Translations under genes and position numbers: made by a program | From: an uncultured Lachnospiraceae bacterium | Lineage (GTDB): Bacteria > Bacillota > Clostridia > Lachnospirales > Lachnospiraceae | NCBI GenBank assembly: GCA_947630855.1 | Contig: CANRJF010000021.1 | Coordinates: 1 to 36,980, forward strand | DNA: 36,980 bases | Direction of reading: 5' to 3' | Notes under the pieces: model-generated | What the model saw: only the letters and a program-made list of their open reading frames with translations | Database searches by the model: none | What the model was told of the DNA's origin: nothing | Shown here: piece by piece, positions 1 through 36,980 of the stretch | Position numbering within the stretch: position 1 is the stretch's first letter | Layout of the letters: each line of letters begins with the position of its first letter

Positions 1-78
1 AAAAAATTAGAAGAAAAAATGAGTTTGTCAGAATTAAGTCATTATGTAAAACTCTTATATATAAGAAAGAGGTGCTAG
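1..78 (+). CDS. 3' end of an unidentified plus-strand ORF
   Basis: A reading frame is open from the first base and stops at TAG 76-78, giving about 25 residues ending KLLYIRKRC. It is more AT-rich than the neighbouring glycosyltransferase DNA and runs against it. Its stop codon falls where glycosyltransferase homology on the other strand ends. This fits the end of a mobile element or rearranged segment joined to the broken gene, but the product is not recognised and so short an open frame could be chance. Confidence 0.25.
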   Translation, partial: KKLEEKMSLSELSHYVKLLYIRKRC

Positions 79-734
79 AAATGGCAGAAATAGTTGTTCC
101 TGCGAAGAAATTCCAGATTAAAGTCTGGCTTAAAATGAGGCCTGCTGTGGACGGTGCCGTCACTGTTAATCTTATCCTCATCGGAATATATCATTGCATA
201 TTCCCTGTGTTCCTTTTCATAACCGTTTAAACATGTTACCATCTCGTAAAGGGCATTTTCTGCCAGAACATCATCATGATCCATCAGGGCAATGAAATCC
301 CCCTGTGCCATTTGAAATCCTGCATTGGTATTTTCCGAAATTCCTCCGTTTTTCTCAAGCCTTACATAGTGTATCCTTTTGTCTTTCTTCTGATACTTCC
401 CGGCACACTGCCTTACAATATCTGTTTTGCTGCCGTCCGCTAAGCACAATTCCCAGTTTTCGTATGTCTGGGCAAGAAGGGAGTCAAAAAGTTCCCGCAA
501 AAAAACTTCCCCTGTCTCATATGCCGGTACCACAACACTGATTAAGGGAGCATAAGAGGGGGGCTCCTTTCTCTGGCGGGCAAGTTCCTCCCCTGTGGGC
601 AGATAATTTTTGAAGCAGTTGGAATAAGCCAGCATGGGAGATTTTGCCCTCTCTAAAGTTTTTAACATGAGCCCCCTAAATCCATAGCGTTTTAAAAGGC
701 TTTTTACATAATTGTACTGATATGCAATATTCAT
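75..734 (-). pseudogene. GT2 family glycosyltransferase, truncated at its 3' end
   Basis: The 219 residues match the first module of the 620-aa GT2 enzyme encoded at 6357-8219. They share a leader of about 60 residues, the GT-A start ISVVVPAYE, the block WELCLADGS, the metal-binding MDHDD, the YSDED motif and the HFKPDFN block. The frame stops at TAG right after NYFCHF, where the relative continues with the acceptor-binding half and a second GT module. The missing part would lie at lower coordinates, which carry unrelated AT-rich DNA. It starts 3 bp after the initiating transferase and is the last visible gene of the operon. It may be inactive, because the general-base and acceptor region is lost. 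An alternative is a gene whose 3' end has been exchanged by recombination. Confidence 0.7.
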
Positions 735-737
735 ATG

Positions 738-2147
738 TTATTTTGAACCTTTTCCTGTAATTACCACCTGCAATGTTTTTACTAAAATCTTAAGGTCAAG
801 GGCAAGGCTCCACTGGGAAATATAGTGGGTATCAAGGGCGACCACTTTCTCAAAATCCGTAATTTCACTTCTCCCGCTGACCTGCCACATGCCGGTAATC
901 CCCGGTTTAATCCCAAGCCTTGCCTTGTGGTGAATCTGATATTTTTCAAACTCTTCCAAAGTGGGCGGCCTTGTTCCCACCATGCTCATATCCCCTTTTA
1001 ACACATTAAAAAACTGGGGAAGTTCATCAATGGAATATTTGCGGATAAATTTCCCCACGGGAAAAATTCTGGGGTCATCCGCCATTTTAAACATAAGGCC
1101 CTCCATCTCATTTTGATTCATCAGGGATTCCTTTTCTTTCTCCGCATTTACATTCATGGAGCGAAACTTGTACAGTTTAAATTTTCTGCCGTTTTTTCCC
1201 ACCCGCATCTGGGAGAAAAATACAGGCCCCGGTGACTGTATTTTTATAATAGGGGCAAAAATCACAAATGCCATCCCGCATAAAAACAGGCCGATAATGC
1301 TGCCGAAAATATCTAAAAGCCGCTTTGCCAAAAGCTGCCTGGGGGAGGCAATTTTCATGCTGGAGGTTAAAACCATGTAATTGCCGTACCGCTCAATCAC
1401 TTTATTGGGAGCCAGGGCATTCATATGCACAAGGTTAAAATGCACGGTAATGCCCAGTTCTAACAGTTCATTTGCCAACGCCTGGGAACTTTCTATGGTA
1501 TTGCCGTTAATAAACACTTCATCCACCACATTGCTTAAAAGATAATCATAAAAATCATCTGCATTGGCAACCACGGGGACGCCGCAAATCTTTGCCCCCT
1601 TTAAATTATCATCCACAACCACAACGCCGTTTACCACAAAATCCCGGTAAGGCAGATGCTCAAATTCCTCTAACGCCGGCCTGGCATATTCCGAGGTAGT
1701 GACAAGAATCATAACGGAAAGATTTTTCGCATTTTTCATCCTTCTGCGGATTAAATACTTCCACCCCAGCCTTCCTGCGTACACAAATGCCATAGAAAGA
1801 ATCCAATACAGGAAAATAACTACACGGGAATAAATTTCCGTCTGCTTTGTTGCCACTTCATAAATCAGCACGCCCACAAATATAATGGTGGCAAAAGTAA
1901 TGCTGGCATTGGCTTCCTTAAAATTCCCCCGGCGGAGAATCCCGTTGTAAGGCTCCGTAAAAAACACAACGCAAATATCAATTAAAAAAAGAATCACTGC
2001 CAGACGCTGATAGGGGTCACTGGAATAAGGCAAATCCCATCCCAGACGGCACACGTAGGCAATAATAAATGCCAGTTGTAAGCAGATAATATCCAGTATT
2101 GTAAAATCTAAATGTTTTAACCAGCTCTTTTTCTCTTTTTTATACAT
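738..2147 (-). CDS. polyprenyl-phosphate sugar-1-phosphate transferase (WbaP/CpsE type)
   Basis: Membrane enzyme that transfers sugar-1-phosphate from an NDP-sugar to undecaprenyl phosphate and so starts the polysaccharide repeat. The N-terminal half has about four hydrophobic segments and a nucleotide-binding-like middle (MILVTTSEYARPA). The last 190 residues are the bacterial sugar transferase domain, with KRLLDIFGS before a hydrophobic helix, then PVFFSQMRVG, KLYKFRSM, DDPRIFPVGKFIRK, DELPQ and MSMVGTRPP. Length (469 aa) is normal. A longer frame starts at 2162 (MRYRIM), but GAGG lies about nine bases before the Met at 2147 and nothing comparable precedes 2162, so 2147 is preferred. It sits directly after the zinc-ribbon gene and before the truncated GT2. 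Confidence 0.9.
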   Translation of the reverse strand: MYKKEKKSWLKHLDFTILDIICLQLAFIIAYVCRLGWDLPYSSDPYQRLAVILFLIDICVVFFTEPYNGILRRGNFKEANASITFATIIFVGVLIYEVATKQTEIYSRVVIFLYWILSMAFVYAGRLGWKYLIRRRMKNAKNLSVMILVTTSEYARPALEEFEHLPYRDFVVNGVVVVDDNLKGAKICGVPVVANADDFYDYLLSNVVDEVFINGNTIESSQALANELLELGITVHFNLVHMNALAPNKVIERYGNYMVLTSSMKIASPRQLLAKRLLDIFGSIIGLFLCGMAFVIFAPIIKIQSPGPVFFSQMRVGKNGRKFKLYKFRSMNVNAEKEKESLMNQNEMEGLMFKMADDPRIFPVGKFIRKYSIDELPQFFNVLKGDMSMVGTRPPTLEEFEKYQIHHKARLGIKPGITGMWQVSGRSEITDFEKVVALDTHYISQWSLALDLKILVKTLQVVITGKGSK

Positions 2148-2158
2148 AATCCTGTACC

Positions 2159-2356
2159 TCATTCATCTCTGGTGCCATGAATATAAAGCCAGCTTTTTGC
2201 ATAATCTTCCCGTTCGTTCTCACTCATCTGCCCCACTTTTTCATAGGGCAGCTTTGTCATTACCATCTGCGGCTCCCCGCACTTAAAACATTCCACATCT
2301 TTTCTTCTTGAAACCACACGCATCCATCCGCATTTTGGACAAATATATACTTTCAT
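2159..2356 (-). CDS. small zinc-ribbon protein
   Basis: A 65-residue protein with two CxxC knuckles (CPKC at 6-9 and CFKC at 23-26), which would bind one zinc as a rubredoxin-like ribbon. A charged tail follows (KLPYEKVGQMSENEREDYAKSW). A GGGGGG run lies just before the ATG. It lies 21 bp after a GT2 gene, and its stop overlaps the longer possible start of the initiating transferase, so it is translated as part of the glycan operon. Its function is unknown. Being cytosolic and next to the initiating transferase, it could be an assembly or regulatory partner, but this is only inferred from position. Confidence 0.7.
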   Translation of the reverse strand: MKVYICPKCGWMRVVSRRKDVECFKCGEPQMVMTKLPYEKVGQMSENEREDYAKSWLYIHGTRDE

Positions 2357-2377
2357 ATCCCCCCGCCTCGGTAATCT

Positions 2378-3328
2378 TTATCTTTTTTCGTTTTCTAACA
2401 GTTTATCCCTCTGTATCCGCATAGCCTGAAGCTGCATCTCAAAATCCTGACGGTTCTTCTGGCCTAAGGTAGTTAAAATCAGCCCGGAAAAAAAGGACTG
2501 GATTGCCGCTAACATCACAAATCCGCAGGCAATCAAAGTGGGGAAATGAGGTACAAGCCCTGTCTTTCCGTACTGGATTAAAACAGGAATCATAAAACCT
2601 ATGGAAAGGGCGGCAAGCAAAAGCGCCACGATTCCGAAAAAGTTCATAGGCTTATATGTCTGATATAATCTTGCAATCGTCATAAGGACACGGAATCCGT
2701 CGGAAAAGGTATTGAGTTTGGAAACGCTTCCCTCCGGCCTGTCCCTGTACTCAATGATTACATTTTCCACCTGCATGTTTTTATCCGCGGCATGAATACT
2801 CATCTCCGTCTCAATCTCAAACCCCTTGGACAGTACGGGAAAAGATTTTACAAAAAGGTAGCTGAAAGCCCGGTATCCCGTCATAATGTCCTTAATATCC
2901 GTATCAAACAGCACATTAATGCTTTTTCTCACCAGAGAATTGCCAAAGTTATGGAAGGGCCGCTTGTTTTCCGTAAAATAGGTGGAGGAAAGCCTGTCGC
3001 CCACAACCATATCCGCATTTTTCTCAAAGACCAGCCTTACCATTTCCGGCGCCGCCTCCACCGGATAGGTATCGTCCCCGTCTATCATAATATAGCACTC
3101 TGCATCAATTTCCCGAAACATAGTCCTGATTACGTTTCCCTTGCCCTGCTTATATTCATAGCGCACAACCGCCCCTGCACTGCGGGCAATTTCATCTGTT
3201 TTATCCGTGGAATTATTATCATAAATATAGATAACCGCCTCCGGCAGCACCCGTTTAAAATCTTCCACCACTTTTTTTATAGTCCTGCTCTCATTGTAAC
3301 AGGGAACCAACACTGCTATCCTGTCCAT
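2378..3328 (-). CDS. GT2 glycosyltransferase with two C-terminal membrane helices
   Basis: A DPM1/GtrB-like enzyme expected to move a sugar from an NDP-sugar to polyprenyl phosphate or another membrane acceptor. The GT-A domain begins at residue 4 (IAVLVPCYNE), with the metal motif DGDD at 83-86 and a GYRAFSY block near residue 150. Residues about 226-252 and 262-287 are membrane helices, followed by a charged cytosolic tail (QKNRQDFEMQLQAMR). It begins 1 bp after the stop of the flippase gene, implying translational coupling. Length (316 aa) is typical of this subfamily. The transferred sugar cannot be read from the sequence. Confidence 0.87.
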   Translation of the reverse strand: MDRIAVLVPCYNESRTIKKVVEDFKRVLPEAVIYIYDNNSTDKTDEIARSAGAVVRYEYKQGKGNVIRTMFREIDAECYIMIDGDDTYPVEAAPEMVRLVFEKNADMVVGDRLSSTYFTENKRPFHNFGNSLVRKSINVLFDTDIKDIMTGYRAFSYLFVKSFPVLSKGFEIETEMSIHAADKNMQVENVIIEYRDRPEGSVSKLNTFSDGFRVLMTIARLYQTYKPMNFFGIVALLLAALSIGFMIPVLIQYGKTGLVPHFPTLIACGFVMLAAIQSFFSGLILTTLGQKNRQDFEMQLQAMRIQRDKLLENEKR

Positions 3329-3329
3329 A

Positions 3330-4559
3330 TCAGCTTTCCTTCCATTCTCTCATCCTGCGATATACACAATATATCTCTATTATAATCTGTATTGCCAAAG
3401 TTATCAACAGTGCCATAACCACACCGTTCATGCCATAGGGCTTTATCAAAATTATGGAGGCAGCAACGGAAGATACAATCCCCGCAATCCCCACCGCAAG
3501 CTGGCCCTTTATCTCCCGAAATACGGTACACACGGGAAAAAGACATGCATTGATACTGATAAATAATGTGGATATAATAATCGGCACAAACAGATAGGTA
3601 TAGGGAAGAATCTCTTCCCCGAACACCAGCCCCAAAAACCATCTGCCAAGAAGGGCGGATACCCCTAAAGCCAAAAGGGAAAGGACTGCAAATACAATTC
3701 CCACCTTCTTTAAAATATCCGAAAAACCCTTTTTATCATTTGCCGCAAGTTTATCTGCCAGGGGCGTAATCAGGGGCACAAAAATAGTGGATGCCCCCAC
3801 CTGGACAATCATGCTGGGAGTTGCCACGGAAGAATAATACCCCAGCACTGTCTCATCATAAAAACGTTCTAAAAAATATTTAGGCAGGGAAATGGAAAGG
3901 TTATTGGTAACTGCCACAACCACCAAAGGAATGAGAATAATCATCAACTGTTTCACAGCCGCAAAACTGGCAGAATCCCCTTCCCTGATAAACCGGCGCG
4001 CCGCTCTTCTGTCATAGAAAAACACCACCCCGCAGGTACACACCGTCATTGCCGTAATGGCATACAAAAGATTTCCCGAAAAATAAACCACGCCGCAGAA
4101 AACGCCTATCATAAGCACGCCCCTCATAATGTAGGAATAGCAGATATAATCCATCCTGCCGTTCTTCTGACAGATTCCGTGATACACATCCACCCATGCT
4201 TCGCCGCATTTAAATAACATATAAACTAAAATGACTCCCCACTGAAAGGGCGTATAGGAATTAAAAAGAAGCCCGGCGGCACACACAAGAAATGCCGCCC
4301 CCATTGCCGCATACCGGGAATAAATATACGTGGTATCCGAATATTCCCCTGCCACATCCGACACCTGGTACTGCCTGGTGTTAAACAGGGCAAAAATTGC
4401 AAATGCCGCCGTAAATGTCATGGCAAGGGAGTAATTCCCTGCATCTGTATACCCCGACAGGCGCACAATGAGAATTGTAGTCAGCCACTGGCACCCATAA
4501 TAAAACATAGTACCGAAACTGTTATAAAATATATTGGCAAGCGTTGATTTTTTCTTCAT
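3330..4559 (-). CDS. Wzx-type oligosaccharide flippase (MOP superfamily)
   Basis: A 409-residue very hydrophobic protein with about 12 predicted membrane helices. The amino end (LANIFYNSFGTMFYYGCQW) and the later VPLITPLADKLAA block are typical of polysaccharide-export flippases. It should turn the undecaprenyl-linked repeat from the cytosolic to the outer face of the membrane. AGGAAG precedes the ATG. An 80-bp space with its own likely promoter separates it from the upstream GT2, so it may be transcribed both from the main operon promoter and locally. Confidence 0.85.
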   Translation of the reverse strand: MKKKSTLANIFYNSFGTMFYYGCQWLTTILIVRLSGYTDAGNYSLAMTFTAAFAIFALFNTRQYQVSDVAGEYSDTTYIYSRYAAMGAAFLVCAAGLLFNSYTPFQWGVILVYMLFKCGEAWVDVYHGICQKNGRMDYICYSYIMRGVLMIGVFCGVVYFSGNLLYAITAMTVCTCGVVFFYDRRAARRFIREGDSASFAAVKQLMIILIPLVVVAVTNNLSISLPKYFLERFYDETVLGYYSSVATPSMIVQVGASTIFVPLITPLADKLAANDKKGFSDILKKVGIVFAVLSLLALGVSALLGRWFLGLVFGEEILPYTYLFVPIIISTLFISINACLFPVCTVFREIKGQLAVGIAGIVSSVAASIILIKPYGMNGVVMALLITLAIQIIIEIYCVYRRMREWKES

Positions 4560-4621
4560 ACAATCTTCCTACCCCAAAACTTACGCCGCTGCAGCGATTT
4601 TTTTATTATGTTAATTTGGTA

Positions 4622-4650
4622 AGTATAGCATATTTTTCCTTATATGTCCA
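4622..4650 (-). promoter_or_regulatory. internal sigma-A promoter before the flippase gene
   Basis: Read on the minus strand there is TGGACA (4645-4650), a 17-bp spacer and TATACT (4622-4627), with a TG one base before the -10. The -35 lies across the last codons of the upstream GT2. It would start a transcript about 55 bp before the flippase ATG. The spacer and extended -10 support it, but no experiment does. Confidence 0.45.
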
Positions 4651-6325
4651 TGGAATAATCCGCCCTGTGCAGTGTCAGATTGGGATTATAAAACATATCC
4701 CCTTCCCGAATCTCCTTTTCCCATTTTTCCTGAAAATGTTCAATTTCCCGGGAAAACCTTGCCTGTTTCTCCATGGTATCCTCATAGCCTCTGGATTTTG
4801 ACTCATAATGGTACAGCTTAGCATAGGGATTAAACAAAATCCCGTAACCTTTTTTTCGGATTTTCATGCAGAAATCCACATCATTTAATGCCACTTTAAA
4901 ATCTTCCCCCATGCCTCCCACTTCATCAAATACCTTTCTTCTCACCATAAGACATGCGGCGGTGGCGGCGGACACTTCCCTTATGCACAAAGAAAAGGGA
5001 TAGTATGTTTCATCCCTGTCCCGAAGGCTCCACAGTGCATTGGCGGCAAATCCCCCCATGCCGATAATCACTCCGGCATGTTGGATGGTATCGTCCCCGT
5101 AATAGAGCATGGCGCCGCATGCCGCCATATTTTCCTGCATGCATGATGCCGCCATCTCCTTTAATGCCCCTTTGCCCATAAACTCCGTATCATTATTTAA
5201 TAACAGCAGCAATTCGCCTTTTGCGTATCCTGCGGCAAAATTATTGATGGCGGAATAATTAAAATCACCTTTATACGTTACCACATGGATTCTCTCATCC
5301 TCTTTTTGAATTTTATCGTAGTAATCAAAAGTTTCATCTTCCTCACTGTTATTTTCTGCAATTATGACTTCATAATTCCTGTAATTTTCTCTGTTTTTTA
5401 AAGAATCCAGACATAATTTTAAATCTTTTACATGGTCTTTATTGGGAATCAGAATACTAACCAACGGCTCCCTCTTTAAATCATATTCCACATGGAAAAA
5501 TCCCGGCACGTCCGAGAGAGTTACCGCTCCTTTTATCCCCTCTGTTTTAAGGTAATGGCAGATGGCATTCTTCTGGTTTTCATCTGTACTGCGCACAAAA
5601 CGGTTTTTATCTTCCCCTCCCACCTGGTTAGAAAAAAGGACTTTGGGCACATGAGAGATTTTCTCTGCAAAACGGAAAGACTGCAATGCAATATCGTACC
5701 AGTCGTCCCCGGTAATTGTAAGTTCTCCCTTTGTCTCTTTTACTGCTTTTTCAAACAAAGTCTTTTTCACAACAAAGATTCTGCCTAAATACTGAAAATT
5801 CAATAAAAAATGAAGGCTTGCGTCCGGCTTGAAAAAAGGGCGGAAACGCTTTTCTTTCCAACAGTTATCCTCATCCGTATAAATCAAATCCCCACCCTTT
5901 TCTATCATCCTGCTGATTTCATACAGGTACTCTGTCTTTGGGAAGGCATCTTTCCCGGAAAATACAAGATAATCCCCTTTTGCCTTATTTAAAAGTTCTG
6001 CCCCATCCTGTATCCTGCTGATTTCCACAACAGATACATTGGAACAGGTCTGTTTCTTCCAGTCAGACGCTCTCTCCTCTTCTCCCCTTTCCAACACCAC
6101 CGAAAAGGCGTATTTTTTTGCCAGGGGGGAGTTTTTCTGCTCCTTTAACTCCTGCTTTGCAGGCTCCGTGCGCCTGCACCATGTCATATATTCCGACTCC
6201 GGGCTTATGGGTACGCCGAATTTCCGCAATGCCTTTTTTACCGTATAGGACATTCCGTAATTTTTCAAATAGTAAACTGTCTTTTCCAGCTTATTTTTTC
6301 CTTCCATATCAAAATCACTTAACAT
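4640..6325 (-). CDS. two-module GT2 glycosyltransferase
   Basis: 561 residues. After a leader of about 65 residues shared with the other large GT2s here (YYLKNYGMSYTVKKAL), a shortened first GT-A-like module occupies about 70-245. It has YTDED at 149-153 and FFKPDASLHFLLNFQYLGR, but the usual VSVVIPVYN opening is missing, so it may be catalytically inert. A complete second module starts at about 288 (VSILIPNKD), with NNSEEDETFDYY, FNYSAINNFAA and the metal motif LLNNDTEF, then a mucin-like acceptor region (NDVDFCMKIRKKGYGILFNPYA). It probably extends a lipid-linked chain in the cytosol. A second Met at residue 7 is a possible start. Confidence 0.87.
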   Translation of the reverse strand: MLSDFDMEGKNKLEKTVYYLKNYGMSYTVKKALRKFGVPISPESEYMTWCRRTEPAKQELKEQKNSPLAKKYAFSVVLERGEEERASDWKKQTCSNVSVVEISRIQDGAELLNKAKGDYLVFSGKDAFPKTEYLYEISRMIEKGGDLIYTDEDNCWKEKRFRPFFKPDASLHFLLNFQYLGRIFVVKKTLFEKAVKETKGELTITGDDWYDIALQSFRFAEKISHVPKVLFSNQVGGEDKNRFVRSTDENQKNAICHYLKTEGIKGAVTLSDVPGFFHVEYDLKREPLVSILIPNKDHVKDLKLCLDSLKNRENYRNYEVIIAENNSEEDETFDYYDKIQKEDERIHVVTYKGDFNYSAINNFAAGYAKGELLLLLNNDTEFMGKGALKEMAASCMQENMAACGAMLYYGDDTIQHAGVIIGMGGFAANALWSLRDRDETYYPFSLCIREVSAATAACLMVRRKVFDEVGGMGEDFKVALNDVDFCMKIRKKGYGILFNPYAKLYHYESKSRGYEDTMEKQARFSREIEHFQEKWEKEIREGDMFYNPNLTLHRADYSMDI

Positions 6326-6356
6326 ATTCTGTTTCCTTCTTCCATTATCCTAGCTG

Positions 6357-8219
6357 TTATCTCTGCCAAAATCTTTCATAAGAAAAATTCTTATTGTAAA
6401 AGGGGTCCCCGGAGGCAATCTGCTCATTATATCTTAATACAAGTTTTTCTCTGTCCTCTTCTGTCAATGATTTTTTATAGTCATCTTTTCTCATTCTGCA
6501 AAGTGCGTAAGGGTTTAGTACAATCTGAAGATTTTTGTTCCGAAGCTCCATACACAAAGATAACATTTCTCCCATGGGAGAAAAACCTTCTGTAATATTC
6601 TGCAGCAGAAGTTCTTTTTTAATCATACATCCGCTGCCGGAAATTGCGGATACGTTGTGGGCATAATAATTTCTCCCCATATACCCGGGCATATCAAAGT
6701 TTACCCCCCGGTTTACTTCCAGTGCCAGATTTTCCTTTGTTATGCCAATCACAATGTCTGAACTTAAAATTGCGCTTGTCTCGTCCACAAGCTGCATTCC
6801 CACAATACCCACATCATCCCTCTGGGCAAACATTAAAAGTTCTTCCATAAAACTTCCCTGGACAATCTCAATCCCTGCCGCAAGAAGGATAATATACTCT
6901 CCTTCTGCATTAGACGCCTGCTGCTTTAGGCTTTCCCCGGAAGTTAGGATTTCTATGGTGTAATTTTTATAAGTGGAAACCATCTCTATGGACGCCGCCG
7001 TGTGGGCTGCCAGCTCCATGCCGCCCTCCCTGCTGTCAATAAAAACGGTAATCTTTGGATTTTTTATCTCATATTTCATACGGTAGTGGGTTTTGCAAAT
7101 CTGGGCGCTAAAAACCTCCGCCGGATACCCCCTCCTTGCCTCCGCATCCCGCACTGCCCTGCGCCCTGCGTCAATGGCATAGGATTTGGAATCTAAATTC
7201 ATGGAGGTGGACATATCATGGCAGCGCCAGAAATACAATACCTTTGGCACATGGCGCACCACATCTGCCGCGTCTGTCAGCCTCATAATCATATCATGGT
7301 CCTGGCTGCCGTCGTATTCCCTTGAAAACATTCCCACCTGTTCCACTAATTCTCTTTTAAACACGGAAAGGTGGCAGATATAATTTACCCCTCTTAAATT
7401 ATCCACGGAAAAATCCGGCTTAAAGTGGTATGTGACAAGGTTTTCCAAATCTTCCCCCTGGAACGTCACTTCGTCCGTATAAACAAATTCCGCCCCGGAG
7501 GCTGCAATCATTTTTACACACTCATATAAAGCGGAAGGATGGAGCATGTCGTCATGGTCAAAAAGGGCTAAATACTGCCCGGATGCCATTTTTATACACT
7601 CATTGGTATTATCTGCAATACCTGCATTTTTCGCAAGTTTCCTATACACAATCCTGTTATCCTTATCCGCATATTCCTTTACAATGTCCGCCACATTTTT
7701 ATGCTCTGCATCTGAGGCGTCCGCCAGGCACAGTTCCCAGTCCCCGTATGTCTGGTTTACCACGGATTCTATCATATCACGGAGAAACTTCTCCGGCGTA
7801 TTGTACAGGGGCACCAGCACGCTTATCTTCGGCATCACGGAAAATACCTCTTTGCTCTGGCGTAATTTTTCTTCCTCTGTGGGCATGATTTCCCCCAAAA
7901 AAGCCCTTGCCGCTTTTCTTCTTGTCCACCTGTTATCATGTATTTTATTTTTTATTTTACTTCCCAGGGTCTTAATGCTGTAAATCCCGTGGACATAGAC
8001 AAACTGCATCCCGTGCCACACTGCCCTTGCGGGCGTCAAAAGCTTCCACACCGGCGTGTTCCTAAGCTTTTTAAAACGCTTTTTGCCGTTCCACACTTCC
8101 ACATCATCCGGCCCGTCATTGTGGGTATATGCCAGAAATTTTCTGTAACGCTCAAAATCCGTATTTACTTTTGCCATTTGTGCTTCCTTCATCTGTGTAA
8201 ATGATGCATCTGCTTTCAT
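6357..8219 (-). CDS. two-module GT2 glycosyltransferase
   Basis: 620 residues. Module 1 (about 128-370) is a full GT-A domain with ISVLVPLYN, WELCLADAS, LFDHDDM, VYTDE, the HFKPDFS block, SQDHDMIMRL and a YFWRCHDMS acceptor motif. Module 2 (about 390-610) is weaker. It starts ITVFIDSREGG, has no clear DxD, and keeps only SGSGCMIKKELL and LNPYALCRM, so module 1 probably does the chemistry. Two starts are credible. The Met at 8219 has GGGTGG five bases before it, and the Met at 8177 (MAKVNTDFERY) has AAGGA at good spacing. The latter would remove 14 residues. It is 28 bp after the polytopic membrane gene. Confidence 0.87.
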   Translation of the reverse strand: MKADASFTQMKEAQMAKVNTDFERYRKFLAYTHNDGPDDVEVWNGKKRFKKLRNTPVWKLLTPARAVWHGMQFVYVHGIYSIKTLGSKIKNKIHDNRWTRRKAARAFLGEIMPTEEEKLRQSKEVFSVMPKISVLVPLYNTPEKFLRDMIESVVNQTYGDWELCLADASDAEHKNVADIVKEYADKDNRIVYRKLAKNAGIADNTNECIKMASGQYLALFDHDDMLHPSALYECVKMIAASGAEFVYTDEVTFQGEDLENLVTYHFKPDFSVDNLRGVNYICHLSVFKRELVEQVGMFSREYDGSQDHDMIMRLTDAADVVRHVPKVLYFWRCHDMSTSMNLDSKSYAIDAGRRAVRDAEARRGYPAEVFSAQICKTHYRMKYEIKNPKITVFIDSREGGMELAAHTAASIEMVSTYKNYTIEILTSGESLKQQASNAEGEYIILLAAGIEIVQGSFMEELLMFAQRDDVGIVGMQLVDETSAILSSDIVIGITKENLALEVNRGVNFDMPGYMGRNYYAHNVSAISGSGCMIKKELLLQNITEGFSPMGEMLSLCMELRNKNLQIVLNPYALCRMRKDDYKKSLTEEDREKLVLRYNEQIASGDPFYNKNFSYERFWQR

Positions 8220-8247
8220 GGAACCACCCTTTCCACATTTTTGTATG

Positions 8248-10041
8248 TTATCTTTCTATTTCCAATATATAACCGGATTCGTTTTCCATATAAATACTAA
8301 CAGCCTTTTTCTTTAACACTTTTTCCCCGTGCTGCTGTTCAAAATCCGAGCCCTTTAACATGACGGCATAATGTACGTCCCAGTCCTCGTAAGCCTGCTT
8401 TAACTCTTCCTTTGTGTGCCGCCACTCATAAAAATCCGGAAAATCGTAGCCGCTGATGCCTTCATACACATAGGTTGCCCCGTAATCATGTTCCTCTGTC
8501 ATAAGGGGCACCATTTTTTCTTCCGGGAAATCATCAATGACTGTCTGGTAAAGGTCTAACAGGGAATGGTCAAGCCCTGCCAAATCCTGCCGGAACAAAA
8601 AGCCGTTAAACTGATACAATGTAAAAAACTCATGGCTGTGTGCCGCCCCGGTAATCTTTTCCGTGGATGCCACAATACGGTTCTCAATTTTTCCGAAACA
8701 CATTCCAAAAAATCCGGCAATTAACACGCAGTAGGCGATTAATGTTTCCTTAGCCTCCCTTAACATCATGCCCACTGCCATCATTGTCAATACCCAGCAG
8801 AACATCCACAGGGGATAATAAGATTTATAATAATAATACGTAGACACATGATGGGTCAAAGTCAGCGCCAAAAGCCCCGCGGTAAATAAAAGGGAGGCGC
8901 AGAAAAACGTAACTTCCGGCGTCAGGCGTTTTTTCTTTAATGTGCATACCAGTACAAACAGCACAGGGAACAGTGTCCAGAAAAAGTCCATATACAGTTC
9001 CGTGTAAATGCCTCCCTGGTTCCCCAGGGCTCCGGTAATGCTTGTCCCTGATGAAATAAAAAATCCATACAGGCAGTAACAGAGCCCGAATATTGTGGGA
9101 AGGAGAAAAACTTTTAATGCCAGCAGCACATTTTTCACCGTAAAAATTTTTCCTTCCCGCCCTGCCACAACAATGAGATAGAAAAAGACTGTCACAAAAG
9201 TCATGGGCGCAAAGAACATATAGCTGGTGATAACTCCAAAGCAGCCTGCCATCAGCATGAAAACCGTATACTTTCTCTCCACTTCCCCCTCCTCATAAAG
9301 CCTTAGGGTAAGGACAAGGAATCCCACATACATAGCGCCCAGACCCCAGTAGCCAAAGGAGTAATAATAGCCAAAATAAGGGTATCCGCAGAAATAGGCA
9401 GTTAAAATTACCACGCCAAATATCTTCGTGGGAATATTTTTTACAAAACGGCGTATCAATGCGGCAAAAAACAAGGCTTCCACCCACAAAAAGAAGCAGT
9501 CTCCCAAAATATATCCCTTAAATAATTCCGCCGTCCGCACAAAGGGGGAAACCATTTCAATTACCAGGGCATTCTGCAGATGCATAAAATACATCATGGT
9601 AACTTTCTGAGTGCGCACAATCAAGGTTGCCTCCTTTAAATGAAGGCCGGCATCCGTATTATAGTAACAGTATTCAAGATTCAAAGAAAACTGTTTTATG
9701 CAGATAAATGCAATGACCAGCGTAATGCCAAAAAGCAGGAGGAAATCATATTTCTCCCACACATAGGACTGTCTTTTTCCCTCTTTTTTTATCACATACA
9801 AAAGCCCTGCCCCGAAAAGCAGATACACCGCTCCCATAGAATAAACATTAACGGGAATATGAAGGGGGCTTAAAATTCCGGCGGTAATCCCCCCTGCGGC
9901 AATGGTGATAAGAAAAGACAGAACAAGCCACACAAAGCCGTTTAATGTCTGATAAGATTTTTTAAATGAATATACGCCGTACACACATAATATCAGCGCC
10001 AGGGGGTAAAATACTGTTCCAAATATGGTTCCGTGTAACAT
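8248..10041 (-). CDS. polytopic membrane protein, possible GT-C glycosyltransferase or polymerase
   Basis: 597 residues with about 11-12 hydrophobic segments up to residue 450, then a soluble domain of about 145 residues (ENRIVASTEK to the end). The first long loop after the early helices carries NTDAGLH at 128-134. An Asp followed by a His in that loop is the usual catalytic position in GT-C glycosyltransferases. The DUF6077-like protein at 11657-12697 has NADD at exactly residues 128-131, so the two are probably distant relatives. AAGGAG sits six bases before the ATG. The gene could be the polymerase that the operon otherwise lacks, or an outer-face transferase using polyprenyl-phosphate sugars. 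Family membership is inferred from topology and this motif only. Confidence 0.65.
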   Translation of the reverse strand: MLHGTIFGTVFYPLALILCVYGVYSFKKSYQTLNGFVWLVLSFLITIAAGGITAGILSPLHIPVNVYSMGAVYLLFGAGLLYVIKKEGKRQSYVWEKYDFLLLFGITLVIAFICIKQFSLNLEYCYYNTDAGLHLKEATLIVRTQKVTMMYFMHLQNALVIEMVSPFVRTAELFKGYILGDCFFLWVEALFFAALIRRFVKNIPTKIFGVVILTAYFCGYPYFGYYYSFGYWGLGAMYVGFLVLTLRLYEEGEVERKYTVFMLMAGCFGVITSYMFFAPMTFVTVFFYLIVVAGREGKIFTVKNVLLALKVFLLPTIFGLCYCLYGFFISSGTSITGALGNQGGIYTELYMDFFWTLFPVLFVLVCTLKKKRLTPEVTFFCASLLFTAGLLALTLTHHVSTYYYYKSYYPLWMFCWVLTMMAVGMMLREAKETLIAYCVLIAGFFGMCFGKIENRIVASTEKITGAAHSHEFFTLYQFNGFLFRQDLAGLDHSLLDLYQTVIDDFPEEKMVPLMTEEHDYGATYVYEGISGYDFPDFYEWRHTKEELKQAYEDWDVHYAVMLKGSDFEQQHGEKVLKKKAVSIYMENESGYILEIER

Positions 10042-10051
10042 AATTTTCTCC

Positions 10052-11644
10052 TTATTTCAGCACAATCTGGTTTGGGGTGGTGGCAAAACTGTATATATGG
10101 GCCTTCTGCTCTGCCATCACTGAAATATTTTTCATGGTTGTATATCTTCCGCTGGTATCCTGAATCAGCCAGTTGGGAGCGTCAAAAAAAGCTGCTTTTG
10201 CGCCGATGGATTTATAAAAATCACTTTTCAGCCCTCCGTTGCCGTGATGGCCCATCTGAAGATAATCCGCCTTAAGCCTGTCTCCATACTTCTCTAAAAG
10301 ATAATCACTCATATGCTTTCCCACATCGGCACAAAACAACATGGATTCCGTGTTTGCTGACACTTTAAACAGCATGGAGCCGTCATTTAACAAATCATCG
10401 GACAATTCATCCACATAATCGTCATAGGCATTGAATATTTCTATATTAAGCCCTGCCACATTAAGGGTATCCCCTGCATGGACATAGGTAAGGTTTTGAA
10501 TATCCATAGCAAAAAGTTCCTCATAGACTTCCACTTCGTCCCAGGGAGCGCTGGCAAGACACTGCTCCGGTGAGGGCATGTCCACCATATACACATTGTC
10601 AATTTTCAGTTTTCCCGGATTTTTATAAATCTCACAAAAAGCCCCTGCATGGTCCCTGTGGGGATGGGTAATGAACCAGGCATCCACATGGTTTCCCAGC
10701 TTCTTTAATTCCTGTCTTACATATTCCCCGTCAGTTTTCCAGCCTCCGTCAATAACAACCACATGCCCCATAATATCCCGCATGGTATAAAACATTAAGG
10801 GGTTTCCGTCCGCCCCGCCATACTGGCTGATAAGCCACTGGCCGTTCCATGACTGTATATCACGGGTCTGCCTGTACACATAGTATGCCGCATTGCTTCC
10901 GATTTTTTCATAACCACAGGAAGAAACTGCCTCCGCCACACCATCATCCGCAGGATATGCCAGGTAATTACATCCTTCCATAGCCCCGTAAAAACTTAAC
11001 GCTTCCCAGTTTTTCTCTGCCCCGCTCATAATGCGGAAAATTTCACCTGCATTTGCCCTGTCAATTTTTAACCCTTTTACTGCATTGTAGCCATAGGGCA
11101 TTTTAATATCGGCATCATACTGCCTGACAAAAGAGAGCAAATCATTTACCGTAATCAGCTTTTTTTCCGTAATCCCGCCTGCTGCGGCATCCGCCTCTAT
11201 AATATCACAGATATCCACCACATCCTGGGGAATTTTATAATTATTCTGCTTGGGGGAAAACATGCTGCCGTTATATACAATGGTTCCCGTCATAGCAATC
11301 ATCACTGCCATAAACAAAAACAGTAAAAGGCGCCTCCCTTTTTTTTCTGCCTCCATTAAAATCAAAACTGCCGTATAGGCAATGACAATGGAAGTGGGCA
11401 AAAGCCAGAACATGCGCCAATACACGCCCTCCCCAATGCAGAATTTCATGATGATTTTTGCCGTAAGGGGGAAGAAACAGATAATAAAAAACAGCAGGGT
11501 ATACCCCAGGAAAAGGAAACGCCCCTCCTTCTCTTTTTTCTGCAGCAAAAGGTACAGAATACAGGCAAAAAACAATGCCATATGCATACCTGTCCCGTTG
11601 TAACTGTCATACATAGACTTTACGATTCCAAAAACTTCTCTCAA
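10052..11644 (-). CDS. membrane protein fused to an MBL-fold hydrolase domain, TTG start
   Basis: 530 residues in three parts. Residues 17-124 hold about four membrane helices. Residues 130-262 are a soluble segment resembling the tails of GT-C-like proteins. Residues 265-530 are a ComEC-like MBL domain, with VVIDGG, HPHRDH at 327-332, a metal-ligand-like CADVG (Asp440) and GHHG at 465-468, so the metal site looks complete. The start is TTG at 11642-11644 with GGGAGG five bases before it. This frame is the direct continuation of the DUF6077-like gene upstream, separated only by TGA at 11657-11659 and four sense codons. The first 262 residues would complete that protein to the length of the 597-aa relative. 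The substrate is unknown, perhaps a phosphodiester or lactone-like bond in the glycan. Confidence 0.75.
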   Translation of the reverse strand: MREVFGIVKSMYDSYNGTGMHMALFFACILYLLLQKKEKEGRFLFLGYTLLFFIICFFPLTAKIIMKFCIGEGVYWRMFWLLPTSIVIAYTAVLILMEAEKKGRRLLLFLFMAVMIAMTGTIVYNGSMFSPKQNNYKIPQDVVDICDIIEADAAAGGITEKKLITVNDLLSFVRQYDADIKMPYGYNAVKGLKIDRANAGEIFRIMSGAEKNWEALSFYGAMEGCNYLAYPADDGVAEAVSSCGYEKIGSNAAYYVYRQTRDIQSWNGQWLISQYGGADGNPLMFYTMRDIMGHVVVIDGGWKTDGEYVRQELKKLGNHVDAWFITHPHRDHAGAFCEIYKNPGKLKIDNVYMVDMPSPEQCLASAPWDEVEVYEELFAMDIQNLTYVHAGDTLNVAGLNIEIFNAYDDYVDELSDDLLNDGSMLFKVSANTESMLFCADVGKHMSDYLLEKYGDRLKADYLQMGHHGNGGLKSDFYKSIGAKAAFFDAPNWLIQDTSGRYTTMKNISVMAEQKAHIYSFATTPNQIVLK

Positions 11645-11656
11645 AGCAGCCTCCCA

Positions 11657-12697
11657 TCACCGTATCATAAGATATGCCCCTGCGCAGATAAGATTGGGCA
11701 TACAGCACAAAAAAGCATATAATAAAAAGCGAATGTTTCTTTTCCAAAAGAAAATTAAAATTCCAAGAATCCCCAACATAATGGCCCCTAAAATAATTCC
11801 CATGGAGGATACCATACAGCAGGCACACATTAAAAAAAACAGCAGCAGCCATTCCATGGGGGGTGTTTTCCCCTCTTTTGCAAAAATCCTCATACCCATG
11901 TATAAAACAAGAGGAAGGAGTATTCCTGCCAAAATTGCCTTTCCCTGCCACAGGCGGATTAAAAGAAACAGTCCCCCTGTGCGCTCGCTGTAACCCGAAA
12001 ATATATTTAACAGAGATAACACCAGCAGAAAATATCCTGTTTTTTCCATATTCCCTGCAAATAACTTTCTTCCTATTAAAGCATACACCATATAGGCAAT
12101 GAACAGAAACCAAATCATAAATACGGAATGGGCAATAATTGCCGGATGGTTGTCCACCACTTTGCTCACAACTGCTATAAATGCATGAAAGGGCGATAAG
12201 ACATAGCGGGAGGGCAGATGTTTATAAAGCTCCCCTGTATATGGATTGTAGGAAAATATGGTGTTTGTGGAGACGGATGTGGCGGCAGAGGCCACAAAAA
12301 AGGAATCATCTGCATTAGTATACTGATAACGCACATAAAATAGCACCTGTGCCAAAATCACCAGAATCTGCCCCCATATAACAAGGGGAAAACCAGAAAC
12401 AGCGGAAACAGATTCCAAAACCACCCGGCCAATCCTTTTAAAATTCAGGCACAGAGACACAAGGGCTAAGATTAGCAGAATCCCTCCGTAAACTGCCATA
12501 AGAAGAGATAAGGACTGGTGGACGGCAATTAAAGGCAGCGCCGTAATCTCAAATAATCCCAGGGCAATAATATACCCGGATACAAGATTCATCAGTATAT
12601 TGTTTTTTTCTTCCTCCAGAAAATAAGTGGCAAGCATCCCTAAAAGGAATGGAAGAAGCAGCATAAATACCGCAAGTAAAATAAGAGTTTTTATCAT
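11657..12697 (-). CDS. DUF6077-like membrane protein, N-terminal part
   Basis: 346 residues, nearly all hydrophobic, with about nine or ten helices. The loop after the third or fourth helix has YTNADDSFF (Asp130, Asp131), the place of the catalytic acid in GT-C enzymes. Its ATG overlaps the stop of the GtrB-type gene by 4 bp (ATGA). It ends at an in-frame TGA within what looks like a membrane segment (AYLMIR), and the same frame continues into the 530-aa gene. It is therefore either the first half of a split enzyme or a gene broken by a nonsense change. GtrB next door could supply its polyprenyl-phosphate sugar donor (inference). Confidence 0.7.
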   Translation of the reverse strand: MIKTLILLAVFMLLLPFLLGMLATYFLEEEKNNILMNLVSGYIIALGLFEITALPLIAVHQSLSLLMAVYGGILLILALVSLCLNFKRIGRVVLESVSAVSGFPLVIWGQILVILAQVLFYVRYQYTNADDSFFVASAATSVSTNTIFSYNPYTGELYKHLPSRYVLSPFHAFIAVVSKVVDNHPAIIAHSVFMIWFLFIAYMVYALIGRKLFAGNMEKTGYFLLVLSLLNIFSGYSERTGGLFLLIRLWQGKAILAGILLPLVLYMGMRIFAKEGKTPPMEWLLLFFLMCACCMVSSMGIILGAIMLGILGILIFFWKRNIRFLLYAFLCCMPNLICAGAYLMIR

Positions 12698-13644
12698 GCC
12701 TGTTCCTCTTTGTGTTTAATCGTATTAGTTTCTTTGCAAATATAAATGGGACGTCTCTTTACTTCTAAGTATGTCCTGGAAAGATAAGAGCCTAATACTC
12801 CGATACATAAAAGCTGAATGCCTCCCAAAAATATCATAATGCACACCATGGAAGGCCAGCCGAAAGCAGAGCCTCCATATAGTATCTGCCGTACAATAAT
12901 AAATATAATGGCAAGTGCTGAAATACCGCACATAAGAACGCCGAAAAAAGAAGCCATGGACAAAGGCACGGTGGAAAACGCCACAATTCCCTCAATGGAA
13001 TACATAAACAGTTTCCAAAAAGACCATTTTGTCTCCCCTGCCACCCGTTCTACATTTTCAAATTCCAGCCATTTTGTGCGAAATCCCACCCAGCCGAACA
13101 GGCCTTTGGAAAAGCGGTTGTACTCCCCCAATTCCAAAAGCGCGTCCACAAAGCCGCGGTTCATCAGCCGGTAATCCCTGGCACCGTCCACAATATCTGT
13201 TCTGGAAATTTTATTTATCAGACGGTAGAACATTCTGGCAAAAAAGGAACGGACGGGTGGCTCCCCTTTTCTGGAAACACGCCTGGTTGCCACGGAATCA
13301 TAGCCTTCACTTACAATGGCATGATACATATCAGGAAGCAGGGCAGGGGGGTCCTGCAAATCGGCATCCATAATGCATACCAAATCTCCCCCCGCATACT
13401 GTAATCCTGCATAGATGGCTGCTTCCTTTCCAAAATTCCTGGAAAAGGAAACAAATTTTACACGGGAATCATAATCGGCTAATTTTTTAATTTCCTGTAA
13501 TGTATTGTCTTTGGAACCGTCGTTTACAAACAACAGTTCAAATTCTACCTCCTGCATTTTCTCCATTACTTTTTTCATCTCTTCATAGAAAAAATGCAGA
13601 GCTTCCTCCTCATTATAACAAGGCACTATGGCTGTTAAAAGCAT
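12694..13644 (-). CDS. GtrB-type polyprenyl-phosphate glycosyltransferase
   Basis: 316 residues, matching the bactoprenol glucosyltransferase group well. Motifs are LTAIVPCYNEEEAL, LLFVNDGSKDNT, SFSRNFGKEAA, MDADLQDPP, GARDYRLMNR and FSKGLFGWVGF. Two membrane helices follow at about 230-255 and 265-290, and then a short basic tail. It transfers a sugar from an NDP-sugar to undecaprenyl phosphate on the cytosolic side. The product is flipped (usually by GtrA) and used outside by a GT-C enzyme, which would fit the two GT-C-like genes immediately downstream. A GtrA-like gene lies at 29660-30175, not beside it. GGAGG precedes the ATG by six bases. Confidence 0.9.
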   Translation of the reverse strand: MLLTAIVPCYNEEEALHFFYEEMKKVMEKMQEVEFELLFVNDGSKDNTLQEIKKLADYDSRVKFVSFSRNFGKEAAIYAGLQYAGGDLVCIMDADLQDPPALLPDMYHAIVSEGYDSVATRRVSRKGEPPVRSFFARMFYRLINKISRTDIVDGARDYRLMNRGFVDALLELGEYNRFSKGLFGWVGFRTKWLEFENVERVAGETKWSFWKLFMYSIEGIVAFSTVPLSMASFFGVLMCGISALAIIFIIVRQILYGGSAFGWPSMVCIMIFLGGIQLLCIGVLGSYLSRTYLEVKRRPIYICKETNTIKHKEEQA

Positions 13645-13663
13645 ATAATTCCTCCATATAGAT

Positions 13664-16156
13664 TTATGGGAATGTCACTTCCACAATATTTGAGTAGGGA
13701 CTGTATTTTTTATCTCCATTTTTCAACTTTGCCCTTACCCTGAACTGGTAAGTCTGTCCTCTTACAAATTGTTCCATCTGTCCGGCACTGTTTTTAAACG
13801 TATTTCCTGTCCATGTAAAAGTGTCGGGACCCGACGGTTGTATCCCCTGGTTAAACCTTTTATAAATTCCGTCCCCATGGGAACAATAAATATAATATTG
13901 GTCCGCATCCTGCCACCGGCTCCAGTTAAAGGTTATCTGATTGCCGCTGATACCAGCAAAAGTTAACTGTATGTTGGCAGTCTGTTCCATCACAACAGAT
14001 TCCTTCCCATAGAAATTCCTTCCTGCCACAGTCACATATGCCCGCACCTTGTAATAATAGGTAGTGCCGGAAACCGTATTGGTATCCGTATATTTTGCAT
14101 TGACGGTTCCCCCGATTAATGAGTATCCCCCGTCTTTCTGGGTGGAACGGTATACCTCATAGCCGCTGGCTCCTGCTACTTTCTTCCAGCCTATGGTAAT
14201 TGCCTTTCCGTCCACATCACACTTATCCGGATTCCACTGTACCTGGGCAGTGCTGGAAGTTACATTTGCCGCATTGGAAATGGGGCCGTAAAGATATTCC
14301 CGTTTATTAGGGTCCTGCTTTGTAGGAGCTTCCTTATACATACGCACCTGGTAGCTGTATAAATTTCCCGGCGCTACATTGGAATCTTTAAAACTTACCG
14401 TGGAATTGCCGGAAACTCTGCCAATAAGCATATAAGCCCCATCCCCGGGCCCTAACCGGAATATTTCATAACCGTCCCCGGTATTGATTTTATCCCACTG
14501 TATCGTAATTTCATTGTTGCCTGTGCTCTCCGCCGAAGTAATCACCGGCTGGACGTTTCGTATGGAAGGCATGTCCTTAAACTTATTTTTCTTAAAATTC
14601 TTTATCTTCTTCCATGATTTTAAATTGGTAGAGCTGACAAGAGGGTCTGTAAATTTAAAGGAGTCCGCCGTATCAATGTACTGGAATACACTCCAAATTA
14701 AACGCTTTGCATGGTCTTTTGTACATAACCCCCAGTTATACCCGGTTTCTTTCTCATGGTCAAATTCCCGTCCGTAAATAAATGACTCAATCATGCCGTT
14801 TGTCTCGCTGAGATAGTAAGCATAGGCATAAGCCGCCGCCTGCACAACCTCTCCCTTATTGGAATTAAAAGACTGCTCTGACAACATGATTTTATATTTT
14901 TTGCCGTAATTTTTCTTTACATAATTTGTAAGTACGTTTAGATTTTTAAAATTAACAATCTTTGCACTTGTGGAATTAGCGGCATAGCTGTCATCCCAGA
15001 AAACAGGGTCGGAAAGTCCCTGGGGATAGGCATGGTATGCAATCCGAAAAACAATTTTGCCCTGATTGTTGATTCGTTTATAAAAGGCATCCAATATGGA
15101 TTTTGAGGAAAAATATCTGCTTCCTTTTCCGTCCGGGTCCGTATTCCAGTTATGGTCTAAACTGATATACACATTTGCATTGGCATTTACGCTTTTTACT
15201 GCATTGTAACAGATTCTAAAACTTCTGGCATAGTTGTTAATATAGGAACTCTGTTTTTTACCGCCGCCGTAATTCCACACACACGGACTGTTTACTTCAT
15301 TGCCTAAAATCCAGCCGGAAACTAAATTACTTTCCGTACCGTACCGTTTGGCAAGGAATGTCATCACAGCCTCAAAGGTTCGGCATCCTGCCTTTTTCCC
15401 TGTTTTGATGGCAGAATACTGGGCTGTGGCAGGTCCGCTGTAACGCATGGACGCCGTGGCGCCGTCCGTATCCTCCGGCAAAAGGAGAATGATGGTTACT
15501 TTTACCCCTGCCTGGTTGTACGCCTGTACCAGTTTATCATTGGCTTTTAAAACACTTTCGTCCAGATAATACATAACTCCCTTGTAGGGAAAGGCAAGGG
15601 CATGACTGTTACCGCTTCCGGTTAAAATAGAACTTAATGTCCAATTAATAACTGCGTGTTTTGTGCCGATTTCCAGAGAATCCGATAATTCCTCTACCTG
15701 AAGCCCTTTCTTGGAGCGGGGTTTTGGCTCGGCGCCCCTGTAAGATGCCACCGCCTCCGGGTTGGTAATATAACTGCAGTTGCTGATAATCTTGTATGCG
15801 CCTTTTGATTTATAAGCAAGGGCATACTTTTTATACAGCATTGTGCCATCGTAATCAACTTTAAATGAAAGGGAACCCCTTTTTGCCTTAACACTGGCAA
15901 GGGGCGTTATGCCTTTCACACTGCTTTCTGAAGAATAAGGCTCCAATCCCAGCAGATACAGCTTTTTACCCATAGAAGAAGTCTTCTCCTTCACTTTGGC
16001 TTTTACTTTAATTTTGTTTCCCCACACGTTTATTTTACAGGATTTTATTTCAGCCTGCTTAGAAGCTCCCCAGGCTGTGTCCGTGGGCAGTAATGTAAAT
16101 CCCATTATCAGGATAATGGCTGCTAAAAAAATTTTGATATGCTTAAAATGTCTCAT
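13664..16156 (-). CDS. secreted DUF5722-like glycosidase-fold protein with fibronectin III domains
   Basis: 830 residues with a signal peptide (basic start, hydrophobic 9-22, likely cut near AWGA-S at about 31). A small beta domain (35-150) is followed by a TIM-barrel-like region (150-505). WILGNEVNSP has Glu287 after Asn, and IMLSEQSF has Glu427 on a later strand. This Asn-Glu plus Glu pair is the layout of clan GH-A retaining glycosidases. YHAYP (374-378) and LDHNWN also fit. Three fibronectin III modules follow at about 538-632, 640-722 and 727-830. No sortase or membrane anchor is visible. It lies inside the polysaccharide operon, so it probably trims, releases or remodels this surface glycan. 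Substrate is unknown. Confidence 0.8.
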   Translation of the reverse strand: MRHFKHIKIFLAAIILIMGFTLLPTDTAWGASKQAEIKSCKINVWGNKIKVKAKVKEKTSSMGKKLYLLGLEPYSSESSVKGITPLASVKAKRGSLSFKVDYDGTMLYKKYALAYKSKGAYKIISNCSYITNPEAVASYRGAEPKPRSKKGLQVEELSDSLEIGTKHAVINWTLSSILTGSGNSHALAFPYKGVMYYLDESVLKANDKLVQAYNQAGVKVTIILLLPEDTDGATASMRYSGPATAQYSAIKTGKKAGCRTFEAVMTFLAKRYGTESNLVSGWILGNEVNSPCVWNYGGGKKQSSYINNYARSFRICYNAVKSVNANANVYISLDHNWNTDPDGKGSRYFSSKSILDAFYKRINNQGKIVFRIAYHAYPQGLSDPVFWDDSYAANSTSAKIVNFKNLNVLTNYVKKNYGKKYKIMLSEQSFNSNKGEVVQAAAYAYAYYLSETNGMIESFIYGREFDHEKETGYNWGLCTKDHAKRLIWSVFQYIDTADSFKFTDPLVSSTNLKSWKKIKNFKKNKFKDMPSIRNVQPVITSAESTGNNEITIQWDKINTGDGYEIFRLGPGDGAYMLIGRVSGNSTVSFKDSNVAPGNLYSYQVRMYKEAPTKQDPNKREYLYGPISNAANVTSSTAQVQWNPDKCDVDGKAITIGWKKVAGASGYEVYRSTQKDGGYSLIGGTVNAKYTDTNTVSGTTYYYKVRAYVTVAGRNFYGKESVVMEQTANIQLTFAGISGNQITFNWSRWQDADQYYIYCSHGDGIYKRFNQGIQPSGPDTFTWTGNTFKNSAGQMEQFVRGQTYQFRVRAKLKNGDKKYSPYSNIVEVTFP

Positions 16157-16190
16157 GCCTCTCTCCTTTGCATCTTCCTATGACAAAAGT

Positions 16191-16221
16191 TTGTATCTGT
16201 TCAGTACCTTCACAGTTACAA
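16191..16221. repeat. imperfect inverted repeat overlapping the end of the pyrophosphorylase gene
   Basis: TTGTATCTGT (16191-16200) and ACAGTTACAA (16212-16221) are inverted with one mismatch around TCAGTACCTTC. It spans the stop codon of the upstream gene. The same core, GTATCTGTTCAGTAC, recurs at 30475, and a weaker copy is at 36779. No T-run follows, so it is more likely an intergenic repeat or mRNA-processing hairpin than a terminator. Confidence 0.55.
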
Positions 16222-17142
16222 AAGTTTCTCTTTGTAAACACCCTGGGCCACCAGGCTGTGGATGGCATCCATAACACTCTGTTTATCCTCCTGGTATGTC
16301 ACCCCAAACCATCTGTCCCTGGTTTCCAGCACCCGCACATTTGCCCTGCCCTCGCTTAACATTTTATCTACAATCTTGGGCAGCAGGTATTCCTTCTTTA
16401 TATCTCCCTCTTGTACCTGGGATAAAAATTCTTTAAATCCACGTTCCAGTTCCTCTAAAAAACAGGGATACATGCCCCACATATTCATGGAAACATGGCA
16501 GTTCTCATCTAATTCCACCTCATTGTTATCATCATCAAGCCCCATTAATTTCCCGTTTTTATACTGGATATCATAGGTTTCTGTCACTTTCTGCAACACA
16601 TTATTTTCCGTTATATTGCATACTCCTCTGGTGACGCCGCCGTTTTCACTTAATGTATTCTTTAAAATAAATCCGGCCATGCACATTTCATAAGGATTGG
16701 TGTTTTCTGCTTTTTCCTGCTGCTCTATCAGGTAATCATGGAGTTTTACAAATGCTTCTTTTCCGTAATAATCATCCGCATTAATCACAACAAACGGGTT
16801 TTTCACCATGTCTTTTACGGCAAGCACTGCCTGTCCCGTCCCCCAGGGCTTTGTCCTTCCCTGAGGCTTTGTAAATCCTTCCGGCAAATCGGAAAGCTCC
16901 TGGAATGCATATTTCACAGGAAGGATTTTCTCTATCCTGTTGCCGATTACTTCCTTAAAATCTTTCTCTAAGTCATGGCGTATAATAAAAACTACTTCCT
17001 GAAAACCGGCCTCCATGGCATCATAAATGGAATAATCCATAATAATCTCGCCCCCCGGCCCCACAGGCGCTAACTGCTTGATTCCTCCGCCGAAACGGCT
17101 GCCAATTCCTGCCGCCATAATTACCAATGTAGTTTGTGTCAT
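16216..17142 (-). CDS. NDP-sugar pyrophosphorylase (nucleotidyltransferase family)
   Basis: 308 residues. The N-terminal signature AAGIGSRFGGGIKQ (10-23) is the NTP-binding loop of sugar-1-phosphate nucleotidyltransferases, and INADDYYG near residue 118 is the metal and sugar-phosphate motif. It should join a sugar-1-phosphate to UTP or another NTP, making an activated sugar and pyrophosphate. The base and sugar used cannot be told. It is the first gene of the assembly operon, behind two promoters, with AAAGGAG before the ATG. It may supply the donor for the initiating transferase at 738-2147 or for the GT2 enzymes. The last codons lie inside a short inverted repeat. Confidence 0.85.
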   Translation of the reverse strand: MTQTTLVIMAAGIGSRFGGGIKQLAPVGPGGEIIMDYSIYDAMEAGFQEVVFIIRHDLEKDFKEVIGNRIEKILPVKYAFQELSDLPEGFTKPQGRTKPWGTGQAVLAVKDMVKNPFVVINADDYYGKEAFVKLHDYLIEQQEKAENTNPYEMCMAGFILKNTLSENGGVTRGVCNITENNVLQKVTETYDIQYKNGKLMGLDDDNNEVELDENCHVSMNMWGMYPCFLEELERGFKEFLSQVQEGDIKKEYLLPKIVDKMLSEGRANVRVLETRDRWFGVTYQEDKQSVMDAIHSLVAQGVYKEKLL

Positions 17143-17180
17143 GGGTTTATCTCCTTTGATTGATTGTAAATAACTGATAT

Positions 17181-17209
17181 ATTATAACAATTATTTCCTT
17201 GTTATGCAA
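17181..17209 (-). promoter_or_regulatory. proximal sigma-A promoter of the polysaccharide operon
   Basis: On the minus strand TTGCAT (17204-17209), a 17-bp spacer and a perfect TATAAT (17181-17186). Transcription would begin near 17174, leaving a leader of about 30 nt before the pyrophosphorylase ATG. Confidence 0.75.
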
Positions 17210-17225
17210 ATTTAAGTTTATGTGC

Positions 17226-17254
17226 ATTATAGCATTAGTTTCGGATTTTGTAAA
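17226..17254 (-). promoter_or_regulatory. distal sigma-A promoter of the polysaccharide operon
   Basis: On the minus strand TTTACA (17249-17254), 17 bp, then TATAAT (17226-17231) with a TG extended -10 (TGCTATAAT). It lies 45 bp before the proximal promoter, so the operon has tandem starts. The rest of the 17143-17331 gap is AT-rich and holds the terminator of the preceding gene. Confidence 0.7.
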
Positions 17255-17279
17255 ATTTTCTTCCTATTAATATCATAAA

Positions 17280-17325
17280 ACAAAAACAAAGACTGGAAAA
17301 CCGTATAAAATCGGTATTCCAGTCT
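17280..17325 (-). terminator. rho-independent terminator after the DUF6033-like gene
   Basis: AGACTGGAA (17290-17298) pairs with TTCCAGTCT (17317-17325). An inner ACCG/CGGT pairing closes an eight-base loop. On the minus strand the stem is followed by TTTGTTTTTG. It separates the DUF6033-like gene from the polysaccharide operon promoters. Confidence 0.85.
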
Positions 17326-17331
17326 AATTGT

Positions 17332-17895
17332 TCATTTTTTCTCTTTCAGCTTCTTATCAAGTTTTTCTTTTTCCTCACGTTTCTTTCTGGTTTTTAACCA
17401 GCGTTCTTCTTCCGCCGTGTACTTTTTCTGTATTTTATTTGTATTGCTATTTCCGCTTCCCGCATTTGCTGTTCTCATGCCGCCGCAGGATGACTGTCTG
17501 TTTCCATTGGCATCATATGTCACGGTTCTGCCTCCCAGTACCACGCCATCTCTTTGCGCCCACCCATAAACCATTGCGTTTGCCACTGCTTCACCCGACA
17601 AGTTCCATTCCATTTTCTTCGCAAATTCCGGGTCATCTGCCATTTTCTTTAAACAGTCATAAGAAAGATTTACCGTGACTTTCCTGCTATTGCCTGGTAA
17701 TACACCCCCATTTGTATTGAAATTTATCCGGGGAAATTTTTTACATAATTTTTCATAGTATTCCTGTACTCTGTCCCTGCTGTTTGCTGATGTGCTTGGC
17801 CTTGCCTCCCTTGCCGGGCTGCTTTCTGCCTTTTTCCTGTTGTCCATGTAATTTGCTGCATAATTACTATAATTGTTTGTAATCTCCATTGCCAT
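17332..17895 (-). CDS. DUF6033-like protein
   Basis: The chosen start (ATG 17893-17895, AGGTG nine bases before) gives 187 residues. The open frame extends to 18042, but that part looks non-coding and includes an inverted repeat. The protein begins MAMEITNNYSNYAANY, has a low-complexity Ser/Ala linker, then a conserved-looking core (VQEYYEKLCKKFPRINF to VTVNLSYDCLKKMADDPEFAKKMEW). It ends in a highly basic, probably coiled tail (RWLKTRKKREEKEKLDKKLKEKK). There is no signal peptide or membrane segment. Proteins of this type occur in many Clostridia, but I know of no assigned function. The DUF assignment comes from memory of the pattern. Confidence 0.7.
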   Translation of the reverse strand: MAMEITNNYSNYAANYMDNRKKAESSPAREARPSTSANSRDRVQEYYEKLCKKFPRINFNTNGGVLPGNSRKVTVNLSYDCLKKMADDPEFAKKMEWNLSGEAVANAMVYGWAQRDGVVLGGRTVTYDANGNRQSSCGGMRTANAGSGNSNTNKIQKKYTAEEERWLKTRKKREEKEKLDKKLKEKK

Positions 17896-17929
17896 ATAAA
17901 ACACCTGTCCTTCCTCTGTTATGTTACTA

Positions 17930-17962
17930 AGGAACTGTCCATAAATAACTTGTGCAGTTCCT
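17930..17962. repeat. 8-bp perfect inverted repeat upstream of the DUF6033-like gene
   Basis: AGGAACTG (17930-17937) and CAGTTCCT (17955-17962) flank 17 bases. It lies in the probable 5' leader, about 35 bp before the chosen ATG. It could be an operator, a leader hairpin or a remnant of a mobile-element end. No clear promoter was seen in the remaining 155-bp gap. Confidence 0.35.
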
Positions 17963-18020
17963 AATTGATTTATCGTCAATCTGCACATTTTTATCAGAGG
18001 TTTGGCGCGAACTGCTTTAT

Positions 18021-18035
18021 TTTGGGTGTGAAATT
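18021..18035 (+). repeat. 15-bp direct repeat, left copy
   Basis: TTTGGGTGTGAAATT here matches TTTAGGTGTGAAATT at 19865-19879 in the same orientation with one difference. The pair brackets the AAA-like/nuclease gene and its upstream hairpins, as expected if that segment was inserted or duplicated. Confidence 0.5.
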
Positions 18036-18050
18036 GTATCACTCTTAGGA

Positions 18051-19667
18051 TTATAAAACTTCCACTATACAGGAATGCTTCTTTGATGTCTTTTCATAAC
18101 TAATCCCGACAGCAAGAATTCTTCCCGAATATTTGGGTATTTCACCAATTTTTCCCTGAAAACGAAGGGCATACTTTTTCTCCCTAATCTGCCGGATTGC
18201 TTCCTTTGGAGTATGGCCTGCCTTTAATTCCAAAATCATGCAGTCCGCACTTTTATCAATTTCCGGATAGAAGATAAAATCCACATATCCTTTTCCAGCC
18301 TTATCTTCCCGTTCCACCCGGTAGGTATCGCGGGCTGCCAGATAAATCAGGTTTACGACTGCTGCCAATTCTGTCTCATGGTTATAACTGAGAATTGGTA
18401 TTTCTGTATCATGTACCAACTCCAGAATCTCTTCCATAGTTTTTGTGTCCCCGGCAAGTGTCGCCTGCAGCATACGCTCCGATTCCTTCGCCAGACGGTA
18501 AACATACCCCAATGAAGGTTCCCTTTTTAGAATCTCTGCAAACTTATCTCCCAGTTCCTTATTGGGAATGGATACCTTCCCGTTTTCATAACTCAAAAAC
18601 CCATAAACCAACATAGCTGAAAATATTTCTTCCTTTGTCTTCAGTTCCTGTGAAGCAGCCGCATACTCCCTGATTTTTACCGATACCGGAATACCAGATA
18701 CAAGCCGTGCCAGGTCGTCCCTCACTGCATCCACATTATGCTCAATATAATAGTAGATTTCATCATATGGCCCGGAACCGGTCCAATAATTTCCTAAATT
18801 ATTGTTGGATAAAGACATTACCACAGAACGCGGATTATACAGACGCTCTCCCGCTCTCGTATGATACCCGTCATACCATTCTTTCAATCCTTCACGGGTA
18901 ACCTGTTTTTCTCTTTCCGTCCGTTCCTGATACCGCAAAAACAAAAGGTCAACTTCCTTTTCTGTAAATCCAAAATATTCAGAAAACTTCTCCTCGGAGG
19001 CCATCGTAAATTCGCTGAACATATTCAGCTCCGAACCGCTTGAATATTTGGCAATTGGAAGAATACCCGTCATATAAGCCAGCCGCACATATGGCCTGTC
19101 TTTCAACAGATTACGCAGAAACGTCAGGTAGTCCCTTTTGTCATTTTCTGATGTGAAGTTTTGATGAAAAATAAAATCCCACTCATCCAGGATAAAGACA
19201 AACTGAGCCGTATCATCCTCCGCATACAGTTCAAGAAGCGCCTGTGCCGCACCCTCTCCCACATCTATATCTGTTTTGGGATACTCTTTCTTTATATCTT
19301 TTACCAGCTTTTTTTCAATACTGTCAATGTATTGTTCATAAGAGCTGCACCGTCCGCCCAACTCGTTAAAGGAAATATGAATGACCGGAAATTTATTCCT
19401 GTATTTATCATACTCCTCTGATTTTGCAATTAAAAGAGGCTGAAAAATCTCCTGTGCATCATATGTTTTTGAAAAGAAGGATGCAATCATATTTGCCATA
19501 ACTGTTTTTCCAAACCTTCTTGGCCGCGTAATACAGATATGGTTATTTCCCGTCTGGACGAACGGAAACAATTCTTCCAGCATCTTGGTTTTATCCACAA
19601 AATATGGCTTTTCCGTTTCGCTCTTATATAATGTGTATGCCGATTTGCTGTTTAAATAAATACCCAT
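18051..19667 (-). CDS. AAA-like ATPase / PD-(D/E)XK nuclease-fold protein
   Basis: 538 residues. The amino half is the AAA-ATPase-like domain, with YFVDKT near residue 22, a phosphate-binding loop RPRRFGKT at 48-55 and a Walker B-like strand FVFILDEWD. The carboxyl end is a PD-(D/E)XK fold (DUF1703/PDDEXK_9 type), with YVDFIFYP supplying the Asp and MILELKAG supplying the Glu-x-Lys, so the nuclease site looks intact. Such genes are repeated in many gut Firmicutes and Bacteroidetes genomes. Their role is unproven and may involve mobile-element or phage conflicts. AAAGGAG precedes the ATG. A TATAAT (19701-19706) sits at the edge of the 77-bp palindrome and may be its -10. A second family member lies at 30702-32399. 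Confidence 0.87.
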   Translation of the reverse strand: MGIYLNSKSAYTLYKSETEKPYFVDKTKMLEELFPFVQTGNNHICITRPRRFGKTVMANMIASFFSKTYDAQEIFQPLLIAKSEEYDKYRNKFPVIHISFNELGGRCSSYEQYIDSIEKKLVKDIKKEYPKTDIDVGEGAAQALLELYAEDDTAQFVFILDEWDFIFHQNFTSENDKRDYLTFLRNLLKDRPYVRLAYMTGILPIAKYSSGSELNMFSEFTMASEEKFSEYFGFTEKEVDLLFLRYQERTEREKQVTREGLKEWYDGYHTRAGERLYNPRSVVMSLSNNNLGNYWTGSGPYDEIYYYIEHNVDAVRDDLARLVSGIPVSVKIREYAAASQELKTKEEIFSAMLVYGFLSYENGKVSIPNKELGDKFAEILKREPSLGYVYRLAKESERMLQATLAGDTKTMEEILELVHDTEIPILSYNHETELAAVVNLIYLAARDTYRVEREDKAGKGYVDFIFYPEIDKSADCMILELKAGHTPKEAIRQIREKKYALRFQGKIGEIPKYSGRILAVGISYEKTSKKHSCIVEVL

Positions 19668-19705
19668 CGGCTACTCCTTTCTCCATTCTTGCATGGCCAT
19701 ATTAT

Positions 19706-19782
19706 ATGATACCAGGGTCATAAAGCCTGATTGCACGGAATGCAAGCATTCCGTGTAGTCAGGCTTTTGACCCTGGTATCAT
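19706..19782. repeat. 77-bp nearly perfect palindrome
   Basis: Outer arms ATGATACCAGGGTCA (19706-19720) and its exact complement (19768-19782), middle arms AAAGCCTGA (19722-19730) and TCAGGCTTT (19759-19767), and inner arms CACGGAATGC (19734-19743) and GCATTCCGTG (19746-19755) all pair, with AA at the centre. Only one bulge and one 3-base internal loop break it. No T-run follows on either strand, so it is not a standard terminator. It lies just before the AAA-like gene and overlaps the region where its -35 would be. Candidates are a palindromic intergenic repeat, a mini mobile element or a regulatory hairpin. Confidence 0.85.
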
Positions 19783-19812
19783 TATATCAATATATACATA
19801 TATTATCAAGAG

Positions 19813-19863
19813 TCAAAGGCCCGTCAGCTATGTACCCCAGAGGGTATGCTGCAGGGTCTTTGA
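19813..19863 (-). terminator. stem-loop just after the 2,254-aa gene
   Basis: TCAAAGGCCC (19813-19822) pairs with GGGTCTTTGA (19854-19863) with one G-T pair, and inner CAGC/GCTG and TACCC/GGGTA pairs extend the stem. It lies about 18 bp after the stop codon of the giant gene on the minus strand. No strong U-tract follows, so it may end transcription weakly or only protect the mRNA. An AT-rich spacer of 30 bp separates it from the 77-bp palindrome. Nothing else was seen in the 19668-19881 gap. Confidence 0.5.
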
Positions 19864-19864
19864 T

Positions 19865-19879
19865 TTTAGGTGTGAAATT
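19865..19879 (+). repeat. 15-bp direct repeat, right copy
   Basis: TTTAGGTGTGAAATT matches the copy at 18021-18035 with one difference. It ends 2 bp beyond the stop codon of the giant gene. Confidence 0.5.
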
Positions 19880-19881
19880 TT

Positions 19882-22800
19882 CTAAATACTTCCTCCCCGC
19901 ACCACATCCGACTGCAACATAAACGCAGAATGCATGGTTTCATCTCCCCGCTGTACATAAAAGCTGCATCCTAATACCTTCTTTGCGGGCATTTGTATTT
20001 TTAAAAGGAAACTCTCCCCCTCCATGGGCCTTAAAGCTTCCGGGAAACGGTACACTTCATTTTCCCTGGTGAGTTCCACTTCATCACTATGCCGAACCAT
20101 GCCAAGTATACGAAAATCCTCACGGATACAATTTAAAGCAAATCCTTCTATGGAATCACTTCCCTTTGCAGTAAGGGAAAACTCCAGCGGCTCATTGAGC
20201 CCTGCCGGTTCTTTGGCATAGGCCAAAAAGCCATGGGCACAGCCTTCCATCAAGGCAAGCAGCCCCTCTGTATCCTGGCTTTCCAGGTACTGGGCACGGT
20301 GGATATCATATTCATATATCTCCGAAATTCCTCCGGCCGCTTTCACCTCTTTCTCATTATCCTCATCCAGGGCAAAATACAAAACATCTTTTATCTGAAG
20401 GTTGAGTCTTACCGAAACAGACATCACCCCCTCCTCCAAATACTGCTGTGACATAACCACCGGTGCCTCCGGCCTCTCCCTGCCAGGGAAATTCAAATCA
20501 TTTTCCACTGTAACCGGTATGGAAAAACGCGCCGGGTCATTGGAAGTAAACCATTTTACAAATATTTTTGACCTCACTCCCATAAACTGTATCTGGTAAT
20601 CCAAGGATTCTTTCTCTTTTTCCCCGTCCCACACATAGGCCACAGTTACGGTTCCCTCTTTGCCGTCACAGGAGAACATGGCAGGATAAGACTGTACCTG
20701 GGAAATATCACCATAAGCAGTAACGGATTCCTCCTCCCCTGCTTTAATTTCCTGGCTTTTACATCCTCCGCATAAAAACATAAGATTTTTCAGGGAAATC
20801 TGGAAATCAGAAAGCAGTAACTCCTTAAGATATCCAGAAACTGCCTCTTTCTTCTCCTCCTCTCCATACACCGGGGCAACAAGCCCGGAAATAACTTCTG
20901 CCATGTATCGGCGCAAATTTCCCGTGCGTTTTAAAAGTTCCGGCTCCCCGTTTTTCTCCAGAGTGCGGATATCCTCTCTAAACTTCTCCCAAATCTGCTC
21001 CACATCCAGAGAACTGACACTGATTTTTGCATCTGTATCTGACACCATTCCGGTATAAAAAGGAAATCCTGTATACGCCCATGTTTTCATAACATCAAAA
21101 TCCGCCGGTTCCCTGTTATACCCAAGAACCCTGTACTCTCCTCCCCATTTAAAAATGGCATATTTCTCCGCCGTATCTAACATAGACCAGGAGATTCCAT
21201 CCTCATACACATCCTCGTTTGTCTGCGGTTCATAAATGGAAAGTTCCGTCACAGCCTCCCTGACTTCCTCCGGCAGGCCCTCCATGCACAAATCCTTATC
21301 CCTGGATAAACGAAGTTTCAGGCTTACCTCTTCTAACATATTTTCTTCCATGGTACAAACGCCTAATTCCATGGTCCATGATATACGCTCTTTAGACCGG
21401 GCATCCAGACATTTCTCCAGAAATTCCACAAATTCACGCTTGTCGTATTCCCATTCTTCCCCATTATCCATAAGGGGCGTTGAGAAATACATTTTCACAT
21501 CCGGCTGTTTCAACTGATGGATTTCATAGGCAAAATCTTCCTTCTCATAATTATCCGGGTCAAATAGAACATACAAAACAATCTTAACCTGCTCACCTTC
21601 TTCCTTTAAAAAGTAGGTGACTTTTAAACCGGAATACTGGGTGGGAGTCTTTAATACATCCGTATATTTTGGTGTAATAGAATACGTTCCGAACACATCA
21701 GACTTATTTCCCAGCACATCCGTTGCAAACAAACTTACACGGCAAGTCTTTTTTCCGCTGATTCCTGCATATACATCCGTCTTGTCTTCCCCTAAAAAGC
21801 GGTAATAGGGCACGGTAAGACGATACCACATATTTTCATCCTGAGATTTTGCAAAAGCAGGAATACTCTCACCGCTGATTGCATTTCCCTCCTCATCTTC
21901 TATGATAAATGCCAGACTTAAGGCATTCATGGCATCCTTGCAGGCAAGAGAAGCATATAACCCCCTCCGGCCCTGACCCACTTTTTCCAGCCAGGTTTCC
22001 TGTTTTAAACGTATTTCCAATTCCTGCCCTTTATCTCCCTGCTGCCAGATTCCGTTGAGCCAGCGGCGGCATACCCCCTTCTCCTGCTGTGGGAAACGGA
22101 TTGCCAAAACAAGCTGTGTTATATCGGCCCCGCCGGGAAGGAATACGGCGCCCCCTAATATGTAATTTCCATCCACACGCAATGACTCTGCCAAAAGCCG
22201 TAAAAACAACATGGGTTCCCGGGAAAGATATGCATAAAACTCTTCCTCCCCTGCATCTTCATTTATCAAAGTCACTGGCTTATCCTGCGTACTTAAACTG
22301 TTTTTTGCAATCCAAATATCTCCCTGCCACTTTTCATAACTGCCGGAATTTAAAGAATCTTTAAAATAAAGTTCTGCGGATTCAATGGACAGGGCCGTAT
22401 CTTCCCTGCTTAAATCCTCAAGCAGGCTAAACAATTCCTCCGTCTCACCATAACCCTCTATGGTGTAACGTATTGCCCCCTCTTCATTATACGAAAGCAG
22501 CACATTAAGAGACATAAGGAACATCATGCCCCCCTTATCTCCCTGATAGGAAAATTCCCGTCCTTCCTGCCCCGCAATATTACATTTATAACAGGAAATT
22601 CCCTGGGAAAATTCTGCCATCCGGGCAAGGTAAACCGATACTTCCTCCACTTTTCCGTAATAATCAATAAGTTCCGGCTCTCCCTGGGGAAAGCCAAGTT
22701 CCCACTTATCCGGCAGGTACTCCCTGATGTCCGAAAGGGTAATGGAACTGGTAAATGTTTCCTCCCCCTGATAAAAAACAAACCAGTCAGGAGCATCCTC

Positions 22801-25800
22801 ATTTCTTTTAAGCACAAAAGAAATTTCCTCAAGATTGTTTAAATCTCTGATTTCAAACTGACAGCCTGCTTTTTCATATGCTCCGGTAACTTCCATAGCG
22901 CCTGCCTCCTTTGGCACACGCTTTCCCCCCAGCAGGAAACGCTGGGTCATTCCCATAATATTTTCCAGCTCCTCCTCTGTAATGTCATAAGAATGAAAAT
23001 CACATCCGGCGCTTTCCGTCTCCTGTTTCTGGGCACGGACTGCCTTAAGAACCAGCTCAAAATACTCTTCAAAAATATATTCCGATATTGTCCGGGGCTC
23101 ATTCTCCTTAAGACCATCCATAAGCTGGGATTTTTCCTCCATATCCCGGTAATATTCATTTAATGTAAAGAAATAAGCGGTATCCAGCTTTTCCGTTTCT
23201 TCAAGATTTACCCTGTCCAAATGTTCCTGCCCGCTTATCACCTGATGGAACTCTTCTGTCACATATACCGGCATAGGCATCACAACCGTTTCTTTCTCTT
23301 TTTCCTCCTGGGATGGTTCCGTAAGCACAAAGCGGATTCTGCTCCCTAAAAACTCCTCTATTTCATCCGGCCCACTGAAGAATTTTTCCATGGCAAACAA
23401 CTCCATCCCATGGGTTCCCGAAAGCCCTCCGTTCTCCTCCGCCATCTGTGCCAGAATTTCCACAAACACTTTAAAATTCTCCCTTGACATGCCTGCAAAA
23501 AGCACCAGAGGATAACTTTCTCCCACAAAGGGAGCCGTATACACCGGCACAAGCCATATGGGAATTTCCGTAACTTCTCCCCCGGTAAAAAACAGGCGTT
23601 CCCTCTGTCTGTTATATCCCTGCACTGCCCATACCGGAGTTTCATTTCTCCCCAGTTCAAAATCCAGGGAAAAATTAAGAGAAAATCCAAAGGAAATCCT
23701 CCACCATAAAACTTTCACATAGGCAGAAGCGTGGACATACAGGCTTAAATGCAGAACCGCCGCTTTACTGCTCTCTAAGCGCAGCCTGGCTCCGGCCCGT
23801 ATCTGCAAAGATACCCCGGCGCCAATAATGCCGAAATTCACATTTCCGTTAAGGCATCCGTATACTTCCACATCAGCCTCCACCCTGTAATAAGTCTGTC
23901 CCTCCCCCCCTTTATAGGGCACAAAAGTAGCGTAGACACCCTGGAAAATCCCTGTCATCGTAAGGCTGACTCCGGCGCTTAAAATCCCGATGCTAAAACT
24001 CTTGGAAAGCCCCATCCTAAGCCCGATTCCGCAGGATAATACCGGAGAAAAATAACCCTTGCTGCTGACTGGAACCTGTCTGGAACTCTGCAGCGTATCC
24101 TTTGATAAATAAATGCCACCGCTGCCATAAAAAATTCCGTATTTCAGAGAAAAACTCATGGAGAAATTCCGGTTATGGGGAAATCCTAAATCTATGGAAA
24201 AATCACCGTTGGTATACACGGATACTGCAATATTTCCAATTCCAATGGCTATCCCGCCAAAATCAATATTCCTAAGGCTGGCAGAAGGCACAATCCTGCC
24301 GGAAAATACACCGGTGGTATCATTTACTTTTGTGTACATAATTTCTGCTTCCAGGCCCTTTAACTTTCCTGCCCTACTGCCATACAAGCCAAATTTTGCG
24401 CCGCACAGAGAATTACTCTGATTGTACACCAGCAATAAATCCACCGTATCTGCAATCTGGCAGGAAAGCCCCATCACTTTTCCCGCCTTTGCAGAAATCT
24501 TATCCGGAGACTTTTCTTTATTGATCTGGTTTTCAATGCAGATTAAATTCTTTTCTACGCTGCGCTCCCTTGTGGAAATGTCAATATGTTCCCCAAGGGC
24601 AAGATATTCCACATGCAAAGGAGAACCTGTGGAGGGAGGCGTCCCTGTGGTATCCCAGGATAAAGGATTATCCTCGGTGTATCTTTCACCCAGAAACGTA
24701 CCTGCCACCTGAAAACTGACACCGGAAGACTTCATGCAGACGCCCGCTTTCTCCAGTTTTGCAAAAGAAAGATTTGTATTCACATTCACCCAGATAGCCA
24801 GGCTTTTCTTTGTAATATTATAAGAGATTTCCACACCCTCCAGAGAAATATCATTTAAAAATCCCCAGTCACCGCTTTTTGTCATATTACTGTCCGGATT
24901 AATCAGATGCGTTAAGTAGGAGGCCGCCATGCCCAGGGTATACCCCCTCTTTGCAATCCTTCCCGTAATGATCTTTTCCTTATCCTCTTTATATGCAACC
25001 TCAATGCCAAACCCGTCAAACTCCAACGTTCCCTTAAGGTTTGCTGTTCCTCCTGATGCGGCATAATCCACCCCAATTTTTAACATATCATCCAGGGTAA
25101 GGGCGGCATACAAATGCAGCTCATTTCCACTGCCAAAAAGTTCTGCCTCAAGGTCAAAGGTTTTTCCAAACACCTGCCAGTTTGACACCTTTACCCCAAA
25201 ACTGCCCTCTAAATTCCCTGCTGTGCCGCCTGTCAAAGCAAAAGACAACTCTGCCTTTGTAAGAAAAATCTCCGGGAAATCCTCAGGCACCCTGACGTTA
25301 AACAAAGCCTCTGTAATGTCTGATATGGATATGGCATTTTCCCCCTCATAATCATAACCGTACCACTCCGAATATTGATTGGTAAAACCTGCCCGGCAGG
25401 TGACTTCCCCTTCACGGAAACCTGCCTCTAAGGAAAATTCCAGAATTTCCTCCCCGGATGTCTTTTTTAAGGCAAGCAAAGCGGCAAGGGAGGCATTTAA
25501 CCTGTTTTCCTCATAGAAAAAATCCACTCCTATATCCTCTAAGGCAAATTCTGCCCTCTGGTTTATTGAAACCTCTATCAAATCACTAAGCAGGACGCCA
25601 AAATAGAACTCTTTCTCCTCCGGATTTACCACAACACTAATCTGGGAAACTTTCATGCCCGCAAATGCTTTTGGCAGAGGATAGCCCAGGTAATAATCTG
25701 TTATGTCCGTAATCAGGGCATCCGCCTGCTGGCAGATATCCAGATGGAGCCCGGGCAGGGAAACCATTACATTCATAGATATAACAGGCTTTTCTGTTTT

Positions 25801-26646
25801 TCCCAGCACCAGCCTCCCTGAGAGCATACTGTTTATGCCCTCCCTTTTCCAGGAAAATAAAACTCTTGGGTCACAAATAGCAAGCCCTGGAATTCCGCCG
25901 TTAAAAATATCCCCCGAAAAACCTGCAGTAACGGAAAATCCAACAACTTTTAAATTATTTTTTTCTTTATTCAAATACTTCTGCCATTCCCCTGCCTCAA
26001 TAGAAAAACTAAATTCAAACAGCTTAATTTTATCCGTAAAATCAAGCCCCGCCGGAAGACATGAGGCAAAATCAATTTCCACTCCCAGCATAGAGGTAAG
26101 ATTTTTTATCCCATCCGTAACGGTAATCCCCTCGCTGCCTTTACTGTCATAAAAAGTCCCCTGTAAATCTATAATGCTTCCCTCGCAAAACAGGGGATAC
26201 TTTAATACCAGACCGATTTCCTCCCCGTCTGCGTCTTTATTTTCCACAAAATCCAGCTTCACGGCAAAATACATACTGCTGGTATATTCCGTCTTGTCCG
26301 TAAACCTTGTATTAGAAAACAAAAGGTAAGCGTCGCCCACCCTTCCCTTTAAGGGGCTTACATCCAGCTTGATTTTTTCCGCCGGCAGAGACAATGTCCC
26401 CTGAAATTCCTGGTCCTCACCTTTATCAAAAGAAACAGGATATTTTCCCTGAAACAGGGGATACCCCTGAAAGGCTTCACCATCCAGATTCAGATTTCCC
26501 CGGTATCCTTTTTCCGTTTTTTCCATGTCGCAAAGCACTAAATCATTTAAAACAGACTCCTGCTTTTCTAAAATTCCCCAACTGTTTCCCCTGTACTGGC
26601 CGCCGATTTTTCCCTGAAACAATTCTTTTAAAGTGATATCGCTCAT
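19882..26646 (-). CDS. 2,254-residue beta-rich repeat protein of unknown function
   Basis: A giant protein without signal peptide, membrane helix or sorting signal. Residues 1-640 are alternating beta strands with a unit recurring about every 125-140 residues: a short helix, then a Pro-rich turn, then Ile/Lys-x-Leu strands. Examples are SCLPAGLDFTDKIKLFEFSF near 196, YPLPKAFAGMKVSQISVVV near 322, VRVPEDFPEIFLTKAELSF near 451 and GFLNDISLEGVEISY near 595. Residues 785-1000 are Gly-rich amphipathic strands (FYGSGGIYLS, VLSCGIGLRMGLSKSFSIG, NFGIIGAGVSLQIRAGARL). Residues 1000-2254 are acidic, mixed alpha/beta and unlike anything I know. It begins with ATG overlapping the stop of the 514-aa gene (ATGA), with GGAAGGAG before it. 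The repeat style recalls DUF6603-type giant proteins, but that is uncertain. An intracellular scaffold, a toxin-like cargo or a shell are all open possibilities. Confidence 0.8.
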   Translation of the reverse strand: MSDITLKELFQGKIGGQYRGNSWGILEKQESVLNDLVLCDMEKTEKGYRGNLNLDGEAFQGYPLFQGKYPVSFDKGEDQEFQGTLSLPAEKIKLDVSPLKGRVGDAYLLFSNTRFTDKTEYTSSMYFAVKLDFVENKDADGEEIGLVLKYPLFCEGSIIDLQGTFYDSKGSEGITVTDGIKNLTSMLGVEIDFASCLPAGLDFTDKIKLFEFSFSIEAGEWQKYLNKEKNNLKVVGFSVTAGFSGDIFNGGIPGLAICDPRVLFSWKREGINSMLSGRLVLGKTEKPVISMNVMVSLPGLHLDICQQADALITDITDYYLGYPLPKAFAGMKVSQISVVVNPEEKEFYFGVLLSDLIEVSINQRAEFALEDIGVDFFYEENRLNASLAALLALKKTSGEEILEFSLEAGFREGEVTCRAGFTNQYSEWYGYDYEGENAISISDITEALFNVRVPEDFPEIFLTKAELSFALTGGTAGNLEGSFGVKVSNWQVFGKTFDLEAELFGSGNELHLYAALTLDDMLKIGVDYAASGGTANLKGTLEFDGFGIEVAYKEDKEKIITGRIAKRGYTLGMAASYLTHLINPDSNMTKSGDWGFLNDISLEGVEISYNITKKSLAIWVNVNTNLSFAKLEKAGVCMKSSGVSFQVAGTFLGERYTEDNPLSWDTTGTPPSTGSPLHVEYLALGEHIDISTRERSVEKNLICIENQINKEKSPDKISAKAGKVMGLSCQIADTVDLLLVYNQSNSLCGAKFGLYGSRAGKLKGLEAEIMYTKVNDTTGVFSGRIVPSASLRNIDFGGIAIGIGNIAVSVYTNGDFSIDLGFPHNRNFSMSFSLKYGIFYGSGGIYLSKDTLQSSRQVPVSSKGYFSPVLSCGIGLRMGLSKSFSIGILSAGVSLTMTGIFQGVYATFVPYKGGEGQTYYRVEADVEVYGCLNGNVNFGIIGAGVSLQIRAGARLRLESSKAAVLHLSLYVHASAYVKVLWWRISFGFSLNFSLDFELGRNETPVWAVQGYNRQRERLFFTGGEVTEIPIWLVPVYTAPFVGESYPLVLFAGMSRENFKVFVEILAQMAEENGGLSGTHGMELFAMEKFFSGPDEIEEFLGSRIRFVLTEPSQEEKEKETVVMPMPVYVTEEFHQVISGQEHLDRVNLEETEKLDTAYFFTLNEYYRDMEEKSQLMDGLKENEPRTISEYIFEEYFELVLKAVRAQKQETESAGCDFHSYDITEEELENIMGMTQRFLLGGKRVPKEAGAMEVTGAYEKAGCQFEIRDLNNLEEISFVLKRNEDAPDWFVFYQGEETFTSSITLSDIREYLPDKWELGFPQGEPELIDYYGKVEEVSVYLARMAEFSQGISCYKCNIAGQEGREFSYQGDKGGMMFLMSLNVLLSYNEEGAIRYTIEGYGETEELFSLLEDLSREDTALSIESAELYFKDSLNSGSYEKWQGDIWIAKNSLSTQDKPVTLINEDAGEEEFYAYLSREPMLFLRLLAESLRVDGNYILGGAVFLPGGADITQLVLAIRFPQQEKGVCRRWLNGIWQQGDKGQELEIRLKQETWLEKVGQGRRGLYASLACKDAMNALSLAFIIEDEEGNAISGESIPAFAKSQDENMWYRLTVPYYRFLGEDKTDVYAGISGKKTCRVSLFATDVLGNKSDVFGTYSITPKYTDVLKTPTQYSGLKVTYFLKEEGEQVKIVLYVLFDPDNYEKEDFAYEIHQLKQPDVKMYFSTPLMDNGEEWEYDKREFVEFLEKCLDARSKERISWTMELGVCTMEENMLEEVSLKLRLSRDKDLCMEGLPEEVREAVTELSIYEPQTNEDVYEDGISWSMLDTAEKYAIFKWGGEYRVLGYNREPADFDVMKTWAYTGFPFYTGMVSDTDAKISVSSLDVEQIWEKFREDIRTLEKNGEPELLKRTGNLRRYMAEVISGLVAPVYGEEEKKEAVSGYLKELLLSDFQISLKNLMFLCGGCKSQEIKAGEEESVTAYGDISQVQSYPAMFSCDGKEGTVTVAYVWDGEKEKESLDYQIQFMGVRSKIFVKWFTSNDPARFSIPVTVENDLNFPGRERPEAPVVMSQQYLEEGVMSVSVRLNLQIKDVLYFALDEDNEKEVKAAGGISEIYEYDIHRAQYLESQDTEGLLALMEGCAHGFLAYAKEPAGLNEPLEFSLTAKGSDSIEGFALNCIREDFRILGMVRHSDEVELTRENEVYRFPEALRPMEGESFLLKIQMPAKKVLGCSFYVQRGDETMHSAFMLQSDVVRGGSI

Positions 26647-28187
26647 GCTTTCTTCTCCTTCCTGTTATCATAAACACCATACCATGCATTCACCTGATTT
26701 CCGCCCGGCTCCCTGCCGGAGAGCAGTGCAATATCACAGCCTGCATTGGGAAATTTCAGTCCCATCATCCCTACGGAAAGTCCCTTTAACCGGATTTCCA
26801 GAGCATTTCCTGCATTTTTGCTGATTGCAGCGGAGGAAAAACCAATGCGGAACAGCCCTGCCACGGTAATGCCAAAATCCCCGGTTTTTCCGTATGCCAG
26901 AATTCTGGCTCCCGCATAAAAAACCGCCTTTCCCTCCTTTGTGCCGTAGGCAAATAAAATTTCCAGGCTTATCCCCTCCATAAGCTGCAGCCGGAAAATA
27001 AGCCCGTACCATTCCTCCGGAAGATTTCCCTGGGGATAAGGGGCGGAAATTGTCTGAAATCCCTGGCTTTTGGGTGTTTTCTGGTTCTGGTAATTTACAA
27101 AAGAAACATTTTGAAAAGAAAAAACATCACGAAATGAATTTTTACGGAATACCGACTTTTCCCACTGGGATGCCATTCTGCTGTAATCCCTGGAAAAAGA
27201 TAGAGTTTTATCTTTTTTCAACATAAAATTCATGGTAAGTCCGGCAAAAGGAAGCCCTTCCATGCCAGGGGCCTCTTCCTTTAAATCAATTCCAAAAGAA
27301 AAGGGGTCAAAAGTATCTGAAAGTTTGGAAAACAAAACGCTGCCTGCTAGTTTTACAGACAAAGCGGCATCCTCCCCCAAAGGCTCTAAGGAGGCTTCCA
27401 GACTTTTTACCAGCATTTCATAGATACATCCCCCGGCCAGAAAAACCGGAACGCTTTCCGATAAAACAAAACGGTACCGAAAAGACTTCCCCTGTCCCGA
27501 AAGCCTTTCATATCCCCCCGTGATATGGATAACTGAGCCGCCTGTGGGCGTTCCCCCAAAGATGGAGCCCGGACTAAAACTTATGGAAAGCCCGGAATAT
27601 AAAAATTCTCCCTGGCGGAAGAAAATATCCCCGTTTTCTACGGAAACATACTCCCCATTTGCGGAACAAAACGTCACACTATTTTCTAAACCGGCATATC
27701 CCCGGAAGACGGCTTTCGTAAAATCAGCCCCTTTCCCCTGGGGAAAATTCACGGAAGATACTACTGCCAGGGGAACATAAAATTTCCCCATGTCAAAAAG
27801 CACGGATACCCCTGCCGCACTTTTTTCTTTTATATTTATTTCTGTCTGAAACAAAACAATTCCACAAAAATCAGGCTGGTCTAAAAATCCAAACAGCTCC
27901 TTATATCCCTCCCGCTGGTTTCCTGTGAGGCTTCCGTTCATCAACTGGTCTAACCTTACCATATTTTCCCGCAGGCCGGCCAGGCAGCTTTCCGATGCCG
28001 AAACTTCCGCCTGCTCAGATATCAGCGTCCGAAGGCTTTTTCCCTTTTCTGTCTTGACCGCAAACAAACTCCCGCTTCTGTTTCCAAAGGTAATCTCATA
28101 ATTTTTACAGTTGCTAAAGGGTATATTCTCAAAACCTGTCCCAATAACTTTTTCCAGTTCTTTTTGCGTGTTTCCTATGTAAAGCAT
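26643..28187 (-). CDS. 514-residue beta-rich protein, partner of the giant protein
   Basis: The frame opens at 28235, but the start taken is ATG 28185-28187. There GAGG lies eight bases upstream, and the ATG overlaps the end of the MBL gene by 13 bp. The protein begins MLYIGNTQKELEKVIGTGF. It is strand-rich with Gly/Ser turns (SISFSPGSIFGGTPTGGSV, ITVAGLFRIGFSSAAIS). It repeats the Pro-strand pattern of the giant protein (GLPFAGLTMNFMLKKDKTLSF) and ends ALEIRLKGLSVGMMGLKF, and it has no signal peptide or membrane helix. The shared pattern suggests common origin and a complex with the giant protein. No known family is recognised and no catalytic motif is visible. Confidence 0.8.
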   Translation of the reverse strand: MLYIGNTQKELEKVIGTGFENIPFSNCKNYEITFGNRSGSLFAVKTEKGKSLRTLISEQAEVSASESCLAGLRENMVRLDQLMNGSLTGNQREGYKELFGFLDQPDFCGIVLFQTEINIKEKSAAGVSVLFDMGKFYVPLAVVSSVNFPQGKGADFTKAVFRGYAGLENSVTFCSANGEYVSVENGDIFFRQGEFLYSGLSISFSPGSIFGGTPTGGSVIHITGGYERLSGQGKSFRYRFVLSESVPVFLAGGCIYEMLVKSLEASLEPLGEDAALSVKLAGSVLFSKLSDTFDPFSFGIDLKEEAPGMEGLPFAGLTMNFMLKKDKTLSFSRDYSRMASQWEKSVFRKNSFRDVFSFQNVSFVNYQNQKTPKSQGFQTISAPYPQGNLPEEWYGLIFRLQLMEGISLEILFAYGTKEGKAVFYAGARILAYGKTGDFGITVAGLFRIGFSSAAISKNAGNALEIRLKGLSVGMMGLKFPNAGCDIALLSGREPGGNQVNAWYGVYDNRKEKKA

Positions 28188-29362
28188 GATTCCATCCTCA
28201 CTCCCTCTTTGTAATAAACCCGTTTTTCGTGACACAATTCATCTTCCTGCCGACGGAAAATATCCTCAAATACCGGCCTCTGCCGATGGTCATAGGCCCT
28301 GATATAGAAGATATCATCATCTGCCACCGGGGCATCCATGCGGATTTCATAAGAAAATTTCTGCAAATTACTTATCATGCCAGGCGCCATATTCCCATAA
28401 GCATCCCCGTCCAGAATAGTCCCATAAATTGCATCTTTGCTGTCTGCATACCACTGGGAAACCCAGCCTCCTCCCAGTAATTTGTATAACATTTCATCCT
28501 GTCCCCGGTACATCAGATAGTGCTGTGTCTCCTGGTTAATATGCAGGCTTAATTTTTGCAGCTTAATCATCACGTCCTGCCGGGGATGTTTATATGTCTT
28601 GTGTTTTCCCGCACTTGCCACAAAAATGCCTTTATCCATGCCGGAATTCTGAATACATAACGCTAAATTATCTAAATTGTAAGACCTGTACCCTGACGCA
28701 CTTGTTTCCACTGCGACAAAATTGTTTTTCTTTAATGTTTCAAGGGCGCCATGATGAGGCACGGTTATCACATGGGTTCTACTTCCTATAAACGCTTTCA
28801 TATTGTCCTTGATATTATAATTCCATAAATCGCAAAATGTGCTGCCTGTCATATCACCAGTGACAATTACCGCTGTTTTATTGGTACGGATGCCATAGAC
28901 GGCACAACGGTCATTAATCTCACCTCCAAAATTTGCCATAAAAGGACAAATTTCCACTCCTGGATAAGGAATATATGGTGCAGATATATTGCCAATATAA
29001 TTATCCGGTAAAAATTGCACATTCCCGGCTGAAAATTCTGAAAAATAATTTATCCATCTGACCACCTCTCTTCCATTATTCCCGTTCACGGAGCCCAATA
29101 CAAAATTATCCATATCCAGTTCCATAAATTTTAAAAGTCTGTAATGGTCCGCATCCATATGCGTGATAAAAGCATCCTTGTCTGCCGCATTATTTACAAT
29201 ATTTATCACTTCCCCTAAACTTTCCATTTTTTTTCTAAGAGGGTCAGAACAAGTTCCCGCATCAAATATCGCTGCATAAGGTATGTCGTCCCCATCTTCC
29301 ACCCAAAGCAGGTTTAAGGCTCCCTGCCCTACATAATACATTTTAAAATAAACCTCTGCCAT
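28175..29362 (-). CDS. ComEC-type MBL-fold metallohydrolase, first gene of the three-gene operon
   Basis: 395 residues with a full set of metal and active-site motifs: YYVGQGALNLL opening strand, IFDAGT, THMDADH at 67-73 (the HxDxDH form usual in ComEC-like hydrolases), VTGD (Asp170), VPHHGA at 201-206 and SAGKHKTYKHP with His259. A further 110 residues beyond the fold (from about 285) end in DELCHEKRVYYKEG and may contact partners. There is no signal peptide, so it acts in the cytosol. Its stop overlaps the next start, giving three coupled genes. A TATAGT at about 29402-29407 on the minus strand could be the -10, but no good -35 is seen. Substrate is unknown; phosphodiester bonds in nucleic acids or nucleotides are the usual targets of relatives. 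Confidence 0.85.
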   Translation of the reverse strand: MAEVYFKMYYVGQGALNLLWVEDGDDIPYAAIFDAGTCSDPLRKKMESLGEVINIVNNAADKDAFITHMDADHYRLLKFMELDMDNFVLGSVNGNNGREVVRWINYFSEFSAGNVQFLPDNYIGNISAPYIPYPGVEICPFMANFGGEINDRCAVYGIRTNKTAVIVTGDMTGSTFCDLWNYNIKDNMKAFIGSRTHVITVPHHGALETLKKNNFVAVETSASGYRSYNLDNLALCIQNSGMDKGIFVASAGKHKTYKHPRQDVMIKLQKLSLHINQETQHYLMYRGQDEMLYKLLGGGWVSQWYADSKDAIYGTILDGDAYGNMAPGMISNLQKFSYEIRMDAPVADDDIFYIRAYDHRQRPVFEDIFRRQEDELCHEKRVYYKEGVRMESCFT

Positions 29363-29403
29363 ACCGTACCTATCCCTTCTAATTCGACAACTTTTACCTT
29401 AAC

Positions 29404-29448
29404 TATACAGGATTCTATCTGTTTTTTTATGTTTATATGGTATTTAAC
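29404..29448 (+). repeat. 45-bp diverged repeat, copy 1
   Basis: Starts TATACAGGATTCTATCTG and ends ATTTAAC. It aligns with 30528-30572 at 35 of 45 positions by eye, including 15 identical bases ATTCTATCTGTTTTT. It lies just upstream of the MBL gene and covers its possible promoter. The remaining part of the 29363-29659 gap holds the GtrA terminator and otherwise nothing recognisable. Confidence 0.5.
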
Positions 29449-29539
29449 CTGTTTTCAGGGATGTTTTGCATTTTTCATACCCACAACGCATTTATCTGGT
29501 TCGCGTCCGGGCACTTTTCCTTTGGACGCCTGTGTGCAT

Positions 29540-29569
29540 AATAAAAGCACCTACCCTGCGATAGATGCT
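29540..29569 (-). terminator. rho-independent terminator after the GtrA-like gene
   Basis: On the minus strand AGCATCTA (29562-29569) pairs with TAGGTGCT (29546-29553, one G-T pair) around an eight-base loop, followed by TTTTATTAT. It lies about 90 bp after the GtrA stop and insulates it from the MBL operon. Confidence 0.65.
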
Positions 29570-29659
29570 CTGAATACTCAATTTACTTGTGTTTAATTTC
29601 CTCATAAGATTCAAAAATCAGCATGCCCTCCATATAGTATGAAAGTGCAAGAACTTTTC

Positions 29660-30175
29660 TTATTTAAACGCCCACAATTTATTGATAATAAAATTAAGGG
29701 GCACACTGATTAGCAGATTTATGACGGGCGCCACAAACTCTGAAATATGAAATATCTTCACCCACAATACCAGCAAAACACTGTTTAAAAATAATCCAGT
29801 GAAAGAATAGGAAACGTATGTCTTAAGCAGAGCTTTCCAAATTGTACGTTCCCCTCCTTCACCCACCTGAAACACAAACTTGTTGTTCCAGTAAAATGAC
29901 CACAAAACACTTAACACAAAAGCAATTCCCTGGGCGGCCAGATATCCTGACTTTGGAAGGATTCCCGCTTTACGGATAATTAACAGGCTTACCACATAAA
30001 GTACATAGGATATCACCGTATTGCTGACGCCTACGATGCCAAACTTTATAAACTGCATAAAATTTGCAAACATTTCATCCGACAAGTCTTTTTTCATAAG
30101 TCCAAATACTGTATTCATAAATACATACACAATTCTCTCGATTAAATTCCACAATTTACTTTCACTGCTCTGCAT
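29660..30175 (-). CDS. GtrA-like membrane protein
   Basis: 171 residues. After about 38 mostly soluble residues come four membrane helices with GtrA family features: FIKFGIVGVSNTVISYVLY, then AAQGIAFVLSVLWSFYWNNKFVF, a third helix FTGLFLNSVLLVLWV, and the ending NLLISVPLNFIINKLWAFK. GtrA proteins are thought to flip polyprenyl-phosphate sugars so that outer-face GT-C transferases can use them. The likely donor-maker, GtrB-type, is about 16 kb away at 12694-13644. The gene is monocistronic, between its own terminator and a promoter region with paired direct repeats. AAGGGG precedes the ATG. Confidence 0.87.
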   Translation of the reverse strand: MQSSESKLWNLIERIVYVFMNTVFGLMKKDLSDEMFANFMQFIKFGIVGVSNTVISYVLYVVSLLIIRKAGILPKSGYLAAQGIAFVLSVLWSFYWNNKFVFQVGEGGERTIWKALLKTYVSYSFTGLFLNSVLLVLWVKIFHISEFVAPVINLLISVPLNFIINKLWAFK

Positions 30176-30220
30176 GTTATTTATCCCCTTCGCGATAGTA
30201 TTTTTACAAACTCAGTTTAT

Positions 30221-30269
30221 CACGAAAAGGCAGTTTCATTCAATGGTGATTTTCACGAAAAGGCAGTTT
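30221..30269. promoter_or_regulatory. paired 16-bp direct repeats, likely operator of the GtrA-like gene
   Basis: CACGAAAAGGCAGTTT occurs at 30221-30236 and again, exactly, at 30254-30269. The start-to-start distance is 33 bp, about three helical turns, so a protein bound to both would sit on one face of the DNA. The pair lies 46-94 bp upstream of the GtrA ATG, across its probable -35/-10. This is what a binding site for a dimeric or cooperative regulator would look like. Confidence 0.5.
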
Positions 30270-30474
30270 TGTTTCCTTTTAACTTTCATCTAACAACATT
30301 TTTATATTTTTTACAGATAAAAACTCCTGCTGTTTTACTTCAATATGAAAGCGTTTAAGAAAATATTGCCGTTAAGCCAGCCTAAAAAACCATAGAGAAT
30401 TTCCTGATGAATATACATGTTTACAACATCTCCTTGTCAATTTTATACTCCAGAGCATACACATTTGCCAACAG

Positions 30475-30499
30475 GTATCTGTTCAGTACTCACAGATAC
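30475..30499. repeat. short hairpin of the GTATCTGTTCAGTAC repeat family
   Basis: GTATCTGT (30475-30482) and ACAGATAC (30492-30499) form a perfect 8-bp inverted repeat around TCAGTACTC. It shares GTATCTGTTCAGTAC and CACAG with the copy at 16193. Confidence 0.5.
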
Positions 30500-30527
30500 A
30501 ATGGAGAATTTCAAACTTTCTTTCCAA

Positions 30528-30572
30528 TATACAACATTCTATCTGTTTTTCAATATCCAAGTGGCATTTAAC
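30528..30572 (+). repeat. 45-bp diverged repeat, copy 2
   Basis: Starts TATACAACATTCTATCTG and ends ATTTAAC; see the copy at 29404-29448, in the same orientation. Here it is about 130 bp upstream of the plus-strand AAA-like gene. Confidence 0.5.
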
Positions 30573-30637
30573 GGTTTTTATGTGCTATTCTGCAATAGTA
30601 AGTTACTGGATTTTTTCTTTGAAATGTGATAGCTTAT

Positions 30638-30658
30638 ACAATAGGACATATCTATTGT
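30638..30658. repeat. 7-bp inverted repeat before the second AAA-like gene
   Basis: ACAATAG (30638-30644) and CTATTGT (30652-30658) flank seven bases, about 44 bp before the ATG. It may be an operator or leader hairpin. No convincing -35/-10 pair was found beside it. Confidence 0.3.
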
Positions 30659-30701
30659 AAAACCAAAGTTGGTTAAGGTATCATGCACGGGAGGTCTATG
30701 T

Positions 30702-32399
30702 ATGAATCACAATACAGTGATAAATATTGGAGCACAAAAATTTGATACGCTGCGGGAACGAAATTCATTTTATATAGATAAAACAGGCTTTATCAGGGAA
30801 TGGTGGGAATATGGCTCAGACATCACACTAATCACACGCCCCCGGAGATTTGGAAAAACTTTGAATATGAGCACGGTCGAGTGCTTTTTTTCCAACCAGT
30901 ATGCAGGCAGGAGCGACTTGTTTGAAGGGCTTTCTATCTGGGAAGAAGAAAAGTACAGAAAATTACAGGGCACATACCCAGTATTATTTTTAAGTTTTGC
31001 TTCTGTCAAAACCGGAGAAATTGATGAGATAAAAAAATACGTCAAACACATTATCACAAATATTTACAGTGAATACAGAGACATTATGCAGTCAGATGTA
31101 TTTAATGATAATGACAGGAAAGCCTTTGCATCTGTAAATGTAAAAATGGATGATGTCACAGCCTATACTGCCATAAACACCCTCTGCATTTACCTTAAAA
31201 AGTATTATGGAAAAGATGTTATCATTCTCCTTGATGAGTATGACACGCCCATGCAGGAATCATGGCTTGCCGGAAGCTGGGATATGGCAGTTTCTTTTTT
31301 CAGGAAATTTTTTAACAGCACATTTAAAACCAATAAGCATATTTTGCGTGGTATCATCACCGGAATTACCAGAATTTCCAAAGAAAGCATATTTTCAGAC
31401 TTAAATAATCTGAAAGTCGTAACTACTACCTCTGAAAAATATGCCGCATATTTTGGTTTTACCGAAGAGGAAACATTTCATGCACTGGATGAACTGGGAC
31501 TGGGTGATGAAAAGCAAGGTGTAAAAAAATGGTATAACGGTTTTACCTTTGGCACACATACCGACATTTACAATCCCTGGTCCATCGCTTCATTTATAGA
31601 AAGCGGCGGAAAATATGAGACTTACTGGGCAGACACGAGTTCAAACGGACTTGTAAACTCCCTGATTCAAAAAGGAAATGCCGCAATAAAAGAAACCATG
31701 GAGGAACTTATACAGGGAAAAAGTTTTGCGGCCAGAATTGATGAACAGATTGTGTTCGACCAGTTGGACAATACAAATGCGGTTTGGAGCCTGCTGCTTG
31801 CAACGGGATATTTAAAGACAGCAGAATTAAAATACATTGGAGAACGAAAAGAAAAACAGTATACACTGGCACTTACCAACCTGGAAGTAAATATCATGTT
31901 TGAAAATATGGTAAAAACATGGTTTGGCGGCAATACTGAGATGGTGTATAACAATTTTATCAGGGCACTGTTGATAGATGATGTTGAATCCATGAATGAA
32001 TTTATGAATGACATAGCCCTTCACACTTTCTCAAATTTTGATATTGCAAAGAGTGCCTCCTCACAAGATGCCCCTGAACGATTTTATCATGGTTTTGTAT
32101 TGGGGCTGATGGTTGAGCTTACAGGCAGATTCAAAATAACCTCCAACAGGGAAAGCGGATTTGGACGCTACGACATTATGCTCACTCCTGTTGACAGAGA
32201 ACATGACCGGGCATATATTATAGAATTTAAAGTACACAAACATACAAAAGAAAAGAACCTGGAGGAAACCCTGGCAAACGCTCATGCCCAGATAGAGGAA
32301 AAACGTTACGAATCGGCGCTCATCCAGGATGGGTTTGCACCGGAGCAGATTAGAAAATACGGATTTGCGTTTAGGGGGAAGGAATGTTTGATTGGATAA
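30702..32399 (+). CDS. second AAA-like ATPase / PD-(D/E)XK nuclease-fold protein
   Basis: 565 residues from ATG 30702-30704, which has GGGAGG seven to eight bases before it. A longer frame begins at TTG 30669 without such support. Domain order matches the gene at 18051-19667. It has FYIDKT, the loop RPRRFGKT, a Walker B-like VIILLDEYDTPM, the RGIITGITRISKESIFSDLNN sensor region (20 residues or so after it), and a C-terminal nuclease fold with RYDIMLTP (Asp) and AYIIEFKVHK (Glu-x-Lys). The two proteins are clearly different subgroups, not a recent copy. It is the only sizeable plus-strand gene and faces the rmd gene, sharing a terminator. Function is not established. Confidence 0.87.
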   Translation: MNHNTVINIGAQKFDTLRERNSFYIDKTGFIREWWEYGSDITLITRPRRFGKTLNMSTVECFFSNQYAGRSDLFEGLSIWEEEKYRKLQGTYPVLFLSFASVKTGEIDEIKKYVKHIITNIYSEYRDIMQSDVFNDNDRKAFASVNVKMDDVTAYTAINTLCIYLKKYYGKDVIILLDEYDTPMQESWLAGSWDMAVSFFRKFFNSTFKTNKHILRGIITGITRISKESIFSDLNNLKVVTTTSEKYAAYFGFTEEETFHALDELGLGDEKQGVKKWYNGFTFGTHTDIYNPWSIASFIESGGKYETYWADTSSNGLVNSLIQKGNAAIKETMEELIQGKSFAARIDEQIVFDQLDNTNAVWSLLLATGYLKTAELKYIGERKEKQYTLALTNLEVNIMFENMVKTWFGGNTEMVYNNFIRALLIDDVESMNEFMNDIALHTFSNFDIAKSASSQDAPERFYHGFVLGLMVELTGRFKITSNRESGFGRYDIMLTPVDREHDRAYIIEFKVHKHTKEKNLEETLANAHAQIEEKRYESALIQDGFAPEQIRKYGFAFRGKECLIG

Positions 32400-32440
32400 A
32401 AGTTTTACAACTATGATTTATACTTTACACTGAAGACAAA

Positions 32441-32491
32441 ACTGGAGCAAACCCGTATCATAGGAAACAGATTTGCTCCAGTCTTATTTTT
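32441..32491. terminator. bidirectional terminator between the AAA-like gene and rmd
   Basis: ACTGGAGCAAA (32441-32451) and TTTGCTCCAGT (32472-32482) pair perfectly over 11 bp around a 20-base loop. A T-rich run (CTTATTTTTTT) follows on the plus strand, and TTTTGTCTTC on the minus strand, so it can stop both converging transcripts. Confidence 0.85.
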
Positions 32492-32496
32492 TTAAT

Positions 32497-33435
32497 TTAC
32501 ACACATCCACGCCAATAGTCCAACGTCTCCCGTATGGTCTGTTCCAATGGAATCTGCGGCATCCACCCCGTTGCCTCTGTTACTTTAGTTATATCCGCCT
32601 CAATAATGGGAACATCCACCGGACGTAATTTCTGTGGGTCTGTCTCAACAGTAATATCAGACGTAGTATTTTTCAAAATTAGCTTCAAAATATCTTCAAT
32701 GGCAATGGCATGGCCGCTTCCAATATTATATGTTTCACCGGGTTTCCCCTGCTGTATTAACTGCCCATATGCCCGCACCACATCACGCACGTCTGTAAAA
32801 TCCCGCTTTGCGCTTAAATTTCCCACTTTCATGACGGCTTCCTTCTTGCCTGCTTCTATCTCTGCCACCTGCTTGCAAAAATCTGCAACCACAAACAAAG
32901 GCGCCTGATTGGGCCCAATATGATTAAATGCGCGAACCATCATAACATCCAACTGATATGCATCTGCATAAATTTTTCCAAACATATTCTGACATGCCTT
33001 TGTTGCGGCATATATATTTCCCGGCCTTGTAACATTATCTTCCCCAACCGGCGTCTCTCCATCACAGATATGACCGTATTCTTCTCCTGAACCAATGAGC
33101 AGTACCCTTGGTTTATAATCCAACTGGCGTAAAGTTTCTAAAACATTCACACTGCCTTTCACATTCACATCTATCGTCAACTGCGGATTTTTCCAGGATA
33201 CTGACACAGAACTTTGGGCGGCAAGATGAAAAATATAATCCGGACGTACCTTCCGAAACAACTGCACAATGTCCTCTTGCACCAATATATTTAAATCAAA
33301 AATCTCCACACCTTCTGAAGAAATCCTTTCTGTGGGCATTTTTGTAACGGCCACTTCATGTCCCAAATCTTCCTTCAAATGATGAATCAGATACGCGCCT
33401 ACAAATCCGGCACCCCCAATAATTAATGATTTCAT
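32497..33435 (-). CDS. rmd: GDP-4-dehydro-6-deoxy-D-mannose reductase
   Basis: 312-residue extended short-chain dehydrogenase/reductase. It has the NAD(P) loop GGAGFVGAYL at 8-17, LAAQSSV, GSGEEYG with the catalytic Ser, the YAATK catalytic Tyr-Lys, and RAFNHIGPNQ typical of RMD enzymes. It should reduce GDP-4-keto-6-deoxy-D-mannose, the product of the gene before it, to GDP-D-rhamnose. Its ATG shares one base with the gmd stop (TAATG), so translation is coupled. GDP-6-deoxytalose (Tld) is a possible alternative product; a GDP-fucose synthase is unlikely given the family motifs. It is last in the operon before the shared terminator. Confidence 0.87.
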   Translation of the reverse strand: MKSLIIGGAGFVGAYLIHHLKEDLGHEVAVTKMPTERISSEGVEIFDLNILVQEDIVQLFRKVRPDYIFHLAAQSSVSVSWKNPQLTIDVNVKGSVNVLETLRQLDYKPRVLLIGSGEEYGHICDGETPVGEDNVTRPGNIYAATKACQNMFGKIYADAYQLDVMMVRAFNHIGPNQAPLFVVADFCKQVAEIEAGKKEAVMKVGNLSAKRDFTDVRDVVRAYGQLIQQGKPGETYNIGSGHAIAIEDILKLILKNTTSDITVETDPQKLRPVDVPIIEADITKVTEATGWMPQIPLEQTIRETLDYWRGCV

Positions 33436-34466
33436 TATAAATTCTCCATCTTTATTTCTTTCCTGACAATTTCCATATCATTTTTTACCATACGCTCTAC
33501 CAATTCTGCAAAAGAAATCTCCCGTTTCCATCCCAGTTCCTTTTCTGCCTTTGCAGGATTTCCTAATAAAACTTCCACCTCGGCAGGACGGAAAAACTCA
33601 GGATTTACCTTTACTAAAACCTTTCCGGTAGCCTTATCTTTTCCGATTTCATTTACTCCTTCGCCTTCCCACTGAATTTCAATATCCACATGCTTAAAGG
33701 CTGTTTCCACAAACTCACGGACAGTCCTTGTCTCATTGGTGGCGATTACATAATCTTCCGGTTTGTCATTCTGCAATAACATCCACATAGCATGAACATA
33801 ATCCTTTGCATGGCCCCAGTCACGCTTTGCATCCAGATTGCCAAGTTCCATATGATCCTGCACACCCTGTTTAATCCGTGCCACCCCATGAGTGATTTTA
33901 CGGGTTACAAACTCCTTGCCCCTTCTCTCACTCTCATGGTTAAAAAGAATTCCGCTGCATGCAAACATATCAAAACTTTCCCTATAATTCTTGGTAATCC
34001 AAAAACCATACAACTTTGCCACACCATAGGGGCTTCTGGGATAAAACGGAGTTTTTTCTGTCTGAGGCATCTCCTGTACTTTACCAAACATTTCTGAGGT
34101 TGCCGCCTGATAAAAATGTGCTTCCGGTTTTACCATACGAATTGCCTCAAGCATATTTGTAACACCCACACCATCAATTTCTGCTGTGGCAAGAGGCTGT
34201 TCCCAACTTGTCCCTACAAAAGACTGAGCTGCCAGGTTATATACCTCATCTGCCTGAGAAATCTGCATAGCTTTTACTAATGAAACAAGGTCCGTCATAT
34301 CTGCATAAATAAAATGTATCTTATCCTTGATATGCTCCACATTTCCATAATCCACCACGCTTTTTCTTCTCATTATGCCATATACTTCATATCCCTTTTC
34401 CAGTAAAAGTTCTGCCAAATAAGAACCATCCTGACCCGTTATTCCGGTAATAAGTGCTTTTTTCAT
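33435..34466 (-). CDS. gmd: GDP-mannose 4,6-dehydratase
   Basis: 343 residues with the classic motifs: ITGITGQDGSYLAELLLEKGYEV at the NADP loop (residues 6-28), LAAQSFVGTSW, ATSEMFGKVQE (catalytic Thr and Glu), PRSPYGVAKLYG (Tyr-x3-Lys) and ILFNHESERRG. It turns GDP-D-mannose into GDP-4-keto-6-deoxy-D-mannose. It follows manC by 36 bp and overlaps rmd by one base, giving a complete GDP-mannose to GDP-D-rhamnose module. AAAAGGAG precedes the ATG. Confidence 0.95.
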   Translation of the reverse strand: MKKALITGITGQDGSYLAELLLEKGYEVYGIMRRKSVVDYGNVEHIKDKIHFIYADMTDLVSLVKAMQISQADEVYNLAAQSFVGTSWEQPLATAEIDGVGVTNMLEAIRMVKPEAHFYQAATSEMFGKVQEMPQTEKTPFYPRSPYGVAKLYGFWITKNYRESFDMFACSGILFNHESERRGKEFVTRKITHGVARIKQGVQDHMELGNLDAKRDWGHAKDYVHAMWMLLQNDKPEDYVIATNETRTVREFVETAFKHVDIEIQWEGEGVNEIGKDKATGKVLVKVNPEFFRPAEVEVLLGNPAKAEKELGWKREISFAELVERMVKNDMEIVRKEIKMENL

Positions 34467-34502
34467 ATTATTCTCCTTTTCATCTTTATATTCATTGTTA
34501 TA

Positions 34503-35573
34503 TTAAATATATTCATCACGATTGCAGATTTTTAAATTCTCCAATACCTTTTTAATATCTCCGGCACTGCCTTTATCACAAATCAAAGTTGCATCTTTTG
34601 TATCAACAATAATCAAGTCCTCAATTCCTACCGTTGCAATTAATTTTTTGCCTCCCTGGATAATATTATTCCTGCAATTTATCGTAATAATATTACCCTC
34701 CACCACATTGCCGCTTTCATTTGATTTTCGGATCCTCTCAACTGCCAGCCAGGAACCAACGTCATCCCAGCCAAATGTACCGGGAAGAATAAAGATATTC
34801 TCTGCCTTTTCCATAATGCCATAATCTATGGATTCCGATTTAAATTCCATAAATGTGCTATCGAGTACTTCTTCCTGTTCTTCCGTGCCCACAGCTTCCT
34901 GAATGGCTTTTAGCCCCTTGTATGTGTCCGGCATAAGCTTTTTCATATTATCAAGGATAGTGGATACCTTCCAGACAAACATTCCACTGTTCCACAAGTA
35001 TTCTTCTGTCTCCAAATATTCTTTTGCTACTTCGATACTTGGCTTTTCCACAAAACGGTCTACCGCAAAGGCATGTCCGTCTGAAATTTCAGGGTTAAAT
35101 TTAATATATCCATATCCTGTCTCCGGATAATCTGGGGTAATTCCAATGGTAACAAGATTAGGACCTTTTTCTGCAATACTGCAGCCATCTGACAACGTAT
35201 TCACAAACATTTTCGTATATTTAATCAAATGGTCCGATGGCAGTACCATCATCAGTGCATCCTCATACTTTCTTGCAATATGCACTGCTCCTAATCCGAT
35301 ACACGGTGCCGTATTACGGCCAATTGGTTCACATAAAATATTTTCTTCGGGAATTTCCGGAAGCTGTTCTAAGACCAGTTTTTTATAATCTTTATTTGTA
35401 GAAATAAAAATGTCTTCCATATCAACCAAAGAACGAATACGTTCCACTGTAAGCTGTATCATGGTCTTTCCATCGTCAGTCAGTGACAGGAACTGTTTGG
35501 GCATGTTCTTTCGGCTTTTGGGCCAAAATCGCTCGCCGCGGCCTCCTGCCATAATAAGCGCTGTTTTTTTCAT
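34503..35573 (-). CDS. manC: mannose-1-phosphate guanylyltransferase
   Basis: The start chosen is ATG 35571-35573, with GGAGG eight bases upstream, giving 356 residues. The frame extends 31 codons further, but the family begins here (MKKTALIMAGGRGERFWPKS). Motifs are GGRGERFWP, MPKQF, EPIGRNTAP, LPSDH and FVEKP with LWNSGMFVW. It makes GDP-mannose from mannose-1-phosphate and GTP. The protein stops where the nucleotidyltransferase part normally ends, so the phosphomannose isomerase domain of the bifunctional form is absent. First gene of manC-gmd-rmd. Confidence 0.93.
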   Translation of the reverse strand: MKKTALIMAGGRGERFWPKSRKNMPKQFLSLTDDGKTMIQLTVERIRSLVDMEDIFISTNKDYKKLVLEQLPEIPEENILCEPIGRNTAPCIGLGAVHIARKYEDALMMVLPSDHLIKYTKMFVNTLSDGCSIAEKGPNLVTIGITPDYPETGYGYIKFNPEISDGHAFAVDRFVEKPSIEVAKEYLETEEYLWNSGMFVWKVSTILDNMKKLMPDTYKGLKAIQEAVGTEEQEEVLDSTFMEFKSESIDYGIMEKAENIFILPGTFGWDDVGSWLAVERIRKSNESGNVVEGNIITINCRNNIIQGGKKLIATVGIEDLIIVDTKDATLICDKGSAGDIKKVLENLKICNRDEYI

Positions 35574-35684
35574 TTCATATCCTCCATGAAAATATATATT
35601 TATAATCACTACAACAATAAAATCCTTCTTAGCAACATCTAAATTGCGCATCATATTACTGCACAATACAGGCGTAACCCCCTG

Positions 35685-35712
35685 TGTATAATATATTCGA
35701 TTAATTATCCAA
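35685..35712 (-). promoter_or_regulatory. candidate promoter of manC-gmd-rmd
   Basis: On the minus strand TTGGAT (35707-35712), 16 bp and TATACA (35685-35690). Just downstream an ACAGG/CCTGT inverted repeat (35668-35672 and 35681-35685) overlaps the -10 and start site and could be an operator. The leader to the manC ATG would be about 105 nt. Confidence 0.4.
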
Positions 35713-35744
35713 TTCTACCATACCCATTTTGCTTAAAATTGGTA

Positions 35745-35976
35745 TCAGCATTTTTCCCTACAATAACTGGCAATAAATCCATCTTCTGGAACAGGAAATT
35801 TTTCGTCATAATCTTGATTAAGCTTTATACATTGTAACACAATTACTTGGGACTTTGTCATTTTTCTTTGAAAGTTCAAAATTTGCAACAAATTCTTCAT
35901 AACTCTCATCTGTAAAATCATAATTAAAAACATTAATTTTTCTTCGTTAGGTAAGAAATTATAAATTTTATTTCCA
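35745..35976 (-). pseudogene. frameshifted remnant downstream of the DUF4160 gene
   Basis: Three frames each give a protein-like piece in order. First comes YNFLPNEEK. After an A-run near 35938, a frame shifted by one base gives NVFNYDFTDESYEEFVANFE and later SNCVTMYKA, stopping at 35818-35820. A final frame reads NQDYDEKFPVPEDGFIASYC and stops at 35745-35747. No frame has a start with a ribosome binding site for the whole. This looks like a small acidic protein gene with two frameshifts. It could also be non-coding AT-rich DNA, and family is unknown. Confidence 0.35.
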
Positions 35977-36255
35977 TTAGCAATAATATCTTATTCCTCT
36001 AAATTGAGAATACCACATCTGAATTATTGTATTGCTGTTTGCTTCAATATACCTTATCATATTATTCAGCGTCTTTTTAGGAATACGGGAATTGTTATTA
36101 CATAATAAAGCCTTCCCTGAACTTGTTATCCAAATTTTTGTAGCGTTTGCAGTTGCTTTTCCTTCTGCTATATGTACATGCACTGGCTCAAGCGGATCGT
36201 TTTCATTTGACCAAAAATATATTATATAAGATCCAATCCTAAAAATTTGAGGCAT
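35977..36255 (-). CDS. DUF4160-like small protein
   Basis: 92 residues starting MPQIFRIGSYIIYFWSNE, then EPVHVHIAEGKATANATKIW and a helical tail (LNNMIRYIEANSNTIIQMW). The His-x-His after a Pro/Glu-rich turn, in a strand-turn-strand start, is characteristic of DUF4160. These short proteins are often paired with another small gene and are suspected to belong to toxin-antitoxin-like modules, which is not proven. Its ATG has GGAGG eight bases before it and lies inside the end of the upstream gene (17-bp overlap), so the two are translationally coupled. Confidence 0.75.
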   Translation of the reverse strand: MPQIFRIGSYIIYFWSNENDPLEPVHVHIAEGKATANATKIWITSSGKALLCNNNSRIPKKTLNNMIRYIEANSNTIIQMWYSQFRGIRYYC

Positions 36256-36580
36256 TTAGTATTCCTCCCTCTTTAGAAAATTCCATAATTAGATGGGCAT
36301 TATTACGAACAAATTCCTTAAAATAATCCATCTCAGTATCTGAATAGCCATTAATATCTTCCCATATATACTCTGGAAGGTAACATACGGCATTATGAAA
36401 ACCATCTTTTAAATCAGGGGTTTCTATATATATCTTAACTCTACCATCTGGCAGCATTTCTGAATGTGTAATTTCTGTATCATCATTTAAAGTCACATAT
36501 GGATACATCATAATATTAACTTTATCTCCTTCTCTACTTTCTTCTAATATACTTTTATCTTTCTTTGATTTGTCTTCCAA
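36239..36580 (-). CDS. small acidic protein paired with DUF4160
   Basis: Up to 113 residues, starting at TTG 36578-36580 with AAGGAG about 11 bases before. A later start at Met24 (MMYPYVTLNDD) lacks a well-spaced site. The conserved-looking part is VKIYIETPDLKDGFHNAVCY and LPEYIWEDINGYSDTEMDYF, followed by a helix FKEFVRNNAHLIMEFSKEGG. There is no signal peptide or membrane helix. Being first in a two-gene overlapping operon, it fits the antitoxin or partner position, but no family is recognised with certainty. Confidence 0.65.
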   Translation of the reverse strand: MEDKSKKDKSILEESREGDKVNIMMYPYVTLNDDTEITHSEMLPDGRVKIYIETPDLKDGFHNAVCYLPEYIWEDINGYSDTEMDYFKEFVRNNAHLIMEFSKEGGILNASNF

Positions 36581-36600
36581 CTCAATTTTCTCTCCTTCGC

Positions 36601-36634
36601 AGTATCAAAAATTGAGTCCTATACTTTTGATACT
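36601..36634 (-). promoter_or_regulatory. 10-bp perfect hairpin in the leader of the DUF4160 operon
   Basis: AGTATCAAAA (36601-36610) and TTTTGATACT (36625-36634) pair perfectly around 14 bases. It lies between the promoter at 36709-36737 and the ribosome binding site near 36595. It could be an operator for self-repression or an RNA hairpin affecting translation of the first gene. Confidence 0.55.
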
Positions 36635-36708
36635 TCTATAGCACGTATTGTCACTGCATTAAGTATTTCCATAGATATAGCAAATGGTATTCTTTGCTCC
36701 ATTCTTTT

Positions 36709-36737
36709 ACTATATTATTCATTGCTCAACTTGTCAA
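36709..36737 (-). promoter_or_regulatory. consensus sigma-A promoter of the DUF4160 operon
   Basis: On the minus strand a perfect TTGACA (36732-36737), a 17-bp spacer and TATAGT (36709-36714). Transcription would begin near 36702, leaving a leader of about 120 nt that contains the 10-bp hairpin. Confidence 0.8.
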
Positions 36738-36778
36738 TATTTTGTATGCCCGAATTAATTTCGCTGTAATCTTTTATC

Positions 36779-36798
36779 GTAACAGTTCAGATACCTTG
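36779..36798 (+). repeat. partial copy of the GTATCTGTTCAGTAC repeat
   Basis: GTAACAGTTCAGATACCTT resembles the core of the repeats at 16193 and 30475 (GTATCTGTTCAGTACCTT) with a few differences. It lacks the second arm, so it may be a decayed copy or a chance match. Confidence 0.25.
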
Positions 36799-36817
36799 CT
36801 ATGAAATGCACTACTAA

Positions 36818-36852
36818 TACACCAGTCATCCAATGACTGGTGTACCTTTTAA
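36818..36852 (+). terminator. strong stem-loop with T-run, terminator-like
   Basis: TACACCAGTCAT (36818-36829) and ATGACTGGTGTA (36833-36844) pair perfectly over 12 bp around CCA, followed on the plus strand by CCTTTTAAT. No plus-strand gene precedes it in this window, so it may serve a lost gene, or act on the minus strand as a processing hairpin after the intron. Confidence 0.55.
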
Positions 36853-36906
36853 TATAGCTATAATGCTCTGGAATATATTGAGGTTTTTCCGCTTTACAGT
36901 TTCCTC

Positions 36907-36980
36907 TAGTAGATATGGGGATTACTCCCCATACCCCTACACAAAACCGTACGTGCCCTATTAAGGCATACGGCTTTTCA
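36907..36980 (-). ncRNA. 3' end of a group II intron (domains V and VI)
   Basis: Read on the minus strand, 36978-36943 has the domain V form. AAAGCCGTA pairs with TACGGTTTT, with the AGC catalytic triad on the 5' side. A two-base CG bulge separates this from an upper TGCC/GGCA stem with a short loop. Next, 36940-36909 is a domain VI-like hairpin (GTAG/CTAC outer and TATGGGG/CCCCATA inner pairs). The intron would end near 36907-36909, and its body and any reverse transcriptase lie beyond the right edge. The terminal loop is not the usual GAAA, so it may be a diverged copy. Confidence 0.7.

Follow-up and report, generated by a model that had tools for sequence, protein, structure and literature searches.

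An M-giant gene pair with an exchangeable partner enzyme and its reduced copy in a Lachnospiraceae genome

The window, by which we mean the whole stretch of 36,980 nucleotides analysed here, comes from an uncultured Lachnospiraceae bacterium (genome of 3.93 Mb in 255 contigs) and carries three overlapping genes on its minus strand. The upstream gene (28175–29362) starts with ATG and encodes the partner enzyme, a ComEC-type metallo-beta-lactamase-fold (MBL) hydrolase of 395 aa. The middle gene (26643–28187, minus strand) encodes 514 aa from its ATG and corresponds to the C-terminal half of a larger protein, M. This ATG at 28187 is preceded by GGGAGTGAGG and gives a 13-bp overlap with the MBL gene, and the frame itself extends to a GTG at 28235 (26643–28235, 530 aa). 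The third gene (19882–26646, minus strand) encodes a beta-rich protein of 2,254 aa, the giant; AGGAAGGAG precedes its ATG, and it overlaps the middle gene by 4 bp. The upstream sequences make ribosome-binding sites at the window genes plausible. There are no internal stops in any of the three genes, and the coupled unit of about 9.5 kb, with overlaps of 13 and 4 bp, stands as the preliminary description gave it, with all frames intact. None of the three proteins has a hydrophobic N-terminus by hydropathy, in keeping with the lack of signal peptides described there for the two beta-rich proteins. Nested inverted repeats (19706–19782, no strand assigned) separate the giant from the gene that follows it and may mark the end of the unit; a promoter-like site for the gene after the giant is found at 19809–19781 by consensus matches only. 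The AAA-ATPase-like/PDDEXK_9 genes previously noted do flank the unit on both sides, with a GtrA-like gene (29660–30175) separating the MBL gene from the one at 30669. They do not, however, appear among the recurring families, defined as those present in at least four loci, with ORFs called at 110 aa or more.

In the window MBL, the motifs THMDADH (residues 67–73), GD (169–170) and PHH (202–204) are present, the HP-motif region reads HKTYKHP, and the ligands H68, D72, H73, D170, H203 and H204 are invariant among 35 aligned MBL proteins, in agreement with the intact active site described earlier. The ComEC-type assignment is confirmed at the level of the family profile, which matches the solved ComEC MBL domain 9vc6 over the active-site motifs (E 2.6e-24), with the HxDxDH, GD, PHHGS and HP motifs aligned in ComEC order. 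The same profile matches the phosphorylcholine esterase CbpE (E 5.7e-7), and a phosphodiester substrate other than nucleic acid is therefore possible. As a single sequence, the window MBL found no match in Pfam (E up to 1) or the PDB; its weak library matches were a PHROG of unknown function (0.006), RTasMBL (0.021) and ComEC_Rec2 (0.031, far below cut-off). Among the 35 MBL rows, searched in Pfam one by one, Lactamase_B was found in 19 (E up to 0.01). The ComEC/Rec2 DNA-uptake protein is a polytopic membrane channel and an MBL in one protein. Its C-terminal MBL domain (PDB 9vc6, 9ic4 and 30bt) shares the MBL signature, GD, PHHGS and HP motifs with the window MBL, which, unlike ComEC/Rec2, stands alone, has no membrane channel and sits in an operon with M and the giant. 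An identity with ComEC/Rec2 itself was rejected on the length of 395 aa, the lack of a hydrophobic N-terminus, and a score against NCBIfam TIGR00361 of 12.4 bits over 30 residues, where the cut-off is 190.

The conserved core of the giant (residues ~560–1012; 23611–24969, minus strand) contains the motif YTNGDFxxDxGFP and long meandering strands, and its alignment holds 24 invariant columns among 64 sequences. A predicted model of residues 1–1045 bears out the beta-rich character claimed for the protein: it shows a large curved beta sheet, with pLDDT of at least 86 per block of ten over residues 721–1000 and of 62–86 over 560–720. Over residues 673–1000 this model resembles outer-membrane beta-barrels (porins, FimD, BtuB, LptD), at 5–12% identity and with a large rmsd in most rows. 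Unlike these barrels, the giant has no signal peptide by reading and is also present in Lachnospiraceae; the likeness is one of arrangement, which does not imply kinship. The window giant had been described as having no recognised domain, and searches of Pfam, NCBIfam, PADLOC and PHROGs indeed gave nothing for it at E up to 1. Of 16 post-core regions scanned with Pfam, 14 carry LysM, with most repeats placed in two zones by a home-made profile; none was detected in the post-core region of the window giant (19885–23616, minus strand). A 19-residue stretch above hydropathy 1.6 occurs in 87 of 95 giants and in 24 of 87 M proteins, the highest value in the window giant being 1.52. Such stretches tell against a simple soluble character; we take them to be greasy strands, although they may be membrane segments.

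The M family (~1,150 aa) comprises the products, mostly 960–1,370 aa long, of a large gene that precedes the giant. The window middle gene matches an M profile built without it at 105 bits over model positions 812–1119 of 1129, and a fuller profile, in which it is one of 61 rows, over positions 656–1099 of 1101 (E 1.7e-82). Since only the C-terminal part of these profiles is covered, the window protein of 514 or 530 aa is a shortened member: the gene reported earlier is real, and its product is half of a larger family rather than a whole protein. It is the one M protein found in its genome, and at E up to 1 none of Pfam, NCBIfam, PADLOC and PHROGs had a match for it. The M model is confidently predicted (pLDDT 89) and beta-rich, and in one comparison with solved structures it showed no close relative. 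No homology between M and the giant was seen, because a search with the profile of M at E up to 1e-4 against the ORFs of 95 loci, with the giants among them, listed M proteins alone. For the sample of M proteins and giants scanned, neither M nor the giant core belongs to a Pfam or NCBIfam family, and no description of either was found in the literature searched.

The giant occurs in five of 299 genomes of the host's own family (E <= 1e-5), and the MBL in two (E <= 1e-10). A core profile gave 202 confirmed relatives in GTDB genomes, found by one peptide pattern, and the best 80 of the 202 were kept; locus counts therefore lean towards relatives of the query. Removal of two duplicates (L063 and L066) left 93 non-redundant loci. 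The best 80 of 202 loci cover 12 phyla: Bacteroidota (23), Pseudomonadota (19), Cyanobacteriota (12), Acidobacteriota (7), Bacillota (6), Actinomycetota (5), and six others with one or two each. The unit recurs in unrelated organisms and contexts, in support of the coupled unit of the preliminary description. The window giant also matched eight plasmid records from seven genera (parts of residues ~520–1040) and no phage records. One viral contig was matched as well. A second, divergent copy in the window's own genome, on contig C119, encodes in open frames an MBL of 399 aa and a giant of 2,237 aa, the latter 28% identical to the window giant over residues 20–2139; downstream there is a Hint-like protein, whose Pfam match (E 8e-4) falls short of the cut-off, and the contig ends ~130 bases upstream of the MBL.

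Six-frame profile search located M in 87 of the 93 loci, on the same strand as the giant. In the six others (C119, L031, L044, L057, L084 and L085), the distance from the giant to the end of the sequence is 2.4 kb or less, and M and the giant are a constant pair wherever sequence reaches. The linkage of the three genes, set out beforehand as a check, holds for this pair and fails for the MBL, which is exchangeable and adjoins it in only 36 of the 93 loci; the giant usually occurs without a labelled MBL (57 of 93 loci, five of which are too short upstream for a label), the outcome named in advance as refuting, and not without M. Of the 87 loci that have M, 54 show the order M-enzyme-giant, and the window order of MBL-M-giant is unusual. 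The window locus nevertheless fits the M-giant operon type as defined here, by a giant core with an adjacent M. A further upstream protein with FN3 and laminin-G domains, U, is present in 49 of the 93 loci and was not found at the window locus; as it is not universal, U is not a defining feature. The window copy is, in sum, a reduced form, with half of M, a LysM-free giant and no U.

The MBL is one of several exchangeable partner enzymes, most of which are of DNA-cutting families. Labels were assigned by six-frame profiles at E <= 1e-5, with seeds from the same loci, and gave for the 93 loci an MBL in 36, a DNase I-like EEP in 24 (two of them weak), a GT-B-like enzyme in nine and an HNH protein in one (L052, labelled from Pfam). 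By profile the MBL is found in 37 loci, one match being a fragment in L067, labelled "none" since that fragment adjoins neither M nor the giant; 22 loci have the EEP by profile. The two weak cases, L053 and L054, were labelled by reading: the L053 protein scores 14.8 bits and is 34% identical to the EEP of L060 (E 3.4e-43), and L054, a close relative of L053, has a counterpart of the same length. Labels were withheld from five loci with short upstream DNA (L031, L064, L071, L084 and L085). Among the 87 loci with M, 23 have no enzyme by profiles, of which four (L052, L053, L054 and Mycetohabitans) carry one on other evidence. Two or three MBLs stand in tandem in seven loci. The DNase I/EEP family, absent from the window locus, occupies the place of the MBL in other lineages, except that L058 and L060 carry their EEP upstream of M instead of between M and the giant. 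The best solved relative of the EEP profile is DNase I (E 2.8e-8), and a sphingomyelinase is reached at 0.032; the profile comprises 20 rows, including the HNH protein and two GT-like rows, and Pfam searches with single members found Exo_endo_phos in nine of the 20 and HNH in one (E up to 0.01). The HNH protein of L052 matches Pfam HNH at 8.1e-4 and has a CxxC/EH motif by reading. In six of the nine GT loci, the GT-B-like domain is fused to the N-terminus of the giant. Its assignment to GT-B is putative, from motifs read by eye, and its profile found no relative among solved structures. The GT type is a poor fit to a pure nuclease account.

On a careful core tree of 90 rows, from which Azolipo, Lysini and L098 were dropped for their long branches, at least eight enzyme changes are required, or 12 when "none" is counted as a state, against a mean of 42.0 for shuffled labels; a quick tree that includes these three gave 13 and eight changes. 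The enzyme is therefore inherited and yet repeatedly exchanged. Over 34 loci, which do not include the window and C119, MBL and core distances are correlated with a Spearman coefficient of 0.81, whereas 999 permutations reached 0.477 at most. Three MBLs with signal peptides by reading, those of L079, L100 and L104, fall in a BLAST cluster separate from the main 37, which suggests that the same fold was taken up separately.

Other parts of these loci bear on the place of action. FN3 was found in seven and laminin-G in three of 15 U proteins scanned, and BLAST clusters include Hint-like proteins in eight loci (the matches checked lie under Pfam cut-offs), collagen-like proteins in five and a family of 230–280 aa in 13. 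Signal peptides were read on the partner enzymes of L053, L060, L079, L100 and L104. In 15 loci, no Sec signal peptide was read on giants or M proteins, nor on most partner enzymes of the same loci. Among the recurring flank families, whose clusters were named by reading, no secretion, lysis or immunity gene was recognised. The domains found in the relatives speak for the full systems acting outside the cytoplasm. The cytosolic location suggested earlier is accordingly doubtful, given that relatives have LysM, FN3, laminin-G and Hint-like domains and that Sec-type signal peptides occur on some of the partner enzymes. The window copy has neither LysM nor U nor the N-terminal half of M; the surface argument is drawn from its relatives, and by analogy with them it may likewise act outside the cytoplasm.

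We tentatively favour the view, held at somewhat less than even confidence, that the M-giant operon encodes an extracytoplasmic enzyme carrier of which the window is a reduced member; LysM, FN3, laminin-G and Hint-like domains, along with signal peptides on some enzymes, favour such a carrier over a cytosolic system. Together the giant and M would build a large scaffold of beta sheet by which an enzyme is carried or deployed outside the producing cytoplasm, on the cell surface or on released particles, with FN3 and laminin-G of U and LysM of the giant mediating attachment to glycans or cell walls. The MBL, EEP and HNH enzymes would cut nucleic acid, and the GT would modify a target; the window MBL, on a pared-down scaffold, would act as a metal-dependent nuclease or phosphodiesterase. 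Location, complex formation, substrate and target of the system are all inferred here. Against the carrier we count that neither the giant nor M has a visible export signal, that no immunity gene was recognised, and that 23 of 87 loci are enzyme-less by profile. The broader proposal is more doubtful still: a new class of enzyme carriers in at least 12 phyla, deploying unrelated DNA-cutting and sugar-transferring enzymes outside the cytoplasm without a classical signal, with, for M at least, a fold unmatched in the one comparison with solved structures, and a window copy that is minimal and perhaps sufficient. No earlier description of the operon type was found in the literature searched, and in the members scanned its two large families, LysM repeats of the giants aside, lie outside Pfam and NCBIfam. 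That these two families span 12 phyla (best 80 of 202 loci), are linked wherever sequence reaches and stand beside a position filled by unrelated enzyme folds suggests a general apparatus and not a lineage oddity, and the exchange pattern predicts that the apparatus should keep working after a change of enzyme. If the carrier reading is true, it would be a new route for bacteria to field nucleases.

Polymorphic toxin systems are among the closest known systems, combining a constant carrier, an exchangeable enzymatic payload and adhesion-type domains (PMC3482391). The constant carrier with a swappable enzyme, the Hint-like proteins and the adhesion-type domains are shared with the M-giant loci. 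Unlike in those toxins, the payload is a separate gene or, in six loci, an N-terminal GT fusion, rather than a C-terminal domain; and where an immunity gene is adjacent in those systems, none was recognised here among recurring families (ORFs of at least 110 aa, named by reading). A polymorphic toxin with a C-terminal toxin domain was rejected, the enzyme being a separate gene between M and the giant in 54 of 87 loci and the GT N-terminal in six.

The exchange of nuclease-type effectors next to constant partners would also suit an intracellular conflict or anti-phage system, with the giant and M as sensors or restraints and the exchangeable nuclease as an effector set free when infection occurs. 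We consider this unlikely. Most parts lack a signal peptide by reading, and the spread is scattered, the core tree requiring 25 phylum changes for 12 phyla, both of which count in its favour; however, FN3, LysM, laminin-G and collagen-like parts and the signal peptides on some enzymes speak against it, and no NTPase or nucleotide-sensor family was recognised by reading among families in at least four loci. PADLOC-DB 2.0.0 gave nothing at E up to 1 for the window giant or M, and for the MBL only RTasMBL at 0.021; a known anti-phage system of that database was rejected, as no system matched the window proteins. Were the defence reading true, the operon would represent a new kind of defence, one that has giant partners.

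An extracellular hydrolase complex serving nutrition or the envelope, which would break down extracellular nucleic acid or phosphodiester polymers, for example teichoic-acid decorations, and be anchored by LysM and FN3, is likewise improbable. It gains from the match of the MBL profile to CbpE/Pce (5.7e-7), the reach of the EEP profile to a sphingomyelinase (0.032), the signal peptides on enzymes of five loci (L053, L060, L079, L100 and L104) and the glycan-type genes around the window locus. Set against these, the HNH protein of one locus and DNase I as the top EEP match indicate nucleic acids, a GT is no scavenging enzyme, and giants of 2,000–4,700 aa would be expensive for a scavenger.

The large curved beta sheet, the giants without Sec signal, the FN3, LysM and Hint-like modules and the variable enzymatic payload could together describe a released particle, tail- or Tc-like, by which the enzyme is injected into other cells, a reading we hold very unlikely: Pfam found no tail, sheath or Rhs-type domain in four whole giants, four M proteins and 16 post-core regions, and phage records are unmatched by the giant, with a single viral contig matched. 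That the window holds a decaying, now functionless remnant, as the loss of half of M, of LysM and of U, the changed order MBL-M-giant and its long stem on the core tree might imply, has little probability against three open frames over 9.5 kb, retained catalytic ligands, plausible ribosome-binding sites, and a second divergent copy on C119 whose MBL and giant are also open.

The unit is flanked on both sides in the window by genes encoding AAA-ATPase_like and PDDEXK_9 domains (18051-19667 and 30669-32399), with a DUF6033 protein encoded downstream of the AAA gene, at 17332-18042. A gene of the same AAA-ATPase_like and PDDEXK_9 type (L010 3-1553), 57% identical to that at 30669-32399, lies downstream of the divergent copy on C119, the second contig of this genome carrying the giant protein. 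A direct repeat of 67 nt (29404-29470 and 30528-30594; 72% identity between copies) brackets a GtrA-like gene in the window.

A nucleotidyltransferase-like gene (window 16216-17142; 62.7% identity) and a GT2-like gene (12694-13644; 38% identity) have counterparts in G250, a locus in another genome of the same family, and lie close to the giant gene in both, so that these two copies within the family have similar glycan-gene surroundings.

Among the relatives, L106 is the only one on a viral contig; it carries the partner gene M as well as a giant, after which comes a large C-terminal part. An enzyme was looked for in this locus and none was found. The viral contig may be a bacterial stretch.

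Conserved proteins of 133-180 aa are encoded immediately 5′ of the giant gene in several loci of Bacteroidota and cyanobacteria that lack a known enzyme (L076, L082, L086, L090, L094; L072, L075, L078, L081, L085, L087, L088, L092, L093). Response-regulator-like and histidine-kinase-like families, named by reading, occur in six flanks each, chiefly in Bacteroidota (L040, L073, L079, L082, L086, L090, L094, L100, L104). In L025 (27535-36981), the Azospirillum lipoferum copy has transposases and a cmr cluster of CRISPR type III-B as its neighbours.
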